From positions 620,001 to 684,000 of the forward strand of contig NZ_JACCFK010000001.1 of the NCBI RefSeq assembly GCF_013410405.1: a stretch of 64,000 bases of DNA. Reading direction: 5' to 3'. Each line of letters opens with the position of its first letter. The stretch's first letter is position 1. A program made the position numbers and the translations under genes. The notes beneath the pieces were generated by a model. It saw only the letters and a program-made list of their open reading frames with translations. It searched no databases and was not told the origin of the DNA. This DNA is from Amycolatopsis endophytica. GTDB taxonomy: Bacteria; Actinomycetota; Actinomycetes; Mycobacteriales; Pseudonocardiaceae. Below, piece after piece: positions 1 to 64,000 of this stretch.

Positions 1-1486
1 GCACTGGCCCCTTCCGGTTGCGCACCGCGGCCTGGATCTCGGCAGTCAGCTCCTCGACGAACCCGGCGGCACGGCGGGCGGCTGAACGCACCACGACCAC
101 CGCGGTCACGGCTTCTCCCCATTTCTCGTCCGGCGTCCCCACCACGCAGACCTGCTCCACGTCGGGATGTTCGGAAATCACGTCCTCGACCTCCCGCGGG
201 AACACGTTGAACCCGCCGGTGACGATCATGTCCTTGATCCGGTCGACGATGTACCAATAGCCGTCCTGGTCTTCCCGAGCGAGGTCTCCCGTGTGCAACC
301 AGCCGGCACGGAACGTTTCCCCGGTCACCCGAGGTTGATTCCGGTAGCCGTGACCGAGCAGCGGTCCACTGACGCAGATTTCGCCCACCTCACCCGGGCG
401 CACCAGCTCTTCGTCATCGCCGAGGATCGCGCAGCGGGCGAACTGCGTCGGCCGTCCACAGGAAGTGTGCCGAGGCCCCTCGTGGCGGTACGTGGGCAGG
501 TACGTGATGGCCATCGGGGCTTCGGACTGGCCGTAGTACTGGGCGAAGATCGGACCGAAGTGCTCGATCGCCTCTGCCAGCCGCGCGGGGTTGATCGCCG
601 CCGCTCCATAATAGACGATCTGGAGCGACGACACGTCACGAGTGCGCAGGTCGGGATGATCCAGCAGCGCGTAGATCATCGACGGAACCAGCATGAGTGC
701 GGTGACCCGCTCCTTCTCGATCGTCTCCAGTACCGCGGCCGCATCGAACCGCGGCATCAGAACCAGCGTCCCGCCCTTGACCAGCACGGGGGTCACGAAG
801 GCCGCCCCGGCGTGCGAGAGCGGCGTGCAGCTGAGGAACCGCGGCCGGTCCGGCCATTCCCATTCGGCCAGCTGGATCGTGGTCATGGTGAAGTAGCTGC
901 CCGCCGAGAGCTGCACGCCCTTCGGCCTTCCCGTGGTGCCGCCGGTGTACACGAGGCTCGTGATGTGCTCGGGTGGCAGGGCGGCGGCGGCCGGCTGCCG
1001 CGGCGTGAACGTCGCGGCGTGCGCGACGATGTCGGTTGCGCTGTGCGCGAGCTCCGGCGGCACCGGACCGAACGTCAGGATCTGCCGTAGGGCTGCGACC
1101 CGGTCGAGGAGGGCCAGTGCGCGCTGCACGTACTCCGGGGTGGGTTCGATGATCAACGAGGTGACGCCGGCGTCGTCGAGAATGTAGGCATGGTCGTCCA
1201 GTGAACCCAGCGGATGCAGCGCCACCCGCTGGTACCCGCCGATGTGCGTGGCAGCGATGTCGATCACCACTTCGGGGCGGTTGCCGGAAAGGATCGCCAC
1301 GGTCGACCCGGTTCCGGCCCCCAGATCCTCGAAGCCCTGCAGGTACCGGCTGACCTCGTCAGCCAGCTGGGCACCGGTGTAGGTACCGGACCCGGACGAG
1401 AGCACTGTCCGGTCCGCATGCCGGCGCAGCGACTCGGCGATCAGGTGCCCATTGTGGTTGGGCCGGTGCAAGCCGTCGGTCTGCAT
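1..1486 (-). CDS. AMP-dependent acyl-CoA synthetase/ligase (3' end cut by window edge)
   Basis: ATP-dependent activation of a carboxylic acid to its CoA thioester through an acyl-adenylate; cytosolic. The reading frame runs from ATG at 1486 (MQTDGLHRP...) to the window edge without a stop, about 495 codons of an expected 510-530, so only the extreme C-terminus is missing. Visible ANL motifs are the P-loop YTGGTTGRPKG, the aromatic/E motif YYGQSEAP, the adenylate-binding HTGDLAREDQDGYWY, the hinge region IVDRIKDMI and the C-terminal GGFNVFPREVEDV. The start lies 46 bp inside the 3' end of the upstream oxidoreductase gene, so the two are probably co-translated as the tail of the catabolic operon. 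Substrate is not determined; the context suggests an aromatic or ring-cleavage acid. Family sure, substrate inferred. Confidence 0.93.
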   Translation of the reverse strand, partial: MQTDGLHRPNHNGHLIAESLRRHADRTVLSSGSGTYTGAQLADEVSRYLQGFEDLGAGTGSTVAILSGNRPEVVIDIAATHIGGYQRVALHPLGSLDDHAYILDDAGVTSLIIEPTPEYVQRALALLDRVAALRQILTFGPVPPELAHSATDIVAHAATFTPRQPAAAALPPEHITSLVYTGGTTGRPKGVQLSAGSYFTMTTIQLAEWEWPDRPRFLSCTPLSHAGAAFVTPVLVKGGTLVLMPRFDAAAVLETIEKERVTALMLVPSMIYALLDHPDLRTRDVSSLQIVYYGAAAINPARLAEAIEHFGPIFAQYYGQSEAPMAITYLPTYRHEGPRHTSCGRPTQFARCAILGDDEELVRPGEVGEICVSGPLLGHGYRNQPRVTGETFRAGWLHTGDLAREDQDGYWYIVDRIKDMIVTGGFNVFPREVEDVISEHPDVEQVCVVGTPDEKWGEAVTAVVVVRSAARRAAGFVEELTAEIQAAVRNRKGPV

Positions 1487-4400
1487 AGCGTTTCGAACTC
1501 CTCCAGAAGCGTGGCGAGCCGCTCGTGATAACGGTCCGCACTGTCGACTTTGATCTGTTCATAACCGCGGATCTCGTCCGGAAGCTTCGCCATCTCCACC
1601 GCGACAGGGTGATTGCGGGAGGTCAGCCCGGCCGACAGCTTGCGCAACATCGTGCTGTACTCGCCGATCAGGTCACGTTCCAGTCGGCGAACCCTGGTGT
1701 AGCCGAACAAGTCCAGTGGTGTCCCGCGCAGCCGGCGCATCGCCTTCAACACCCGGAACACCGGTGTGGCCCAGCTGCCGAGCTTCAGCTTGTTCCGCAC
1801 GCCCCACGCGCGCAGCATGGGCGGATGCAGGTGAACGTACCTCTTGGCGCCGGTGCCGAACTGCTCTTCCACCTGCGATCTGAACTCGCGGTCCAGCGCG
1901 AGCCTGGCCACTTCGTACTCGTCCTTGTAAGCCATCAGCTTGTACAGGTACCGTGCCGCCGCCTCGGTCAGCGCGGTCGAATCCGGCACAGCGCGACTTT
2001 CCGCCTCGCGCACCTGATCGACCTGCCTGCGGTAGCGTCCGGCGTAGGCGGGGCTCTGGTACTCGGCGAGATCGGCGGCCCGCAACTCGATGAGGCGCTG
2101 GAGGTCGTCGCCGGAGGTGCCGTCGTCGGGTTCTGCGGCACTGTCCGTAGCCGAACCCGTGTTCGCCATCTGCCACCGGCCCAGCCGGAACGCCTGGCGG
2201 TTGCGGTCGACCTCGACCCCGTTGATGTCGATGGCGCGTTCGATCGCCTCGCTCGATACGGGCAGCCGGCCGGTCTGGAACGCCGCGCCGAGCAGGAGGA
2301 CGTTGCTGAACTGCTCGTCTCCGAATGCGTCGAGGGCAAGCCGGCCGGCGTTCAGTGCGACGCAACGCCTGCTGTCCTGCGCGATTGCCGAGTGCAGGTC
2401 GGCGAAGTCCGGTAGCTCCAACGATGTGTCGGCGACCATCTGCCCGGTCGGGATCCGCGCCGACGAAACGATCGCCACCGTCCGCTGTGGGCTGAGCACG
2501 TTCAGGTTCGCGGGGTCGGCTCCGGCCAGCGGGTCGGACACCAGGTAGACATCGCAGGAACGTGCGCTGAGCTTGCCCGAACGCGGAACAGGTTCCGTCG
2601 AGATCTTCAGATCGGAGACCACGGCGCCGCCTTTCTGCGCCAGCCCGGTCTGGTCGAGACTTCGCACGTGCTTCTCGTCCAGTGCAGCGGCCGTCGCCAG
2701 TAGCTGGGCGATGGTGACGATTCCGGTGCCGCCGATGCCCACGATGCGGACCTGCGCTTCGGCGGGCGGTGCGCCGGTGGGCGACGGGATGGAGCCGGCA
2801 TCGATGACGCTCGGTACTGCCGCCGGGTTTCCGCGCTCATCCGGGACCACCGTGACGAAGGAAGGGCAATCCCCGCGCAAGCACGAGAAGTCGAGGTTGC
2901 AGGAAGACTGGTGGATCTCGGTCTTACGACCGAACTCGGTCTGCACCGGCCGGACCGACAGGCAGTTCGACTGGACGCCACAATCACCGCATCCTTCGCA
3001 GATGCGCTGGTTGATGACGACGCGTTCGGCCGGGGACGGGGCCAGCCCGCGCTTGCGCTTCCGGCGCTTCTCCGCCGCGCACTCCTGATCATGAATCAGC
3101 ACGGTGACGCCGTCGATGGAGGCCAGGCGCGCCTGCTCGGCGTCGAGCTCGTCACGATGCTTGACGGTGACGTCGCGGCCGAGCCGAGCCTCCTTACGGG
3201 TCCGCCGGACATCGTCAGTGGTGACGACGACCTCGGCAACTCCCTCCGCCCGGAGCGAATCGATCACGCGGCGCAACGCCATTCCGCCGGCCGGATCCTG
3301 TCCGCCGGTCATCGCCACGGCGGAGTTGTACAGGAGCCGGTAGGTGATGTTGGTGCCGGACGCGACCGCGGCACGCACCGCGAGGCTGCCCGAATGCGTG
3401 AAAGTGCCGTCCCCGATGTTCTGCACGAGCCGGTCCTGGTCGATGAACGGCGCCATGCCGAACCACTGGGCGCCCTCCCCGCCCATCTGTGTCACGCCGA
3501 GGACGTTCCCCGCCTGCTCCTCGTTCATCACCATCACGAGACCGTGACAGCCGATTCCGGCACCGACCAGGGTTTCCCTGTCGGTGCGAGTGGAACCGTT
3601 GTGCGGGCAGCCGGAACAGAAGTACGGTGTGCGCGCCATCACCGGCAGCTCGATCCGAGCGGGCGGCCGTGATTGCCCGAGCCATCGCCGGACCGGCTCC
3701 ACCTCGTGGATCTCGCCGAGCCGCCGGGCCAGTCCGGTGATCACCCGGTCCACGTCGAGCTCGCCGGACGGGGAGAACAGTGTCCGTCCCTCGTGGTCAT
3801 GCTTCCCGACCACGACGGGAGCGGCCACACCCGCGTAGAGAATGTCCTTGACCGCGGTCTCGAGGAAAGCGCGCTTCTCCTCGACCACGATGATTTCCCG
3901 GAGACCCTTCGCGAAGCGCCGGACGATCAACGGATCGACCGGGTTGACCATGCCCAGCTTGAGCAGCCGGATTCCGTGCCGGGCCAGTGTTGCCGGATCC
4001 CCCAGCCCCAGTCGCGCCAGCGCTTCCCGCACATCGAGGTAGGTCTTGCCTGCCGCGACGATGCCCAGGCGATCCGCACCGGTCGTCTCGGTGATGGCAT
4101 CGAGTCCGTTCGCGCGTGCGTAGTCCAGGGCTCTCGGGAACCGCCGGGTGAGAAGACTGTGTTCGAGCGCGGCGAGGTTCGCCCCGATCAGCTTCGCGGA
4201 CGGCCGGTGCCTGCTCGGCTCCAGATCCGCCACCGTCGGGCTCACTCGATCGGGGTGGACGACAGCGGTGCTCGCGCCGTCGGCGACCGCGGTGGTGATT
4301 TTGAGCGCCGACCACGTCCCGGTGAACCGGGACAGATGAGCGGCGTGGATGCCGTAGTCCAGGATCTCCTGCGAATCGGCGGGATACAGCGTCGGCAGGT

Positions 4401-4920
4401 ACAGATCGGCGACGGCCGCCTCTGATGAACAGGGATAGGTCGAGGACTTTCCCGCCGGGTCGTCGCCGATGAGCGCGACCGCGCCACCCTGCGGGTCGGT
4501 GCCGATCAGGTTGGCGTGCCGGATGGCGTCGGAGGCACGGTCGAGCCCGGGGGATTTGCCGTACCAGTATCCGGTCACGCCGTCCGGACGCAGCGCACCG
4601 GCCTGACGGGCGAGCTGGGTGCCGGCGACGGCGGTCGCGGCCAGCTCTTCGTTGACCGCCGGGCGGTGCACGACCTCGACATCGTCGAAGAGCTCGAGCC
4701 GCCGCGCCAGCTCCAGATCGTAACCGGCGAGCGGGGACCCTTCGTAGCCGGTCACGAAGCTCGCCGAGCGAAGCCCCCGGCGGTCGTCGATCAGTGCCCG
4801 GTCCCGGATCATCCGAACCAGCGCCTGGATACCGGTGAGGTAGACGACGCCGTCGGAAGCCAGATAACGATCGTCCAGCCGCCACCGCGAATCCGCCGCG
4901 GCGCCCCGCCCGCCGCTCAC
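1441..4920 (-). CDS. Fused indolepyruvate:ferredoxin oxidoreductase-type enzyme (2-oxoacid oxidoreductase)
   Basis: 1159 aa. Family members oxidatively decarboxylate aryl-2-oxo acids (indolepyruvate, phenylpyruvate) to acyl-CoA, reducing ferredoxin. Domain order: N-terminal pyrimidine-binding TPP domain (start to about residue 400); PP-type TPP domain with CSGCPHNGSTR, GIGCHG and the GDGTFTHSG motif near residue 500; an iron-sulfur region near 640-700 with CEGCGDCGVQSNC and a second cysteine group (SSCNLDFSCLRGDC); a gamma-type domain starting VRIVGIGGTGIV; and a long C-terminal extension of about 250 residues typical of the single-chain proteobacterial/actinobacterial form. GTG start at 4920 overlaps the TGA of the upstream monooxygenase (GTGA), so it is translationally coupled. 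Sitting among oxygenase genes is odd because many relatives are oxygen-sensitive. Exact 2-oxoacid unknown. Confidence 0.9.
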   Translation of the reverse strand: MSGGRGAAADSRWRLDDRYLASDGVVYLTGIQALVRMIRDRALIDDRRGLRSASFVTGYEGSPLAGYDLELARRLELFDDVEVVHRPAVNEELAATAVAGTQLARQAGALRPDGVTGYWYGKSPGLDRASDAIRHANLIGTDPQGGAVALIGDDPAGKSSTYPCSSEAAVADLYLPTLYPADSQEILDYGIHAAHLSRFTGTWSALKITTAVADGASTAVVHPDRVSPTVADLEPSRHRPSAKLIGANLAALEHSLLTRRFPRALDYARANGLDAITETTGADRLGIVAAGKTYLDVREALARLGLGDPATLARHGIRLLKLGMVNPVDPLIVRRFAKGLREIIVVEEKRAFLETAVKDILYAGVAAPVVVGKHDHEGRTLFSPSGELDVDRVITGLARRLGEIHEVEPVRRWLGQSRPPARIELPVMARTPYFCSGCPHNGSTRTDRETLVGAGIGCHGLVMVMNEEQAGNVLGVTQMGGEGAQWFGMAPFIDQDRLVQNIGDGTFTHSGSLAVRAAVASGTNITYRLLYNSAVAMTGGQDPAGGMALRRVIDSLRAEGVAEVVVTTDDVRRTRKEARLGRDVTVKHRDELDAEQARLASIDGVTVLIHDQECAAEKRRKRKRGLAPSPAERVVINQRICEGCGDCGVQSNCLSVRPVQTEFGRKTEIHQSSCNLDFSCLRGDCPSFVTVVPDERGNPAAVPSVIDAGSIPSPTGAPPAEAQVRIVGIGGTGIVTIAQLLATAAALDEKHVRSLDQTGLAQKGGAVVSDLKISTEPVPRSGKLSARSCDVYLVSDPLAGADPANLNVLSPQRTVAIVSSARIPTGQMVADTSLELPDFADLHSAIAQDSRRCVALNAGRLALDAFGDEQFSNVLLLGAAFQTGRLPVSSEAIERAIDINGVEVDRNRQAFRLGRWQMANTGSATDSAAEPDDGTSGDDLQRLIELRAADLAEYQSPAYAGRYRRQVDQVREAESRAVPDSTALTEAAARYLYKLMAYKDEYEVARLALDREFRSQVEEQFGTGAKRYVHLHPPMLRAWGVRNKLKLGSWATPVFRVLKAMRRLRGTPLDLFGYTRVRRLERDLIGEYSTMLRKLSAGLTSRNHPVAVEMAKLPDEIRGYEQIKVDSADRYHERLATLLEEFETLCRPTACTGPTTMGT

Positions 4921-6653
4921 CGTGCGAGGACCGTCTCGACGGCTGCGGCGAGCGTCACCGCAGGCTGGTCGTCACCGGACATACTGCGCCACGCGACGTG
5001 GTTGTCCGGGCGGACGAGCACGGCACCGTCCTCGCCGATCTGCCGCACGGCCTCCCATTGGCCGTCCACGTCGTGGTGCGTGTTCCCGACCTGAGCCGTC
5101 GCGATGGTGATGCCCAGTTTCTCCGCGACCTCCGCGGCCGCGGCAACCCATGCGCCGCCCCGGCTGCCCGTGATCAGAGCGACGGTGTCGTCGGCACCGA
5201 CGAGGTCATGGGTCGACGACCGCTTGCCTTCCTTCTCCAGCCAGGCGTGCGGCAGCCGATGGCCCGGGCGGGTCGTGGGCTGGTAAACCTGCCCGAGCGG
5301 GTCGCCCGCGGCAGGCACCGACCCGTCCGGAACCACTGCGCCGCTCTCATACGCGAAGCCCATTTCGAGTTCCTGTGCGCAGAACTCGATGCACTGGGTT
5401 TCGACGACCTTTCGGAACCGGGTTCGCCGGGCCTGGCCCACCAAGCCCTCGGCGAAGAAGCCGCCGATGAGCAGCTGGTCCACTTCGGGCGGCAGGGGGA
5501 ACGGGATGCGGCCGAATCCCGCATCGATGGCGAGGTGGTTCTGGGCCGCGAACATGGCCCACTCGACGTTGCGCAGACCGACCGGCTGCCGCTCCGCCCC
5601 ATAGCTGTCCAGCAGGCGCGCCGGCGCGTGTCCTCGAAGGACGGTCGCGAGTTTCCAGACGAGGTTGTGCACGTCCTGGATGCCGCTGTTGAGGCCGAGA
5701 CCGGTCGTCGGCGGCACTCGGTGCGCGGAGTCGCCGACCAAGAGAACCCGGCCGTCCTGATACCGCTCCGCAAGCACCGACTCGGCCCACCAATGACTGA
5801 TCTTCTTGACCACGATGTCGACATCGGTGCCGATCAGCGCACCGATCTTCCGCACGATTTCGGCGTTGTCGGGCACGGGATCACCGGGGAACACCGCGAA
5901 GTGCGCCACCCATTCCTGCGAGCCCGCGCCCCAGGTGGGGCCCATCGGCACCAGTCGTCCACCGCTGGGCAGGAAGTGGGAAATGATCACCCCCTCGGTC
6001 CACCAAGGGGACAGATCGGCGGACACGTGGGCGGTGATCGTCTCGAAGACCTTGGATGCGCCGACCATGCCTATTCCGAGAAGCCTGCCGAGCGTCTTGC
6101 CACCGTCCGCGCCGACCATGTAGTCGGCGTGCACCGAATGCACCTCGCCGGTGGCGATCTCGCGTACCGACGCGTCGACTCCCTGATCGTCCTGGACGAA
6201 TTCCAGGAGTTCATGACCGAACTTCACCGCATCGGCGTTTCGGTCCCGCGCTGCGGCGAGCAGCAGCGGTTCGAGGCGCAGCTGGGGCAGGTTCGTCGGT
6301 GGGCACACCGAGTGACGCCGGTACTCCACGGTGGAGTCGCCGGCACCGAAGCACTCCATTTCGAAGAGCTGCTTGCCGTCGAAAGGGCCGTCTCCCGCCA
6401 GCGTGGTACGCCACTCGACCTTCGACATGTCCTTCAGCGGAATGCCCTGCGCATAGACCGCATCGGCCAGGCCGAACTGCCGGAAGATCTCCATGGTGCG
6501 CGGATTCAGGTAATGTGCCTTGGGCAGTTCGGACGTCGACTCGTGGCGCTCGACGAGCAGATGGTCGATTCCGTAGCCGGACAGCATGATCGATGTCATC
6601 AGCCCGGTACCGCCGCCGCCGACGATCAGTACCGGTACCTCGAAGTGCGCCAC
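4917..6653 (-). CDS. FAD-dependent aromatic monooxygenase (PheA/TfdB/MhpA family)
   Basis: 578 aa group A flavoprotein hydroxylase, expected to use NAD(P)H and O2 to add a hydroxyl to a phenolic ring. The N-terminal Rossmann motif VLIVGGGGTGLMTS (residues about 8-21), the DG-type region (YMVGADGGKTLGRLLG) and the FAD ribityl-binding GDSAHRVPPTTGLGLNSG (about 305-320) are all present. The last ~180 residues match the thioredoxin-like C-terminal domain of phenol hydroxylase and 2,4-dichlorophenol monooxygenase relatives (VALITGSRGGAW). ATG start at 6653, 63 nt downstream of the NTF2-like gene's stop. It is the likely hydroxylase that prepares the ring for the extradiol enzyme encoded upstream in the same operon. 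Substrate not deducible. Confidence 0.93.
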   Translation of the reverse strand: MAHFEVPVLIVGGGGTGLMTSIMLSGYGIDHLLVERHESTSELPKAHYLNPRTMEIFRQFGLADAVYAQGIPLKDMSKVEWRTTLAGDGPFDGKQLFEMECFGAGDSTVEYRRHSVCPPTNLPQLRLEPLLLAAARDRNADAVKFGHELLEFVQDDQGVDASVREIATGEVHSVHADYMVGADGGKTLGRLLGIGMVGASKVFETITAHVSADLSPWWTEGVIISHFLPSGGRLVPMGPTWGAGSQEWVAHFAVFPGDPVPDNAEIVRKIGALIGTDVDIVVKKISHWWAESVLAERYQDGRVLLVGDSAHRVPPTTGLGLNSGIQDVHNLVWKLATVLRGHAPARLLDSYGAERQPVGLRNVEWAMFAAQNHLAIDAGFGRIPFPLPPEVDQLLIGGFFAEGLVGQARRTRFRKVVETQCIEFCAQELEMGFAYESGAVVPDGSVPAAGDPLGQVYQPTTRPGHRLPHAWLEKEGKRSSTHDLVGADDTVALITGSRGGAWVAAAAEVAEKLGITIATAQVGNTHHDVDGQWEAVRQIGEDGAVLVRPDNHVAWRSMSGDDQPAVTLAAAVETVLAR

Positions 6654-6716
6654 TGCATTCTCCTTTTCGCACGCCGGAACGGACTCGCTGCCCGGCCGGT
6701 CACCGAGTCGTGGGCC

Positions 6717-7151
6717 TCAGAACTCACCGATGACGAAAGCCGGCGTCAGCGTCCGTTCGGCGATCCGCCAGTGTCCGTCGTCGCCGAGCCGGTACCGGTC
6801 CTCGACATCGGCGACGACCACCTGGGGAATCCCGGCGTCGCCGACCCGGCGGTAGACGGTGAGGATGATCGATCCGCGCACCCGGCCGGGGCTCTCGGCG
6901 CGCAGCCGGGTGTTGGATACGACGTGGCGGGAGCGAATGTCCCGATTGCGCGCCCGTTCTTCGAGGTGGCGGCGGATGTCGATGATCCCGCTGACCACCC
7001 GGTCCCCGGTCGACAGGATCGCGTCCTCGGTGAACAGCTCCGCCGCCCGGTCGGCGCTTCCGTGGTCGACGAGCCAGGAGTACTCGGTGGACAGTGCTTC
7101 GATCGCACGGCGCGTGTCACCGTCGAGGACGGCATCGGATCCGACAGCCAT
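6717..7151 (-). CDS. NTF2-like / SnoaL-like fold protein (ring-hydroxylating dioxygenase beta-subunit type)
   Basis: 144 aa. Small alpha+beta barrel protein resembling scytalone-dehydratase/SnoaL and dioxygenase small-subunit families: EALSTEYSWLVDHGSADRAAELFTED at the N-terminus, VVSGIIDIRRHLEERA, and a final strand pair with RYRLGDDGHWRIAERTL. I chose ATG at 7151 (MAVGSD) because it is 11 bp after the stop of the upstream VOC gene; a longer open frame to 7424 would overlap that gene. Such proteins act as isomerases, dehydratases or cofactor-free accessory factors. The role here is unknown but operon membership ties it to the aromatic pathway. Confidence 0.88.
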   Translation of the reverse strand: MAVGSDAVLDGDTRRAIEALSTEYSWLVDHGSADRAAELFTEDAILSTGDRVVSGIIDIRRHLEERARNRDIRSRHVVSNTRLRAESPGRVRGSIILTVYRRVGDAGIPQVVVADVEDRYRLGDDGHWRIAERTLTPAFVIGEF

Positions 7152-7162
7152 CGTCGCGCCCT

Positions 7163-7759
7163 TCACATCGTGCGGACGGCGTCGAGCCCGCCCGTCCCGG
7201 TCTCGGGCCGCTTGCGCAACTCGGTTTCCGGTACGCCGTCGTGGAATCGGCGGACGAATTCGTCCGCGTCGAGATTCACTCCGATCGGGTTCTTGGGGAA
7301 TTCCGCGGTGAGGAACTCGTTGGTTTCCTCGATCGTGGCGAAGTTGTCGACCTGCAGCTCGAGCTGGTTGTTGTCCGGGTCGCGGTAGTAGAACGAGATC
7401 GTCGGCCCGTGGTTGATCGTCCAATACGGTTCGATGTCCAGTTTTTTCAACCGCTCATAGGTCGCCACGAGGTCGCCGAGCGTGGCGTAGGTGAAGGCGA
7501 TGTGCTCGAGCCCGGCCGCCATGACCGGGCGTTCCGCCAGCGTCGGCACGCCCGCGATCGCCACGCGGTGGTGCTCCTCGTCAAAGGTCAGAAAGCACAT
7601 GGCGCCCGGAGCCTCGAACGACGTCCGGGCGCCCAGCACTGTCCGGTACCACGTGACCATGTCGTCGTATCGCGTCGTACGCAACACGACGTGTGCGAGC
7701 CGGTCCGGACTGACGGACGCCCCCGCCGTCGCCGGTTGCGGCGACCTCTCCTGTGACAC
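7163..7759 (-). CDS. VOC-family extradiol dioxygenase-like protein
   Basis: 198 aa, two beta-alpha-beta-beta-beta modules of the vicinal oxygen chelate fold. The type I extradiol metal triad can be placed as His23 (RLAHVVLR), His86 (GLEHIAFTY) and Glu134 (NNQLELQV), which would bind Fe(II) for ring cleavage of a catechol-type product. It is shorter than classical two-domain (about 290 aa) extradiol enzymes, so it is a one-domain type or a related isomerase. First gene of the minus-strand operon, and its 5' region is shared with the divergent FAH-family gene. It likely acts after the monooxygenase; catechol cleavage itself is inferred. Confidence 0.85.
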   Translation of the reverse strand: MSQERSPQPATAGASVSPDRLAHVVLRTTRYDDMVTWYRTVLGARTSFEAPGAMCFLTFDEEHHRVAIAGVPTLAERPVMAAGLEHIAFTYATLGDLVATYERLKKLDIEPYWTINHGPTISFYYRDPDNNQLELQVDNFATIEETNEFLTAEFPKNPIGVNLDADEFVRRFHDGVPETELRKRPETGTGGLDAVRTM

Positions 7760-7796
7760 TGCGACCTCCCGATCTCCGTGTGGGGTTTGTCTGTCC

Positions 7797-7823
7797 TATC
7801 ATTGTTCTTGATAGCAGTATCAA
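7797..7823. promoter_or_regulatory. Palindromic operator in divergent promoter region
   Basis: Between the divergent VOC-enzyme gene and FAH-family gene lies TTGATA-GCAG-TATCAA (7808-7823), a perfect 6-bp inverted repeat. A third TATCA box at 7797-7801 pairs with the central TGATA to form a second, overlapping inverted repeat. The region is AT-rich against a GC-rich background. Likely binding site of the TetR protein encoded nearby; this is inference from position and symmetry. Confidence 0.6.
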
Positions 7824-7915
7824 ACTAGGATGTCGTCGTAGCCGGTGTCAAGCCTCCGGCCCGCACTCCGCGCCGGAGCCGGCGATCGTCAACCACAGGA
7901 AGGGCAAGGAAAAAG

Positions 7916-8767
7916 ATGCACCTTTACCGGACGTCGCGAGGACTCGCTCGTCGCGACGGAGATGACCTGCTACTGCTCGACCTGCCCTATCCGGACGTGG
8001 CGGCGCTGTGTCGAGCCGGTGTCGACCAGGCGTCGACCGCGCCCGTCCTGGCGCGCGTCATGGTCGACGAGGTCGAATTGCTCGCGCCCGTGGAGAGGCC
8101 GTGCCGCATTGTCGTGGTCGGACTCAACTACCGCAGCCACGCGGCGGAGACCGGCGCCGAGATTCCCGCTGAGCCCACATACTTCTGCGTGGACGGTGGA
8201 CCGACGGCCGGACCCGGCGACCCGATCGTCCTGCCGCCGGCCGCGCCGGACTTCGTGGATTACGAAGGTGAAGTCGGCGTGGTGATCGGACGTGCCGCGT
8301 ATCGGGTACCGGTCGGCGAGGCGTGGAAGTTCGTCGGCGGGCTGACGTGCGTCAATGACGTTTCGGCCCGGGACCTGCAGGCGGCCGCTTTCGGTGAGCC
8401 GGGATCACCGGGCCTCGGCCTTTCGAAGGCGCTGGACACGTTCAAACCACTCGGCCCGGCAGTCGTCACCACCGATTCGTTCTCGTCGCCGCTGGACCTC
8501 CGCGTGACGACCTCGGTGAACGGCGAAATCCGGCAGCGGTCCAGTACCGCTGATCTGATCTTCGACATCCCGCAGCTCGTGTCGACGATCTCGCGAATGG
8601 TCACCCTGCTGCCGGGCGATGTGATCTGCACGGGCACGCCATCCGGGGTCGGGGCGGCGACGGGCCGCTTCCTCCGGTCCGGTGATGTCGTCGAGGTCGA
8701 CGTCGAGGGCATCGGCACCCTGCGCAACCACGTCGTCGACTACCAGCCGGTGACCACGCCGTCGTGA
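7916..8767 (+). CDS. Fumarylacetoacetate hydrolase (FAH) family protein
   Basis: 283 aa. The family hydrolyses C-C bonds of acylpyruvates or isomerises ring-cleavage products such as 2-hydroxyhepta-2,4-dienedioate. The core motifs are present: VVVGLNYRSHAAETG, the metal-binding acidic set DYEGEVGVVIG, then CVNDVSARDLQ, KALDTFKPLGP, and the C-terminal GDVICTGTPSGVG. About 75 N-terminal residues form the usual small cap domain. ATG at 7916 follows an AGGGCAAGG ribosome site. It is divergent from the dioxygenase operon and ends exactly where the convergent TetR gene stops. It probably processes the extradiol cleavage product. Confidence 0.92.
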   Translation: MHLYRTSRGLARRDGDDLLLLDLPYPDVAALCRAGVDQASTAPVLARVMVDEVELLAPVERPCRIVVVGLNYRSHAAETGAEIPAEPTYFCVDGGPTAGPGDPIVLPPAAPDFVDYEGEVGVVIGRAAYRVPVGEAWKFVGGLTCVNDVSARDLQAAAFGEPGSPGLGLSKALDTFKPLGPAVVTTDSFSSPLDLRVTTSVNGEIRQRSSTADLIFDIPQLVSTISRMVTLLPGDVICTGTPSGVGAATGRFLRSGDVVEVDVEGIGTLRNHVVDYQPVTTPS

Positions 8768-9442
8768 TCAGTCCGGCCGGGAGGTCAGCAAGCCGCCCAG
8801 CGTCAGGTCGATGGTGACCCGCGCGTGAGTCTCGACGGCATCCGGGTCCGCGTTGTCGATGCCGTGCATCCGATCCATCAACGCACCGGTCATGAAGAAC
8901 GACGAGGCGCTGCCGACGAGGAAACGGGCGACGTAGGGCGTCGGAAGGTCGTCCCGGATCCGGCCCGCTTCCTGGCCGAGTTCGATCAACTTGGCGAAAT
9001 GCCGCTCGAGCGGTGCGATGTAGGTGTCGGTCAGCCAGCGGACCCGGTCCGTCGCGAACTGCGATTCACTCGCCAGCACCGGGGCGACGCTGGGATGCCG
9101 GGCGAGGAACGAGATGTGCCGCCGGATCAGCACCTGCAATGCCGATACCGGGTCCAACTCCTTGAGCTCGTGATTGAGTTCCTGCTGCACCAGCAGTTCG
9201 CTGAACGCCTTGCCGATCGCCTCGCGCCAGAGCTGGTCCTTTGACTCGAAGTAGTAATGCATCAACGGCTGCGCGACCCCGGCGCTGCGTGCCACGCCGG
9301 ACATGGACGTGCCTTCGTAGCCGGAGCGGGCGAAGCAGTCGATCGCCGTCTCCAGAATCGCCTCTCGGGTGGCCGCGCGTCGCTGCGGCACTTCGGTGGA
9401 CTTGGCCCCTTTGCCGCCGCGACGTGGTGCTGCAGCTGACAT
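8768..9442 (-). CDS. TetR-family transcriptional regulator of the catabolic cluster
   Basis: 224 aa. The N-terminal helix-turn-helix (TREAILETAIDCFARSGYEGTSM, then GVARSAGVAQPLMHYYF) lies at about residues 25-75 after a basic lead. The rest is an all-helical ligand-binding domain. Its stop codon directly abuts that of the FAH-family gene (8767/8768), and it is divergent from the amidohydrolase gene across a 170-bp region containing a palindrome. Expected to repress the flanking catabolic genes until an aromatic ligand binds; this is inferred from position. Confidence 0.93.
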   Translation of the reverse strand: MSAAAPRRGGKGAKSTEVPQRRAATREAILETAIDCFARSGYEGTSMSGVARSAGVAQPLMHYYFESKDQLWREAIGKAFSELLVQQELNHELKELDPVSALQVLIRRHISFLARHPSVAPVLASESQFATDRVRWLTDTYIAPLERHFAKLIELGQEAGRIRDDLPTPYVARFLVGSASSFFMTGALMDRMHGIDNADPDAVETHARVTIDLTLGGLLTSRPD

Positions 9443-9579
9443 AGCCCCTTCCTCCTGGTATTTCGGCCTTCGCGCGAATCACTGCTCCGCCGTCCCGGCC
9501 AGGTGTGGCCACCAGCTAATCACGGTAGGCGGACGCGCCGGGCCGACGGTGCCCGGCGAGCCCCGGCAGCATCTTGCTT

Positions 9580-9604
9580 GCGTAATAAATATTTTGTATT
9601 ACGC
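9580..9604. promoter_or_regulatory. Palindrome just upstream of the amidohydrolase start
   Basis: GCGTAATA-N9-TATTACGC, a perfect 8-bp inverted repeat with an AT-rich spacer, ends 8 nt before ATG 9613. The TATCAAAC box that follows it (9605-9612) also occurs at 7818-7825 in the other divergent region. Candidate TetR operator overlapping the promoter; the short distance to the ATG suggests a leaderless or very short-leader transcript. Confidence 0.6.
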
Positions 9605-9612
9605 TATCAAAC

Positions 9613-10620
9613 ATGGAGTCATTGCGCGTCATCACGGTCGAGGAGCACTTCCACCATCCCGAGGTCAGCGCCGAGGTTCGTGCGCTCTCGGGGCCGCTGC
9701 CGGTGACGCCCGACGAAGGGTTCGCCACGTTCGTCCAGGACGAGTTCATGCCCGATCAGGACTCTGCCGAGCGCCTCGGCGGCAGTCGCCTCGCGCACAT
9801 GGACAAGGCCGGGATCGACGTCCAGGTGGTGTCGCACGGCGCGTTCAGTCCCACCAACCTCGACCGCCCGGAGGCCGTCGACCTCTGCCGCCGGGTGAAC
9901 GACCGTTTGGCACTGCAGATTTCCGAACATCCGACGAGGTTTCGCGGGTTCGCCACCATCCCCCTGCACGATCCGGCCGCGGCAGCCGACGAGATGAAAC
10001 GATGCGTGCACGAACTCGGTTTCGTCGGCACCCTGATCACCGGAACCTGCGGCGGCCGGTTCCTCGACGACGAACGTTTCGACCCGGTCCTTTCCGCGGC
10101 CGAAGCGGTGGACCTGCCGATCTACGTGCATCCGGGCTTCCCGGACAACTCCGCGGTGGCCGGCTACTACGCGGGAAACTGGCCCGCGGCAGTCCAGTTC
10201 ACGTTCGCCACGCACGGTTTCGGGTGGCACATGGAGGCCGGTGTCCACATCCTCCGGCTCATCCTGTCCGGCGCGCTGGACCGGCACCCCGGCCTGAAAC
10301 TGCTGAGCGGGCACTGGGGCGAGTTCGCAGCGGGATGGCTGGACCGCTTCGACGGGACGTTCGCGAAGACCCGCTACCTCGAGCGCGATGTGAGTGACTA
10401 CTACCGCGACCACGTCTGGATCACGCCTTCCGGCATGTACACCCACAACCAGCTGAACTATCTGCTGGGCGAGGTCGGGGCCGACCGCATCATTCATTCC
10501 GAGGATTTCCCGTACCTCGTGCGCGACGACGTCGCGGGCTTCCTGGCCGACGCCGATCTCCCGGACGACCAGCGGCACGCGATCGCGCACCGCAACGCGG
10601 AGCAGTTGCTGCGGATCTGA
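9613..10620 (+). CDS. Amidohydrolase family decarboxylase (ACMSD / gamma-resorcylate decarboxylase type)
   Basis: 335 aa TIM-barrel metalloenzyme. Metal ligands can be assigned by analogy with gamma-resorcylate (2,6-dihydroxybenzoate) decarboxylase: Glu10-x-His12 (TVEEHF), His173 (IYVHPGF) and Asp298 (IHSEDFPY), with a further conserved His234 (SGHWGE). The Glu-x-His start rather than His-x-His is typical of the resorcylate decarboxylase branch. Reaction expected: metal-dependent non-oxidative decarboxylation of a hydroxy-aromatic or muconate-type acid. It heads a plus-strand unit with the downstream dehydrogenase. No clear ribosome site precedes the ATG. Substrate is inferred only. Confidence 0.9.
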   Translation: MESLRVITVEEHFHHPEVSAEVRALSGPLPVTPDEGFATFVQDEFMPDQDSAERLGGSRLAHMDKAGIDVQVVSHGAFSPTNLDRPEAVDLCRRVNDRLALQISEHPTRFRGFATIPLHDPAAAADEMKRCVHELGFVGTLITGTCGGRFLDDERFDPVLSAAEAVDLPIYVHPGFPDNSAVAGYYAGNWPAAVQFTFATHGFGWHMEAGVHILRLILSGALDRHPGLKLLSGHWGEFAAGWLDRFDGTFAKTRYLERDVSDYYRDHVWITPSGMYTHNQLNYLLGEVGADRIIHSEDFPYLVRDDVAGFLADADLPDDQRHAIAHRNAEQLLRI

Positions 10621-10668
10621 ATCCGTTCCGCATCCCGCTGTGCATGTGAAACGAACAGGAGCCAACCC

Positions 10669-11679
10669 ATGAAAGCAATCCAGATGACCGAAACCGGTAC
10701 CGCCGACGTGCTGAAGCACGTCGAGCTCACAGACCCGGTTCCGGCGGCAGGCGAGGTGCTGATCCGCGTCGAGTCGGCCGCGGTGAACTTCGCCGACGTC
10801 GCACGTCGACGTGGGGATCGGTATCCCGATCCGACGCCACTGCCCTTCACCCCCGGCGCCGAGGTGGCCGGCACCGTCGCGGCCGTCGGCGACGATGTGA
10901 CCGGGGTCGGAGTCGGGACCCCGGTGTTCGGTTCGGTGGGACCCTACGCCAACGGCGGTTACGCGGAATTCTCGCTGGCACGACAGTCCAACGTCATCCC
11001 GTTGCCCCCGGGCGTCGATCCGGATCTGGCGGCGGGCCTCCTGGCGGTCGGACTGACCGCGACGTTGATCCTGACCGAGACGGCCAACCTCGCCGAGGGC
11101 CAGTCCGTCTTCATCCCGGCCGCGGCCGGCGGAGTCGGCAGTTACGCCGTCCAGATCGCCAAGACGCTCGGCGCGAGCACGATCATCGCCGGCGCGTCGA
11201 CCCCGGAGAAACGGGAAATCGCGCTGCGCCACGGCGCGCACCACGCCATCGACTACCGCCAGGAGAACTGGCCCGCACAGGTTCGCGAACTGACCGACGG
11301 CAAAGGCGTCGACGTCGGATTGGACATGATGGGCCCGAAGCACCTTCCGGCCACGCTGTCGGCCCTCGCCCCCTTCGGCCGGCTGGTCACCTACGGAGCA
11401 ATCACCGGGCTGGACGGGCAACACCTCGACGGAGACGCGCTGACTCCGCTGATCTACGACCCCGCGCCCGGACAGTCGCTGACCGGGTTCAACCTGGGCG
11501 CCTGGTTCGCACTGCGCCCCGAGAGGGCGATCGGTGGGCTGGGCCGGCTGCTCGGCTGGATCTCCGAGGGCAAGGTCACCGGCCCGACGATCCACCCCAT
11601 GCCACTGGCCGAAGCCGCCGAAGCCCATCGGCTGCTGGAAAGCGGTTCGGCGACCGGCAAGCTCATCCTGAAACCGTGA
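10669..11679 (+). CDS. Zinc-independent MDR alcohol dehydrogenase / NADPH:quinone oxidoreductase-like
   Basis: 336 aa medium-chain dehydrogenase/reductase. The GroES-like N-terminal half (MKAIQMTETGTADVLKH... AVNFADVARRRG) leads into a Rossmann domain with AAAGGVGSYAVQIAK and a GADHAIDY-like segment (GAHHAIDYRQE). Structural-zinc cysteines and catalytic Cys/His ligands are absent, as in quinone oxidoreductases. A ribosome site (ACAGGAG) precedes the ATG. Spaced 48 bp after the amidohydrolase, so probably one transcript. It may reduce a quinone or unsaturated keto intermediate of the pathway. Confidence 0.92.
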   Translation: MKAIQMTETGTADVLKHVELTDPVPAAGEVLIRVESAAVNFADVARRRGDRYPDPTPLPFTPGAEVAGTVAAVGDDVTGVGVGTPVFGSVGPYANGGYAEFSLARQSNVIPLPPGVDPDLAAGLLAVGLTATLILTETANLAEGQSVFIPAAAGGVGSYAVQIAKTLGASTIIAGASTPEKREIALRHGAHHAIDYRQENWPAQVRELTDGKGVDVGLDMMGPKHLPATLSALAPFGRLVTYGAITGLDGQHLDGDALTPLIYDPAPGQSLTGFNLGAWFALRPERAIGGLGRLLGWISEGKVTGPTIHPMPLAEAAEAHRLLESGSATGKLILKP

Positions 11680-12567
11680 CTCCGCGAGCACGCCTACTAC
11701 GGCGACACGCCGGCCGAAGCCGCTTCCACGTTGCCAGGGCCTGCACGCGCGGCTCACAGCTCGGGGAAACGCCCCGAGCGCGTCGGCCCGGCCGGGTTCA
11801 CCGCCCAGCAGCCGTCCATGCCCACCGCATGCCCGGACTGCTTAGCACTCCGCCTGTTCAGGTGAGACGAGCGACCCCACCGAGCAGCACGGCGGCGGCC
11901 TGGTCCCACCGATCAGTGCGGTGATGCGGGAGCGGGTGCCAGTCGGTCGCCCGAACCAGCCCCGGCGATACGAGTTCGGCGTCGCCGAAGAGCGCTGCCG
12001 CTATGTCTGGGCCAGTTCGGCCTGCTGCCTGCGTGCGCGCTCGTCTTCACGGGCGTGACGTGCGTAATCGCAAAGCCGGGGACGAACGGCAGCACCGATA
12101 CCATCGGGAGCCCGACCTCGCCACAGCCGTCCACGACGCCGGCATGCGAATGGTCGCGGCGATGTCGCCGCCAGACAGCAGCCATCGGCGTACCTGTTGT
12201 TCGCCGCCGGAAACCTGACCCTCACTCATGTCCACGACCGCGAAGCCGCCACGACACCAGGCGAGACCGCGCAGGGACTCCAGGGTTTCGAGGACGAGGC
12301 CGAAGAGCGTGCGGGCGTCGCGGCGAAGCCCGGTTGCGCGAACGGTTCCGGCGCGGCGCTCGCCGGGCGCGCTCGTGCGGACGATCGCAGTGCGAAAACC
12401 GAGGTCTGGGTGCTGGCCAGGACCGCACGCGGTCGCCGCGCGTGCGCCTGCCGGCACTGCGGGGGTGTGCCACACCCAGTGACGCGGCGACCTGCCTCCC
12501 GGCCGCGGCCGACCCTAGCATCGATCGCGTACCCCCCACGAACCATCAACCGCTACGAGGAAAACGA
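11680..12567. other. 888-bp region without a convincing gene
   Basis: No frame shows sustained coding character, a good ribosome site or a family motif. Short protein-like stretches occur on the minus strand around 12,080-12,540, suggesting the remains of a decayed gene that I cannot identify. The final bases (12,557-12,560, GAGG) are the ribosome site of the next gene. Confidence 0.5.
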
Positions 12568-12987
12568 ATGCCGTACTCCGCTCGGGAAAACACCAACATC
12601 GAGCTCGTGAAGGCCGCGCTGAACGCCGGTGCAGCGGACTTCACGAAATTCTTCACCGAGCTCTTCACCGATTCCACGGAATGGACGATCGCCGGACACG
12701 GAGCCGTCGCCCGTACCTACAACGGTTTGCGGGACCTCCACGAGAACGCGGAAAAAGCGCTCTTCGACCGGCTCGACGGACCACTCGCCATCACACCGCG
12801 CGGGCTCTGGGCCGACGGCGACGACGTGATCGTCCGTATCGACAGCACCGGAAGGGCCATCGACGGCAAGCCGTATCACAATGGCTATCTCTACATTCTG
12901 ACGATGAAAGAAGGAAAGGTAGCCGCGGGCATCGAATGGCTCGACTTGCACGCCTACTACGAGATCGTCGAGCGTGTGACGATCTGA
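12568..12987 (+). CDS. SnoaL-like / nuclear transport factor 2 family protein
   Basis: 139 aa with the typical NTF2-like pattern: N-terminal helices (NIELVKAALNAGAADF, FFTELFTDSTEWTIAG), a central YNGLRDLHENAEKALF helix, and C-terminal strands (YHNGYLYILTMKEGKVAAGIEWLD). ATG at 12568 follows GAGG by 7 nt. The body resembles ketosteroid-isomerase-like proteins of unknown substrate. It converges on the XRE regulator 19 bp downstream. Possible detoxifying isomerase or polyketide-cyclase-like enzyme; no firm function. Confidence 0.85.
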   Translation: MPYSARENTNIELVKAALNAGAADFTKFFTELFTDSTEWTIAGHGAVARTYNGLRDLHENAEKALFDRLDGPLAITPRGLWADGDDVIVRIDSTGRAIDGKPYHNGYLYILTMKEGKVAAGIEWLDLHAYYEIVERVTI

Positions 12988-13006
12988 TTGGGTGGGCCCG
13001 CCGCGG

Positions 13007-13873
13007 CTACTCGCCGGGCAGGTCCCCGCGGGCCTGTCCCGGCCGTTGTCGGGACGAGGCGGCGATGCTGCCGAGCAGCCGCAGGGCCTGTTCGGCGTGG
13101 CTGCCGGCCTCGGCCTGGCACACGAGGAGGTACTGGCCGCTGACCCCGGCCACCTCGAAGGCGTGATAGTCCAGCTCGAGCGAACCGACCGCGGGATGGT
13201 CGAGGCTCTTCGTCTCGTGCGACTTGCCGGCCACGACATGCGAACTCCACAACCGTGCGAACTCGTCGCTGTGCGTCCGCAGCTCGTCGATCACCGGCTG
13301 GACCCGTCCTCGTGCCGCCGGCCGCCCCCATGTCTGTCGCAGCGTCGCGACCGTGCCGGCGGCGACCTTCTCCCATTCCACGAAGAATCGAGGCCCCTGA
13401 CGGTCGAGAAACACCATCCTGGCGAAGTTGTCGGTGTGCTCGAATCCCGCATGCAACGCCACGCCGAGGGCGTTCGCGGCGAGGATGTCCTGAACGTCGT
13501 TGAAAATGAACGCGGGATTCACCGGCCACTGGTCGAGCAATCGGCGTAACGCCACGGGAATCGTCCTGCTCGTCGGCGCGGCAGCGCCCGTGGGATCGAC
13601 ACCCGCGAGCCGATGCAGGTGCAGCTGCTCGTCCGGACTGAGGCGAAGGACCCGGCCGAGCGCGCTCAGCAACGACGGCGAAGGGTGGTTCTCACGCCCC
13701 TGCTCGAGCCGGGTGTAGTAGTCCACGCTCACGCTCGCCAGCGTCGCGACCTCCTCACGACGTAGCCCGGCGACGCGTCGCCTGCCACGGGGAAGACCGA
13801 CGCCCTCGGGATCGACCGCGGCACGCCGAGCGCGCAGGTAAGCTCCCAGCTCGCTGGAGTAGGTCGTGGGCAT
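13007..13873 (-). CDS. XRE-family transcriptional regulator with MmyB-like sensor domain
   Basis: 288 aa. The N-terminal Cro/CI helix-turn-helix includes AGLRREEVATLASVSVDYYTRLEQGR (about residues 34-59). The rest is the MmyB-like ligand-binding domain, PAS-like and thought to bind fatty-acid ligands (FNDVQDILAANALGVALH, ARMVFLDRQGPRFFVEWEKVA). Such proteins usually regulate a neighbouring oxidoreductase gene; here the only close neighbour is the convergent NTF2-like gene. ATG at 13873. Confidence 0.92.
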   Translation of the reverse strand: MPTTYSSELGAYLRARRAAVDPEGVGLPRGRRRVAGLRREEVATLASVSVDYYTRLEQGRENHPSPSLLSALGRVLRLSPDEQLHLHRLAGVDPTGAAAPTSRTIPVALRRLLDQWPVNPAFIFNDVQDILAANALGVALHAGFEHTDNFARMVFLDRQGPRFFVEWEKVAAGTVATLRQTWGRPAARGRVQPVIDELRTHSDEFARLWSSHVVAGKSHETKSLDHPAVGSLELDYHAFEVAGVSGQYLLVCQAEAGSHAEQALRLLGSIAASSRQRPGQARGDLPGE

Positions 13874-14359
13874 GCCTCCGATGTTAGCCTCCGGTCACGC
13901 CGCGATACGCCGTCACGGTCATGATCGCCGGTCCGGAAGCACCCGGGACGATCGGCCGCCCGTGTTTGTCCCGACATCTCGGCGGCGATGGTCCTCGATG
14001 GACCGCTGGGCACTCGCCGCGACCTCCGTCGGCCGGCGGGGCGCCGGACTGTTCCCGCTCAACCAGGTCCAGGTCAGGAAGCGAGCGGGGCTCAAGGCAA
14101 GCGCTCACCGCGACGGGAGGTCGCGATCGGCGCACCGCGTCGCCTCGCCTCGGAGGGTCACTACGACCTGTCCCGGACCGTCGTCGGGCCTTGTCGCTCG
14201 GGGTCCGAGCACATCGCGCGGTAGGAAGTGTGGGGTGTGGTTGCGCTGGGCGCTCGGCGGTGATCGGGAGGATCTCGTCGAGTCCCGTCAGTCGCAGGGG
14301 GCGCAGGACGCTGGCGGTGTTGGCGAGGAGGAGCAGTGACCGGCCTGCGCGGCGGCAGG
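13874..14359. other. Non-coding / decayed stretch
   Basis: About 490 bp between the XRE regulator start and the recognisable end of the phosphatase pseudogene. It should hold the XRE promoter near 13,880-13,930. Beyond that I see only short frames without family motifs. Confidence 0.45.
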
Positions 14360-14944
14360 TGCTGGCGGTCGACGGTCGCGTCGTCGGCCAGGTCGAGGGT
14401 GTCGCGGTAGCGGGCCGTGCGGCGCAGGATCGCGGGCGGGACGTGGGCCGCGGGCAGGTCCCGGCTGTCCCGCATGGCCTCGATGAGGATGTCCGGCCTG
14501 TCTTGGGGCGCGCCGACGTGGCTGTAGCCCCCGTCGCTGACCACGATCAGCCGGTCACCGGGTCGGAGCTGGAAGTGCTGGCTGTGGTACGGGTGTTTTC
14601 GAACATGCCCAGGGGCAGTTGCCGCTCGAACTTCACCGGCTCGACACCCTCCTCGCGGAGGAGCCACAGCTGGGGCGATCCGGCATCGACGACCTCGACT
14701 CTGCCGGTGTCCAGTTCGAACCGCAGCAGCAGGGTGGCGTAGGCCTGCTGCAGTAGCGCATCGATGCGGTATTCGGGCCGGGAACAGGACCGGCCGGGCA
14801 GCAGCTGCCACTGCAACTCGGCGGCGAGGGTGAGCCGTTGCGGTTTCCAGCCGACCCTCGCTAGGGCCTGCATACCGAAGTCATACCGCGCAGTCAGTCC
14901 CCGGCGGCGCCGCCAAGACGACCGGAACGGCAGGGCTCGTTGGT
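14360..14944 (-). pseudogene. Broken SpoIIE/PP2C-like phosphatase
   Basis: Residues typical of SpoIIE-type serine phosphatases are split over two frames. One frame (near 14,590-14,840) carries LAAELQWQLLPG, then ELDTGRVEVVDAGSPQLWLL. The second (near 14,370-14,590) continues YHSQHFQLRPGDRLIVVSDG and ends LADDATV. The shift falls near 14,593 after LGMFENT. The segment between the LLPG motif and the VDAG motif is much too short, so the metal-binding GDxFD part of the domain is deleted. Family members dephosphorylate anti-anti-sigma factors; this copy cannot be functional. It reads on directly from the kinase remnant upstream. Confidence 0.75.
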
Positions 14945-15455
14945 GCTGCTCGTCGAAGACGTCGGCGAGGATGTGCCCGACGGTGTCCTGCAGGCTGAAG
15001 GTCGGCGGGACGAGCTGCTCGCCGTCGAGTCCGAGCAGGTCCCGCTCGCGGTACCACTCGCGCATGTGTTCGGGACCGACTCGGCTGCGTGCGAACGGGT
15101 CGCGTGCCGGCGCAGCGACTCCTCGAACGAGACGTCAAAGTAGTAGACGCCGGTGCGGCCGCGATGATCGGCGGCGAGGTCGGCGAGCATGTCGCCGTAG
15201 CGCTCGGCGTGCAGGATGCCTTCCACGATGACGTGAAAGCCGTTGTCGAGGGCATGGCGCGCCACGGTCGAGACGAGTCACGCCTCCGGGCACGTCACGT
15301 TCTTTGAGGATGGTCCGCCGGACGACGTCCTGGGCCACGACGGCGCAGGTCCGGCCGAGGCGGGACCGGACGGCCAGCGCGACGGAGCTCTTGCCCGATC
15401 CCGAGTTCCCTCGCACGATCGCCAGGCACGTCGACTTCGATCCGGTAGGTGCCAT
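14945..15455 (-). pseudogene. Frameshifted AAA/zeta-toxin-like P-loop kinase
   Basis: ATG 15455 starts a frame with the Walker A motif IVRGNSGSGKSS followed by VVAQDVVRRTILKERDVPG. A shift near 15,285 moves the homology to VARHALDNGFHVIVEGILH and FDVSFEESLRRHATR. A second shift near 15,087, consistent with loss of one T in an expected GAG-TTC-GGT context, moves it to GPEHMREWYRERDLLG. The pieces line up in order as one small nucleotide-binding kinase of about 170 aa, so this is a pseudogene with at least two frameshifts. It starts 10 bp after the stop of the upstream small gene, indicating a former operon. Confidence 0.78.
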
Positions 15456-15465
15456 CGGCAGCAGT

Positions 15466-15867
15466 CTAGGCAGCGGAACCGTCGCGACAGCCGCCGCGCG
15501 GGATGTGTCGCTTTCGCTGTATGTCCGCGCGGGGCCACCAGTGCACGGTGCCGTCGATGAGGTCGGCGGTGTGTTCGGGTGCGTCGTCCGGGTAGTTCTC
15601 CCAGTGGGATTCGCCCGGTCCGTCGTGGACGCGTATGCCTTCGGCGTAGATGGCGAACAGGAAGGCTCCGGCCGTGCCGTGAGGGCGCTGGTGGACCCAG
15701 TTTGGCATCGCGGCGGTGGGAAGGGTCTGCTCGATCCAGCAGCGGGCCTCGTCCTCAGTGGCGGCATCGTGTTCGGCGACGCAGGCGACGTTGTCGTCAT
15801 CGCCGATGCCCAGCAGGATCGCTGCGCCGAATCCGGTGCGGACCTCGGCGGTGGTCGCGGTGCTCAA
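15466..15867 (-). CDS. Hypothetical acidic protein
   Basis: 133 aa from a TTG start at 15867, chosen because AGGGGGAA precedes it at the right distance; longer in-frame starts lack a ribosome site. Composition is acidic with conserved-looking aromatics (MPNWVHQRPHGTAGAFLFAIYAEG, HWENYPDDAPEH, VHWWPRADI). No family recognised, no signal peptide or membrane segment. It lies directly upstream of the broken kinase. Confidence 0.6.
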   Translation of the reverse strand: MSTATTAEVRTGFGAAILLGIGDDDNVACVAEHDAATEDEARCWIEQTLPTAAMPNWVHQRPHGTAGAFLFAIYAEGIRVHDGPGESHWENYPDDAPEHTADLIDGTVHWWPRADIQRKRHIPRGGCRDGSAA

Positions 15868-16127
15868 TGCGGTTCCCCCTCGTGTGCTTCGGCAGGGACT
15901 TTGAGCATGCGCCCGTTCCGGTGATCCCGCCAACCACGCCCACGGGCTTGTTCTCGGCATTGTCGCCGGTCAGCGCGGGCGGGACACCGTCCACGCCGAC
16001 GGTACGCGGCAGGTCACGGGGCGATTCCGCCGACGCAAAGCCGCTGGCCACAGTGCGGCGCCGGTGTCCGTGCCGGGATAGTCCTCGACAGTGGCCCGCC
16101 TCAGCTTCCAGCCGGTTTCGGGCCGGG

Positions 16128-18071
16128 TCACCGTAAGATTTCGGCAGGAAAGTCGGGATCGTCGAGCGCGATGCTGATCGCTGAGATGGCTTGGGCAACG
16201 GCGATCGCAGCGTGGGTTGTGGGCAAGCCGTCGAGTGCCCCGGCCGGTTCGCCTTCATCTGCCACTGCCGACTTGAACAGTGCTGCTCCCGGGTCGGGGC
16301 ACGGTGGCTGTTCGCGGAGGAGTGCGGGCAGGCGCCGAAGGACCTCGACGGTGCGGCTCCACCAGATATTGATCTCGTTGCGGAGGGCAGGTTCGTCGCG
16401 GGGGTCGTTGCTGCGCAAGGCGGGCAGGTCGGCTGCGAAGCTTCCGGCGACGGCGGGGTCGAGAGCGGTTGCGGCGATGAGGATGTAACTGCGCAGGCGC
16501 TGCACTGTCCGGTTTTCGTCATCGGTGGAAAGCAGGACGCAGGCTGTTGCGGCGGGATCGAGGAACAGCTCGCGAGCGATCCGAGCCGGCGTGTCGGGTT
16601 GGGCGGCCGCCGCGGCCGTGATCAGCGACAGGACATCGCGAGCCTGCCGGACACGCTGGCTGGCGCTGCCCGAGGGCGGGAGTAGGTGCTCAAGCACGAG
16701 GTAGAGGTCGCTGTAGGGGTCGCCGTCAGGACCGTCGTCGTCCTCGCGGAGAGCTTCGATGGCCCGTAGCGGGGGCAGTAGAAGGCCCGCGATTCTGCTT
16801 TGCTTCTTGACGTCGGCTGCTTTCGCGATGGCGTCGGCGCCCAGGGTGATTAGTGCGTGGTGGACGACGTGGTGCAGCGGCCCGGCAGTGACTGTGATGT
16901 CGGAAAACGGTGACCCGGGTTCGTTCAAGGTTGGGCCGTCGAGCAGGTCGGGACGCAGCAGCGCTGCGCGGACGAGCACATGCGCCTCGGCCGCGGCAGC
17001 GAGCTCCTCGTCATCGTCTTCCGCAGCCATGGCGAGGCGTTCATCGTCGAGTTCGGCGAGGACGCCAACGGCGGGGCTGAGGTCGTCGCATTCCAGCTTG
17101 GCGAGCCAGAGCCACGGAGATTCGGCGTGGTCGGCGAGGTCGTGGGTCAGGGTCGCCAGGACGCGCAGTCCCGACCACAACAATGCCCGGAGCTGCTCGC
17201 GGCTACGCCGTTCATCTGCGTCATCGTCGAGGTCGTCGCTGCGGCGGTTCCATTGCAGGTCGTGGCGCTCCATGAAGTCTTCGACGAGCACATGGCCACG
17301 CATCCGGTCGTCGTCGTAGCCGATGGCCGGCTGGTCGATCTCGGCGCGGATCGCCTCCAGCAGCTGCTGCGCCAGTGCGGAATCGCCGCCGCCGTGGGGG
17401 GTCAGGGATCGTCTGGTGCCGGATACGGCCTCGTGGCGGCCGGCGGCGATCAGGAGGGTGCCGAGTTCACCCGCCAGTTCCCGACCCCAGGGGTGTTGCT
17501 CGGCACCGGCAACGAGGTCGGCTGCATCGACCGCTTCCGGGGTATAGCGGCTTTCGCCGGTAGGGTCGTGCAGCTCGCGCACGGCGCCAGCGATCAGGAA
17601 CTGGGCGGCCATTCCGAGTAAGTCGTCGCGAAGGTGTTCCGCGACTGAGAATCGCGGACCGTCCTCGGGCAGCGGCGGTAGCCAGTCACCGTCGGCGTCC
17701 GGGGCGGCCAGTTTGACGGCGCGTAGCGATTCGGTCGTCCAGCCCAGCAGTGCGGGTGCAGCGTCAGCGAGGTGACGGCCGAGGCTCGCCCCGATGGCCG
17801 TGGCGATCTCCAAGACATCGGTGTCGACCGCGAGACCAATCATGGCGCCGTCGCGATATCCCACCACCCGCATATCGAGAAGGCCGGGACCGTCGTCAGT
17901 GTCGTCCTCGTCGGCAAGGGAAGGGTCGTCTTCGTGGTCGAGCCATGGGACCGCGGGTACGTCCCAACCGGCCTTCAGCAAGTCGACGATCAGCCCCGGC
18001 AGTTGCGCCCCGGCCGCCGCGTCCGCAATCGGCTCTGGTGCTGTCATTTCCAGCCACACGGCGTATGGCAC
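16128..18071 (-). CDS. Large acidic hypothetical protein
   Basis: 647 aa from GTG 18071 (VPYAVWLEMTAPEP), with a GGAGG ribosome site 9 nt upstream; ATG at 18047 is an alternative start. The protein is helical and strongly acidic (runs such as HEDDPSLADEDDTDDGP, LDDDADERRSREQ, AAEDDDEELAAAAEAH) without membrane segments, cysteine motifs or an enzyme signature. It may be a scaffold or regulatory protein. Upstream of 18071 the frame stays open to 18377, but composition changes there. The next gene on the same strand is 260 bp away. No function assigned. Confidence 0.7.
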   Translation of the reverse strand: MPYAVWLEMTAPEPIADAAAGAQLPGLIVDLLKAGWDVPAVPWLDHEDDPSLADEDDTDDGPGLLDMRVVGYRDGAMIGLAVDTDVLEIATAIGASLGRHLADAAPALLGWTTESLRAVKLAAPDADGDWLPPLPEDGPRFSVAEHLRDDLLGMAAQFLIAGAVRELHDPTGESRYTPEAVDAADLVAGAEQHPWGRELAGELGTLLIAAGRHEAVSGTRRSLTPHGGGDSALAQQLLEAIRAEIDQPAIGYDDDRMRGHVLVEDFMERHDLQWNRRSDDLDDDADERRSREQLRALLWSGLRVLATLTHDLADHAESPWLWLAKLECDDLSPAVGVLAELDDERLAMAAEDDDEELAAAAEAHVLVRAALLRPDLLDGPTLNEPGSPFSDITVTAGPLHHVVHHALITLGADAIAKAADVKKQSRIAGLLLPPLRAIEALREDDDGPDGDPYSDLYLVLEHLLPPSGSASQRVRQARDVLSLITAAAAAQPDTPARIARELFLDPAATACVLLSTDDENRTVQRLRSYILIAATALDPAVAGSFAADLPALRSNDPRDEPALRNEINIWWSRTVEVLRRLPALLREQPPCPDPGAALFKSAVADEGEPAGALDGLPTTHAAIAVAQAISAISIALDDPDFPAEILR

Positions 18072-19092
18072 ACCCTCACCCCTCCACCCACCGGTTTCGC
18101 TGACCGGTGCCAGTTTAGGGCGAGAGCCGTATGCCACACGCCTACGTTTTCGGCGATGCCGGATTCGTGTGGAGCGGCTGGTCAAGCCCGGGCAGCGACG
18201 ATCAGGGGCGGCAGGACTAACCAGGTCAGCCCGTGTCGCGCCCCCGATTGAGCACAGCAGAAAGAACGGAGACATAACGAAGCCCAGACTAACCGTTCGC
18301 AAACGCAAACATGACCTTGAATTCGCCGAAGTCGCAGGTAGAAGCCCTGCAAACAAAGAACGCTTCAAGATCACCACGACCGAGCCCGTGGGCTTTCAAT
18401 CCCTGGGTTTCGCGCACCAACGGTGTCAGGTAGTGCCGCGCAAGGTTGTCTGCGCAGGCCAGGCTGAATTTCTCGCGATCGTTAGTGGCGAACAGAGTCG
18501 CGGCGTCGTGTCGAGTGCTGCGTGAGCAACGGGGCTCAATCGGAGACCTGGATCGGCCTGCGCGCGTACGTCGAAACGCGCGACTTACCCCGTTCCAAGC
18601 GGGACTACGCGGCACCCGAGCATGGCGGTTAGATCAGTCTGCGGCTGTTCCTCATTCGCTTCGGTGACCCGCGTTCGCCCCAACAGGTGCAACTCGACCT
18701 CGGCGAGAACCGTGGGGGCACTCAACGCCCGCTCCGGTTCGATCGGTCCTGACCACTCCGCGAACCACACGCCCTGCGTTGCCAGCGGCCGCCCACTCAG
18801 ATGCTGACCGTCGACGTGACCGCGGCTGTCCCCGGACCCTCGCTGGCTCCGGCCGCAACCGAAACCAGCCGACGCCGAATCGAGACTGGACAAGGATGCC
18901 CGGCTGCCACAGGCCCGCATCAACCGGGCGCCACCAGAAGAAACCTTGACAACAACACCCGAATGGGTGAACAACCTGGGGCAGTTCGCGTGACCCCATT
19001 TCGCCCAAAATCAGCCACTGCCCCAGTTTTGCCCCAGTTACTGAAGGGTAACTGAAGCGAGATCCACAATGGACAAAAGTTTGGGCTACCGG
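18072..19092. other. About 1-kb low-density region beside tRNA-Ala
   Basis: Lower GC than its surroundings and no gene I can support. A minus-strand frame of 108 codons (18,289-18,615) contains a protein-like run (DREKFSLACADNLARHYL, LTPLVRETQGLKAHGLGR) without a credible start. A plus-strand frame ending at 18,992 (TTTPEWVNNLGQFA) looks like the tail of a lost gene. Likely remnant material next to a tRNA, a common integration location; no attachment repeat was found. Confidence 0.45.
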
Positions 19093-19131
19093 AAAAAGAC
19101 GCCTGACCTGCGAAAACTCGCAGGTCAGGCG
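19093..19131 (-). terminator. Rho-independent terminator of tRNA-Ala
   Basis: A perfect 14-bp stem (19,100-19,113 with 19,118-19,131) and AAAC loop (plus strand), followed on the minus strand by TCTTTTT. It lies 14 nt past the mature tRNA 3' end. Confidence 0.9.
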
Positions 19132-19144
19132 ATCTTGAAAACTG

Positions 19145-19217
19145 TGGAGCTAAGGGGACTCGAACCCCTGACCCCCACACTGCCAGTGTGGTGCGCTACC
19201 AGCTGCGCCATAGCCCC
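19145..19217 (-). tRNA. tRNA-Ala(GGC)
   Basis: 73 nt cloverleaf: acceptor GGGGCTA / TAGCTCC with discriminator A, D-arm GCGC-AGCTGGTA-GCGC, anticodon stem CCACA/TGTGG with loop CTGGCAG (anticodon GGC), and T-arm with GGTTCGAGTCC. The 3' CCA is not encoded (A is followed by CAG). Confidence 0.96.
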
Positions 19218-19276
19218 GGAGCGAAGGTGAACTCCGCATCTCGTCTGCGACTACAGTACATGACCCCCCGATGGCT

Positions 19277-19320
19277 CGTGCACGGGGGGTCGACCGCCTG
19301 GGGCCGACCCCCCGTGCACG
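19277..19320 (-). terminator. Long GC-rich hairpin after the DsbA-like gene
   Basis: A perfect 16-bp inverted repeat (19,277-19,292 with 19,305-19,320) with a 12-nt loop begins at the base next to the DsbA-like stop codon. It has no U-tract, as is common for actinobacterial terminators. Confidence 0.75.
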
Positions 19321-20100
19321 TCAGCCGGCCTGGTTGACCAGGTTCGTCAGCCAGTTCTGCTGCGTCCAGTCGACCATGGTGCCGTTGTGCAGCACCGTCG
19401 GTGTGCCCTTGAAGTTCGGGTCGTTCTCGACCTCGGCGAGGGCCGCGTTGAGCTGCTGGTCGTAGGTGCCGCCGTTCACGCACGTGGCGAACTCCGGCGC
19501 GGTGATGCCCAGGTCCTGGCCCAGTTTGATCAGCTGCGCGTTGTCGTAGCCGCGTTTGCCCTCTTCGGGCTGGGACGCGAACAGGCTGTCGTGGTACGGG
19601 GTGAACTTGCCCTGGTCGGCCGCGCACAGAGCGGCGTTCGCCGAGGCCAAGGAGTAGCCTGCCGGGTCCGACTGGTTCACCAGCAGCGGGATCATGTGGT
19701 ACGTGACCTGCACGGTCCCGGCCTGGATCTGCTCCTCGATCTGCTTGCCGGACTGCTGCTGGAGCTGACCGCAGTAGGGGCACAGGAAGTCGGCCCAGAT
19801 GTCGAGCTTCACCTTGGCGTCGGCGTTCCCCGAGACCACCACGGCGCCCTGCCGCTCGTCCGCGGTGTCCAGCGCCGCCGAGGCCGTCTGGGGCGCGATG
19901 GTGGTGCCCTCGGTCTTGTTCTTCGACGCGTTCGTCCAAACCACCCCGCCGATGATCAGTGCGGCGAGCACCACCACGGCGATCACCGACACGATCGTCT
20001 TCCGGCCGGGGCCGCCACCACCACGGGCCTGCGTCACCGCCCTGGCCCCCGCGTTCTGCTGCTGGCGGCGCTTGCGCGCGGACCGTTCCGCTCCACCCAC
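19321..20100 (-). CDS. DsbA-like thiol:disulfide oxidoreductase, membrane-anchored
   Basis: 259 aa. A basic, cytoplasmic N-terminus (residues 1-34) leads into one transmembrane helix (about 36-55, TIVSVIAVVVLAALIIGGVV), placing the thioredoxin-fold domain outside the membrane. The active site is Cys107-Pro-Tyr-Cys110 (WADFLCPYCGQ), followed by the helical insertion and the cis-proline region GTPTVLHNG, all typical of DsbA/BdbD relatives that form disulfides in exported proteins. GTG start at 20100 lies 5 bp after the MauE-like gene's stop, so the two form an operon: the partner membrane protein may exchange electrons with this enzyme. Confidence 0.94.
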   Translation of the reverse strand: MGGAERSARKRRQQQNAGARAVTQARGGGGPGRKTIVSVIAVVVLAALIIGGVVWTNASKNKTEGTTIAPQTASAALDTADERQGAVVVSGNADAKVKLDIWADFLCPYCGQLQQQSGKQIEEQIQAGTVQVTYHMIPLLVNQSDPAGYSLASANAALCAADQGKFTPYHDSLFASQPEEGKRGYDNAQLIKLGQDLGITAPEFATCVNGGTYDQQLNAALAEVENDPNFKGTPTVLHNGTMVDWTQQNWLTNLVNQAG

Positions 20101-20105
20101 GTTCT

Positions 20106-20612
20106 TCAGATCCTCTCTTCCTCGGTCTCGAGCCGCGGCGCCCCGCCGCGCAGCCAGCCGTCCAGCGCGAACCGGGTCGACGGGCGCACGATCAGCCAGG
20201 TGGCCAGAACCAGGAAACCGACGTCACGGGCGATTTCCTGGGGGTACTGGGTCTGCCCCGCCGCCACCTCGCCGCCGCCGCCGAAACAGCCGCAGTCGAT
20301 GGTCAGGCCCCGCGCCCACGACTGCGCGACCCCGGCGATGAACACCACGAGCAGCGCGGCCGAGGCGACACCCACCCAGCGCGTGACCAGCCCGAGCAGC
20401 AGGAAAGCGCCGAGGGCCAGTTCGAGCAACGGCAACGCCGTCGCGACCGGGTGCAGCAGCGCCCCGGGCAGCACGTCGTAGGCCTTGACGGCCAGGTACG
20501 TCTGCCCCGAATCGCTGATCTTGGCGACCCCGGAGACCAGCCAGACCGCGGCCAGACCGAGCCGCACCAGGGTGCCGACGGCGTCGAGCACGGAGGGGGA
20601 CGGGCGGAACAC
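20106..20612 (-). CDS. MauE/DoxX-family membrane protein
   Basis: 168 aa with four predicted membrane helices: LVRLGLAAVWLVSGVAKI, VATALPLLELALGAFLLLGL, ASAALLVVFIAGVAQSW and DVGFLVLATWLIVRP. A CGCF cysteine pair (LTIDCGCFGGG) lies between helices three and four, the site that defines MauE-like proteins linked to disulfide formation. First gene of an operon with the DsbA-like protein, and likely its redox partner in the membrane. GTG start. Confidence 0.9.
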   Translation of the reverse strand: MFRPSPSVLDAVGTLVRLGLAAVWLVSGVAKISDSGQTYLAVKAYDVLPGALLHPVATALPLLELALGAFLLLGLVTRWVGVASAALLVVFIAGVAQSWARGLTIDCGCFGGGGEVAAGQTQYPQEIARDVGFLVLATWLIVRPSTRFALDGWLRGGAPRLETEEERI

Positions 20613-20731
20613 GGTCCCAGGCTAACGGCCCGCCCTGAGAAACCTGTGAGGTCCGCCGCTCGCGGGCGAACGCCATACGACCGGGTGACCAGGAACGTGA
20701 TGTCCGGCCGCGGGCTACGGTGGCTCCCGCC

Positions 20732-23176
20732 ATGAACCTGCCCGATCTTCCCGTCCGCGCGGTACTCGGCGATCTCGCCACCGCACTGGACGCCCACGGC
20801 ACAGCGGTACTGGTCGCACCGCCCGGAACAGGCAAGACGACGGTCGTCCCGCTGGATCTGATGACCCGGGCGGACGGCCGGATCGTGGTCGCCGAGCCGC
20901 GCCGCCTCGCCGCACGCGCCGCGGCCGCCCGGATGGCCGCGCTGCTGGGTGAACCCGTCGGCGAAAGCGTCGGCTACTCGGTCCGCGGTGACCGGAAGGT
21001 GTCCCGCCGCACGCGCATCGAGGTGGTCACCTCGGGGCTGCTGGTCCGGCGCGTGCAGAACGACCCCGAACTACCGGGTGTCGCGACCGTCCTGCTGGAC
21101 GAGTGCCACGAACGCCACCTGGACGCCGACCTGCTGCTCGCGCTTCTGCTCGACGTCCGCGGCGGCCTGCGTGACGACCTGCGGCTGCTCGCGACCTCAG
21201 CGACCGTCGCGTCCGGACGCCTGGCCGAGCTGCTCGGCGGCGCCCCGGTGGTGACCGCACACGCCCGGACGTACCCGGTCGAGACCACGTACGTCCCGCC
21301 CGCGCGAGGCGAACGGGCGGAGGCGTGCGTGGCCCGCGCGGTGCGCAAGGCGCTCGCCGAGGGGGACGGCGATGTTCTCGCATTCCTCCCCGGCGCTGGT
21401 GAGATCGCGCGGGTGGCCGGAATGCTCGACCTTCCCGGTGTGGACGTCCTGCCACTGCACGGTCGGCTGTCACCCAGCAGGCAGGACGCGGCGTTGCGGC
21501 CCGGTGACCGCCGCCGGGTGGTGCTGGCGACGGCGGTGGCCGAATCGAGCCTGACCGTGCCGGGTGTGCGGGCCGTCGTCGATTCGGGGCAGGCCCGTGT
21601 TCCGCGCGTGGACCACCGCCGGGGGTTGCCCGGCTTGGCGACCGTACGGGTCTCGGCCGCGGTGGCCGAGCAGCGCACCGGGCGCGCCGGCCGCGAGGCG
21701 CCGGGACGGGCGTACCGCTGCTGGCCGCGACACGAGCAGGCGGGTCTGCCCGCCTACCCCGAGCCCGAGATCCGGACCGCCGAGCTGTCCCGGCTCGCAC
21801 TGGAGCTGGCCTGCTGGTCGACGCCCGACGGCGCCGGGTTGTCCTGGTGGGACGCACCGCCGGCCGGGCCGTTGGCGGCGGGCCAGAACCTCCTCCGCAC
21901 CCTCGGCGCCCTCGACGGCGACACCGTCACCGACCGGGGCCGTCGCATGGCCGAGCTGGGCCTGCACCCACGCCTGGCGCGTGCCCTGCTCGACGGCGCC
22001 GCCGAGGTCGGCCCCCGCCATGCGGCGGAGGTGGTGGCACTCATGGATGCCGGCGGCACCCTGGCGGACGTGGACGCCGAGCTGCGCCGTCTCCGTGACG
22101 ACCGCGGCTCCCGCTGGCACACCGACACCCGCCGCCTGGAGCGGCTGGTGACCGCCCGTCTCGGCTCCGCGTTTGGCCAGCCGATCGCGGATCGGTCCCC
22201 CGCCAACCCGGTGGCTTCGTCGACACGTTCACCGCGAACGCCGAACGCGCCCGATCCGGCGCTCGTCGTCGCGCTGGCGCATCCGGAGCGCTTGGCACGT
22301 CGGCGGAGCCCGGACTCGCCGGTGTACCTGATGGCCGGTGGCACCGCGGCCGAGCTGCCGTCGGGGAGCGGGCTCGGCGACGCGGAATGGCTCGCGGTGG
22401 CGGAGGCGACCCGCGACCCCGGCCGCGCGCACGGCATCATCCGGCTGGCCGCGCGAGCGGACGAGGAGCTGGCCGTGCGGGCCGCACCGAATCTCGTCAC
22501 CGAACGGGACGAGGTGACCTGGTCCGGCGACGTGGTCGCGCGGCGAGTGCGGAGGTTGGGAGCCATCGTCCTGCGTGACCGGCCCTTGCGCGAACCGGAT
22601 CCCGCGCTCGTGCGCGAGGCGCTGGTCGTGGGCCTGCGCGATGGCGACATCCTGACCTGGACCGCGGACGCGGATCGCCTGCGGTCGCGGATGGCGTTCC
22701 TGCACGCCGTTCTCGGTGCGCCTTGGCCCGGGGTCGGCGACGACGCACTGCTGTCCAGAGTGGACGACTGGCTCGAACCCGAACTGTCCCGGGCCCGCCG
22801 CCGCGCTGACCTCGCCCGCCTCGACACCGCGGCCGCGCTGCGGCGGCTGTTGCCGTGGCCCGAGGCGGGCAGGCTGGACGAACTGGCACCGGACCGGATC
22901 GAGGTGCCCTCCGGGGGCCGCTTCCGCATCGACTACTCGACCGGGAGCCCGGTGCTGGCGGTGAAGCTGCAGCTCGCGTTCGGCTGGCGGGAAACCCCGA
23001 AGGTCGCGGGCGGGCGCGTGCCCGTCGTGCTGCACCTTCTCTCCCCCGCCGGACGGCCGGCGGCGGTCACCAGCGATCTGGAATCGTTCTGGGCGAACGG
23101 CTATCCCGCGGTACGGGCCGAGCTGCGCGGGCGCTATCCCAAGCACGCCTGGCCCGCGGACCCTCATGCGCCGTAG
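20732..23176 (+). CDS. hrpB: ATP-dependent RNA helicase HrpB
   Basis: 814 aa DEAH-box family helicase. Motif I APPGTGKTT (near residue 33), motif Ia EPRRLAAR, motif II as DECH in LLDECHERHLD, motif III ATSATV and motif VI EQRTGRAGR are in order, followed by the HA2-like helical region and the HrpB C-terminal domain (GRFRIDYSTGSPVLAVKLQ, VVLHLLSPAGRPAAVTSDLESFW). ATG at 20732 (MNLPDLPVRAVL) is preferred over the in-frame GTG at 20720, which adds only four residues. Divergent from the MauE-like gene. The 3' end overlaps the convergent membrane-protein gene by 13 bp. Confidence 0.95.
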   Translation: MNLPDLPVRAVLGDLATALDAHGTAVLVAPPGTGKTTVVPLDLMTRADGRIVVAEPRRLAARAAAARMAALLGEPVGESVGYSVRGDRKVSRRTRIEVVTSGLLVRRVQNDPELPGVATVLLDECHERHLDADLLLALLLDVRGGLRDDLRLLATSATVASGRLAELLGGAPVVTAHARTYPVETTYVPPARGERAEACVARAVRKALAEGDGDVLAFLPGAGEIARVAGMLDLPGVDVLPLHGRLSPSRQDAALRPGDRRRVVLATAVAESSLTVPGVRAVVDSGQARVPRVDHRRGLPGLATVRVSAAVAEQRTGRAGREAPGRAYRCWPRHEQAGLPAYPEPEIRTAELSRLALELACWSTPDGAGLSWWDAPPAGPLAAGQNLLRTLGALDGDTVTDRGRRMAELGLHPRLARALLDGAAEVGPRHAAEVVALMDAGGTLADVDAELRRLRDDRGSRWHTDTRRLERLVTARLGSAFGQPIADRSPANPVASSTRSPRTPNAPDPALVVALAHPERLARRRSPDSPVYLMAGGTAAELPSGSGLGDAEWLAVAEATRDPGRAHGIIRLAARADEELAVRAAPNLVTERDEVTWSGDVVARRVRRLGAIVLRDRPLREPDPALVREALVVGLRDGDILTWTADADRLRSRMAFLHAVLGAPWPGVGDDALLSRVDDWLEPELSRARRRADLARLDTAAALRRLLPWPEAGRLDELAPDRIEVPSGGRFRIDYSTGSPVLAVKLQLAFGWRETPKVAGGRVPVVLHLLSPAGRPAAVTSDLESFWANGYPAVRAELRGRYPKHAWPADPHAP

Positions 23177-23952
23177 GAACGCTCCGGCGGCGACGGCAGT
23201 GTGCCCTCCAGCTCCTCGTCCTCGTCCTCGTGCAGCCCGAGGACGACCGCCTGGCGGATCTGTTCCCGGTTCTCCCGCACGACGTGGGCGAAGAACGCCT
23301 CGGTGCGTGGATCGATCAGCACCTCCAGCATGACACGCATCGTGGTGTCCACAAGGGACCTGAGGACCTCGTCGTGGAAGGGCAGGCGGGACAGGCGGCC
23401 CGCCTGCCGGTCGGCCTTGATCTTCTCGGTGACGATGGCGCGCAGCATCTCCTGATTTTCGCCGAGCGAGCGGGCCAGGTTCTCCGGGTAGTTGCCGGTC
23501 TCGATGACCTTGACGACCTCGTCGAGCACCGCGATGGTGATCGGCTTCTTGATGGCCAGCACGATCGGCCGGGACATCCGCTCGACCAGACGCTGGGTGA
23601 ACAACTCGCCGAACGCCCTGTCCGCGGTGCGGGCCAGCCGCACGGCCACGATGACGATCCGCAGCAGACGGAAGCTGCGCAGCGCTGGGTGCGCGATCGG
23701 GATCATGCCGAGGATCTCGTACCAGTTCCGCAGGGGAAAGCGCTTGTCCCATCGGGCGCGGGACCACCGGTACAGGAACTCGATCAGGAACACCCCGCAG
23801 ATCGAGGCGTCGATGACGAAGATGCGGTGCGCGGTCTGCGGTGAGTGCGGAAAGAACGTCACGTAGACGACCAGGCCGACGGAGACGACGGCCAGCGTCA
23901 GCATGGCCAGGTCGAGCGGGCTCACCCTGCGCCGAAAACTCATGCGCCGCAT
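23164..23952 (-). CDS. Voltage-sensor-like ion transporter protein lacking a pore domain
   Basis: 262 aa. Four membrane segments occupy residues about 12-125: LDLAMLTLAVVSVGLVVYVTF, IFVIDASICGVFLIEFLYRW, YEILGMIPIAH, and an S4-like helix with regularly spaced arginines (LRSFRLLRIVIVAVRLAR). No selectivity filter or S5-S6 follows. The rest is a charged cytoplasmic helical region (VLDEVVKVIETGNYPENLARSLGENQ...) with an acidic tail. Resembles bacterial proteins called 'ion transporter' by S1-S4 similarity; a voltage-sensor-only protein such as a proton channel or membrane sensor is possible. Overlaps the hrpB 3' end. Confidence 0.82.
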   Translation of the reverse strand: MRRMSFRRRVSPLDLAMLTLAVVSVGLVVYVTFFPHSPQTAHRIFVIDASICGVFLIEFLYRWSRARWDKRFPLRNWYEILGMIPIAHPALRSFRLLRIVIVAVRLARTADRAFGELFTQRLVERMSRPIVLAIKKPITIAVLDEVVKVIETGNYPENLARSLGENQEMLRAIVTEKIKADRQAGRLSRLPFHDEVLRSLVDTTMRVMLEVLIDPRTEAFFAHVVRENREQIRQAVVLGLHEDEDEELEGTLPSPPERSYGA

Positions 23953-24032
23953 TCTGCCCTGCCGAAAGTGCAGGTGGCCGGATACCCTTCGGCAGATGTG
24001 CCCGGGCGTGTCCGGAACCTACGTTCGAGCGC

Positions 24033-24947
24033 ATGATCACGGTAAGGGCGCTGACGAAGCGCTTCGGCGAAAGAATCGCCGTCGACCAGCTCACCTTCGC
24101 GGTCGAGCCGGGCAAGGTGACGGGCTTCCTCGGCCCGAACGGGGCGGGCAAGTCGACCACCATGCGCATGGTGGTCGGCCTCGACCGGCCCACCTCCGGC
24201 GAGGCACTCGTGGACGGCACGCGGTACGCCGAGTTGCGGTGGCCGCTGCGCGCGGTCGGCGCGTTGCTGGAAGCCAAGGCCCTGCACCCGGGCCGCTCGG
24301 CGGGCAAGCACCTGCTGGCGATGGCACGCAGCAACGACATTCCCGACCGGCGGGTCGAGGAGGTGCTGGCCACCGTCGGCCTGTCCGATGTGGCCGGCAA
24401 GCGTGCCGGGCAGTTCTCGCTGGGCATGGGCCAACGGCTCGGCATCGCCGGGGCGTTGCTCGGCGACCCCGGGGTGTTGCTGTTCGACGAACCGGTGAAC
24501 GGGCTCGACCCGGACGGCGTGCGGTGGGTGCGGCAGTTGGTGCGGTCGCTGGCGGCGGAGGGCCGCACGATCCTGGTCTCCAGCCACCTGATGAGCGAGA
24601 TGCAGCTGACCGCGGACCACCTCCTCGTCATCGGACGTGGCCGCCTGCTGGCCGACGCGCCGCTGAACGAACTACTCGCCGGCGGTTCGAGCGTGCGGGT
24701 GCGCTGCGCGGTCCCCGGCGACCGTCGGCGGCTGGCCGGGCGACTTCCCGGCGCGCACGTCGAGGGCGATTCGCTGCTGGTGCCGGGCGCGTCGGTGGAG
24801 TCGATCGGTGACCTGGCCTTCGAGCTGGGTGTCCGGCTGCACGGCCTGAGCGAGGAACGGGCCTCACTGGAGCAGGCGTACATGGAACTGACCGCGGACG
24901 CGGTCGAGTACGGCGCGGACTCCGCGCGGACGGTGGGTGTGCGATGA
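24033..24947 (+). CDS. ABC transporter ATP-binding protein (DrrA/CcmA type exporter)
   Basis: 304 aa. Walker A GPNGAGKST (near residue 38), Q-loop region, signature SLGMGQRLGIAG, Walker B VLLFDEPVNGLDPDG and switch histidine SSHLMSEMQ are all intact. The C-terminal about 85 residues form the extension seen in drug- and bacteriocin-export ATPases of the DrrA type. ATG at 24033 gives the first strand MITVRALTKRFGERIAVDQL. The stop overlaps the permease start (ATGA). Lies opposite the two-component system whose genes converge on this operon. Confidence 0.95.
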   Translation: MITVRALTKRFGERIAVDQLTFAVEPGKVTGFLGPNGAGKSTTMRMVVGLDRPTSGEALVDGTRYAELRWPLRAVGALLEAKALHPGRSAGKHLLAMARSNDIPDRRVEEVLATVGLSDVAGKRAGQFSLGMGQRLGIAGALLGDPGVLLFDEPVNGLDPDGVRWVRQLVRSLAAEGRTILVSSHLMSEMQLTADHLLVIGRGRLLADAPLNELLAGGSSVRVRCAVPGDRRRLAGRLPGAHVEGDSLLVPGASVESIGDLAFELGVRLHGLSEERASLEQAYMELTADAVEYGADSARTVGVR

Positions 24948-25702
24948 CGACGACCGCGGCGATCCGTTCCGAGTGGACGAAGTTCTGGTCGGTCCGCTCG
25001 ACCGGGTGGGGCCTGGCCGGGGCCGTGGTGCTGATGCTGGTGGTCGTGGTGCCCTCGGCTACCTCGCTGGCCTACAACCGCGACACCGAGGAGTCGGCCG
25101 CGGGGCTGGTGGCAGGCGGGACCTTCTTCCTCGCGCAGTGCGCGGTGATCGCGCTGGCGAGCCTGTTCATCGCGGGCGAGTACGCGACGGGCAGCATCCG
25201 CGCGACGCTGCAGTGGGTGCCGGTGCGGCACCGGATGCTGGCGGCGAAGGCGTCGGTGCTCGCGCCCGTGTTGTTCGTGCTCGGAATCGTCGCGGCAGCG
25301 GTGGCGATCGCGGTGGCGACACCACTCATGGACGGTTACGGCCGCCCAGCCTCTGCCGGTGAGGTCATCCAGGCATGTGCCGGTAACGGGGCCTACTTCG
25401 CGCTCACCGGCGTGCTCAGCCTCGGTATCGGCACCGCGTTGCGGAGCGTCGCGGTCAGCATCACCGTGTCGTTCCTGGTGATGCTGATGTCGGCGATGGT
25501 GTTCGGTTCGCTGGGTCTTGGTGTCGCCGACTACATGCCTGGCGTCGCCGGAGCGAGCGCACTGGTGGCGTCCGGGCAGCCGAACCCGGTCTCCGGGTCC
25601 GTCCCGCCCTACCCGTCGTGGGCCGGGCTGCTGATCCTCGCCGCATGGACCGCCGCGGCGCTCGCCGTGGGCCACGAGGTGCTGCGGCGCCGTGATGCGT
25701 GA
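24944..25702 (+). CDS. ABC-2 type permease
   Basis: 252 aa with about six membrane helices: STGWGLAGAVVLMLVVVV, FLAQCAVIALASLFIAGEY, SVLAPVLFVLGIVAAAVAIAV, AYFALTGVLSLGIGTAL, SITVSFLVMLMSAMVFGSL and AGLLILAAWTAAALAV. Starts in the ATGA overlap with the ATPase gene and forms the transmembrane half of the exporter. Ends only 2 bp before the stop of the convergent response-regulator gene, so transcription of the two operons meets here. Confidence 0.93.
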   Translation: MTTTAAIRSEWTKFWSVRSTGWGLAGAVVLMLVVVVPSATSLAYNRDTEESAAGLVAGGTFFLAQCAVIALASLFIAGEYATGSIRATLQWVPVRHRMLAAKASVLAPVLFVLGIVAAAVAIAVATPLMDGYGRPASAGEVIQACAGNGAYFALTGVLSLGIGTALRSVAVSITVSFLVMLMSAMVFGSLGLGVADYMPGVAGASALVASGQPNPVSGSVPPYPSWAGLLILAAWTAAALAVGHEVLRRRDA

Positions 25703-25704
25703 GT

Positions 25705-26355
25705 TCACGGCACTATCCCCGCCTCGTAGGCGATGATCGCGGCCTGGACCCGGTTACGGACGCCGAGCCTGCCGAGAATGGTGCTGACGTAAGCCTTCAC
25801 GGTGCCCTCCACTACGAACAACTGCTCGGCGATGTCCGCATTGGACAGTCCCGCTCCGACGAGTGCGAGCACCTCGCGTTCACGGGCGGTGAGGACGGTG
25901 ACGCGGTCCCGGGCCGTGCTGGCCCGGGACACGCGGTCACCGGACAGCTGGGCGATCACCCGTTGCGCCACCTTCGGCGACAGGAAGGCCGCCCCGTCCG
26001 CGACCGCGTGCACCCCGGCGAGCAGTTCGCGGGGGTCGCCGGACTTGAGCAGGAACCCGCTGGCACCGCCCGCGAGCGCGCGCTCGATGTAGGCGTCCTC
26101 GCCGAACGTGGTCAGCATGATGACTCCGGTCTCGGGGAGCAGGCCCCGGATCTCCTCGGCCGCCGCGAGCCCGTCCAGGTGGGGCATGCGGATATCGACG
26201 AGCGCGACGTCCGGCCGGGTGCGCCGGGCCTGCTCGACGGCCTCCCGGCCGTCCCCGGCCTCGGCGACGACCTCGATACCGTCGTCGGCGGACAGGATCG
26301 CCGCCACGCCGGCCCGGATCATGGCCTCGTCGTCGGCCAGCAGTACACGGATCAC
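25705..26355 (-). CDS. NarL/LuxR-family response regulator
   Basis: 216 aa. Receiver domain with phospho-acceptor Asp54 (VALVDIRMPHLDG), acidic pair at residues 8-9, and conserved Thr/Lys (MLTTFG, FLLKSGD). The C-terminal LuxR helix-turn-helix (LTAREREVLALVGAGLSNADIAEQLFV) binds DNA. It lies 13 bp downstream of the sensor kinase gene; the pair probably controls the convergent ABC exporter. Confidence 0.95.
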   Translation of the reverse strand: MIRVLLADDEAMIRAGVAAILSADDGIEVVAEAGDGREAVEQARRTRPDVALVDIRMPHLDGLAAAEEIRGLLPETGVIMLTTFGEDAYIERALAGGASGFLLKSGDPRELLAGVHAVADGAAFLSPKVAQRVIAQLSGDRVSRASTARDRVTVLTAREREVLALVGAGLSNADIAEQLFVVEGTVKAYVSTILGRLGVRNRVQAAIIAYEAGIVP

Positions 26356-26368
26356 GACAGTCCTTTCC

Positions 26369-28024
26369 TCACGTGGCCTCTCGCACGTCGGTCAGAAGTT
26401 CCTTGTGCACGAGTCGGTCACCGGCGAAGCAGAGCCGGTAGGCGTCGAACCGCAGCTGCAGGATGCTGCGGCCGGTGCCGTAGTACTCGCAGGTCACTCC
26501 AGGTGGCTCGGGCGCCTGGACGTGGGGGTCGCGTTGCCGCTCCGGGAGAACCGCCGCGACTTCGGCGCGGGGCTGCCCGACGCGCAGTCGCTCGTAATCG
26601 GCGGGTTCCAGCACGGAGGTCTGCCACTGGTAGAGGTTGACGGTCCCGACCACGCCCAGGAGCCCGGCCATGATCGACGGTGGCACGACGAGCGCGGCGA
26701 CCAGGCGCCGTCGCACCTTGCGCCGGGCCTGACCGTGCTGCCGGGCCGACTCCGACTCGGTGGTGTCGACCGGCGCGGGCCCGGCCGCGTGCGGGAGGCG
26801 GGCCACCACTTCGAAGCCGCCGTCGCGGGGACCGGCGTGAAGCGTTCCGCCCAGGAGCCGTACCCGCTCCCCCAGCCCCGCCAGGCCCCGGCGACCGGAG
26901 ACGGTGCCCGGAAGGGGCCCGGCCGGTGGCGGGCCGTTGCACACCTGGACGACGGTTTCGTCCGGCGCTCGTGCGATGCGGACGGTGACCCGCGCGCCGG
27001 GAGCATGTTTCGTGACGTTGGTCAGTGCTTCCTGGATCACCCGGTACGCGGCGCGCTCGACCATGGGCGGAGCCGGATCCTCCGGGACGGACCCGGGTGG
27101 AACCACCACAGCGCCGGAAGCACCCCGGCCATCCGGAGACGGATGGCTACCGGCGAAGACCCGTGCCGACGCAGGGGAAAGCACCGCGGTGCTGGACGAA
27201 GCCCGCTCACCCGGCGCAGATGGCTCTTCGTCGAACGCGATGTCCACACCGGATGCCCGGGCGCGTTCGACCAGCCCGGCAACGCCACCCTGCACCGGTT
27301 CGACCGGGACTGCGGCATCCTCGCGCAGGACGCCGATGATCTCGCGCAGACGCTCGGTCGCCGCGGCGGCGTTCTCGCGCAGGGCCTTGGCCTCTGCGCT
27401 ACCCGACATCTCCAGCGCGGCCGCGCGGAGTGCGATCAGACTCAGCTCGTGCCCCAGCGAATCGTGCATGTCGCTGGCGATGCGTGCCCGCTCGCGCAGC
27501 CGCGCCTCCTCCGCGACGATCCGCTGCCGCAGCTCCAGCTCCTCCGCGCGCTGCCAGCCGGACCGCACCAGGTCCTCCCGCGTGCGCATGTACCGCCCGA
27601 GCTGCCACGGCAGCACCCCGGCGAACAACAGCACCCCGGCCATCGCGCCCCAGTCCGCCATGGCGTGGCGGCCGATCGCGAGCGACATCGGCACGGCGAA
27701 CCCCGCCACCGACAGGAAGGTCACCAGTGCCGGACGCACCGACTCCATGCGCCTGCCCGCCAGGTAGGCGAACGGCACCATCAGCAGCACCGGCCACGCC
27801 GGGACACGACCGCCGAAGTTGAACAGCATCGCGGTGCTGGACGCCACGGCAGCGGTCAGTGACAACCACGGGCTGCGGCGCGCGACGCCGACCGCGACGA
27901 CGATCGCGACCACACCGCCGATCTGCTCCCACGGCTGCGCGTTGTGCCTGCTCTCATAGAGCAGCAGTGCCACCACCGGCGCACCGGCCAGCACTTCGAG
28001 CGCTCGTCCCCAGACTCTCCCCAT
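26369..28024 (-). CDS. HisKA_3 sensor histidine kinase with extra C-terminal membrane and extracytoplasmic domain
   Basis: 551 aa, longer than usual NarX/DesK-like kinases (about 380-420). N-terminal part (residues 1-142) has four or five membrane helices. The dimerisation domain carries the phospho-acceptor His187 (IASDMHDSLGHELSL). A Pro/Ser-rich insert (about 260-310) separates it from the ATPase domain with N-box VIQEALTNVTKHAPG and G-box RRGLAGLGERVRLL. After a basic linker comes an additional membrane helix (LVAALVVPPSIMAGLLGVVG, near 445-465) and about 84 residues (YERLRVGQPRAEVAAVLP, VTCEYYGTG, YRLCFAGDRLV) resembling a BamE/SmpA-like fold with two cysteines. Partner of the regulator downstream. 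Confidence 0.9.
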   Translation of the reverse strand: MGRVWGRALEVLAGAPVVALLLYESRHNAQPWEQIGGVVAIVVAVGVARRSPWLSLTAAVASSTAMLFNFGGRVPAWPVLLMVPFAYLAGRRMESVRPALVTFLSVAGFAVPMSLAIGRHAMADWGAMAGVLLFAGVLPWQLGRYMRTREDLVRSGWQRAEELELRQRIVAEEARLRERARIASDMHDSLGHELSLIALRAAALEMSGSAEAKALRENAAAATERLREIIGVLREDAAVPVEPVQGGVAGLVERARASGVDIAFDEEPSAPGERASSSTAVLSPASARVFAGSHPSPDGRGASGAVVVPPGSVPEDPAPPMVERAAYRVIQEALTNVTKHAPGARVTVRIARAPDETVVQVCNGPPPAGPLPGTVSGRRGLAGLGERVRLLGGTLHAGPRDGGFEVVARLPHAAGPAPVDTTESESARQHGQARRKVRRRLVAALVVPPSIMAGLLGVVGTVNLYQWQTSVLEPADYERLRVGQPRAEVAAVLPERQRDPHVQAPEPPGVTCEYYGTGRSILQLRFDAYRLCFAGDRLVHKELLTDVREAT

Positions 28025-28062
28025 GTCACGGAACGTTACCGGCGGCCGTGGGCGAGCGGTAT

Positions 28063-28788
28063 CTATCGAAAGTCAGATTTCGTGGTCGTCCGGACGAAGT
28101 CGAGCACCTGCGGCCAGGACAGCGCGAACGCCTCGGCGTTGACCGGGTTCCCGTGCCGCGTCTTACTGGAGAAGCCGTGTTCCGCGTCCGGGTACACGTG
28201 GATCAGGCTGGCGCCGGTCGCGCGGCCCTGCAGCGCTGCCTGCAGCTCGTCGAAGCGCGAGCGTGGCACCAGGTCGTCCGCCGTGGGGTACAACATCATC
28301 ACGGGCGCCTTGATGAGCCCCGCGTGCGCGACGGCGTCCATCGTGTGATTCGGCGGGGTCTCGCCGGGCACCGTCGGGTGGTAGGCCACCACACCCGAGA
28401 GACGGTGATCCCGGCCACCCAGGATGAGCGCGAACCGCCCGCCGAGGCACCAGCCGATCACGCCCGCGCGGGTGCAGCCGAGGTCGCCAAGGAGGTGGTC
28501 CAGCAGCTGCCCCTGCTCGTCCATCGCGACCGCGTCGTCGAGTTCGGGCATCTTCGCCAGCAGATCGGGGATGGAGGTGTCGTCGCTGCTCACACCGTGC
28601 CACGGATCCCACACGAGTGCGGTGACACCGGTCGCGGCGATCGCCTCCGCCCACTCGCGGACCTGCTCGCCGACACCGGTGACCATGGGCAGCAGCAGCA
28701 TGCCGGATTCGCTGCCGCCGACGGGCCGGGCGAGGTGGGCGCCGAGGCCGTTGACGGTGATCCGCGACGTTTCGATGTCCTGTGTCAT
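28063..28788 (-). CDS. Dienelactone hydrolase family protein
   Basis: 241 aa alpha/beta hydrolase. The nucleophile elbow is VIGWCLGGRFAL with Cys (not Ser), the hallmark of dienelactone hydrolases. The acid residue lies in YPTADDLVP, and the catalytic His in PDAEHGFSS near residue 215. Known members hydrolyse dienelactone to maleylacetate; many actinobacterial paralogs have other, undefined ester substrates. ATG at 28788. Single gene divergent from the small gene pair that follows. Confidence 0.92.
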   Translation of the reverse strand: MTQDIETSRITVNGLGAHLARPVGGSESGMLLLPMVTGVGEQVREWAEAIAATGVTALVWDPWHGVSSDDTSIPDLLAKMPELDDAVAMDEQGQLLDHLLGDLGCTRAGVIGWCLGGRFALILGGRDHRLSGVVAYHPTVPGETPPNHTMDAVAHAGLIKAPVMMLYPTADDLVPRSRFDELQAALQGRATGASLIHVYPDAEHGFSSKTRHGNPVNAEAFALSWPQVLDFVRTTTKSDFR

Positions 28789-28803
28789 GCCGCGACATTA
28801 GGC

Positions 28804-29025
28804 ATGATGATCGGCATGGCCGAACGCACCCTGGCCGAGCAGCTCGGCGCCGAACCGCCCGCGGGCGTCGCCGCGCTGGACCCGGCACACCAGCAGGACC
28901 TGGCGGACGCGCTGCGCACCGCCCGGCGACGGCAGGCGGCGGCGCTGGCCAAGGCCGGCAACGACGCCCTCAAGTTCGTCCCGGCGCTGCTGCGGCCCGC
29001 CATCCGGAAGGCCGTCGGACTGTGA
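28804..29025 (+). CDS. Small hypothetical protein
   Basis: 73 aa from ATG 28804 (MMIGMAERTL) or 69 aa from ATG 28816 (MAERTLAEQL). Amphipathic, alanine- and arginine-rich, with no membrane helix (DALRTARRRQAAALAKAGNDALKFV). Its stop overlaps the GTG of the next gene (GTGA), so the two are translationally coupled. Function unknown. Confidence 0.72.
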   Translation: MMIGMAERTLAEQLGAEPPAGVAALDPAHQQDLADALRTARRRQAAALAKAGNDALKFVPALLRPAIRKAVGL

Positions 29026-29627
29026 CGCCCGCGGAAGCCGAGATCCGCAAGCTGGCCCGTGTGCTCGGCGTCGGCGGGGAACGACTGGCCTACCTCGCCG
29101 ACGTGCCCGTCGAGGACCTGCGTGAGCTGCGTGAACGTGCGACGACCGTGCTCTTCGACGCGCACCTGGGCGTGCTGGAACGCATGGCGGGCGCGAGCAA
29201 ACTGCTGCCGACGCCGGTGCTGGCGAAAATGGCCGAGCGAGTGTTCGGCCCGCTGCTCGCCGCGCGCATCGCCGGTCTGGTCGAGGCCTCGCGCGGAGCG
29301 GAGATCGCCGGCCGCCTGTCACCGGTGTTCCTGGCCGACGTGGCCGCGGAACTGGATCCACGCCGGGCGCGCGGGATCATCGCGAAACTGCCGGCGCCGG
29401 TGGTCGTTTCGGTGGCTCGTGAGCTGACCCGGCGGCAGGACTGGGTCACCATCGCGCGGTTCGTCGACCACCTGCCGGATTCGACGATCGTGACCAGCCT
29501 GGAGTTCATCCCGGACACGGCGCTGCCCGAGGTCGCCGCCCTGCTCGACGATCCGTCACGCATCGCGAAGGTGCGCGACCTGCTGCCGCCCGACCGGCTC
29601 GCCAAGCTGCCCGGACACCTCCGCTGA
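29022..29627 (+). CDS. Hypothetical all-helical protein, MgtE N-domain-like repeats
   Basis: 201 aa from GTG 29022, overlapping the previous stop. The protein contains helix-loop repeats (SPVFLADVAAELDPRRARGI, IAKLPAPVVVSVARELTRRQ, LEFIPDTALPEVAALLDD, KVRDLLPPDRLAKLPGHL) that resemble the superhelical N-terminal domain of MgtE magnesium channels, but no membrane domain follows. Might be a protein-protein adaptor. Function unknown; domain similarity is by eye only. Confidence 0.75.
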   Translation: MTPAEAEIRKLARVLGVGGERLAYLADVPVEDLRELRERATTVLFDAHLGVLERMAGASKLLPTPVLAKMAERVFGPLLAARIAGLVEASRGAEIAGRLSPVFLADVAAELDPRRARGIIAKLPAPVVVSVARELTRRQDWVTIARFVDHLPDSTIVTSLEFIPDTALPEVAALLDDPSRIAKVRDLLPPDRLAKLPGHLR

Positions 29628-29681
29628 CGCGCGGGTTCCGGTTCTTCCAAGACCGCGACCCTGGCCGCGCGGGACGATGTC

Positions 29682-30056
29682 GTGGTGATCAGGAGAATCT
29701 TCCCGTACGTCGAAGGAAAAGATCCCGCCGCCTCGCGTGACTTCTACGTCGAAGTCCTCGGGCTCGAGGTGGCGATGGAGGATCCGGTGCTCGGCCTGCG
29801 TGCCCCGGCCAACCCGTCCGCGCAGGTCCTCATCCCGCCCGCCGGGATGGACGAAATCGTGCCGCGGGTCGGCATCGACGTCGGGGAACCGGAAGCGGTC
29901 GACGCGGCACATGCCGAGGCGCTGCGCCGGGGCCTGCGGATCGTCTATCCGCTCACCGACGAGCCGTGGGGCGTGCGCCGCTTCTTCGTGGAGGATCCGG
30001 GCGGCACGGTGGTCAACGTGCTCGCGCACCGCCCTCAGGCGGCCACGATGAGGTAG
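29682..30056 (+). CDS. VOC-family (glyoxalase/bleomycin-resistance-like) protein
   Basis: 124 aa from GTG 29682 (a second GTG at 29685 is equally possible). The two-module fold is visible as IRRIFPYVEGKDPAASRDFYVEVLGLEVAM and VRRFFVEDPGGTVVNVLAHR. The usual N-terminal metal His is absent (FPYVEG), so it may not bind metal. Function unknown. Its last 22 bp overlap the end of the convergent small membrane-protein gene. Confidence 0.82.
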   Translation: MVIRRIFPYVEGKDPAASRDFYVEVLGLEVAMEDPVLGLRAPANPSAQVLIPPAGMDEIVPRVGIDVGEPEAVDAAHAEALRRGLRIVYPLTDEPWGVRRFFVEDPGGTVVNVLAHRPQAATMR

Positions 30057-30259
30057 ATGCCGTACCCGACCACGGCCGCGCACACGACGAAGCACGTGCC
30101 CGCCGTGACCGCGCCCGCGGTGCCCGTCCCGCCGTTCTCGCGCGCGTCGGCCCGTGCGGCCACTCCGCGTACGCCGACCGCGAACAGCCCGGTCACCACC
30201 GCGACGGCGGCGAGGGCGACCACGAACACGCTGCCGAGTGAAGCCCAGTCGATTTCCAT
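30035..30259 (-). CDS. Small two-helix membrane protein beside the phosphate transporter
   Basis: 74 aa, with helices WASLGSVFVVALAAVAVVTGLFAV and AVTAGTCFVVCAAVVGYGIYLIV around a short charged loop (RADARENGG). ATG at 30259, 11 bp after the pit stop, with GAGGAGCGCC upstream. Frequently paired with PiT transporters in actinobacteria; likely an accessory subunit, function unproven. Confidence 0.82.
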   Translation of the reverse strand: MEIDWASLGSVFVVALAAVAVVTGLFAVGVRGVAARADARENGGTGTAGAVTAGTCFVVCAAVVGYGIYLIVAA

Positions 30260-30270
30260 GGCGCTCCTCC

Positions 30271-31392
30271 TCAGGCCGCCGCGGGAACGGCTCGGTCGGG
30301 TTCGGTCATGGACTTCGCGGTCACCGGATTGCGCCGCGACCACATCCAGATGCCCAGCGCCGCGGCGAGGAGCGCGGCGACCACCACGACGGTGCCGACC
30401 GTGCCACGGGTCGCGATTTCGGCGGCGACCGCCCCGACCGCGGCCGCGGCGGGCAGGGTGAGCAGCCAGGCCAGCGCCATCCGGCCCGCGACGCCCCACC
30501 GGACCTCGGCCAGCCGTCGTCCGACGCCAGAGCCGATGATGCCGCCTGAGCACACGTGCGTGGTGGACAACGCGAAGCCGAGGTGCGAGGACGCGAGGAT
30601 CGTGGCGGCCGCGCTGGTCTCCGCCGCGAAGCCCTGTGGCGTCTGCACGTCGGTGATCTTGCGGCCCATCGTCTGGATGATCCGCCAGCCGCCCAGGTAG
30701 GTGCCGAGCGCGATCGCCAGACCGGCGCTGAGCACGACCCACAGCGGCGGCCCGGATCCCGGGGCCAGCGAGCCGGACGAGATGAGCGTCAGCGTGATCA
30801 CGCCCATGGTCTTCTGCGCGTCGTTCGTTCCGTGCGCGAGCGAGACCAGCGAAGCCGACAGCACCTGTGCGCGCTTGAACGACTTGCCCACCACGTCCTC
30901 CCGCACCTTCGCGGTGATCCGGTAGACGAGGTAGGTGCCGACGACCGCGACCAGCCCGGCGACGACCGGCGAGGCGACGGCGGGGATCAGGATCTTCTCC
31001 ACGACCTCGGCGAAGTGCACCGCGTCGGCGCCGGAGGCGACCCACGTCGCGCCGATCAGCCCGCCGAACAACGCGTGCGACGAACTGGACGGGAGGCCGA
31101 ACAACCAGGTCAGCAGGTTCCACAGGATCGCGCCGACCAGGCCGGCGAACACCACCACCGGGGTGATCCTCGTGTCGTCCACGATCCCCCCGGAGATCGT
31201 CTTGGCGACTTCGACCGACAGGAACGCGCCGACGAGGTTCAGCACGGCGGAGATGCCGACGGCGACCTTCGGTCTGAGGGCGCCGGTGGCGATGGAGGTC
31301 GCCATCGCGTTGGCGGTGTCGTGGAAGCCGTTGGTGAAGTCGAAGGCCAGCGCGGCGATGATCACCACGAGGACGATCAGGGAGAGGTCCAC
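30271..31392 (-). CDS. pit: PiT-family inorganic phosphate transporter
   Basis: 373 aa with about ten membrane helices. PiT signature regions are intact: N-terminal DFTNGFHDTANAMATSIATG and the loop GLPSSSSHALFGGLIGA, repeated in inverted fashion in the second half (SLAHGTNDAQKTMG, FALSTTHVCSGGIIGSG). Low-affinity, proton- or cation-coupled phosphate uptake across the cytoplasmic membrane. First gene of a two-gene unit with the small membrane protein. Shorter than E. coli PitA (499 aa) but normal for the actinobacterial form. Confidence 0.94.
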   Translation of the reverse strand: MDLSLIVLVVIIAALAFDFTNGFHDTANAMATSIATGALRPKVAVGISAVLNLVGAFLSVEVAKTISGGIVDDTRITPVVVFAGLVGAILWNLLTWLFGLPSSSSHALFGGLIGATWVASGADAVHFAEVVEKILIPAVASPVVAGLVAVVGTYLVYRITAKVREDVVGKSFKRAQVLSASLVSLAHGTNDAQKTMGVITLTLISSGSLAPGSGPPLWVVLSAGLAIALGTYLGGWRIIQTMGRKITDVQTPQGFAAETSAAATILASSHLGFALSTTHVCSGGIIGSGVGRRLAEVRWGVAGRMALAWLLTLPAAAAVGAVAAEIATRGTVGTVVVVAALLAAALGIWMWSRRNPVTAKSMTEPDRAVPAAA

Positions 31393-31464
31393 GATGCGAA
31401 GGTAACCGTCCGGGTGAACACGTACCCGGGAACGCCGATGAACTCTCGGTGAACGCGTTTCGCC

Positions 31465-32610
31465 TTACGCCACAAGCTTTCCCTTTCGCCACACTTGCCA
31501 CGTCAACGGCACTCCCGGGCGATATGCGAGGTCTGTCCGGGATTTCGCTGCGAGCACGTGGAGATCAGCGCGTGCGCCGGGACGGATGACGCCGACGTCT
31601 CCGCGGCGAAGAGCCTGCGCACCCCCCAGCGTCGCGGCGCGGACGGCCTCTTCGACCGACAGTCCCATCTGCAGGACCGCCGTCGCCACGCAGAAGTTCA
31701 TCGACGTGGTGTAGGAGCTGCCGGGATTCGCGTTGGTGGCCAAGGCGATCTTCGCTCCCGCGTCGAGAAGGCGCCGCGCCGGGGCGAGTGGTTGGCGGGT
31801 GGACAGGTCGCAGGCCGGGAGCAGCGTCGCCACCGTGCCGGATCCGGCGAGCGCTTCGATGTCCGATTCGGACAGATGAGAGCAGTGATCGACGCTGGCG
31901 GCGCCGGCCCGCACCGCCAGCCGGACCCCGGGACCGGCGCCGAGCTGGTTTCCGTGCACCCGCAAGCCCAGACCGCGCTGCTTCGCCGCGAGCAGGACCC
32001 GTTCGGACTGGGCCTCGTCGAACGCTCCGGTTTCACAGAACACGTCGGCCCAGTGCACGGAAGACGCGACCGCGTCGAGCATCTCGCCGCACACGAGGTC
32101 CGCATAGGACTCGGCGTCCGCGCCCGGCGGCACCACGTGCGCGCCGAGGAAGGTGACCTCGTCGACCACCTTCGCCGCGATCCGCGCAGAGCGCGCCTCG
32201 TCGGCGACCGTCAGGCCGTACCCGGTTTTGGTCTCCAGACAGGTCGTGCCCTGGCGCGCCGCCTCGGCGACGTGCCACCGCAGGTTCGCGGCCAGCTCCG
32301 CGTCGCCTGCCGCCCGGGTCGCTTCCACCGTGACCGCGATGCCGCCAGCCGAGTACGGCTCACCGGCCATCCTGGCCTCGAACTCGGCGGTCCGGTCGCC
32401 GGCGAACACGAGGTGCGTGTGGCTGTCGACCCAGCCGGGCAGCGCGGCGCGGCCCTCGACGTCCACGCGCTCGTCCGCGTCCGGTGCGCGGCTCGCCGGG
32501 CCGGCCCAGGCGACGACCGGACCGTCCACCACGATCGCCGCGTCGTGCACGGTGCCGAGCACTTCGTCGTTGGTGGTCAACTCGCCGATGCCGGTGATCA
32601 GGATCGCCAC
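31465..32610 (-). CDS. hutI: Imidazolonepropionase
   Basis: 381 aa; hydrolyses 4-imidazolone-5-propanoate to N-formimino-L-glutamate, third step of histidine degradation. Amidohydrolase metal site DSHTHLVFAGDR, HGNQLG, the DHCSHLSESD motif and substrate loop ATNANPGSSYTTSMN are intact. GTG at 32610 is the start; it overlaps the hutF 3' end by 13 bp, so the five hut genes are translationally linked. Last gene of the operon. Confidence 0.96.
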   Translation of the reverse strand: MAILITGIGELTTNDEVLGTVHDAAIVVDGPVVAWAGPASRAPDADERVDVEGRAALPGWVDSHTHLVFAGDRTAEFEARMAGEPYSAGGIAVTVEATRAAGDAELAANLRWHVAEAARQGTTCLETKTGYGLTVADEARSARIAAKVVDEVTFLGAHVVPPGADAESYADLVCGEMLDAVASSVHWADVFCETGAFDEAQSERVLLAAKQRGLGLRVHGNQLGAGPGVRLAVRAGAASVDHCSHLSESDIEALAGSGTVATLLPACDLSTRQPLAPARRLLDAGAKIALATNANPGSSYTTSMNFCVATAVLQMGLSVEEAVRAATLGGAQALRRGDVGVIRPGARADLHVLAAKSRTDLAYRPGVPLTWQVWRKGKLVA

Positions 32611-33875
32611 AACGCCTCCACCTCGTCCGCCAGCGCCGCCGCCGGGCGCTCGACCAGCTGGTGCACCCCGTCCCGCACGATCCAGCGACCACCGACCAGC
32701 ACATCGGTCACGTCGGCGGCGGAGGCGGCGAACACCGCCCCGCCGGGCGCGGTTCCGGCCGTGCGCACCGAGTCCAGCGCGATCACGACCAGATCGGCGG
32801 GGGCTCCGCCGGTCAACGCGGCCGGGGGCTGCCCGATCGCGCTGTGATCGCTGGCCGCCGCCATCAACTCGCCGACGGCGAAGCACCCGCGTTCCTCGGC
32901 CGCGAGCCGTTCGTGCAGTTCGAGCGCCCGCAGTTCGGCGAACGGATCGATCACGGCCTGGCTGTCGCTGCCCAGGCACAACGCGGCACCCGCGTCCGCC
33001 AGCCGCCGCGCGGGGCCGATTCCGTCGCCGAGGTCCCGTTCGGTGGTCGGACAGAAGCAGACCCGGGACAACGAGCTGATGTCCGTGTCCGTGAGATGGG
33101 TGGCGTGCACGGCGACGGTGCGCGGTCCGAGGACACCGGCGCGGTGCAGCAGTTCGGTGGGCGTGCATCCGTGGCGGGCGCGGCAGTCGTCGTTCTCGGA
33201 TCGCTGCTCGGAGAGGTGGACGTGCAGCGGGCCGTCGTAACCCGCGAAGAACGGCAGCTGCGCGGCGGGAACGGCGCGGACGGAGTGCACGGCCGCGCCG
33301 ACCACCGCTGTCCCGGGCTTCAGCGCCGCGAGACGTGCGGCCCAGCCGTCCACGTCGCCGTCGCCGAACCGGAGCTGCACGCCGGACAGCTCACGGTCGA
33401 AACCGCCTGCCAGATAACAGGTGTCGAGCAGGGTGAGGCGGATACCCGCCTCGGCGGCGGCCTGGATCAGGGCGTGCCCCATCGCGTTCGGATCGTCGTA
33501 GTGCCGTCCGCCGGGCGCGTGGTGCAGGTAGTGGAACTCACCGACGGCGGTGTACCCGGCGAGCGTCATCTCGGCGTACACGGCGCGGGCCAGCCGGAGG
33601 CAGGAGTCCGGGTCGAGTTTCGCGGCCAGCTCGTACATGCGGTCGCGCCAGGTCCAGAACGTGCCGCGGTCGTGGTGCGTCCGTCCGCGCAGGGCACGGT
33701 GGAAGACGTGCGAGTGCGCGTTGGCGAAGCCGGGCAGCACGAGACCGCGCAGCACGGTCCCTTCCCGTGGCACGTTCGGTGTGACGGCCGTGAGCAGACC
33801 GTCCGCGGTCTCGATCCGCACGTCCGAGGCGACTCCGCCCGGCAACCACGCGTGCTCGGCCCACAAGATCGTCAT
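32598..33875 (-). CDS. hutF: Formiminoglutamate deiminase
   Basis: 425 aa amidohydrolase that converts N-formimino-L-glutamate to N-formyl-L-glutamate and ammonia. The metal-site motif NAHSHVFHRALRGR, CPTTERDLGDGI and LGSDSQAVIDPF are characteristic of HutF. ATG 33875 ([14 protein letters not shown]) overlaps the M20 gene's stop by 4 bp. Its presence commits this operon to the route through N-formylglutamate instead of direct HutG formiminoglutamase. Confidence 0.95.
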   Translation of the reverse strand: MTILWAEHAWLPGGVASDVRIETADGLLTAVTPNVPREGTVLRGLVLPGFANAHSHVFHRALRGRTHHDRGTFWTWRDRMYELAAKLDPDSCLRLARAVYAEMTLAGYTAVGEFHYLHHAPGGRHYDDPNAMGHALIQAAAEAGIRLTLLDTCYLAGGFDRELSGVQLRFGDGDVDGWAARLAALKPGTAVVGAAVHSVRAVPAAQLPFFAGYDGPLHVHLSEQRSENDDCRARHGCTPTELLHRAGVLGPRTVAVHATHLTDTDISSLSRVCFCPTTERDLGDGIGPARRLADAGAALCLGSDSQAVIDPFAELRALELHERLAAEERGCFAVGELMAAASDHSAIGQPPAALTGGAPADLVVIALDSVRTAGTAPGGAVFAASAADVTDVLVGGRWIVRDGVHQLVERPAAALADEVEALWRS

Positions 33876-35020
33876 CTCGACAACGACTCCAGAACCCGGG
33901 TCAGCGCGACCACACCCGCCTCGATGTCGGTGTCCTCGGCGAACTCCTCCGGCGCGTGGCTGATGCCGGTCGGGTTGCGCACATACAGCATCGCGGTGGG
34001 CGCGTGCGCGGCCAGGACCGCGGCGTCGTGCCCGGCACCGGTCGGCAGCTCGGGTGCGCCGAGCAGGTCCGTCAGACGGTCCCGCAGCGTCGGGTCGAAC
34101 GTGACTGTCCCGCTGTAGGACTCCTCGGTGACGGTGAGCGTGCACCCTTCGGCGGCAGCAGCTCGCTCGGCCACTCCGGTCAGTTCCGCCACCACGTCGC
34201 GACTGTGCCCCCGCGCGTCCAGCCACAGGTCCACGGTGGACGGGATGACGTTGGTGCCGCCCGGATGCGGGACCAGACGACCCACTGTCGCGCGTGCGTC
34301 CACAGTAGACGCGATGCGGCGCGTGGCGAGAACGGTTTCGGCGGCGGGCAGCATCGGATCGTGGCGGTCGCCCAAAACTGTCGTACCCGCGTGGTTCCCT
34401 TCTCCCATGAACGAGAACCGCCACCGCCCGTGCTCGATCACGGTGCTGCCGACGCCCACCGGCACGTCCAGGCCCCGCCCCTGCTCGACGTGCAGTTCGA
34501 CGAACGTCCCGATGCGGCTCAGTGCCTCCTCGTCCCGTCCGATGTGCACCGGATCCACTCCGGCGGAGGCCGCGGCCTCGGCGAGTGTCACGCCATCCGC
34601 GTCGCGCAGAGCCCGCGCGCGGTCGGGCGCGAGAGCACCCGTGAGGAGGCGCGAGCCGAGGCACGGCACGCCGAACCGGCCGCCCTCCTCCTCGGTGAAC
34701 ACGATCACGGCGAACGGCCGCGCCGGACGGTCCATCCGGGACACGGCTTCCAGCGCGCTGATCACGCCAAGCGGGCCGTCGAAGGCGCCACCGCCGGGAA
34801 CGGAGTCGAGATGACTGCCGGTCACCAACGCGTCCGGCCCCGGTGTACCCCACCACGCCCAGAGGTTGCCGTTGCGGTCGGTTTCCACGTCCAGGCCACG
34901 ACGCCCGGCCTGCTCGCGGAACCAGTCCCGCATCTCGGCTTCGGCCCGGTCGAAACCGTGCCGGGCATAGCCGCCGCCGGGAGCGCGACCCACGTCGGCG
35001 AGGTCGTCGAGCAGGCTCAC
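33872..35020 (-). CDS. M20-family amidohydrolase (allantoate amidohydrolase/AllC-like) within the hut operon
   Basis: 382 aa from GTG 35020, which overlaps the hutU stop (GTGA). M20 metal-binding motifs of the N-carbamoylase/allantoate amidohydrolase group are present: [47 protein letters not shown] and the C-terminal [17 protein letters not shown]. Known members remove N-carbamoyl or ureido groups. Because HutF makes N-formylglutamate and no HutG-like deformylase is encoded in the operon, the simplest reading is that this enzyme hydrolyses N-formyl-L-glutamate. That assignment is inference from operon content; the annotation as allantoate amidohydrolase is by family only. Confidence 0.92.
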
Positions 35021-36669
35021 GGCTCCTCCCGCATCGGCACCCGCATCCCGCGCTGCGCCGCGACCTCGGAGGCGCGTTCGTACCCGGCGTCGACATGCCG
35101 GAGCACGCCCATGCCCGGGTCGTTGGTCAGCACCCGCTCGATCTTCTGTGCGGCAAGCGGAGTTCCGTCGGCGACGCACACCTGGCCGGCGTGGATCGAG
35201 CGGCCCATGCCGACGCCGCCGCCGTGGTGCAGCGACACCCAGGTGGCGCCGGAGGCGGTGTTGACCAGCGCGTTGAGCAGTGGCCAGTCCGCGATGGCAT
35301 CGGAGCCGTCGGCCATCGCCTCGGTCTCGCGATACGGCGAGGCGACGCTGCCCGCGTCCAGGTGGTCGCGGCCGATCACCACCGGCGCGGACAGCTCGCC
35401 ACTGGCGACCATCTCGTTGAACCGCAGCCCCGCAAGGTGCCGTTCGCCGTAGCCGAGCCAGCAGATCCGCGCCGGAAGTCCCTGGTACGCCACACGTTCA
35501 CCGGCGAGCCGGATCCATCGGACGAGAGAATCGTTGTCCCCGAACAGATCGAGGATGGCGCGGTCGGTGGCGGCGATGTCGGCCGGGTCGCCGGAGAGCG
35601 CGGCCCAGCGGAACGGTCCCCTGCCCGCGCAGAACAGCGGCCGGATGTAGGCGGGCACGAAACCCGGGTAGTCGAAGGCCCGTGCACAACCGCCCAGTTT
35701 CGCCTCACCACGAAGGGAGTTGCCGTAGTCGAAAACCTCTGCACCGGCGTCGAGGAAACCGATCATCGCCTCGACGTGCTCGGCCATCGATTCGCGTGAG
35801 CGGTCGGTGAACTCGTCGGGTTTCGCGGCCGCGTAGTCGGGCCAGTCGGCGACGTCGACACCGCGTGGCAGGTACGCGAGCGGATCGTGGGCCGAGGTCT
35901 GGTCGGTGACGATGTCCGCTTCGAGTCCGCGCCGCAGCAGCTCGGGCAGGACGTCGGCGGCGTTGCCGATCACGCCGACCGACACGGCTTCGCCGGCCTT
36001 CCTCGCGGCGGTCACCCGCCGGACCGCCCCGTCCACATCGGAGGCCAGCTCGTCGAGGTACCGGGTGTCCAGACGGCGCCGCGCCCGCGCCGGATCGCAT
36101 TCGACGACCAGAGCCGTTCCCCCGTTCATCGTGATCGCCAGCGGTTGCGCACCGCCCATTCCGCCCAGTCCGGAGGTGAGAGTCAATGTTCCGTTCAGCG
36201 AACCGCCGAACCGTTTCGCGGCCACCGCCGCGAAGGTCTCGTAGGTGCCCTGCAGGATCCCCTGCGTGCCGATGTAGATCCACGAACCGGCGGTCATCTG
36301 CCCGTACATGGTCAGGCCGAGCTTCTCCAGCCTGCGGAACTCGGGCCACGTCGCCCAGTCACCGACGAGGTTCGAGTTCGCGATCAGCACACGAGGTGCC
36401 CACTCGTGCGTGCGCAGGACGCCTGCCGGCTTGCCAGACTGCACCAGGAGCGTCTCGTCCTCGGTCAACGTGGTGAGGCAGCGGGTGATCGCGTCGAAGC
36501 TCGCCCAGTCGCGGGCGGCCTTTCCGGTGCCGCCGTACACGACCAGGTCCTGTGGTCGTTCGGCGACATCGGGGTCGAGGTTGTTGTGCAGCATCCGCAA
36601 CGCGGCTTCGGTCTGCCAGTTCCCGGCCGTCAGCGTGGTTCCGCGGGCGGCACGGACGGTGCGGCTCAT
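35017..36669 (-). CDS. hutU: Urocanate hydratase
   Basis: 550 aa; NAD-dependent addition of water to urocanate to give imidazolonepropionate. Characteristic segments include the N-terminal [25 protein letters not shown]-like [28 protein letters not shown] for NAD binding, and the C-terminal [20 protein letters not shown]. Length matches the family (about 550-560). ATG overlaps the hutH stop (ATGA). Confidence 0.97.
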
Positions 36670-38180
36670 GCTTCCTCCAGTGCGGTCAGGACGGCTCCCG
36701 AACGGACGAGTTCCTCGGCGGCCGCGATCTCCGGTGCGAGGTGGCGGTCCGGGCCCGGCGCGGGCACGCGTTCCCGGAGCAGGTCGCGGGCCGCGGCCGT
36801 CACCGGCGCGGGGCGCAGCGGCGCGCGGAAGTCGAGCGCGCGGGCGGCGGTCAGCAGCTCGATCGCCAGCACGGACGTCAGCCCGTCGACCGCGCGACGC
36901 AGCTTGCGGGCGGCGGACCAGCCCATCGAGACGTGGTCCTCCTGCATGGCGCTGCTGGGAATCGAGTCGACCGAGGCGGGCACGGCGAGCCGCTTGAGTT
37001 CGCTGACGATCGCCGCCTGCGTGTACTGGGCGATCATGTGCCCCGAGTCGACGCCGGGGTCCTCGGCGAGAAACGCGGGCAGCCCGTGCGAGCGGGTCAC
37101 GTCGAGCATGCGGTCGGTGCGGCGTTCGGCGATGCTGGCGACGTCGGCGATCGGGATGGCCAGGAAGTCCAGGACGTAGGCCAGTGGCGCGCCGTGGAAG
37201 TTGCCGTTCGACTCCACCCGTCCGTCGGCGAGGACGACGGGGTTGTCGATCGCCGCGGCCAGTTCCCGGTCGGCGACCGCCTCGGCGTGCGCGACGGTGT
37301 CACGGGCGGCGCCGTGCACCTGGGGCGCGCAGCGCAGTGAGTAGGCGTCCTGCACGCGGGTGCACTCCGGGCCGCGGTGGCTGGCGACGATCTCCGAACT
37401 GGCGAGCGCGGCGAACATGCGGCGCGCGGACGCGGTCTGACCCGGGTGCGGGCGCAGCGCCTGCAGGTCGGCGGCGAAGGCTCGGTCGGTGCCGAGCAGA
37501 GCCTCGACGCTCATCGCGGCTGTGAGGTCGGCCGTGTCGAGAAGGCGGTGGAGGTCGTCCAGGGCGAGGACGAGCATGCCGAGCATCCCGTCGGTGCCGT
37601 TGGTCAGCGCCAGGCCCTCCTTCTCGGCGAGGGTGACCGGTTCGAGGCCCGCCTCGGTGAGCGCTTCGGCAGCCGAGCGGCCGTCGACAAGCTCGCCCTC
37701 ACCCATCAGGGCGAGCGCGACGGCCGCGAGCGGCGCGAGATCGCCGGAACAACCCAGCGAGCCGTATTCGTACACGACCGGAACCATGTCCGCGTTGAGC
37801 ATCGCGGCCAGCGCTTCGGCGGTGGCCGGACGGACACCGGTGTGCCCGGAAGCGAGCGTGCGCAAGCGGAGAAGCATCAGGGCGCGCACCACTTCCGGCT
37901 CGACGGCGGTGCCGGTGCCGGCGGCGTGTGAGCGGATGAGGGACCGCTGCAGTGCGGTGCGCCGGCCGGCCGGGATGTGGCGGATCGCGAGGGCGCCGAA
38001 GCCGGTCGAAATGCCGTAGGTCGGCCGGTCGGCGTCCGCGAGCGCGTCGATGTGGCGGCGGATCTCGCCGAGGTTCTCGCGCACCTCGTCGGACAGCTCG
38101 ACCCTCGCACCGTTCCGTGCGACCGCGACGACCTGCTCCCGGTCGAGGGGCCCGTGGTCCATCCGCACTGTGCGCGTCAT
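36666..38180 (-). CDS. hutH: Histidine ammonia-lyase
   Basis: 504 aa; removes ammonia from L-histidine to form trans-urocanate, first step of the pathway. The MIO prosthetic group would form from Cys144-Ser145-Gly146 ([13 protein letters not shown]), the Cys variant of the common Ala-Ser-Gly; the family signature allows Ser, Ala or Cys here. The entry motif YGISTGFG is intact near residue 55. First gene of the operon, divergent from the IclR regulator across 72 bp that contain its operator. Confidence 0.97.
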
Positions 38181-38233
38181 GTGCCTATTGGACCTCGCCC
38201 GGCGGGTGACCGGAGGTCACCGCGGAGTGGTTG

Positions 38234-38251
38234 TGTCTGGTATTCCAGACA
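38234..38251. promoter_or_regulatory. Palindromic operator for the hut IclR regulator
   Basis: TGTCTGG-TATT-CCAGACA, a perfect 7-bp inverted repeat, ends one base before the iclR-type ATG (38253) and 54 bp from the hutH ATG. Position and symmetry indicate autoregulation and control of the hut operon; both are inference. Confidence 0.72.
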
Positions 38252-38252
38252 G

Positions 38253-39023
38253 ATGAGCGACGTCCCCGCCCTGCGCCGCGGTCTGGCGGTACTGCGCGTC
38301 CTGGCGACCCGTCCAGGGCCGATCTCGGCCGTCGCGCTCGCCCGCGATCTGGACCTGCCGCGCTCGACGACCTACCACCTGCTGGCGGAGCTGGAAGCGG
38401 CGGGTTTCGTCGTGCACCTGCCGTCGGAACGCCGCTACGGGCTGGGCATCGCCGCGTTCGAGCTGGGATCGGCCTATCTCCGGCACGACCCGCTGGAGCG
38501 GCTGGCGGCACCGTTGCTGCGGAAGCTCGCCGACCGGACGGGGCACACCGCGCAACTGGGGGTCCTGCACGGGAACGAGCTGGTGTACCTGCTGAAGGAA
38601 CGCCCGCCGGCGCCGGAGACGCTGGTGACCGACGTCGGTGTCCGGCTGCCCGCGCACCTGCCTGCCAGTGGGCTGGCGCTGCTGGCGCATCTGCCGCACG
38701 CGCACGTCCGGGCACTGTACCCGCGTGCGTTCGTCACCCGGACCGGGCGAGGCCCCGCGTCACTGGCCTCGCTACGACGCGCACTGGCCGCGGTGCGCGC
38801 CCGGGGCTGGGCGGTCGAGGACGGCCACGTGACCGCCGACTTCGCCTCGGTGGCGCACGCGGTGTTCGACCACAACGCCCACCCGATCGCCGCCGTGGCC
38901 CTGACCTTCCGGCACCACTGCGACCCGCCGTGCGACGGCACCTGGCCCGAGCCGGCGGCACAGGTCATCGCCACGGCGCGGACGCTCACGGACCGGATCG
39001 GTGGCCGCCGGCCCGGTGCGTGA
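38253..39023 (+). CDS. IclR-family regulator of histidine utilization
   Basis: 256 aa. The winged helix-turn-helix (RGLAVLRVLATRPGPISAVALARDLDLPRSTTYHLL) occupies residues about 9-50, followed by the IclR effector-binding domain (LRKLADRTGHTAQLGVLHGNELVYL, LPASGLALLA). Divergent from hutH, so it most likely senses a pathway intermediate such as urocanate. The palindrome abutting the ATG leaves no room for a ribosome site, suggesting a leaderless mRNA. Confidence 0.93.
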   Translation: MSDVPALRRGLAVLRVLATRPGPISAVALARDLDLPRSTTYHLLAELEAAGFVVHLPSERRYGLGIAAFELGSAYLRHDPLERLAAPLLRKLADRTGHTAQLGVLHGNELVYLLKERPPAPETLVTDVGVRLPAHLPASGLALLAHLPHAHVRALYPRAFVTRTGRGPASLASLRRALAAVRARGWAVEDGHVTADFASVAHAVFDHNAHPIAAVALTFRHHCDPPCDGTWPEPAAQVIATARTLTDRIGGRRPGA

Positions 39024-39072
39024 CGATTTTCCCACCGCACAGCGGAACCTCGAACGTCCAGGACGGAGCGAC

Positions 39073-39800
39073 ATGACGGCGGTTCTCCATCAGCCCCTCG
39101 CGCCGACGCGGTCGCAGGTCCTGGCCCGGGAGCGCGAATCGCCCTGCACCGGCACGAGGAACACCAGGTGATCTACGCGAGCAGTGGGCTGCTCGCGGTC
39201 ACGACGGCCGCCGGTTCCCGGGTGGCACCACCGGATCGTGCGATCTGGGTGCCCGCCGGAGTCGATCATGAACACGACGCGTACGGCATCGTGTCCCTGC
39301 ATCTCGTCGCGACACCCGAGGACATCGACGGACCCGACCCGGGTCCTGCGGGTCACCCCACTGTTGCGGGAGCTGCTCAAGGAGCCCGCGGGAGCCGTGA
39401 CCACCGACGCGGAGACCCAGCAGCGCCTGCACGCGGTCCTGCGGGACCAGCTGCGCATGGCGCAGCACATGCCGGGTTTCCTCCCCGCGCCGACCACACC
39501 GCTGCTTCGCGACGTCGCCGCGATCTTCCTCGCCAACCGGCCGACACCCGGACGCTGGCCGAGCTGGGGCGAAGCGTCGGGGCGAGCGAACGGACGCTCT
39601 CCCGTCTGTTCCGCACCGACCTCGGGATGAGCTTCCCGCAGTGGCGGGGCGGCTGCGGCTGCATCACGCGCAGGCCCTGCTCGCCGAAGGTGTCCCCGTG
39701 ACGACGGTGGCGCACCGGTCTGGCTGGTCCTCGGCCAGCGCGTTCATCAGTACGTTCAAGGGGACCTTCGGCTACACGCCCTCGCTGAGTGAGGCGCAGG
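39073..39800 (+). pseudogene. AraC-family regulator broken by multiple frameshifts
   Basis: From ATG 39073 the expected AraC protein is scattered over the three plus frames: HEEHQVIYASSGLLAVTTAAG with VAPPDRAIWVPAGVDH (cupin-like sensor part), then RVTPLLRELLKEPAG with LRDQLRMAQHMPG, then RTLAELGRSVGASERTLSRL (first helix-turn-helix), then LRLHHAQALLAEGVPVTTVA with the second helix-turn-helix WSSASAFISTFKGTFGYTP. Frame changes occur near 39,140, 39,330, 39,545 and 39,640. All pieces are in order, so one full gene decayed in place. Confidence 0.88.
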
Positions 39801-39804
39801 GCGC

Positions 39805-40641
39805 TCACAGCTCCGACGTTCCCCATTCCCGGACGGTCACCGCGTCCCCGACCGACACCGTTCCCGGGCGGAGAACAGCGAATTTCGCGCCGAAGGCCAC
39901 ACCGCCGCTGGTCCGCCGGTACCCGGCGAGCGTGCGGAGCGGCTCCGGACCACGCTTGCCGGCCGTCTCCTGATCCACGGTGATGACGACACAACGCAAG
40001 GCGAGCTTCGCGTAGCCCAGTTCGCATCCGCCGATGGTCACGCTCCGCACCAGGTCTTCGACATGGGCGTCGGCCCAGCCGTCGACGACGATGTTCGGCC
40101 GGAACCGGTCCATGGGCACCTCGGGTTTCCCGGCCGCCCGCAGCTTCTCGTTGAGCAGGTCCACGGTGCGCCGCGACAGGACGTGGACGGCGCAACTGTC
40201 GGCGTACCCCGACGTTCCCGGCGTGTGCCCGTCAGTGACGCGCTGGTGGTCCGGCGGCACGCGAACCAGCCGGCAGCGTTCCCCGATCGCCTCGGAAAGC
40301 CACTCCGCCGCGGCCGCACCCTGGTCGATCCCGCGGAAGGGCGCGCCGAAGAGGTCCACCGGCCGTGTCGGCCCGGTCGCGTCCACGGCGAAGGTGATCG
40401 GCTCCAGGTCCGGATGACGCAGCGACATCTTGGCGCCGTCCGCACTCACGTCCGGCGCGATGAGCGCCAGCCGCGGGTGGCGGCGCTGCGTCCGGTAGAC
40501 GCCCTCCTCGCTGATCACCAGGAAGCCGCGGTCATGCGTGAGCCCAGCCGGAGTGACCTGCGCGGTGGCGGGGTACGTCGCCGCGCACCCCTTGATCGGG
40601 TAGTACGCCAGCTGGGTCACCCGTGCCGTGTCGGGTGCCAC
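39805..40641 (-). CDS. MOSC-domain protein (YcbX/mARC-like)
   Basis: 278 aa from GTG 40641. N-terminal MOSC_N barrel (VTQLAYYPIKGCAA, THDRGFLVISEEG) followed by the MOSC domain (DRFRPNIVVDGWADAHVEDL, LRCVVITVDQETAGKRGPEPLRTL). The conserved cysteine before VVITVD is the expected molybdenum-cofactor ligand in mARC-like enzymes, which reduce N-hydroxylated compounds. It lies 4 bp after the methyltransferase gene on the same strand and overlaps nothing downstream. Substrate unknown. Confidence 0.9.
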   Translation of the reverse strand: MAPDTARVTQLAYYPIKGCAATYPATAQVTPAGLTHDRGFLVISEEGVYRTQRRHPRLALIAPDVSADGAKMSLRHPDLEPITFAVDATGPTRPVDLFGAPFRGIDQGAAAAEWLSEAIGERCRLVRVPPDHQRVTDGHTPGTSGYADSCAVHVLSRRTVDLLNEKLRAAGKPEVPMDRFRPNIVVDGWADAHVEDLVRSVTIGGCELGYAKLALRCVVITVDQETAGKRGPEPLRTLAGYRRTSGGVAFGAKFAVLRPGTVSVGDAVTVREWGTSEL

Positions 40642-40645
40642 GGAG

Positions 40646-41314
40646 TCAGTCCGTGACCAGCGCGAGGAGGAAACCGTCGTGGCCCTTGTCGCCGACGGTC
40701 TGGACCGCGGTCGCCGACAACCCGCTCTCGGCGGAGACCATCTCCGTGAACTTCCGGACTCCGCGCACGCGGGGATCCGTGTCACGGGCGTCGGCGACGG
40801 CGCCGCCCCGCACGACGTTGTCACCGACGATCACGCTGCCTGGTGCCGTGAGCCGCAGCGTCCACTCCAGGTACCGCGGGTTGGACGGCTTGTCCGCGTC
40901 GATGAAGACCAGGTCGAACGGCGCCAAACCCTCCTCGGCGAGCGACGGCAGCGTGGTCAGCGCGTTGCCGACCCGGACCTCGACCCGCGGCGCGAGATCG
41001 GCGTTCGCCAGGTTTTCGGTCGCGACTCGCGCGTAGTCGGCATTGGCCTCCAGCGTGATCAACCGCCCGTCGGCAGGCAGCCCGCGTGCGAGGCAGATCG
41101 TGCTGTACCCGCCGAGTGTGCCGATCTCCAGTACGGTGCGCGCGCCACGGATCCGCACGAGCAATTCCAGCAGCTTCCCCTGGTTCAGGGCGACCTGGTG
41201 CGCGGGAAGCCCGGCTTCCTCGCTGCGCCGGGCCGCCGCCGTCAGCACCGGGTCTTCGGGCAGGAGGAGGTCGTTGAAGTAGCTGTCGACGGCGGTCCAT
41301 GTCGCCAAGGTCAC
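40646..41314 (-). CDS. Class I SAM-dependent O-methyltransferase (catechol/caffeoyl-CoA OMT type)
   Basis: 222 aa. SAM-binding motif I VLEIGTLGGYSTICLARGLP, acidic motif ITLEANADYA, the metal-binding LVFIDADKPSNPRYLEW and NVVRGG are as in the cation-dependent OMT family. GTG or ATG choice: the frame begins MTLATWTAVDSYFNDLLL at 41314. Probably methylates a catechol-type hydroxyl. Transcribed with the MOSC gene. Substrate not predictable. Confidence 0.93.
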   Translation of the reverse strand: MTLATWTAVDSYFNDLLLPEDPVLTAAARRSEEAGLPAHQVALNQGKLLELLVRIRGARTVLEIGTLGGYSTICLARGLPADGRLITLEANADYARVATENLANADLAPRVEVRVGNALTTLPSLAEEGLAPFDLVFIDADKPSNPRYLEWTLRLTAPGSVIVGDNVVRGGAVADARDTDPRVRGVRKFTEMVSAESGLSATAVQTVGDKGHDGFLLALVTD

Positions 41315-41506
41315 CGGCGGTGTCCCTTCACTGTGCGGTCAGAGCGGGTCCATGACCCGTGATCATCCTGTGAGTGGCACCGGACCCGCGCTTTCAGGAA
41401 TCCGACAACGCGTGTCGCGAACCCGCCAGATCACCGCCGGGGTGTCGCGCCGCCCGTGCTGTTCCGGGCAGGCTGGCCGGACCGCCACACGAAGGAGATC
41501 AGGTCC

Positions 41507-42079
41507 ATGGGACGTGTCCACCCCCAGATCACCCCCCAGCTGCGGGACTTCATCTCCGCACAGCACGTGTTCTTCGTGGCCACGGCCCCACTGGCGGACG
41601 ACGGGCGCGTCAACGTGTCGCCGAAGGGCGTCGACGGCACGTCCCTCGTCGTCGACGCGCACACGTTCGCCTATCTCGACATCACGGCCAGTGGCGCCGA
41701 GACGATCGCGCACCTCAGGGAGAACGGCCGGATCACGGTGATGTTCTGCGCCTTCGAAGGCAAACCCAAGATCGTGCGGCTGCACGGGCGCGGCAGGGTC
41801 GTCCAGTCCGACGCCCCGGAGTTCGCCGCGTGGGCCTCGCGGTTCGAGGGGGTGGCCGCGTCTCCCGCTCACCGCGCGGTGATCGTCGTCGATGTCGCCC
41901 GCGTGAGCGATTCGTGCGGGTTCGGGGTTCCGTTCATGAGCTTCGAGGGCGAGCGCCGGATGCTCGTCGCCCATGCCGAACGCCACGGCGCCGAGGGTGT
42001 ACGGGCCTACCAGCGACAGAAGAACCTGACCTCGATCGACGGCCTCCCCGCGCTGAACCTGCCCACGCCCCACCCCTGA
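41507..42079 (+). CDS. Pyridoxamine 5'-phosphate oxidase-family protein
   Basis: 190 aa from ATG 41507, 9 nt after GAAGGAG. Split-barrel flavin-binding fold: QLRDFISAQHVFFVATAPL, GRVNVSPKGVDGTSLVV, ENGRITVMFCAFEGKPKIVRL. The family includes FMN- and F420-dependent oxidoreductases in actinobacteria; the ligand cannot be decided here. Monocistronic, facing the 42-bp repeats and the ssrA terminator. Confidence 0.9.
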   Translation: MGRVHPQITPQLRDFISAQHVFFVATAPLADDGRVNVSPKGVDGTSLVVDAHTFAYLDITASGAETIAHLRENGRITVMFCAFEGKPKIVRLHGRGRVVQSDAPEFAAWASRFEGVAASPAHRAVIVVDVARVSDSCGFGVPFMSFEGERRMLVAHAERHGAEGVRAYQRQKNLTSIDGLPALNLPTPHP

Positions 42080-42263
42080 CAGCAAGACCGCACCCGCCCG
42101 GCCCGAGGGCCCCACGCCCGAAACACACGACGAAGGCCGAGCCCTGCGAACGTTCTCCGCGAGCAGCCCCCGGCACGACAACCACCCAACGCAACCACCC
42201 ACCCATGGGGGTCCAGGGGGCGAAGCCCTCCCGGCGAGGGCCCGGGGGTCCGACCCCCGGGAG
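42080..42263. other. Intergenic segment with GC-rich hairpins
   Basis: Between the PNPOx-like gene and the ssrA terminator. It contains an extra copy of the 42-bp repeat (42,125-42,166) and several GC-rich inverted repeats including GGGGGTCCGACCCCC (42,244-42,258). No coding sequence is seen. Confidence 0.6.
42125..42166. repeat. 42-bp direct repeat, copy 1
   Basis: Matches 42,264-42,305 with one difference (GCGAACG versus GCGAGCG). This copy lacks the complementary half needed to form the long hairpin and is probably a duplicated terminator half. Confidence 0.9.
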
Positions 42264-42305
42264 ACACGACGAAGGCCGAGCCCTGCGAGCGTTCTCCGCG
42301 AGCAG
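42264..42305. repeat. 42-bp direct repeat, copy 2 (part of the ssrA terminator)
   Basis: Second copy of the 42-bp repeat. Its CGAAGGCCGAG segment pairs with CTCGGCCTTCG at 42,309-42,319 to form the long hairpin downstream of ssrA. Confidence 0.9.
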
Positions 42306-42319
42306 GACTCGGCCTTCGG
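42269..42319 (-). terminator. Long hairpin downstream of tmRNA
   Basis: Imperfect inverted repeat: CGAAGGCCGAG(C)CCTGC at the left and GCAGG(A)CTCGGCCTTCG at the right, 5 bp past the mature tmRNA 3' end. No marked U-tract follows on the minus strand. Confidence 0.65.
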
Positions 42320-42324
42320 CCGAG

Positions 42325-42693
42325 TGGAGGTGCCGGGAATTGAACCCGGGTCCTCTGGCGCCTTGCCTAGGCTTCTCCGTGCGCAGTTCGCTGTGCCTCT
42401 ACTCGGCCCCACCGGTCACGCGAACAAGCCGGTGTGACGGGCCCAGCCGCTGTGGGTGTCCCGTCCGGACCCCGCGGCCGGGTCCGGACAGTGAGCCTCC
42501 TAGCTGATGCCGGCTACCGGGACGGAGGCTCTCCCGGGCCGACAGACTCGCACTCGCTCAGGCGGCGAGGGCGAAGTCGCGCTGACTATTAGTCTTGGCG
42601 CTTAATTGGTTGCGGCGACGCTTACGGTGGTCTCTCGCCTGCACCGGCACGCTTCCCTTGACTCAACGTCCAGAGTCGAAACCGTTCACCCCC
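42325..42693 (-). ncRNA. ssrA: Transfer-messenger RNA (tmRNA)
   Basis: 369 nt. The tRNA-like ends are GGGGGTG (5') pairing with CACCTCC (3') plus discriminator A, and a T-arm with GGTTCAATTCC. The tag frame begins at the GCC resume codon at 42,599 and reads AKTNSQRDFALAA before TGA at 42,558, a classic ALAA degradation tag. Pseudoknot-like inverted repeats fill the remainder (e.g. CCGGACCC...GGGTCCGG). CCA is not encoded. It acts with SmpB to rescue stalled ribosomes. Confidence 0.97.
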
Positions 42694-42712
42694 TTGATGG
42701 TGTTTCGCAACC

Positions 42713-42718
42713 AGCATA
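42713..42718 (-). promoter_or_regulatory. Candidate -10 element of ssrA
   Basis: TATGCT on the minus strand lies 20 nt upstream of the mature tmRNA 5' end, leaving room for a short processed leader. The -35 region is not convincing. Confidence 0.35.
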
Positions 42719-42848
42719 ACGCCCTCGGCAACCGCATTTGTTCCCGCCGGGTGGGGCTACCCCCACCCCGGTGACGCCCGCGCACCCCATGGTCCACCAG
42801 CGTGAACGCGACGATGCTGGTCAGGTGCTTCACAGAGAGGAACGGACC

Positions 42849-43526
42849 ATGGCGGCGACCTTTTCCGACGGCACCCGGCCACATCCGCCGGTGCTCGGCT
42901 CGCTGGGGTACCTGCTGTCGAACCTGCCGCTGGGCATCGCGGGGTTCACGGCGATGGTGACACTGTTCACCGTCGGGGCCGGCACCGCGATCATCTGGGT
43001 GGGTCTGCCGGTGCTGGCCGCCGCGATCCTGCTGGCGCGTGCCGGTGGCCAGTTCGAGCGGGCCCGGGTGCACCGGATGCTCGGCGCCTACATCGCGAAC
43101 CCGTACAAGCCACTCCCACCGGAGGGCGCCAAGGCCCGCTGGAAGGCCAGGGTCAGCGACGGCGCGACCTGGCGGGACGTCCTCTACCTGGTCCTGCTGC
43201 TGCCGCTGGGGATCGCGGACTTCACGGTGGTGGTCACGGTGTGGTCGGTCGGTCTCGCGGCGACCTTCCTGCCGTTCTACTGCACCTACCTTCCCGGTGG
43301 GGCCTACTTCTTCCCCGAGTACGACCTGCGCTGGATCGTCGTCGACTCACCGGTCGACGCGCTGCCGTGGGCCGCGCTGGGCCTCGTCATCCTCGCGCTC
43401 GCGGTCGCGCTGACCCGCGGCCTCGGCACCCTGCACGCCCACTTCGCCCGTGCCGTGCTCGGCCCCGGCCCGCGGGCCCGCCGTCTCGCCGAAGAGCCCA
43501 CCGGGCACCTCGGCGCGGTGGCATGA
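42849..43526 (+). CDS. Sensor-domain membrane protein
   Basis: 225 aa with four membrane helices in two pairs (GIAGFTAMVTLFTVGAGTAIIWVGLP and GIADFTVVVTVWSVGLAATFLPFY). The pattern LGYLLSNLPLGIAGF...RWKARVSDGATWRDVLYLVLLLPLGIADF is the actinobacterial 'Sensor' domain normally found at the N-terminus of histidine kinases. Here it stands alone, and the same domain is repeated in the kinase gene directly downstream. ATG at 42849 follows AGAGAGGAA. Coupled to the kinase by ATGA overlap. Probably an auxiliary input subunit. Confidence 0.88.
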   Translation: MAATFSDGTRPHPPVLGSLGYLLSNLPLGIAGFTAMVTLFTVGAGTAIIWVGLPVLAAAILLARAGGQFERARVHRMLGAYIANPYKPLPPEGAKARWKARVSDGATWRDVLYLVLLLPLGIADFTVVVTVWSVGLAATFLPFYCTYLPGGAYFFPEYDLRWIVVDSPVDALPWAALGLVILALAVALTRGLGTLHAHFARAVLGPGPRARRLAEEPTGHLGAVA

Positions 43527-44665
43527 TGAGCGTCGTGGCCAGTGAGCAGGCGCCGATCGAGCAGCCGCGACCGGGGGCCGCGAAGACGATCGCCTTCATG
43601 GTCACCTCTTTCGCGCTGCGCCTGGTCCAGTTCGTGCTGATCGTGACGCTCTCGCTGGTCGGCATCGCGACCACGGTGATCTGGGTGGGCATCCCGATCC
43701 TGCTGTGGACGACGAGCATGGTGCGCGGCTTCGGCGACCTGGAACGCCGCTGGGTGCGCACGATGCTCGGCACTCCCCTGCCGCCCGCCGATCGCGCGCC
43801 GGTCGACGGCGGTGTGCTCCGGCGTTGGCGGATGCGCCTGGTCGACCGCACGACGTGGCGGGACCTGGCGTATCTGCTACTGGCGTTCCCGCTGGGTGTC
43901 GTGGAGTTCGCGGTGGGCCTCGCGTCGATCATCCTGGTGCCGATGGCCATCTGGGTCGCGCCGTGGATCGGCTGGATGCATGGCGCGCTGGCGCTCTCGT
44001 TCCTGGGCCCGGACAGCAATGAACGGCTTCGCGTGAAGGCTCAGCAGCTGCAGGCGTCGCGGGCCCGCGGGGTGGACGCGGCGGAGGCGGAACGGCGCCG
44101 CATCGAGCGGGACCTGCACGACGGCGCCCAGCAGCGGCTGGTGGCCGTCGCGCTGAACCTGGGCCGGGTGAAGAACAAGCTGGACCGCGAACCGGACGCG
44201 GTGCGCGCGCTGATCGAGGAGGCGCACACCGACGCCAAGCTCGCCGTCTCGGAGTTGCGGGACCTGGCTCGCGGCATCTACCCCGCGGTGCTCGGTGACC
44301 GCGGCCTGGACGCGGCCCTGTCCGCGCTGGCGGCGAAGACGCCGATCCCGGTCGAGGTGACGGTCGACATCGAACCGCGCCCACCTGCCGCCGTGGAGAC
44401 CACCGCGTACTTCATCGCCGGTGAGACGCTGACCAACGTCGCCAAACACTCCGGCGCCACGGAAGCACAGGTCAAGGCGTGGCGCACGGACGACAAGGTG
44501 GTCATCGAGATCACCGACGACGGGCACGGCGGCGCCGAAGTGCGTCCCGGCGGCGGGCTGGCCGGACTGGCCGACCGCGCCGCGACGATCGACGGCGTGA
44601 TGACCGTCGTCAGCCCGCAGGGCGGCCCCACCGTGGTCCGGGCCGACCTGCCCTGTACCTGGTGA
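43523..44665 (+). CDS. Sensor histidine kinase with N-terminal Sensor domain
   Basis: 380 aa. Residues about 20-165 form the same four-helix Sensor domain as the upstream gene (LVQFVLIVTLSLVGIATTVIWVGIP, RDLAYLLLAFPLGVVEFAVGL). The HisKA_3 motif with phospho-acceptor His199 (IERDLHDGAQQRLVAVALNL), N-box IAGETLTNVAKHSGA and G-box GGGLAGLADRAATI follow. Start ATG 43523 overlaps the previous stop; ATG 43526 is an alternative. Partner response regulator is 51 bp downstream. Confidence 0.94.
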   Translation: MMSVVASEQAPIEQPRPGAAKTIAFMVTSFALRLVQFVLIVTLSLVGIATTVIWVGIPILLWTTSMVRGFGDLERRWVRTMLGTPLPPADRAPVDGGVLRRWRMRLVDRTTWRDLAYLLLAFPLGVVEFAVGLASIILVPMAIWVAPWIGWMHGALALSFLGPDSNERLRVKAQQLQASRARGVDAAEAERRRIERDLHDGAQQRLVAVALNLGRVKNKLDREPDAVRALIEEAHTDAKLAVSELRDLARGIYPAVLGDRGLDAALSALAAKTPIPVEVTVDIEPRPPAAVETTAYFIAGETLTNVAKHSGATEAQVKAWRTDDKVVIEITDDGHGGAEVRPGGGLAGLADRAATIDGVMTVVSPQGGPTVVRADLPCTW

Positions 44666-44668
44666 ACG

Positions 44669-44703
44669 GTTCGTGAGTGAATAAGGCGGATTCACTCACG
44701 AAC
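44669..44703. repeat. Perfect 14-bp palindrome between kinase and regulator genes
   Basis: Inverted repeat GTTCGTGAGTGAAT / ATTCACTCACGAAC with a 7-nt loop (AAGGCGG). It is markedly AT-richer than flanks and sits inside an otherwise compact operon. It may be an attenuator hairpin, a regulator site or a copy of a dispersed intergenic palindrome. Confidence 0.7.
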
Positions 44704-44716
44704 TGGGGGTTGCGGG

Positions 44717-45361
44717 ATGCGGGTGGTGATCGCGGAGGACGCGGTCCTCTTGCGGGCGGGGGTCGAGCGGCTGCTCGGCGACGAGGGCATCAAGACGGTC
44801 GCCGCGGTCGACAACGGTGACGCACTGGTCGGTGCGGTCACCGAGCACCGTCCGGACCTGGCGATCGTCGACGTCCGGATGCCGCCGACGTTCACCGACG
44901 AGGGCCTGCGGGCCGCGCTGGCCGCCCGCGAAGCGGTGCCGGGACTGCCGGTGCTGGTGCTTTCGCAGTACGTCGAGGAAAGCTACGCGGTCGAGCTGCT
45001 GTCCGGCGGCGCGGGCGGCGTGGGCTACCTGCTCAAGGAACGCGTCGCCGACGTGGCCGACTTCCTCGACGCGGTCCGCCGTGTCGCACGGGGTGGCACG
45101 GCCATCGATCCGGAGGTGATAGCGCAGGTCATGGCTCGCGGCCGGAAGAACCCGCTGGACGCGCTGACGGCGCGGGAATCCGAGGTGCTCGGGCTGATGG
45201 CGCAGGGCCTGTCGAACTCGGCCATCGCCGCCTCTCTGGTCGTCTCGCACGGCGCGGTCGAGAAGCACATCGGCAACATCTTCGCCAAGCTCGGGCTGGA
45301 GGCCAGCGCCGAGGAACACCGCCGGGTCCGCGCGGTCCTCACCTACCTCGGCCGCCCCTAG
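44717..45361 (+). CDS. NarL/LuxR-family response regulator
   Basis: 214 aa. Receiver with Asp52 (LAIVDVRMPPTFTDEG), acidic residues 7-8, conserved Ser/Lys (VLSQYVEE, YLLKERV), and C-terminal LuxR helix-turn-helix (LTARESEVLGLMAQGLSNSAIAASLVVS). Cognate to the kinase upstream; transcription must pass the hairpin at 44,669-44,703. Targets unknown. Confidence 0.94.
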   Translation: MRVVIAEDAVLLRAGVERLLGDEGIKTVAAVDNGDALVGAVTEHRPDLAIVDVRMPPTFTDEGLRAALAAREAVPGLPVLVLSQYVEESYAVELLSGGAGGVGYLLKERVADVADFLDAVRRVARGGTAIDPEVIAQVMARGRKNPLDALTARESEVLGLMAQGLSNSAIAASLVVSHGAVEKHIGNIFAKLGLEASAEEHRRVRAVLTYLGRP

Positions 45362-45483
45362 CGGTAACCCGTGCACCCGTTGTGGTGAACCATCCCTCAC
45401 CCGTTCTGACGGCGGCGCGAGGTCGAACGGTCACCTACCATGGGCGGACGTCGATATCGTTTTCCCGGATCGAGGAGGGCTCC

Positions 45484-45702
45484 ATGACCGAAGAGAACGT
45501 CCGGTTCTTCGGCGGCCCACTCGACGGCCGGGTCCAGACCCTCGACGACCCGGTGTCCGGCTCGGTCCTGCGGCACGTGCACCTGCACGAGGGGCCCAAG
45601 ATCGAGACCTTCTACCAGCTCGGTTTCACGACGGAAACCGGCTGGGAGTACCGCCTCTGCGGCGTCCCCTCCCCCGCGAACGACGAAGCCCGCGAGCACT
45701 AG
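45484..45702 (+). CDS. Small conserved hypothetical protein
   Basis: 72 aa, ATG 45484 after GAGGAGG. No membrane helix. The pattern FFGGPLDGRVQTLDDPVSG and ending YRLCGVP resemble small actinobacterial proteins of unknown function. Stand-alone. Confidence 0.8.
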   Translation: MTEENVRFFGGPLDGRVQTLDDPVSGSVLRHVHLHEGPKIETFYQLGFTTETGWEYRLCGVPSPANDEAREH

Positions 45703-45766
45703 GTAGGGACAGCCCCACCACCTTCCTGCACTGGTCCCCCGCCCGAAGACGGCGGTCTGCCTCGCT

Positions 45767-47089
45767 GTGCCGGAAAGCCGTTTCGACCAGGCTGAACGCA
45801 TGCGATCAAGCCTGCGGCAGGCCCCGGCGGGAGCCCGCGACACCTTCCTCGACGTGGTCCGTGCGACGGCCATCCTGGCGGTCATCGGACAGCACTGGCT
45901 GATGCCGGTGCTCAGCTACGACCACGGCCGCCTGGCCACCGGCAACGCACTCACGACCCCCGGCTGGTGGGCGCTGACCTGGCTGTCGCAGGTGATGCCG
46001 ATGGTCTTCTTCGCCGGCGGCGCGGCGAACCTGATGTCCCTGCGGCGTGCGGCGTCCACGCGGGACTGGCTGTCCGCGCGGCTCAAGCGCCTGCTGATCC
46101 CGGTGCTGCCGCTGTTCGCGGTGTGGCTGCTCGCGCCGGACCTGTTGCGTGATCTGGGCGCACCGGAACAGCCGGTGCAGATCGCCGGGGCGATCGCGGG
46201 CCAGCTGCTGTGGTTCCTCGCCGTCTATGTGCTCACCGTCGCCGCGACGCCGCTCATGCTCGCCGCCCACCGCCGGTGGGGTCTGGCGGTCCCGCTGGTC
46301 TTCACGGGGCTCGCGGTGATCGTCGACTTCGGACGGTTCGAGGTGTTCGGCCCGATCGGTTACGTCAACGCTGTGTTCGTCTGGCTCGCGGTGCACCAGC
46401 TCGGCTTCCACTACGCCGAGGGCCGTCTCGGCACACTGAGCCGCCGCGGCGCGGCCGGGCTGGCGGCAGCCGGGTTCGGCGTCACCGCGCTGGCCGTCGC
46501 ATTCGGTCCGTACCCGGCCAGCATGATCGGTATGCCGGGCGCGCCGGTTTCCAACATGAGCCCGCCGACCGCGGTGATGATGAGCCTCGCGATCGGGCAG
46601 ATCGGGTTCTGGCTCGCGCTCAAGCCCACACTGACCGCGCTCGCCGAACGCCCCGCCGTCGCCGCCGTGCTGCGCTGGAGCGGGCCGCGGTTCATGAGCC
46701 TGTACCTGTGGCACATGCCGGCGCTGGTCGTCGTCGCGGGCGTCACGGTGCTCGGGTTCGGCTACGCGACCCCGGACCCGGGCAGCTCCGACTGGTTCGC
46801 CGTCGCGCCGCTGTGGGCCGGCACGGCCGCGGTGGTGCTCGCCGGGCTGCTGAGGGCGTTCGGGCGGTTCGAGACGAAACCGGGCTCGGGCAGCTCCGTT
46901 CCGGTGAAGCAACTGGTCGCGGCGACCGTGCTGGCCTCCGGCGGGCTGCTCGGCCTCGCGGCGCGCGGGTTCACCACCCCGCTGGACGGCGGCCTGCTGT
47001 CCGGTCCAGTGCCGTGGGTCGCGCTGGTGCTGGCGGGGCTGCTGTTCGCGACGAAGCCGGTGAGCGTGCGGCCGTTCGTCAGAGGTTGA
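45767..47089 (+). CDS. Acyltransferase family 3 membrane protein (OafA/YrhL type)
   Basis: 440 aa from GTG 45767; ATG 45800 (MRSSLRQ) is an equally plausible start. About ten to eleven membrane helices. The family's first-helix signature with catalytic His appears in RDTFLDVVRATAILAVIGQHW, then FFAGGAANL and SLYLWHMPALVVVAG near residue 325. These enzymes transfer acyl groups from the cytoplasmic side to cell-surface glycans. Convergent with the amidohydrolase gene (overlap 11 bp). Acceptor unknown. Confidence 0.9.
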   Translation: MPESRFDQAERMRSSLRQAPAGARDTFLDVVRATAILAVIGQHWLMPVLSYDHGRLATGNALTTPGWWALTWLSQVMPMVFFAGGAANLMSLRRAASTRDWLSARLKRLLIPVLPLFAVWLLAPDLLRDLGAPEQPVQIAGAIAGQLLWFLAVYVLTVAATPLMLAAHRRWGLAVPLVFTGLAVIVDFGRFEVFGPIGYVNAVFVWLAVHQLGFHYAEGRLGTLSRRGAAGLAAAGFGVTALAVAFGPYPASMIGMPGAPVSNMSPPTAVMMSLAIGQIGFWLALKPTLTALAERPAVAAVLRWSGPRFMSLYLWHMPALVVVAGVTVLGFGYATPDPGSSDWFAVAPLWAGTAAVVLAGLLRAFGRFETKPGSGSSVPVKQLVAATVLASGGLLGLAARGFTTPLDGGLLSGPVPWVALVLAGLLFATKPVSVRPFVRG

Positions 47090-47969
47090 GCAGCTTCGCC
47101 GGGGTGTCGTGCAGGACGGCCCGCAGGAAGTCGTCCCCGAGGCGGTCGTCGGCGGCCCAGTCGGCGACCGCCCGCAGCTGTGTCGCGTAGGAGTAGGGGA
47201 TGTTCGGGAAGTCGGTGCCGAGCACGATCCGGTCGGCGATGTCGGCCAGCCGGTCGGTCCAGTACGACGGCAACGGCATCAGCGCCTCGGTGAACGGCAC
47301 GCCGACCATCGTGGTGTCGAGGTGCACCCGCGGGTACCGCTCGACGAGTGCGAGAGCCTCGTCGTACTCGGGCATCCCGGCGTGGGCGAGCACCGCGGTG
47401 AGCCGTGGATGCCGGGCCAGGACCTCGCCGAACACGTCCAGCCCGGTGTGCGGGCCGCGCTCGGGCCCGTGCCCGGCGTGCACGACCACCGGCACCCCGG
47501 CCTCGGCGAGCGCGCCCCACGCCGGGTCGAGCAGCTCGTCCCGTGGGTCGTACGCGCCGACCTGGACGTGAGCCTTGAAGCAGCGGGCACCGGCCCGCAG
47601 CGCCTCGGCGACGTACTTCCCCGCCGACGGTTCGGGGAACAACGTCGCGGTGTGCACGGCGGCCGGGACGCGCTCGGCGAACTCGCTCAACCAGCCGTTG
47701 AGCCACTCCGCCATGCCCGGCTTGTGCGGGTAGGCCAGCGGCGCGTACCGCAGCACACCGAACGACTCGAGCAGCGCGACGCGCTCGTCCTCGGCCACGC
47801 GGTACTGGATGGGCCAGTCGTAGCCGGTGCGCTCACCGATCCGGTCGAAGTAGGCCCAGACCTTGACCAGCATCCGCTCCGGCAGGAAGTGCAGGTGCAG
47901 GTCGACCAGGCCGTCCAGCCCCAGCGACCGCACCCACCCCGGGATGTCCTCGTCCCGCTCCGGCCCCAC
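47079..47969 (-). CDS. Amidohydrolase family protein
   Basis: 296 aa TIM-barrel hydrolase of the amidohydrolase_2 type: metal motif LVDLHLHFLPERM, then VVVHAGHGPE, VLAHAGMPEYDEA and the C-terminal GTDFPNIPY. GTG start lies immediately after the smpB TAG (TAG-GTG), so it is the last gene of the prfB-side transcript. It separates smpB from ssrA. Substrate unknown. Confidence 0.9.
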   Translation of the reverse strand: MGPERDEDIPGWVRSLGLDGLVDLHLHFLPERMLVKVWAYFDRIGERTGYDWPIQYRVAEDERVALLESFGVLRYAPLAYPHKPGMAEWLNGWLSEFAERVPAAVHTATLFPEPSAGKYVAEALRAGARCFKAHVQVGAYDPRDELLDPAWGALAEAGVPVVVHAGHGPERGPHTGLDVFGEVLARHPRLTAVLAHAGMPEYDEALALVERYPRVHLDTTMVGVPFTEALMPLPSYWTDRLADIADRIVLGTDFPNIPYSYATQLRAVADWAADDRLGDDFLRAVLHDTPAKLLNL

Positions 47970-48446
47970 CTAGCGGCGGCCCTTCAGGGCGCGGCCGAAG
48001 GCGCGGCTCATCTCACGCTGGGCGTCGCGTTTGGCGAGGTCCTGGCGCTTGTCGTAGGACTTCTTGCCCTTGGCCAGTGCGAGTTCGACCTTGACCTTGC
48101 CGTCCTTGAAGTACAGGGACAGCGGGACGAGCGAGAGCCCGCCCTCCTTGGTCTTGCCGATCAGCTTCTCGATCTCGCCCTTGTGGAGCAGCAGCTTGCG
48201 CTTGCGCCGCGACTCGTGGTTGGTCCACGTGCCGTGCTCGTATTCGGCGATGTGGACGTTGCGCAGCCACACCTCGCCGTCGTCCACCGTCGCGAACGCG
48301 TCGACCAGCGAGGCGCGGCCCTCGCGCAGGCTCTTCACCTCGGTGCCCACCAGCGCGATACCGGCCTCATAGGTGTCCAGCACCGCGTAGTCGTGCCGCG
48401 CGCGGCGGTTCGACGCGATCACCTTGGAGCCTCGTTCCTTGGGCAT
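47970..48446 (-). CDS. smpB: SsrA-binding protein SmpB
   Basis: 158 aa. OB-fold core: [38 protein letters not shown], then [14 protein letters not shown] and the C-terminal basic tail ([20 protein letters not shown]). Delivers tmRNA to stalled ribosomes. Lies 40 bp after ftsX; the ssrA gene is 5.3 kb away. Confidence 0.98.
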
Positions 48447-48486
48447 ACGTCCAGGTTATCCCACACGTCCCGGCTGGAGCACGGCG

Positions 48487-49383
48487 TTAATGCCGCACGT
48501 AGAGCCGCAGGGTCGCATACCCGGTGGAAGCCGAGATGATGATCGACGCCAGCAGCAGCCACGGCGCCACCACGACCACGTCGAGCACCTGGATGTTCGG
48601 GATGATTCCGCCGGTGACGGACAGGATCCGGTCGATGAACGCGAACTTCGCCGCGATCAGGCCGCCGACCGCGATCGCCCAGCCGATCACGCCGGTCACG
48701 ACCGCTTCGAGGAGGAACGGCAGCTGCGTGTACCAGCGGGTCGCACCGACCAGCCGCATGATGCCGACCTCCTTGCGGCGCGTGAACGCCGAGATCTGCA
48801 CCGTGTTGGAGATCAACAGCAGCGCGGCGAGCGCCTGGATCAGGGCGATGACGAACACCCCGTCGCGGACGCCGCCGAGTACGCCGAAGAACCGGTCGAG
48901 GAACTGCTTCTGGTCGTCGACCCTGGCCACGCCGGGACGGGTCCCGTAGTCCTGGGTGATGACGTCGCTGCGGCTGGGGTCGTGCAGCTTGACCTGCAGC
49001 GACGCGGGCAGCGCCTCGGGCCGGGCCGACTGGACGAGGATCGGGTTGTCCTGGAAGAGCTTCTTGAACCGCTCGTAGGCCTGGTCACGGTTTTCGAACA
49101 CGACGGACTCGACGGCCGGGTTGCTGTTCAGGTCGGCCAGCAGTCCGCGGCACGGGTCCTGGGCGCAGGTCTTGTCGTTGGCGCTGACGTCCTGCGTGAG
49201 ATACAGCGAGACCTCGACGTCGGCCATGTAGTTGACCTGCATCTTGTCGATGGTCCGCACGATCAGCAAACCACCACCGAGCATGCCGAGCGAGATGGCC
49301 GTGGTGATGATCATCGCGATGGTCATCGTGATGTTGCGGCGCAGGCCGGTGAAGACCTCGCTGAACACGAAACTGGCGCGCAT
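48487..49383 (-). CDS. ftsX: Cell division protein FtsX
   Basis: 298 aa with four membrane helices: one near residues 22-43, an extracellular domain (residues about 45-165), then three helices in the C-terminal part (GVFVIALIQALAALLLISN, AVVTGVIGWAIAVGGLIAA, VVVVAPWLLLASIII). The extracellular cysteine pair (CAQDPC) is typical of actinobacterial FtsX, which engages and controls peptidoglycan hydrolases such as RipC. Partner ATPase FtsE is encoded 45 bp upstream. Confidence 0.97.
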   Translation of the reverse strand: MRASFVFSEVFTGLRRNITMTIAMIITTAISLGMLGGGLLIVRTIDKMQVNYMADVEVSLYLTQDVSANDKTCAQDPCRGLLADLNSNPAVESVVFENRDQAYERFKKLFQDNPILVQSARPEALPASLQVKLHDPSRSDVITQDYGTRPGVARVDDQKQFLDRFFGVLGGVRDGVFVIALIQALAALLLISNTVQISAFTRRKEVGIMRLVGATRWYTQLPFLLEAVVTGVIGWAIAVGGLIAAKFAFIDRILSVTGGIIPNIQVLDVVVVAPWLLLASIIISASTGYATLRLYVRH

Positions 49384-49428
49384 CGGGGGGTTGGTTCCTC
49401 AGGTCGGGGGCAGGCGGAGGTGGGGTGC

Positions 49429-50118
49429 TTATCGGCCGACGCCGTACACGCCCCGGGCATCGTCGCGGATCACCCTGCCGAGCTGGAGCTCGACGACCCG
49501 GCGTCGCATGGAGTCCACGATGGAGTGGTCGTGGGTGGCCATCAGGACGGTCGTGCCGGTGCGGTTGATCCGCTCCAGCAGCAGCATGATGTCCTGGCTG
49601 GTGTCGGGGTCGAGGTTTCCGGTGGGCTCGTCGGCGAGCAGCACGAGCGGCCGGTTGACGAATGCTCGGGCGATCGCCACCCGCTGCTGTTCACCCCCGG
49701 AGAGCTCGTTGGGCATCCGGTCGGCCTTCCCTTCCAGCCCGACCAGTTCGAGGACCTCCGGCACCACCTTCTTGATGGTGTGCTTCGGCTTGCCGATGAC
49801 CTCGAGGGCGAACGCGACGTTCTCCGCGACGGTCTTGTTGCCGAGCAGCCGGAAGTCCTGGAAGACGCAGCCGATGGTCTGACGCAGTCGGGGAATCCTG
49901 CGGCGGGCCATCTTGGCGACGTCGAAGTTGGACACGAAGACCCGGCCCTTGGAGGGGACCTCCTCGCGCAGCAACAGGCGCAGGAACGTCGACTTGCCCG
50001 ACCCCGAGGGACCGATCAGGAAGACGAACTCGCCCTTGTCCACGTCGACCGACACGTTCTCGAGTGCGGGACGCGTCGACGTCTTGTAGACCTTGGAGAC
50101 ACTGTCGAGCCGAATCAC
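49429..50118 (-). CDS. ftsE: Cell division ATP-binding protein FtsE
   Basis: 229 aa. Walker [13 protein letters not shown], signature [15 protein letters not shown], Walker [13 protein letters not shown] and switch His ATHDHSIVD are intact, with the FtsE-type N-terminus [24 protein letters not shown]. Powers FtsX-mediated activation of cell-wall hydrolysis at the septum. First of the ftsE-ftsX-smpB cluster; 119 bp below prfB. Confidence 0.97.
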
Positions 50119-50237
50119 GGTGCGCCATCCTACCCATGAACCGGGTTAAGCCCGGGTTGGCCTATTGCCCACGCCACGGTGATTACTCCCACCGTCGCCC
50201 ACCCCCACCCACACAAGGAGGCGCTCCGCGCCGCTGA

Positions 50238-51350
50238 TTACGCAGCGTTGACTTGCTTGCGCCAGCGGATCCCGGCCTCGAGGAAGTCGTCGATCTCGCC
50301 ATCGAGCACGGAGCTGGGGTTACCGACCTCGTGCTCGGTGCGGAGGTCCTTGACCATCTGGTACGGATGCAGAACGTAGTTGCGCATCTGGTTGCCCCAG
50401 CTGGATCCGCTGTCCTTGAGGGCGTCCAGCTCGGCGCGCTCCTCTTCCTTCTTCTTGAGGAGCAGTTTGGCCTGGAGGACCTTGAGCGCCGCGGCCTTGT
50501 TCTGCAGCTGCGACTTCTCGTTCTGGCAGGAGACGACGATGCCGGTCGGGATGTGGGTGAGGCGCACCGCGGAGTCGGTGGTGTTGACGCTCTGCCCGCC
50601 GGGGCCGGAGGAGCGGAACACGTCCACGCGGATGTCCTTCTCCGGGATCTCGACGTGGTCGACCTCTTCGACCTCGGGCAGCACCTCGACGTGGGCGAAC
50701 GACGTCTGGCGCCGGCCCTGGTTGTCGAACGGCGAGATGCGCACGAGCCGGTGGGTGCCCTGTTCGACGGAGAGGGTGCCGTAGATGTAGGGGGCCGCGA
50801 CCTTGAAGGTGGCGGATTTGATGCCCGCTTCTTCCGCGTAGGAGATGTCGTAGACGTCGGTCGGGTAGCCGTGGCGTTCGGACCAGCGCAGGTACATGCG
50901 CAGGAGCATCTCGGCCCAGTCGGCCGCGTCGACACCGCCCGCTTCGGCGCGGATGGTGACCACCGCGTTGCGGTCGTCGTACTCGCCGGAGAGCAGGGTG
51001 CGGACCTCGAGGGCGTCCACTTCCCTGGCGAGGCGGACGAGGTCGTTCTCGGCCTCGTCCTTGCTGGCGTTGTCGCCCTCGGCCTCGGCGAGTTCGTGGA
51101 GCACCTCGAGGTCGTCGACGCGCTGGCGCAGGTCGGTGACCCGGCGTAGTTCGGACTGCCGGTGGGACAGCTGGCTGGTGACCTTCTGCGCGGCCTCCGG
51201 GTCGTCCCACAGGTTGGGGTTGGACGCCTGCTGTTCGAGGTCTGCCACCTGCGCGCGCAGGCCGTCGAGGTCCATGACGGACTCGACCTGCGTCAGCTTG
51301 CCGGCGAGGTCCTTGAGGTCGGCTGCGAAGTCACCACTCACAACCTTCAA
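50238..51350 (-). CDS. prfB: Peptide chain release factor 2
   Basis: 370 aa (367 from GTG 51341, which is a plausible start; the upstream TTG at 51350 adds MKV). RF2 hallmarks are the stop-codon recognition motif SPF ([15 protein letters not shown]) and the catalytic GGQ ([14 protein letters not shown]). There is no internal UGA, so the programmed +1 frameshift known from E. coli and many other bacteria is absent, as expected in actinobacteria. Confidence 0.97.
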
Positions 51351-51421
51351 GGTTACGGCACGGGGCGCGGCCGGTTCCGGGAACCGGCCGCTTGCGGCCT
51401 CGTGGCCGTCCGAGCTGCCGG

Positions 51422-51922
51422 TCAGGCGTCCGGGATCGCGTCGATCAGCTTCAGCGCCGCGCGGGCGTGCGCCTGGCCGAACTCGGCGATGGCCTTGCTG
51501 TAGGGGTCCCCGGCGGCCTTGACGGCGGCCTTGGCCTCGTCGAGGTCCTCCTGGTAGCTGCTCCGTGCCGCGTCGACGAGCGAGCCGCGTTGTTTCGCGG
51601 TGAGCGAGCCGGCGTGCACGAGGCGCAGGATGAGCGGGCTGCGCAGGTGGTCGGGGCCGGCGTCGGAGGTGAGCCAGCCCTTGAAGGCTTTTTTGCCCGC
51701 GGCGGTGATCACGTACTGCTGGCTGGAGCGGGGTCCCTGCTTGCCGAGCCGGACGAGCCCTTCTTTGGCGAGGGCGGGCAGCTCACGGTAGACCTGGCTG
51801 CGGGTCACGCTGAAGAACGTCCCGAACCGCTCCTCCGCCGCCGCAACCAGCTGCCCCCCGGTGGCCGGGCCGTCCTGGAGCAGGCCGAGCAGTGCCGCTG
51901 CTGTTGCATTGAGTTCAGACAC
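51422..51922 (-). CDS. PadR-family transcriptional regulator
   Basis: 166 aa from GTG 51922 ([12 protein letters not shown]); a longer frame reaches TTG 51982. The winged helix ([47 protein letters not shown]) at the N-terminus is followed by a helical dimerisation region. Acts as a repressor in most family members. Target unknown; tail-to-head with prfB, 71 bp apart. Confidence 0.9.
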
Positions 51923-52033
51923 CCCTACACGGTGCCACTCTTCCGGCGTTCTGTCCACTGTGGTCACGCTCAATGTCCACAAAGGTCATTACCTTCCCCC
52001 GTCCGGCCCAACGGCGGGTGCCCCAAGCGCACG

Positions 52034-52067
52034 AAAAAGGCCCGGTTCGGATCGAACCGGGCCTTTT
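52034..52067 (-). terminator. Rho-independent terminator of tRNA-fMet copy 1
   Basis: Perfect 15-bp stem (AAAGGCCCGGTTCG type) with a 3-nt loop, followed by a T-run on the minus strand (plus A-tract 52,034-52,038). Confidence 0.92.
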
Positions 52068-52075
52068 CCCTGTAG

Positions 52076-52149
52076 TAGCGGGGACAGGATTTGAACCTGC
52101 GACCTCTGGGTTATGAGCCCAGCGAGCTACCGAGCTGCTCCACCCCGCG
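52076..52149 (-). tRNA. Initiator tRNA-fMet(CAT), copy 1
   Basis: 74 nt. Acceptor CGCGGGG against CCCCGCT leaves position 1-72 as a C-T mismatch, the initiator feature. The anticodon stem GGG/CCC with loop CTCATAA (anticodon CAT) is the other initiator hallmark. CCA not encoded. TATAGT at 52,161-52,166 (minus) is a candidate -10 element. Confidence 0.95.
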
Positions 52150-52160
52150 CTGTGAGTACC

Positions 52161-52166
52161 ACTATA
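52161..52166 (-). promoter_or_regulatory. -10 element of tRNA-fMet copy 1
   Basis: TATAGT on the minus strand, 17 nt from the mature 5' end. The second tRNA copy has TAAACT at the same spacing (52,559-52,564). Confidence 0.55.
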
Positions 52167-52263
52167 CACACCCCACTCTGACCCCCACAGCGCCCCCTTT
52201 CAACGTCCCGATTGGACCCCGACCCGAATTGGGAAGCACGCCGACACCACAAGGCAGGCTCCG

Positions 52264-52321
52264 CCCACGCCAGGCACACCAGCCCACCAAACCCGCACCG
52301 AGAGGGAGCGCAGGGGCCTCA
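52264..52321. repeat. 58-bp tandem repeat, unit 1
   Basis: Starts CCCACGCCAGGCACACCAGC. Repeated head-to-tail at 52,322-52,379 with a few differences. Located between the two initiator tRNA genes. Confidence 0.85.
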
Positions 52322-52379
52322 CCCACGCCAGGCACACCAGCCCACCAAACCGGCACCGGGAGGGGGTGCAGGGGGCTCG
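52322..52379. repeat. 58-bp tandem repeat, unit 2
   Basis: Second unit of the pair; flows into a GGGGGTCGACCCCC hairpin at 52,397-52,410. No gene is present in this interval. Confidence 0.85.
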
Positions 52380-52422
52380 CCCCCTGCCGGGGGCCTGGGG
52401 GTCGACCCCCAGAAGACACGCG

Positions 52423-52464
52423 AAAGAGGCCCTGTATCCGCGCTTTCCGCGGATACAGGGCCTC
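52423..52464 (-). terminator. Terminator of tRNA-fMet copy 2
   Basis: Perfect 17-bp stem (52,426-52,442 with 52,448-52,464), 5-nt loop and a short T-run on the minus strand. Confidence 0.9.
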
Positions 52465-52473
52465 CCGACTCTG

Positions 52474-52547
52474 TAGCGGGGACAGGATTTGAACCTGCGA
52501 CCTCTGGGTTATGAGCCCAGCGAGCTACCGAGCTGCTCCACCCCGCG
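52474..52547 (-). tRNA. Initiator tRNA-fMet(CAT), copy 2
   Basis: Identical in its 74 mature nt to copy 1 (52,076-52,149), including the unpaired 1-72 position and GGG/CCC anticodon stem. Upstream flanks also match for about 15 bp (CTGTGAGTACCA on the plus strand). Confidence 0.95.
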
Positions 52548-52558
52548 CTGTGAGTACC

Positions 52559-52564
52559 AGTTTA
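52559..52564 (-). promoter_or_regulatory. -10 element of tRNA-fMet copy 2
   Basis: TAAACT on the minus strand at the same 17-nt spacing as TATAGT of copy 1. Confidence 0.45.
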
Positions 52565-52584
52565 CGCGTTGGTTGCGGGGCGGT

Positions 52585-52623
52585 GCACACCGGGTGCCGG
52601 ATCGGGTCCGGCACCCGGTGTGC
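52585..52623 (-). terminator. Long hairpin after the UPF0182 gene
   Basis: Perfect 17-bp inverted repeat (52,585-52,601 with 52,607-52,623), 5 bp past the stop codon; no U-tract. Confidence 0.75.
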
Positions 52624-52628
52624 CCAGG

Positions 52629-55622
52629 TCAGCCGCCTGGCTGGGGCGGTGCGGACGTCGTCGTCTCGGATTTGGCGTTCTCGTAGGCCCTGGCGGCGGC
52701 GTCGAGTGCGGCGAGCGCGGCACCCTGGGCCTGGAAGTCGCCGTTCTGCTGGGCCTGCCGGAGCTGTTCGAGCGCCGACTGGATGCCGGCGACGGCCTGG
52801 TCGAGCACCGGGCTGCTGCCGGTGCCGCCCGTGGCCGGCGGTGTGGTGGTCGGCGTTGTCGGGGTGGTGGTGGGCGTGGTCGGCGGTGTGGTGGGGTTGG
52901 TCGGCGAGGTCGCCGCCTGTCCCGCCTGGTCGCCGAACACCTGTTTCAGGGCGTCGCCGAGTGTGGAGGCGAATCCGACCTTGGAGCCGTAGGACACCAG
53001 CACGCGGGCCAGCTGCGGGTAGCTGTTCTGGTTGCGTTGCTGGATGTAGACCGGTTCGACGTAGAGGAAGCTGCCGCCGACGGGCAGGGTGATCAGGTTG
53101 CCGAAGATCACCGTGACGCTCTGGTTGCTGAACAGCGTCCGTTCCTGCGCGAAGCGCGAATCGCTCTGGAACCTGTTCTGGACCTGCACGGGACCGTCGA
53201 CCTGACTGTTGCCCGCGGCTGTCGTGGGTAGTCGGAGGACCTTGATGGCGCCGTAGTCCTTCGGATCCGACGACACCGTCATCCAGGCCGCCAGGTACTG
53301 CCGTTGCAGCGCGGTGAGCGGACTGGTCAGCTGGAACGTCGTGCCGGTCTGTCCCGGCGCCTCGGCGAGGACGTAGTAGCCGGGCTGGTTGGCCAGCCCG
53401 GAGGCGTCCAGGTTGGTTCCGCCCTCCTGGGTCGGATCCTGGGGGACGTTCCAGAAGGTGTTGGTGGTGTAGAACTCCTGCGGGTCGGTGACGTGGTATC
53501 GCGTCAGGAGTTCCCGCTGGATCTTGAACAGGTCCTCCGGGTACCGGAAGTGCGCCTGCAGGTCGGGGCTGATCTCGCTGCTCGGCTTCACCAGGCCGGG
53601 GAAGACACCCTCCCACGCCTTGAGCACGGGGTCCTGGTTGTCGACCGAGTACAGGCTGACGGTGCCGTTGAACGCGTCGACGGTCGCCTTCACCGAGTTG
53701 CGAATGTAGTTGATGTTGTTGTTCGCCTGCCTGGCGACACCGGCGAGGGTGTCCTCCGTGGCCGCGCCCAGCTGGGTGCGCTGGGAGTACGGGAAGTTGT
53801 TCAGCGTGGTGTAGCCGTCGACGATCCAGACGATCTTGCCGTCCACGACCGCCGGGTACGGGTCGCCGTCCACGGTGAGCCACGGCGCGACCTTGCTGAC
53901 GCGCTGGCGCGGGTCGCGGTTGTACATGATCTTCGAGCCGTCGCTGATGGCGTCGGAGAAGAGGATGTTGCGTTCGCCGTACTTCGCGGCGAAGGCCAGG
54001 CGGTTGAACCAGTTGCCGAGGTTCACCCCGCCGGCGCCCTCGTAGCGGTAGTCGTTGCTGCTGGCGCTGTCGTACTCGCCGGGCGCCTTGCCTTCCTGGC
54101 CGCCGACGATCGCGTAGTCGTTGGTCAGCTCGCCGTAGTAGATCCGCGGCTCGTCGACCGCGATGCCCGCCGCGGTCGGGTTGGCCGGGTCGATGCCGGC
54201 GCCGGTGGGGTTCTGGGTGTCGCTGGTGACCGCGATCGGGTAGCCACCATCGCTGTTGGCGCTGCTCACGGCGCGGTCGATCGTGTTGGCCGGCGCCGCC
54301 ACGAACCCGTTGCCGTGGGTGTAGACGAGGTGCTTGTTGATCCAGTTCGTCTGGTTGCCGGTGAGGTTCGCGGTGTTGATCTCACGGGCCGCGACCACGT
54401 AGTCCTGGGTCTTGCCGCCGATGTCGTAGCGGTCGATGTCGAGCTTGGCGGGGAAGCCGTAGAAGTTCTCCCGGCCGACCCGCTGCGTGAACGTCGGGGC
54501 CAGCACGTTCGGGTCGAGCAAACGGATGTTGGGCACGGTCGAGGTGTCGGCGCTGATCTGCGCGGCGGTCGCCTGTCCCGTGCCCGTGTAGTCCTCGTAC
54601 TGGACGTCGTCGAGCCCGTACGCGGACTTGGTCGCCTCCATGTTGCGGCTGATGGAAAGCGCTTCCTTCTGGTTGGCGTTCGGCTTCACCGAGAACTGCT
54701 CGAGGATCGCCGGCCACGCCACCCCGACCAGCACACCGGACAGGATCAGCAGCACCAGCGCGATCGCGGGCAACTGGATGTTGCGCAGGAACGCGCCCGC
54801 GAAGAACGCGACCGCGCAGATCGCGGAGATGCACAGCAGGATCAGCTTCGCGGGCAGCACCGCGTTCAGGTCCGTGTACGTCGCGCCGTTGAACAGCGGG
54901 TTGCGGTCGGAGAAGAGCAGGTTGTACCGGTCGAAGTAGTACTCGACCGCCTTCAGCAGGACGAACAGGCCCGCGGTGACCGCGAGCTGGACGCGCGCCG
55001 ATCCGGCGAGCTGACCGCCACGGCCCGCGAGCCGGATGCCGCCGAAGAGGTACTGCGCGATCAGCGCGCCGATGAACGAGATCGTCACCGCGACGAACAG
55101 CCAGCCGAGCAGCCACTGGTAGAAGGGCAGCGTGAAGGCGTAGAAGCCGATGTCGTTGCCGAACTCGGGGTCGGTCTGGCCGAAGCTCGTGCCGTGCAGG
55201 AACAGCTGGATGCGCTGCCAGTCGCCCTCGCCGGTGGCGCCCGCGATGAGGCCGGTGACCACCGGGATGCCGATGCCGATCAGCCGGATCCGGCCGACCA
55301 CCGCCGAGCGGTAGCGCGCCAGCGGATCGTCGGCGCCGGAGACCGGGACGAACACCGGCCGCGTCCGGTAGGCGATCCACAGGCTCAGCGCGAGCGACCC
55401 GCCGACGAGCAGGCCGATCGCGAAGAACAACACGACACGGGTCAGCACCATCGTGTTGAAGACCTGGCGTGCGGCGACCTCGCCGAACCACAGCCAGTCG
55501 ACGTAGGTGTCCAGAAGCCGCGCCCCGAGCAGCAGAGCCAGCACGACCACCGCGGCGATGATCAGCAGTATCCGGCTGCGTTTGGACAGCTTCGGCAGGC
55601 TCACTGGGGGCCGACTGGCCAC
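52629..55622 (-). CDS. UPF0182 family integral membrane protein
   Basis: 997 aa from GTG 55622. The N-terminal third has seven membrane helices (RILLIIAAVVVLALLLGARLL near residue 18 onward, then segments up to about 310). The next ~550 residues form a large extracytoplasmic region, and the C-terminus holds a Pro/Thr-rich linker (PTTPPTTPTTTPTTP) and a short helical tail (GIQSALEQLRQAQQNGDF). Conserved in mycobacteria (Rv3193c-like) and other actinobacteria. Cell-envelope protein of unknown function. Confidence 0.95.
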   Translation of the reverse strand: MASRPPVSLPKLSKRSRILLIIAAVVVLALLLGARLLDTYVDWLWFGEVAARQVFNTMVLTRVVLFFAIGLLVGGSLALSLWIAYRTRPVFVPVSGADDPLARYRSAVVGRIRLIGIGIPVVTGLIAGATGEGDWQRIQLFLHGTSFGQTDPEFGNDIGFYAFTLPFYQWLLGWLFVAVTISFIGALIAQYLFGGIRLAGRGGQLAGSARVQLAVTAGLFVLLKAVEYYFDRYNLLFSDRNPLFNGATYTDLNAVLPAKLILLCISAICAVAFFAGAFLRNIQLPAIALVLLILSGVLVGVAWPAILEQFSVKPNANQKEALSISRNMEATKSAYGLDDVQYEDYTGTGQATAAQISADTSTVPNIRLLDPNVLAPTFTQRVGRENFYGFPAKLDIDRYDIGGKTQDYVVAAREINTANLTGNQTNWINKHLVYTHGNGFVAAPANTIDRAVSSANSDGGYPIAVTSDTQNPTGAGIDPANPTAAGIAVDEPRIYYGELTNDYAIVGGQEGKAPGEYDSASSNDYRYEGAGGVNLGNWFNRLAFAAKYGERNILFSDAISDGSKIMYNRDPRQRVSKVAPWLTVDGDPYPAVVDGKIVWIVDGYTTLNNFPYSQRTQLGAATEDTLAGVARQANNNINYIRNSVKATVDAFNGTVSLYSVDNQDPVLKAWEGVFPGLVKPSSEISPDLQAHFRYPEDLFKIQRELLTRYHVTDPQEFYTTNTFWNVPQDPTQEGGTNLDASGLANQPGYYVLAEAPGQTGTTFQLTSPLTALQRQYLAAWMTVSSDPKDYGAIKVLRLPTTAAGNSQVDGPVQVQNRFQSDSRFAQERTLFSNQSVTVIFGNLITLPVGGSFLYVEPVYIQQRNQNSYPQLARVLVSYGSKVGFASTLGDALKQVFGDQAGQAATSPTNPTTPPTTPTTTPTTPTTTPPATGGTGSSPVLDQAVAGIQSALEQLRQAQQNGDFQAQGAALAALDAAARAYENAKSETTTSAPPQPGG

Positions 55623-55768
55623 TGCGCACGCTCCTGTTGTCGTGGTCCGCTGGCGAGGGGGCGGTCATGCACGCCACCCCCTGAACCCCTAACTCTAGGA
55701 GGGCCGCTCCGGGTTCCCCGACCGGCCCGAATCGGACATGCCCGGCGGGCACCTGACACGATGAGGAG

Positions 55769-56323
55769 ATGGCATCGGAAGTCAACCCCGCCGCTGGTCC
55801 GGCGATCGCCGCGCTCGCCCGCGAGGTCGAGGAGTTCGTGGCCGCCGCCGGGTGGGACCAGCAGCCCCAGCTGTTCGCGCTGGTCCCGACCGAGGCGCTG
55901 CTGCGCGAGCAGCCCGAGCTGGCCGGGCAGCTCGATCCGTCGAGCGCGCTGACGCCGGTGGCGCAGGAGCCGCTGCCGGAGAGCGATCTGGCGGAGGCGC
56001 TGGGGCGGATCGCCTGGCCGGACGCGGTCATCGGCTGCGCGCTGGCCCAGGAGATCATCATCCTGCCGCCGAGCGCGGAGTCCGAGCTGCCCGAGTCCGA
56101 GGCCGGCGACGTGGCGCGGCTGCGCCAGGCGGCCGCGGACCACCCCGATCGCACGGAGGCCCGGCTGGTCGCCGCCGTGCTGCGGGACGGCCCCGCCGCG
56201 TGCGTCATGCGGCTGCGCGGCTACACCCAGACCGAGGACGCCGAGCCCGCCGACGAGATCGTCGAGCACCCGGACCTGGCGCCGAACCTGGTCGAGGCCC
56301 TGCGCGCCACCCTGACCCCGTAA
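55769..56323 (+). CDS. PPA1309 family protein
   Basis: 184 aa. Conserved actinobacterial protein of unknown function: AIAALAREVEEFVAAAGWDQQPQLFALVPTEALL at the start, ALGRIAWPDAVIGCALAQEIIILPPSAE, and ARLVAAVLRDGPAACVMRLRG. No catalytic motif or membrane segment. Divergent from UPF0182 and convergent with the PDZ protease gene, as in related genomes. Confidence 0.9.
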   Translation: MASEVNPAAGPAIAALAREVEEFVAAAGWDQQPQLFALVPTEALLREQPELAGQLDPSSALTPVAQEPLPESDLAEALGRIAWPDAVIGCALAQEIIILPPSAESELPESEAGDVARLRQAAADHPDRTEARLVAAVLRDGPAACVMRLRGYTQTEDAEPADEIVEHPDLAPNLVEALRATLTP

Positions 56324-56387
56324 CCCGCGAGTCCCCCGCTCCCGTCGGCGAGTCCCACCCTCCCGCGCCCGAGTTCCGCGCTCGGCG

Positions 56388-57533
56388 TCAGCAGGACGGG
56401 GTCGGCTGCCCGGCCTTGAGCGCGTCCAGCGCGGACAGGGCGCTGTTCAGGTCGGTCACCTTGACCAGCTGGAGCCCGTCCGGGGCCGCGGCCGACGCCT
56501 CGGCGCAGTTCGCCTCCGGCGTGAGGAACACGGTGGCGCCGGCCTCGCGGGCGGCGACGACCTTGAACGAGATGCCGCCGATCGGGCCGACCACGCCCTT
56601 CTCGGTGATCTCCCCGGTGCCCGCGACGTGCTCGCCGGCCACCATCTCGCCAGGAGTGAGCCGGTCGACGATCGCCAGCGCGAACATCAGCCCCGCGGAG
56701 GGGCCGCCGACGTCCTGCAGGGAGATCTTCACCTCGAAGGGCACGTCCGCGCGGTCGATCGGCTGCAGGCCCATGAACCCGTTCTTCTTGTCCGGGTCCG
56801 GGTTGGCGGCGAGGGTGATCTGCTCGGTGCGGGCCGGGTCGGTGCCGTGCTGGAAGGTGATCGGCACGGTCTGGCCGGGGGTCGTGTCGGCGACCGCGGC
56901 GGTGACGTCGTCCTCGTTGGTGATCGTGCGGCCGTTGACGTTGAGCAGCCGGTCGCCCGCGGCGAGAACCTTGCTGGCCGGCGTGTCCTCGACGATCGTC
57001 TGGGCGAGCACCTTGATCGGGAAGCCGAGGTGACGCAGCGCGGCGACCTCGGCGTTGCTCTGCGAGTCCTGGAACTGCTGGACGTTCTCCTGCTGGACCT
57101 GCTCGTCGCTCTCACCGGGACGGAAGTACTCCTCGCGGGGCGCGAGCGCGTAGCGGCCGCTGACCCACAGCCCGAGCGCGCCGAAAAGGCTGATCTCGTC
57201 GTTGAGGGAGACCGTGGTCATCCGCAGCTCGCCCGCGGTCGGGTAGGTCTGCTGGCCGTCGATCTCGACCACCTGGGCGCCGTCGACCTGGCCCAGGGTG
57301 TCGTAGGTGGGACCGGGCCCGATCGCGACGTAGGGCACCCGGACGAACGCGCCGATGAGCCCGAAGACCACGATGAGGACACCGCTGACCACCACGGTCC
57401 AGCCGCGCCGGCTCATGCGGACGCGCGGAGGCTGCCGTGTCGCGCGGTGACCGTTGCGGTCCTGGTCGGCGCCATCGGGCTTGGTGCCCGTCGCGGCGCC
57501 GGGAGCAGTGCTTTCGTCGCGGGACTCGCTCAC
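56388..57533 (-). CDS. YlbL-like PDZ / Lon-type (S16) membrane protease
   Basis: 381 aa from GTG 57533 (the frame extends to 57566). One membrane helix near residues 42-64, a PDZ domain in the middle (FPIKVLAQTIVEDTPASKVLAAGDRLLNVNG), and a C-terminal Lon-like S16 domain with catalytic Ser in VGGPSAGLMFAL and Lys in SFKVVAAREAGA. Outside-facing Lon relatives, known from Bacillus YlbL/SdrC-like and Rv3194c, process stress or cell-cycle substrates. No ATPase domain. Confidence 0.93.
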   Translation of the reverse strand: MSESRDESTAPGAATGTKPDGADQDRNGHRATRQPPRVRMSRRGWTVVVSGVLIVVFGLIGAFVRVPYVAIGPGPTYDTLGQVDGAQVVEIDGQQTYPTAGELRMTTVSLNDEISLFGALGLWVSGRYALAPREEYFRPGESDEQVQQENVQQFQDSQSNAEVAALRHLGFPIKVLAQTIVEDTPASKVLAAGDRLLNVNGRTITNEDDVTAAVADTTPGQTVPITFQHGTDPARTEQITLAANPDPDKKNGFMGLQPIDRADVPFEVKISLQDVGGPSAGLMFALAIVDRLTPGEMVAGEHVAGTGEITEKGVVGPIGGISFKVVAAREAGATVFLTPEANCAEASAAAPDGLQLVKVTDLNSALSALDALKAGQPTPSC

Positions 57534-57649
57534 GGCCCACAGCGTACGGTGACCGGCCCGTGCCACCGATCACCAGGCCATGATCGCGTCGAGCGAAATC
57601 GGACACCTCTGGCGCGGTCACGGCAGCCCGGTCCGCGTACGGTGGTGAT

Positions 57650-58996
57650 ATGAGCAATCCCCCGTTCGGCTTCGGGCCCCCGGATCCCGACAAATCCGGC
57701 GACAACGGGCCGTCGGAAGGCGGCCAGCCGTCCGGTGCCGAGGCGTTCAACCAGCTGGGCCAGATGCTCAGCCAGCTCGGGCAGATGATGAGCCAGGCGG
57801 GCAGCTCGTCCGGGCCGGTGAACTACGACCTCGCCAAGCAGATCGCGCTGCAGAAGCTGGGCAGTGGTGGCGGCGGGCAGATCGGGTTCGCCGCGAGTGG
57901 CGACTCGGACAGCGCCGTGCGCGACGCCGGCCACCTCGCCGAGCTGTGGCTCGACGCGGCGACGATCCTGCCCGCCGGCGCGAGCGTCACGACGGCGTGG
58001 TCTCCGCGCGACTGGGTGCAGAAGACGCTGCCGACCTGGCAGCGGCTGTGTGATCCGGTGGCCCACCAGGTGTCCGGCGCGTGGGTCGAGGCGCTCCCGG
58101 CGGAGGCGAAGCAGGCGGCCGGGCCGCTGTTGTCGATGGTCGGCCAGATGGGCGGCATGGCCTTCGGCTCCCAGCTGGGCAACGCGCTGGCGCAGCTGGC
58201 GGCCGAGGTGCTGACCTCGACGGAGGTCGGTTTGCCGCTGGGCCCGGAGGGCACGTCGGCGCTGCTGCCCGCGAACGTCGAGAAGTTCACCGAGGGCTTG
58301 GAGCTGCCCAGCAGCGAGGTCCTGGTGTTCCTGGCCGCGCGGGAGGCCGCGCACCAGCGGTTGTTCTCGCACGTGCCGTGGCTGCGGCAGCGGCTGCTGG
58401 CGACGGTCGAGGAGTTCGCGCACGGCATCAAGGTCGACACGTCGGCGCTGGAGCAACTGGCGGGCCAGGTGGACCCGTCCAACCCGGCGAGCATCGAAGA
58501 GGCGCTGTCGTCGGGCCTGCTCGAGCCCCAGACGACGCCCGAACAGCAGGCGGCGCTCAACCGTCTGGAGACGTTGCTCGCCCTGGTGGAGGGCTGGGTG
58601 GACGTGGTGGTCGCCGAGGCGGTCGGCGACAGGCTCCCCGGCGCCGACGCCCTGCGCGAAACGCTCCGCCGCCGCCGCGCGACGGGCGGCCCGGCCGAAC
58701 AGACGTTCGCCACGCTGGTCGGGCTGGAACTGCGCCCCCGCCGGATGCGCGCGGCGTCCGCCCTGTGGAAACTCGTGGGCGACCAGCACGGTGTCGACAA
58801 AAGGGACGGCCTGTGGTCCCATCCGGACCTGATGCCCTCCGCCGCGGACCTCGACGACCCGATGGAGTTCTCCGACCGCCTCGGCAAGCCCGGGGAGCTG
58901 GACGGCCTGGACCCGCTCGCCGAGCTGGAACGCACGGACGCCGAGGCCAAGGCCGACCGCGAGGACAAGCCCGAGGACGGCGACGCGAAGGAGTAG
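57650..58996 (+). CDS. Zincin-like metalloprotease family protein (DUF2342)
   Basis: 448 aa. N-terminal Gln/Gly-rich lead (NQLGQMLSQLGQMMSQAG), conserved domain with AWVEALPAEAKQ, and the zinc-site-like REAAHQRLFSHVPWL near residue 235, which lacks the full HExxH of standard zincins. Ends with an acidic tail (ERTDAEAKADREDKPEDGD). Divergent from ylbL-like and in the same position as Rv3195 in mycobacteria. Confidence 0.92.
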   Translation: MSNPPFGFGPPDPDKSGDNGPSEGGQPSGAEAFNQLGQMLSQLGQMMSQAGSSSGPVNYDLAKQIALQKLGSGGGGQIGFAASGDSDSAVRDAGHLAELWLDAATILPAGASVTTAWSPRDWVQKTLPTWQRLCDPVAHQVSGAWVEALPAEAKQAAGPLLSMVGQMGGMAFGSQLGNALAQLAAEVLTSTEVGLPLGPEGTSALLPANVEKFTEGLELPSSEVLVFLAAREAAHQRLFSHVPWLRQRLLATVEEFAHGIKVDTSALEQLAGQVDPSNPASIEEALSSGLLEPQTTPEQQAALNRLETLLALVEGWVDVVVAEAVGDRLPGADALRETLRRRRATGGPAEQTFATLVGLELRPRRMRAASALWKLVGDQHGVDKRDGLWSHPDLMPSAADLDDPMEFSDRLGKPGELDGLDPLAELERTDAEAKADREDKPEDGDAKE

Positions 58997-59468
58997 GCGA
59001 CTCCTGGTCGATGCCGCACCTGGACCGGCGCCCGTGCGGGGTGCATGTTCAGGTGTCGGTGGGTGTCGGTAGGCGTTCGGCCCCGGTCGGGGTTCCGGCA
59101 GGCGGTTAACGCCAACAGGGTCTTCGGCGACAGCCGGATGCGGCGGCCGCTCGGCACCGCGCCACACAACCGACGCTTGCCGGCTCCGGCAAGCGTCCGG
59201 CGCCGGTCGGTCCAGCAGGCGCCCGGCTGGCGCCGGACCGGGTTCCGGCAGGGGCCCGGACCGGCCCGTACCCGATGTCGGTCGAGTTCTGACAAGGCGC
59301 CCGGATCCGGGCCCGTCCCCTTCCCCGACCCGATCCAGCACGTCCGCCCACCCAAAGGCGGGTGCCGCGTCGAGGCCGGCGCATCGGGTCTCGCGCCGCT
59401 GCCGACCCGGCCCGGACGCAACCGGGGACCACACCCAACGGGCACGGCCCCCGGCTCGACCGGACTGC
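58997..59468. other. 472-bp convergent intergenic region with hairpins
   Basis: No gene seen. It contains a perfect 11-bp hairpin ACGCTTGCCGG-CT-CCGGCAAGCGT (59,173-59,196) and repeated GTTCCGGCAGG words (for example near 59,091 and 59,244). It may serve as a bidirectional terminator for the flanking convergent genes. Confidence 0.55.
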
Positions 59469-60062
59469 TCAATCTTCGTCCAGCTCGCTGATCCCCCATC
59501 CGGCAGCCGCGGACAGGCCCTCGAGGTAACCGATGGCCCGCTCGGTCTTCGGATACCGCCGGACCAGCTCCCAGAACTCCGCGTTGTGCGCTGCGACCCG
59601 CAAGTGTGCCAGCTCGTGCACCAGCACGTAGTCCAACACCCATGCGGGCACGTTCTGCAACCGGTCACTCACCCGGATCGTCCGGTCGACCGGCGTGCAG
59701 GACGCCCACCTGGTCCGCATCGGCGGGACCCAGCGGACACTCGCCGGCAGCGCCTGCCCGTCCAGATACCGCGCGGACAGTTGCGCGCAGCGCGCGAGCA
59801 GCGCAGCATCCGATTCGCGCGCCGGAGACGCCCGTTTGGTCTCCGTGCGCTGGAGCTTGCGCTCCATTTCTGCCACCCAGTGTTTCTCCTCGGCTCGGCT
59901 CATGCTCGCCGGGATGAGCACCACGAGGGTGTCGCCGTCCCGGTACGCGCTGACCGTCCGCCTTCGTCGTGCACTACGCCGTACTTCGACCTTGAGCTGC
60001 GGGTTCGATGACTGCCCGGTGTTGTCCCGGTTCCTCAGAGAGGGCACCCGTGCGTTCGCCAC
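59469..60062 (-). CDS. YgjP-like (M48-type) metal-dependent peptidase
   Basis: 197 aa. Zinc motif HELAHLRVAAHNAEFW (HExxH plus downstream His/Glu) preceded by the YgjP-type region VRWVPPMRTRWASCTPVDRTIRVSDRLQNVP. Basic N-terminus. Divergent from the ThiF-like gene with a DnaA-box-like pair between them. Function unproven. Confidence 0.92.
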   Translation of the reverse strand: MANARVPSLRNRDNTGQSSNPQLKVEVRRSARRRRTVSAYRDGDTLVVLIPASMSRAEEKHWVAEMERKLQRTETKRASPARESDAALLARCAQLSARYLDGQALPASVRWVPPMRTRWASCTPVDRTIRVSDRLQNVPAWVLDYVLVHELAHLRVAAHNAEFWELVRRYPKTERAIGYLEGLSAAAGWGISELDED

Positions 60063-60122
60063 CCGTCCACGGTAAGGCCAGGCACCGACAAGTCGGGAGA
60101 GTCGGCTTCGAGATCGCCCGAG

Positions 60123-60152
60123 TTGTCCACATGTCCACGCACCTGTGGATAA
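60123..60152. promoter_or_regulatory. Pair of DnaA-box-like 9-mers
   Basis: TTGTCCACA (60,123-60,131) and TGTGGATAA (60,144-60,152, i.e. TTATCCACA on the minus strand) lie in opposite orientation 12 bp apart, upstream of the ThiF-like gene. Both match DnaA-box consensus forms. Confidence 0.5.
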
Positions 60153-60204
60153 CTCGGGGTTGCGGTTAGCGGATTCTTAGCCACCTTCCGTCACTCTGTG
60201 CGCC

Positions 60205-61317
60205 ATGACGAACACAGCGATCACACCGCGCCCGGTCTTCCTGCCCGAACGGCCCTGGCTCCGGCCAGGGCTCGAGATCTTCGACCGCGGTCCGGGCGAG
60301 ATCCAGATCGGGGTCGACCCACGCCACGCGATGATGGCCCGGGACTTGCCGCCGGACGTGGTCCGGGTCCTGCATCGCCTGGACGGGAGCCTGCGCCTGG
60401 AGAGCCTGTTCGCTCTCGCCGAGAGCGAACACGTCGAGCTCCTCCGCGATCTGCTCACCCAGTTGACCCACCTCGGTCTGGTGGAAGAGGCGTGGGCGCC
60501 TGCCGCGTACAACCGCATCGCCAACGAAGCCGGTCTCTGGTCGCTGTCGGCGAGGCAGAGCCACGGCGAAACCGTCGCGCGTCGCCGCCACAGCGCGATC
60601 GTGCTGTACGGGTCGGGGCGGGTGACGGTGGCCATGGCGGTGCAGCTCGCCGCGGCCGGTGTGGGACACGTCCGCGTCGAGGCCGCGGGCAAGGTCGCCG
60701 ACCACGACACCGGTAGCGGCTACACGGACACGGACATCGGCCGGTCGCGGACCGCCGCCGCGGCCGACGCCATCCGACGGGCGAATTCGGCGACGGTGAC
60801 GCGCAGGCTGCGCGACGGGCGGAACCCGGAGCTCGCCGTCCTCGCGGACGCGGTCGTTCCGGCCCCTGAGCTGGTTCGGCAGCTGATGCAGGAGAAGATT
60901 CCGCACCTGGCCGTCCGCGTCCGGGAGGGCATCGGCATCGTGGGCCCGCTCGTCTATCCGGGCCGGAGCAGCTGCCTGGGCTGCGCCGACCTGATCCGGC
61001 GCTCGATGGACGAGCGCTGGCCGACGGTGGCCGGCCAGCTGGCCGGGCGCAGCCAGCCTGCCGACCTGGTGAGCGTGCAGGCCACCGCGGCCCTGGCGAC
61101 CGGGCAGGTGCTTCGGGCGCTGGGTCGCGCCGACGGGATCCCGCCGGGCTGGAACACGACGCTCGAAATCGATCCGTACGAATGCACGATCTACCACCGT
61201 CCGTGGCCGCCGCACCCGTCCTGTTCCTGCGGCGCCCGCCCGGAGCCGCTGGTCAGGGGCGTGGCTCCGCGGACGGCTGCGGAAGGCGCGGTCGGCAAGG
61301 CACAATCGCAGGAGTGA
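60205..61317 (+). CDS. ThiF/TOMM-leader-binding-like protein
   Basis: 370 aa. Winged N-terminal region (DPRHAMMARDLPPDVVRVLHRLDGSLRLESLF) followed by a ThiF/E1-like Rossmann fold (IVLYGSGRVTVAMAVQLAAAGVGHVRV) and cysteine pairs CLGCADL and CSCGARPE typical of metal-binding E1-like folds. Homologous to Rv3196-type proteins in the same neighbourhood. Adenylating activity is uncertain because the fold is partial. Overlaps the AarF start (GTGA). Confidence 0.9.
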   Translation: MTNTAITPRPVFLPERPWLRPGLEIFDRGPGEIQIGVDPRHAMMARDLPPDVVRVLHRLDGSLRLESLFALAESEHVELLRDLLTQLTHLGLVEEAWAPAAYNRIANEAGLWSLSARQSHGETVARRRHSAIVLYGSGRVTVAMAVQLAAAGVGHVRVEAAGKVADHDTGSGYTDTDIGRSRTAAAADAIRRANSATVTRRLRDGRNPELAVLADAVVPAPELVRQLMQEKIPHLAVRVREGIGIVGPLVYPGRSSCLGCADLIRRSMDERWPTVAGQLAGRSQPADLVSVQATAALATGQVLRALGRADGIPPGWNTTLEIDPYECTIYHRPWPPHPSCSCGARPEPLVRGVAPRTAAEGAVGKAQSQE

Positions 61318-62660
61318 CCGACTTTCCCGAAGAGACCGACGACCGTGCCGATCCCGGGATCCCCCGCCGCACCGCCGCCCGCGCCGCCAAGCTGGCGAGC
61401 CTGCCGCTCGGCATCGCCGGCCGCGCGGTGGGCGGCTGGGGGCGGCGGCTGACCGGTCAGAACGCGGAAGAGGTCAACGCGAACCTGTCGGCGAAGGCTG
61501 CCGAGCAGCTGTTCGAGGTGCTGGGCACGCTCAAGGGCGGCGCGATGAAGTTCGGCCAGACCTTGAGCGTGTTCGAGGCGGCAGTGCCGGACGAGATGGC
61601 GGCCCCGTACCGGGACGCCTTGACGCGGCTGCAGGCCGCGGCGCCGCCGATGCCGGCGAAGCAGACCCGGCGCGTGCTGGCCGAACAGCTGGGCCGGTCG
61701 TGGGAGAAGCGTTTTCTCCAGTTCGACGAGGCGCCCACGGCCGCGGCAAGCATCGGCCAAGTGCACCGCGCGGTGTGGCACGACGGCCGCGAGGTCGCGG
61801 TCAAGGTCCAGTACCCGGGGGCGGATGAGGCACTGCGCAGCGATCTGCGGCAGTTGCAGCGCTTCAGCAGGCTGTTTCAGGCACTGGTGCCGGGGACCGA
61901 GGTCAAGCCGCTCCTCGCCGAACTGTCCGCGCGGATGGACGAGGAGCTGGACTACCGCGGCGAGGCCGACAGCCAGCGCGAGTTCGCGAGGGCCTTCGAC
62001 GGCGACGACCACGTCCTGGTGCCGAAGGTCGTCGCGAGCGCGCCCAAGGTCCTCGTGACGGAGTGGGTGACCGGCACTCCCCTGGCAAAGGTCATCGCCG
62101 GCGCGGACGCCGAAACCCGCAACCACGTCGGCGCCCGCCTGGCCGAGTTCCACTTCTCGTCACCGGCCCGGGCGAAGCTCCTGCACTCCGACCCGCACCC
62201 CGGCAACTTCATGCTGCTCGACGACGGGCGCCTCGCCGTCATCGACTTCGGCGCGGTAGCCCGCCTGCCCCACGGCATCCCCCGCCAACTCGGCGAGATG
62301 ACACGCCTCGCCCTAAACCGGCGCTCGGACGACCTCATGGATCTGCTGCGCTCGTCCGGGTTCATCCGTCCCGGAACGGAACTCAGCGCCGAGGACGTTC
62401 TCTCGTACCTGGCCCCGTTCACGGAGCCGCTGGCCACCGAACGCTTCCACTTCACACGCCGCTGGATGCAGCGTCAGGCGATGCGAGTCGGTGACACGCG
62501 CGGCCGGGACTTCCGCACGGGCCGGTCCCTCAACCTTCCTCCGGAATACCTGCTGATCCACCGCGTGACGGCGGGTTCCACCGGCATCCTCTGCCAGCTC
62601 GACGCGGAGTTCCCCGTGCGTGCGATCGTGGAACGGTGGCAGCCGGGTTTTGCCGACTGA
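61314..62660 (+). CDS. AarF/ABC1/UbiB-type atypical kinase
   Basis: 448 aa from GTG 61314. UbiB-family signatures: KxGQ motif GGAMKFGQTLS, Ala-rich nucleotide loop AAASIGQVHRAVW, VAVKVQYPG lysine, catalytic SDPHPGNFML, and DFG-type VIDFGAVARL. Equivalent to Rv3197 in mycobacteria. Translationally coupled to the ThiF-like gene. ATPase activity linked to lipid/isoprenoid metabolism or envelope biology is inferred. Confidence 0.95.
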   Translation: MTDFPEETDDRADPGIPRRTAARAAKLASLPLGIAGRAVGGWGRRLTGQNAEEVNANLSAKAAEQLFEVLGTLKGGAMKFGQTLSVFEAAVPDEMAAPYRDALTRLQAAAPPMPAKQTRRVLAEQLGRSWEKRFLQFDEAPTAAASIGQVHRAVWHDGREVAVKVQYPGADEALRSDLRQLQRFSRLFQALVPGTEVKPLLAELSARMDEELDYRGEADSQREFARAFDGDDHVLVPKVVASAPKVLVTEWVTGTPLAKVIAGADAETRNHVGARLAEFHFSSPARAKLLHSDPHPGNFMLLDDGRLAVIDFGAVARLPHGIPRQLGEMTRLALNRRSDDLMDLLRSSGFIRPGTELSAEDVLSYLAPFTEPLATERFHFTRRWMQRQAMRVGDTRGRDFRTGRSLNLPPEYLLIHRVTAGSTGILCQLDAEFPVRAIVERWQPGFAD

Positions 62661-63038
62661 CTCGATACCCCCTTTCGTCCTGTCTTCTTCTGGCCCATCG
62701 CCGCGTCTCCGAGCATCCGGCACCCCGCGGACAGCCGGGTTGATCCACGCCCGGCCACACACGCGAGTCCCGGTCAGCCGCGAGGACGTCTCGCCAGGCA
62801 CCTGATTCCGGCCGAACGGCCAGCATCCCGCCCCAGGATCCTGACCCGACACCGGCATCGGCGCTCGCGCTACCCAGCGCTCGTCGTGCGATCCGCCAGT
62901 TGACACCTTCCGCCGTCACAACATCCCCGTCACTCCCTCATCTCCTCGTCATTGCCCGTCGCGCCCCGGCCTCGTCCGATCTCCAGAGTGCCGCAAACCT
63001 GCGACTTCCGGGTTCACGGGAGACGTCAACCGGCCCAG
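62661..63038. other. Gene-free interval after the AarF kinase
   Basis: No supported gene; in particular no Cys-rich small WhiB-like frame, although whiB7 follows the AarF gene in mycobacteria. Continues into the DnaA-box-like and palindromic sites upstream of the last gene. Confidence 0.55.
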
Positions 63039-63099
63039 TTATCCACAATTTCGCCGCAAACGACACGAGATCGCCATTCGCACCACCAAGTTGTCCACA
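63039..63099. promoter_or_regulatory. Second pair of DnaA-box-like 9-mers
   Basis: TTATCCACA (63,039-63,047) and TTGTCCACA (63,091-63,099) on the plus strand, 43 bp apart, in the promoter region of the partial AbiEi-like gene. Confidence 0.5.
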
Positions 63100-63132
63100 G
63101 TTGCCGGTCACACCTTCCCCCATCGGCCCTCC

Positions 63133-63149
63133 GGTTCCACAGTGGAACC
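63133..63149. promoter_or_regulatory. Palindrome abutting the AbiEi-like start codon
   Basis: GGTTCCAC-A-GTGGAACC, a perfect 8-bp inverted repeat, ends at the base before ATG 63,150. It is likely an autoregulatory operator and suggests a leaderless transcript. Confidence 0.65.
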
Positions 63150-64000
63150 ATGACCGAAACCATCGACGCCACCACGACGCGAGACCGCGCCCACGAGGAC
63201 GGGGTCACCACCAGCATCCGGCTGCGCAGAGCGGGACTCAGCCAGCACGTCATCTCCTCCCGATGCCGCCCGGGCGGCCCGTGGCGCAGGCTCCTGCCCG
63301 GCGTGATCCTGCTGAGCAACCGGGAACCCAGCCGGGACCAGCAATTGCGTGCGGCCGTCTACCATGCGGGCGACGGCGCGGTTGTCAGCGGAACGGACGC
63401 CCTGCAGGCACAGGGAATACCGCTGTCCCCGTCCCGGCGCGTGCACGTACTGATCCCTGTGGGACGACGCATCGCCTCACACGAGTTCACCTGGCTCGAA
63501 CGCACATCGCGGGTTCCCCCTCCGGTCGTCGTCGACGAAATTCCCTTCGCCCCACCGGCTCGCGCCACCATCGACATCGCACGGCACGAGAGGGATCCGG
63601 ACAGGTTGCGCCGGCTGCTCACCCTGCCGGTCTACTACGGACTGTGCACCGCTGAGCAGTTGCGCGACGAGCTCGACGCCGGCAACCAACGCGGCACCTC
63701 GGCAGTTCGGCAGACGTTGCGGAGCCTCGGTTCTCTTCGGGACACCTACCAGCAGGGTGTGGCGCGGGAGCTGCTCGGCGGTGTACCGCTGCCGCCGCCG
63801 TTGTGGAACGTGACCGTTTGCGATTCGCGAGGAAGGCGACTCGGAGTGGTCGACGCGTGGTGGGACGAAGTGGCGTTCGGCTGGATCCTCGATCCGATGA
63901 CCGCGCGATCGGACAGCCCTGTCGTGAATCACCTGCCACTCACCGGCGCCGGGGTGACGTTGGTCCGCACCACGCCGAGCCGATTGCGAGGTGACGCGGA
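63150..64000 (+). CDS. AbiEi-like antitoxin-domain protein (3' end cut by window edge)
   Basis: Open from ATG 63150 to the window edge (283+ residues). The first ~90 residues resemble the winged-helix/AbiEi_4-type antitoxin domain seen in actinobacterial 'type IV toxin-antitoxin' regulators (RRAGLSQHVISSRCRPGGPWRRL, LLPGVILLSNREP, GAVVSGTDALQAQGI). The rest has a nuclease-like DUF559-type fold feel (VVDAWWDEVAFGW). No cognate AbiEii toxin lies in the window, and family members of this kind often stand alone. Function unproven. Confidence 0.8.
   Translation, partial: MTETIDATTTRDRAHEDGVTTSIRLRRAGLSQHVISSRCRPGGPWRRLLPGVILLSNREPSRDQQLRAAVYHAGDGAVVSGTDALQAQGIPLSPSRRVHVLIPVGRRIASHEFTWLERTSRVPPPVVVDEIPFAPPARATIDIARHERDPDRLRRLLTLPVYYGLCTAEQLRDELDAGNQRGTSAVRQTLRSLGSLRDTYQQGVARELLGGVPLPPPLWNVTVCDSRGRRLGVVDAWWDEVAFGWILDPMTARSDSPVVNHLPLTGAGVTLVRTTPSRLRGDA

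Follow-up and report, generated by a model that had tools for sequence, protein, structure and literature searches.

A ferredoxin oxidoreductase gene joined to a hydroxylase–VOC–FAH core suggests an aerobic module for phenol catabolism in Amycolatopsis endophytica

Introduction

Two described systems come closest to the gene set presented here. In the 7-hydroxycoumarin route of Pseudomonas mandelii 7HK4, the hcdABC operon unites an FAD hydroxylase, an extradiol dioxygenase and an FAH-family hydrolase. Ring cleavage is followed by hydrolysis, and the authors suggested, but did not identify, succinate and 2-hydroxy-4-oxopent-2-enoate as products (PMC6222606, portions of the text). In the oestrogen 4,5-seco pathway of Novosphingobium (Caenibius) tardaugens, the edc cluster encodes EdcC, a member of the indolepyruvate ferredoxin oxidoreductase (IOR) family. 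Deletion of edcC impaired growth on oestradiol and led to the accumulation of a compound that may have arisen by addition of ammonia to the ring-cleavage product, suggesting that the ring-cleavage 2-oxo acid is the substrate of EdcC (PMC7793797, likewise in part). Oestrogen-degrading Actinomycetota lack EdcC homologues according to the relevant part of a review (PMC12507874). In A-ring cleavage by the fde (naringenin) and ifc (isoflavone) clusters, an FAD hydroxylase acts first and a ring-cleaving dioxygenase of the glyoxalase family second (PMC11303751, PMC4440368, PMC11069340, in excerpt). Here, we describe a related cluster at the left end of a window of 64,000 nucleotides from Amycolatopsis endophytica (contig NZ_JACCFK010000001.1, positions 620,001 to 684,000).

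Results and discussion

The features of the locus are listed in Table 1. An earlier note on this DNA had recognized a single-chain IOR, an FAD hydroxylase, an extradiol-type VOC protein, an FAH-family protein, a resorcylate-decarboxylase-like amidohydrolase, a quinone-type reductase and an acyl-CoA synthetase, and domain scans bore out these family assignments; the SnoaL_4 gene and the TetR regulator had been overlooked. The IOR matched its family model with 1443.5 bits (curated cut-off 816), while the ligase (810.6 bits for the in-window part only, cut-off 875) and the quinone-oxidoreductase-type protein (QOR; 212.2 bits, cut-off 296.8) stayed below theirs. For the Amidohydro_2 protein there was no NCBIfam match; the best solved structure was an unnamed amidohydrolase (3nur, 262.7 bits), with γ-resorcylate decarboxylase (3s4t, 151.4 bits) and 5-carboxyvanillate decarboxylase among the next matches.

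Table 1 Features of the cluster (positions within the window)
Feature	Position	Strand	Length (aa)	Basis
AMP-forming acyl-CoA ligase, FadD8-like	1..1486, on to -109 of the same contig (crossing the left window edge)	-	531	PRK06188
Single-chain IOR (indolepyruvate-ferredoxin-oxidoreductase family)	1441..4920	-	1159	PRK13030
Group A FAD aromatic hydroxylase	4917..6653	-	578	PF01494 + PF21274
SnoaL_4 (NTF2-fold) protein	6717..7151	-	144	PF13577, 3.8e-17
Single-domain VOC protein	7163..7759	-	198	PF00903 + extradiol residues
Intergenic region, divergent VOC (-) / FAH (+)	7760..7915			gene coordinates
FAH-family hydrolase/decarboxylase/isomerase	7916..8767	+	283	domain scan
TetR-family regulator	8768..9442	-		domain scan
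Amidohydro_2, resorcylate-decarboxylase-like protein	9613..10620	+	335	domain scan, solved-structure matches
Quinone-oxidoreductase-type MDR protein (QOR)	10669..11679	+	336	TIGR02824

The genes do not form the one operon assumed before, because those for FAH, the decarboxylase-like protein and QOR lie on the opposite strand, with the TetR gene in between. Strand and spacing define four units instead: VOC–SnoaL–FAD hydroxylase–IOR–CoA ligase, FAH, TetR, and decarboxylase-like protein–QOR. Within the first unit, the GTGA overlap reported between the hydroxylase and IOR genes was confirmed (4 bp, hydroxylase end at 4917, IOR start at 4920), and the IOR and ligase genes share 46 bp. The intergenic region presumably holds the promoters of both the VOC and the FAH genes. 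The two divergent regions of the locus have only one 8-mer and short palindromes in common, and their best 18- and 22-base matches were no better than those of 30 shuffled controls; we therefore claim no TetR operator.

By description, the window shares with hcdABC the core of FAD hydroxylase, extradiol dioxygenase and FAH-family protein, but the hcd operon, as far as described in the part used, has three genes and is devoid of IOR, ligase, SnoaL and resorcylate decarboxylase genes. Common to the window and the edc cluster is the combination of IOR, extradiol dioxygenase and ring hydroxylase, the latter being an FAD enzyme in the window and a P450 in edc. In the excerpted account, one edc operon holds the IOR-family gene, a VOC gene and the gene of an extradiol dioxygenase from the glyoxalase family; a TetR gene lies nearby, as in the window. 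The edc cluster also contains β-oxidation-like genes and a TonB receptor, whereas the CoA ligase was the only member of a β-oxidation set among the nine proteins encoded at 1–11679 and the 18 flanking ORFs scanned. An FAH protein is present in the window; none is named for edc in that portion of PMC7793797, the text of which does not contain the word "amidohydrolase". The hydroxylase–VOC pair is also that of fde and ifc, and our first idea was to assign the locus to this flavonoid family. This assignment was dropped because no IOR is described for those clusters in the excerpts at hand; the word "ferredoxin" is absent from the text of the ifc paper and from PMC4440368. Papers on riboflavin (PMC12746152, thiamine decarboxylase logic) and acetosyringone (PMC12911418, hydroxylase–VOC logic) were likewise set aside, their available parts being without the gene set of the window.

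To judge from its sequence, the IOR is intact. A GDG-N motif (GDG at 503, N 29 residues further) and 11 cysteines, which we take to be the thiamine motif and the Fe–S ligands, were invariant in all 86 aligned proteins. Homologues (E ≤ 1e-100) are encoded in 184 of the 346 genomes of the same family, so the enzyme is no sign of the anaerobic chemistry at which the earlier note had hinted. The VOC protein possesses the 2-His-1-Glu metal site of type I extradiol dioxygenases along with the catalytic His and Tyr: H86, H117, Y124 and E134 were found in 24/24 aligned proteins (the window among them) and H23 in 22/24, where H23, H86 and E134 presumably form the metal site and H117 and Y124 are the catalytic residues. 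The PROSITE pattern PS00082 matched 17 of the 24 rows and missed the window protein at a single position (Asn for Gly/Pro); with that position freed, 21 rows matched, including the window. The protein is predicted to be an Fe(II)-dependent, catechol-cleaving extradiol dioxygenase. In a Bradyrhizobium homologue, Glu replaces the first metal His, so this protein may catalyze another reaction; several long branches of the VOC tree were flagged as unsure. Residues H75, E78, E117, E119 and K171 of the FAH protein were invariant (6/6 aligned), and the best solved relatives of the FAD hydroxylase were 2,4-dichlorophenol 6-monooxygenase and 2-hydroxybiphenyl 3-monooxygenase.

We found hydroxylase, VOC, FAH and IOR genes co-located in Streptomyces atratus and Embleya hyalina as well (2 of 80 IOR loci), in one further genome of the class (L122) and on a Streptomyces plasmid (L146). 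Some hydroxylase matches reached only 27–30% identity, and our gene calls outside annotated records are approximate, having been made with a simple codon-GC script. The grouping of the four genes exceeds chance, and a TetR gene adjoins the module at all four places. On a tree of 86 IOR proteins, the six labelled module IORs, three of which are near-copies from Streptomyces, require at least four changes on well-supported branches; the IOR therefore seems to have been recruited to such clusters more than once. Members of at least three distinct actinobacterial lineages of the enzyme appear to have joined the core, which is new here. Because the association recurs across separate lineages, IOR and oxygenases appear to belong together, as the earlier note had proposed. 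The remaining 78 IOR loci showed no hydroxylase–VOC–FAH set in their available flanks, some of which end at contig ends. Such IORs without oxygenases, which the note had held against a coupling, do exist, but they show wide use of the IOR family and not that the cluster is an accident. Conserved co-occurrence across Pseudonocardiaceae was not borne out: the cluster is patchy in this family, since the VOC protein (E ≤ 1e-30) is confined to 17 of 346 genomes, counting the one to which the window belongs, and the window alone among 18 VOC places has an IOR within 12 kb.

We surveyed 34 VOC places from 32 genomes, the window included, and found a second type of thiamine enzyme near the VOC gene. 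An AceE-type 2-oxoacid dehydrogenase E1 was encoded within 12 kb at ten places spread over six families (0.13 expected), an IOR at three (0.17 expected), and both at none. Binomial significance is overstated, as the surveyed genomes are related, and the 12-kb limit was chosen after the VOC–IOR distance in genome G383 had been seen; the three IOR places include the window itself and G383 (IOR 10.2 kb, E1 39 kb away). An earlier class survey had recorded an IOR at 1 of 16 loci, the G383 IOR lying just past the stretch examined. No E1 was found at E ≤ 1e-100 in two genomes with an IOR adjoining the VOC gene (G000 and G363); E1 was likewise missing from G199 and G704, whose VOC genes have no IOR nearby. 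At 21 places, many on broken contigs, neither enzyme was encoded within 12 kb, so the step is non-universal or encoded elsewhere. The window hydroxylase is sister to that of Rhodococcus rhodochrous ATCC BAA-870 (SH-aLRT 99), whose pNit cluster carries, at 52% (VOC), 54% (hydroxylase) and 42% (FAH) identity, the same core together with a CoA ligase of the acetoacetate-CoA-ligase type, a SnoaL-type protein, an AceE-type E1 and an E2, and no IOR across the 29.7 kb examined; our general searches of open-access PMC text brought up no characterisation of this cluster. An AceE-type E1 thus seems to replace the IOR at the same step in related clusters.

We propose, at a probability of roughly 0.55, that the whole cluster is a module that breaks down a phenolic ring aerobically and in which the IOR converts a ring-derived 2-oxo acid to an acyl-CoA. 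According to their families, the FAD hydroxylase would add a hydroxyl group beside an existing one, the VOC protein would cleave the resulting catechol in extradiol fashion, and the FAH protein would hydrolyze or tautomerize the cleavage product. Using CoA and ferredoxin, the IOR would then oxidatively decarboxylate the 2-oxo acid, a step suggested by the reaction of its family, by EdcC and by the apparent exchange with AceE-type E1. Like EdcC, it may act on the product of ring cleavage directly; alternatively, FAH may release an acylpyruvate, which the IOR would turn into a 3-oxoacyl-CoA such as acetoacetyl-CoA. We suggest the latter only tentatively: FAH would give an acid and an acylpyruvate (e.g., 2,4-dioxopentanoate), the IOR would be an acylpyruvate:ferredoxin oxidoreductase and E1/E2 its NAD-linked substitute. 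As guesses from their families, the ligase would activate the remaining fragment, carboxylated phenols would enter through the resorcylate-decarboxylase-like enzyme, QOR may reduce an enone, and TetR probably controls the gene set. Our guess for the substrate of the pathway is a resorcinol-type phenol.

It is unlikely that FAH frees plain pyruvate, making IOR or E1 a mere pyruvate oxidase, or that the IOR is a passenger for amino-acid-derived 2-oxo acids. Close IOR relatives do occur in other settings, e.g., in Gordonia, where the neighbours, judged by eye, resemble a biotin-dependent carboxylase/acyl-CoA dehydrogenase set; the overlap with the hydroxylase gene and the repeated, separate association with the core argue against a passenger, and the housekeeping enzymes would presumably make one reserved for pyruvate superfluous. 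Quite doubtful is an upper-step role, in which the IOR would act before the ring is hydroxylated and make an aryl-CoA out of an aryl-2-oxo acid, be it an arylpyruvate or an arylglyoxylate. The naming of the family for an arylpyruvate, the many IOR genes lacking such oxygenases and the overlapping CoA ligase gene would fit this role, but phenols are what both the hydroxylase and the decarboxylase-like gene suggest, a second IOR is encoded in the genome, and an E1 lies near the VOC gene in place of the IOR at 10 of the 34 VOC places. E1 enzymes of the AceE type are known to use small 2-oxo acids. We judge the aryl-2-oxo acid that the earlier note offered as an example of a starting substrate to be less likely than a 2-oxo acid from ring cleavage. 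RdmE-like hydroxylases and SnoaL, VOC and QOR proteins are often encoded in polyketide clusters, and aklavinone 12-hydroxylase RdmE ranked second among the NCBIfam matches of the hydroxylase (310.3 of 700 bits, far under the cut-off). Even with a SnoaL_4 protein present, biosynthesis or modification of a natural product is highly improbable, given that FAH, decarboxylase and IOR are typical of catabolism, that the 13 upstream and five downstream ORFs scanned (three without Pfam match) include no polyketide or peptide synthase, and that a lanthipeptide-like pair lies 17–20 kb left of the window, non-adjacent.

Conclusions

The suspicion of an undescribed route thus stands in part: we found no paper on the whole set in open-access PMC text, but pieces of it are known from the portions cited, namely the hydroxylase–extradiol–FAH core that opens the ring (hcdABC) and the use of an IOR once extradiol cleavage has taken place (EdcC). 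New are the apparent joining of the IOR to this core in several IOR lineages and the alternation of E1 and IOR near the VOC gene in our survey. If the proposed reading is true, the logic of EdcC, in which aerobic ring cleavage involves a 2-oxoacid oxidoreductase linked to ferredoxin, would extend from oestrogen-degrading Pseudomonadota to Actinomycetota and other phenols, and a ferredoxin-linked and an NAD-linked thiamine enzyme that are unrelated to each other would swap at one step. The acylpyruvate route, if it operates, would be aerobic, spare one CoA-ligation step and yield reduced ferredoxin. An IOR or E1 gene beside hydroxylase, VOC and FAH genes may then serve as a genome marker for uncharacterised aromatic pathways.

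Organization and integrity of the gene cluster

The window (C1:620001-684000) lies in a genome of 7.2 Mb assembled in two contigs. The gene list of the earlier note was right, except that two genes had been missed, whereas the single operon it had proposed was not borne out: the genes are split over both strands (see table), and their layout, judged from strand and spacing alone, is therefore not that of one operon. The hydroxylase and IOR genes overlap by four bases and the IOR and ligase genes by 46 bases.

Genes of the cluster (window positions)
Gene	Position	Strand	Arrangement
VOC (extradiol-type protein)	7163-7759	-	first of the minus-strand run, read right to left
SnoaL_4	6717-7151	-	second in the run
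FAD hydroxylase	4917-6653	-	third in the run
IOR (single-chain indolepyruvate-ferredoxin-oxidoreductase family)	1441-4920	-	fourth in the run
Acyl-CoA ligase	end at -109, beyond the window	-	last in the run
FAH (FAH-family hydrolase)	7916-8767	+	divergent from VOC
TetR	8768-9442	-	after FAH
Decarboxylase-like gene	9613-10620	+	divergent from TetR
QOR (quinone-oxidoreductase-type MDR protein)	10669-11679	+	with the decarboxylase-like gene, divergent from TetR

Both divergent intergenic regions (7760-7915 and 9443-9612) contain short palindromes and a common TATCAAAC, possible TetR sites, neither of which exceeded shuffled controls in these regions. About 17-20 kb to the left of the window, genes for a lantibiotic-dehydratase N-terminal and a LanC-like protein (C1:600007-603243; L004:7-3243) may represent a lanthipeptide cluster.

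In a profile search, IOR scored above the curated cut-off of its family, and it has kept the thiamine motif and 11 cysteines, each invariant in all 86 aligned proteins. H86, H117, Y124 and E134 of VOC were present in 24/24 aligned proteins, the window's among them, and H23 in 22, with Glu at position 23 in locus L136 and in the Bradyrhizobium plasmid protein (L149). We take these five to be site residues of extradiol dioxygenases; judged from the alignment, the set is the pattern of the type I enzymes. The PROSITE motif matched 17 of the 24 rows, the window's VOC deviating at one position and thus giving no match. H75, E78, E117, E119 and K171 of FAH, presumably the catalytic and metal residues of acylpyruvases, were kept in 6/6 aligned proteins. 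The closest solved structures to the hydroxylase were 2,4-dichlorophenol 6-monooxygenase and 2-hydroxybiphenyl 3-monooxygenase, which we take to be ortho-hydroxylases of phenols. The Amidohydro_2 protein was nearest to an unnamed amidohydrolase, followed by resorcylate, dihydroxybenzoate and carboxyvanillate decarboxylases.

Recurrence of IOR with the core

Among the best 80 of more IOR loci, drawn from named genome records with at most 10 kb of flank and some ended by contig ends, the core (hydroxylase, VOC and FAH) occurred together at two, in Streptomyces atratus OK807 and Embleya hyalina, and was absent from the available flanks of the other 78. VOC matches were found in 16 of 394 genomes of the class at E <= 1e-20, the window's own included. 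The VOC places other than the window numbered 16, and at one of them (L122) FAH, TetR, VOC, hydroxylase and IOR are consecutive, an order shared by a plasmid of Streptomyces sp. NBC_00984; on three further Streptomyces plasmids, the VOC, hydroxylase and IOR matches adjoin by their coordinates. Plasmid p53363 of Bradyrhizobium guangxiense (peanut) carries genes for an FAD hydroxylase, SDR, IOR, carotenoid oxygenase, VOC, SnoaL_4, MFS, FAH and zinc dehydrogenase, a series broken by just one short hypothetical gene, and on six more Bradyrhizobium plasmids the IOR and VOC matches lie ~1.8 kb apart. The p53363 cluster spans 9386-21633 of L149; Glu replaces the first metal His of its VOC, and its carotenoid oxygenase is possibly of the stilbene-cleaving type.

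A tree of 86 IOR proteins, built by a quick method and leaving out genome G383, required at least four label changes on well-supported branches for the six labelled module IORs. As read without Bradyrhizobium, these occupy three separate places: the window's protein, three near-identical Streptomyces proteins, and Embleya.

On plasmid pSA1 of Novosphingobium resinovorum (L150), an unannotated stretch (37533-41713) encodes homologues of VOC (49%), SnoaL (38%) and TetR (34%) with an FAH-family gene within ~4 kb; a hydroxylase homologue (43%) lies ~16 kb from this group.

AceE-type E1 as an apparent stand-in for IOR

Besides the window, 33 VOC loci were retrieved; homologues of the hydroxylase (some matches only 27-30% identical) were present in 25 of them and homologues of FAH in 28. 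Many VOC loci also had a nearby orthologue of a gene of the Rhodococcus rhodochrous ATCC BAA-870 pNit cluster annotated as a transketolase-type protein. In profile searches, four such proteins grouped, under the curated cut-off, with homodimeric pyruvate-dehydrogenase E1 (AceE); domains were checked in three E1 proteins, and E1s outside the four were assigned by 60-78% identity to the pNit protein. The neighbour of the pNit E1 is an E2 that scores above the curated threshold for actinobacterial 2-oxoglutarate dehydrogenase E2.

Within 12 kb of 34 VOC places in 32 genomes, we found E1 at 10 (falling in six families), IOR at three (window included), both at none and neither at 21, with 0.13 (E1) and 0.17 (IOR) expected by chance from copy number and genome size; these counts include related genomes, the window as its own query and many short contigs, and the limit was chosen once the distance in G383 (10.2 kb) was known. 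Genomes G000 and G363, in which IOR adjoins VOC, yielded no E1 at E <= 1e-100, and G383 has one 39 kb away. In G199 and G704, neither enzyme adjoins VOC and the genome search returned no E1. Labels were scattered over the VOC tree, with four changes for IOR and eight for E1. In the hydroxylase tree (quick method without bootstrap), the window's protein was sister to that of pNit (SH-aLRT 99), and this pair comes closest in our set to a direct swap of IOR for E1/E2 in an otherwise retained core.

A region of ~42 kb in G383 (C28:298520-340113; L121, L169, L170) holds two VOC genes, one of them with a product 65% identical to the window's VOC, along with FAH, hydroxylase, IOR and E1/E2 genes; other proteins encoded there resemble, by eye, additional 2-oxoacid dehydrogenase parts. 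At L162, L163 and L164 (genomes G675, G679 and G727), VOC adjoins a CoA ligase and a protein that shares 23-25% identity with an enzyme of the acetolactate-synthase type. This protein may represent a third type of thiamine enzyme accompanying VOC.

Proposed role of IOR

IOR and 2-oxoacid dehydrogenases have a common net reaction, 2-oxo acid + CoA -> acyl-CoA + CO2. The hydroxylase-extradiol-FAH core is known from hcdABC, the ring-opening genes of Pseudomonas mandelii 7HK4, whose authors suggest that the ring-cleavage product is hydrolysed to succinate and 2-hydroxy-4-oxopent-2-enoate, products that they did not identify (PMC6222606). The latter is an acylpyruvate and thus a 2-oxo acid. In the oestrogen 4,5-seco pathway, the IOR-family protein EdcC appears to use the ring-cleavage product directly (PMC7793797). 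Given the shared net reaction, the hcdABC fragment and the EdcC precedent, IOR would convert a ring-derived 2-oxo acid to its acyl-CoA. Since FAH is also present, action on the acylpyruvate seems about as likely as the EdcC-like use of the ring-cleavage product. EdcC, HcdB, FdeC and IfcB were likened to the window's proteins by published description. The resorcylate-decarboxylase-like gene weakly suggests a resorcinol-type ring as substrate.

A review describes oestrogen-degrading Actinomycetota as lacking EdcC homologues (PMC12507874), which our cluster does not contradict because nothing links it to oestrogens. Within the available text of the open-access PMC literature, a scope outside which most subscription journals fall, we recognised no description of the whole gene set or of the IOR/E1 exchange. 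The cluster is real and sensible, with pieces that are partly known; what is new is the recurrent IOR and, as gene neighbourhoods suggest, the use of an AceE-type E1 in its place.
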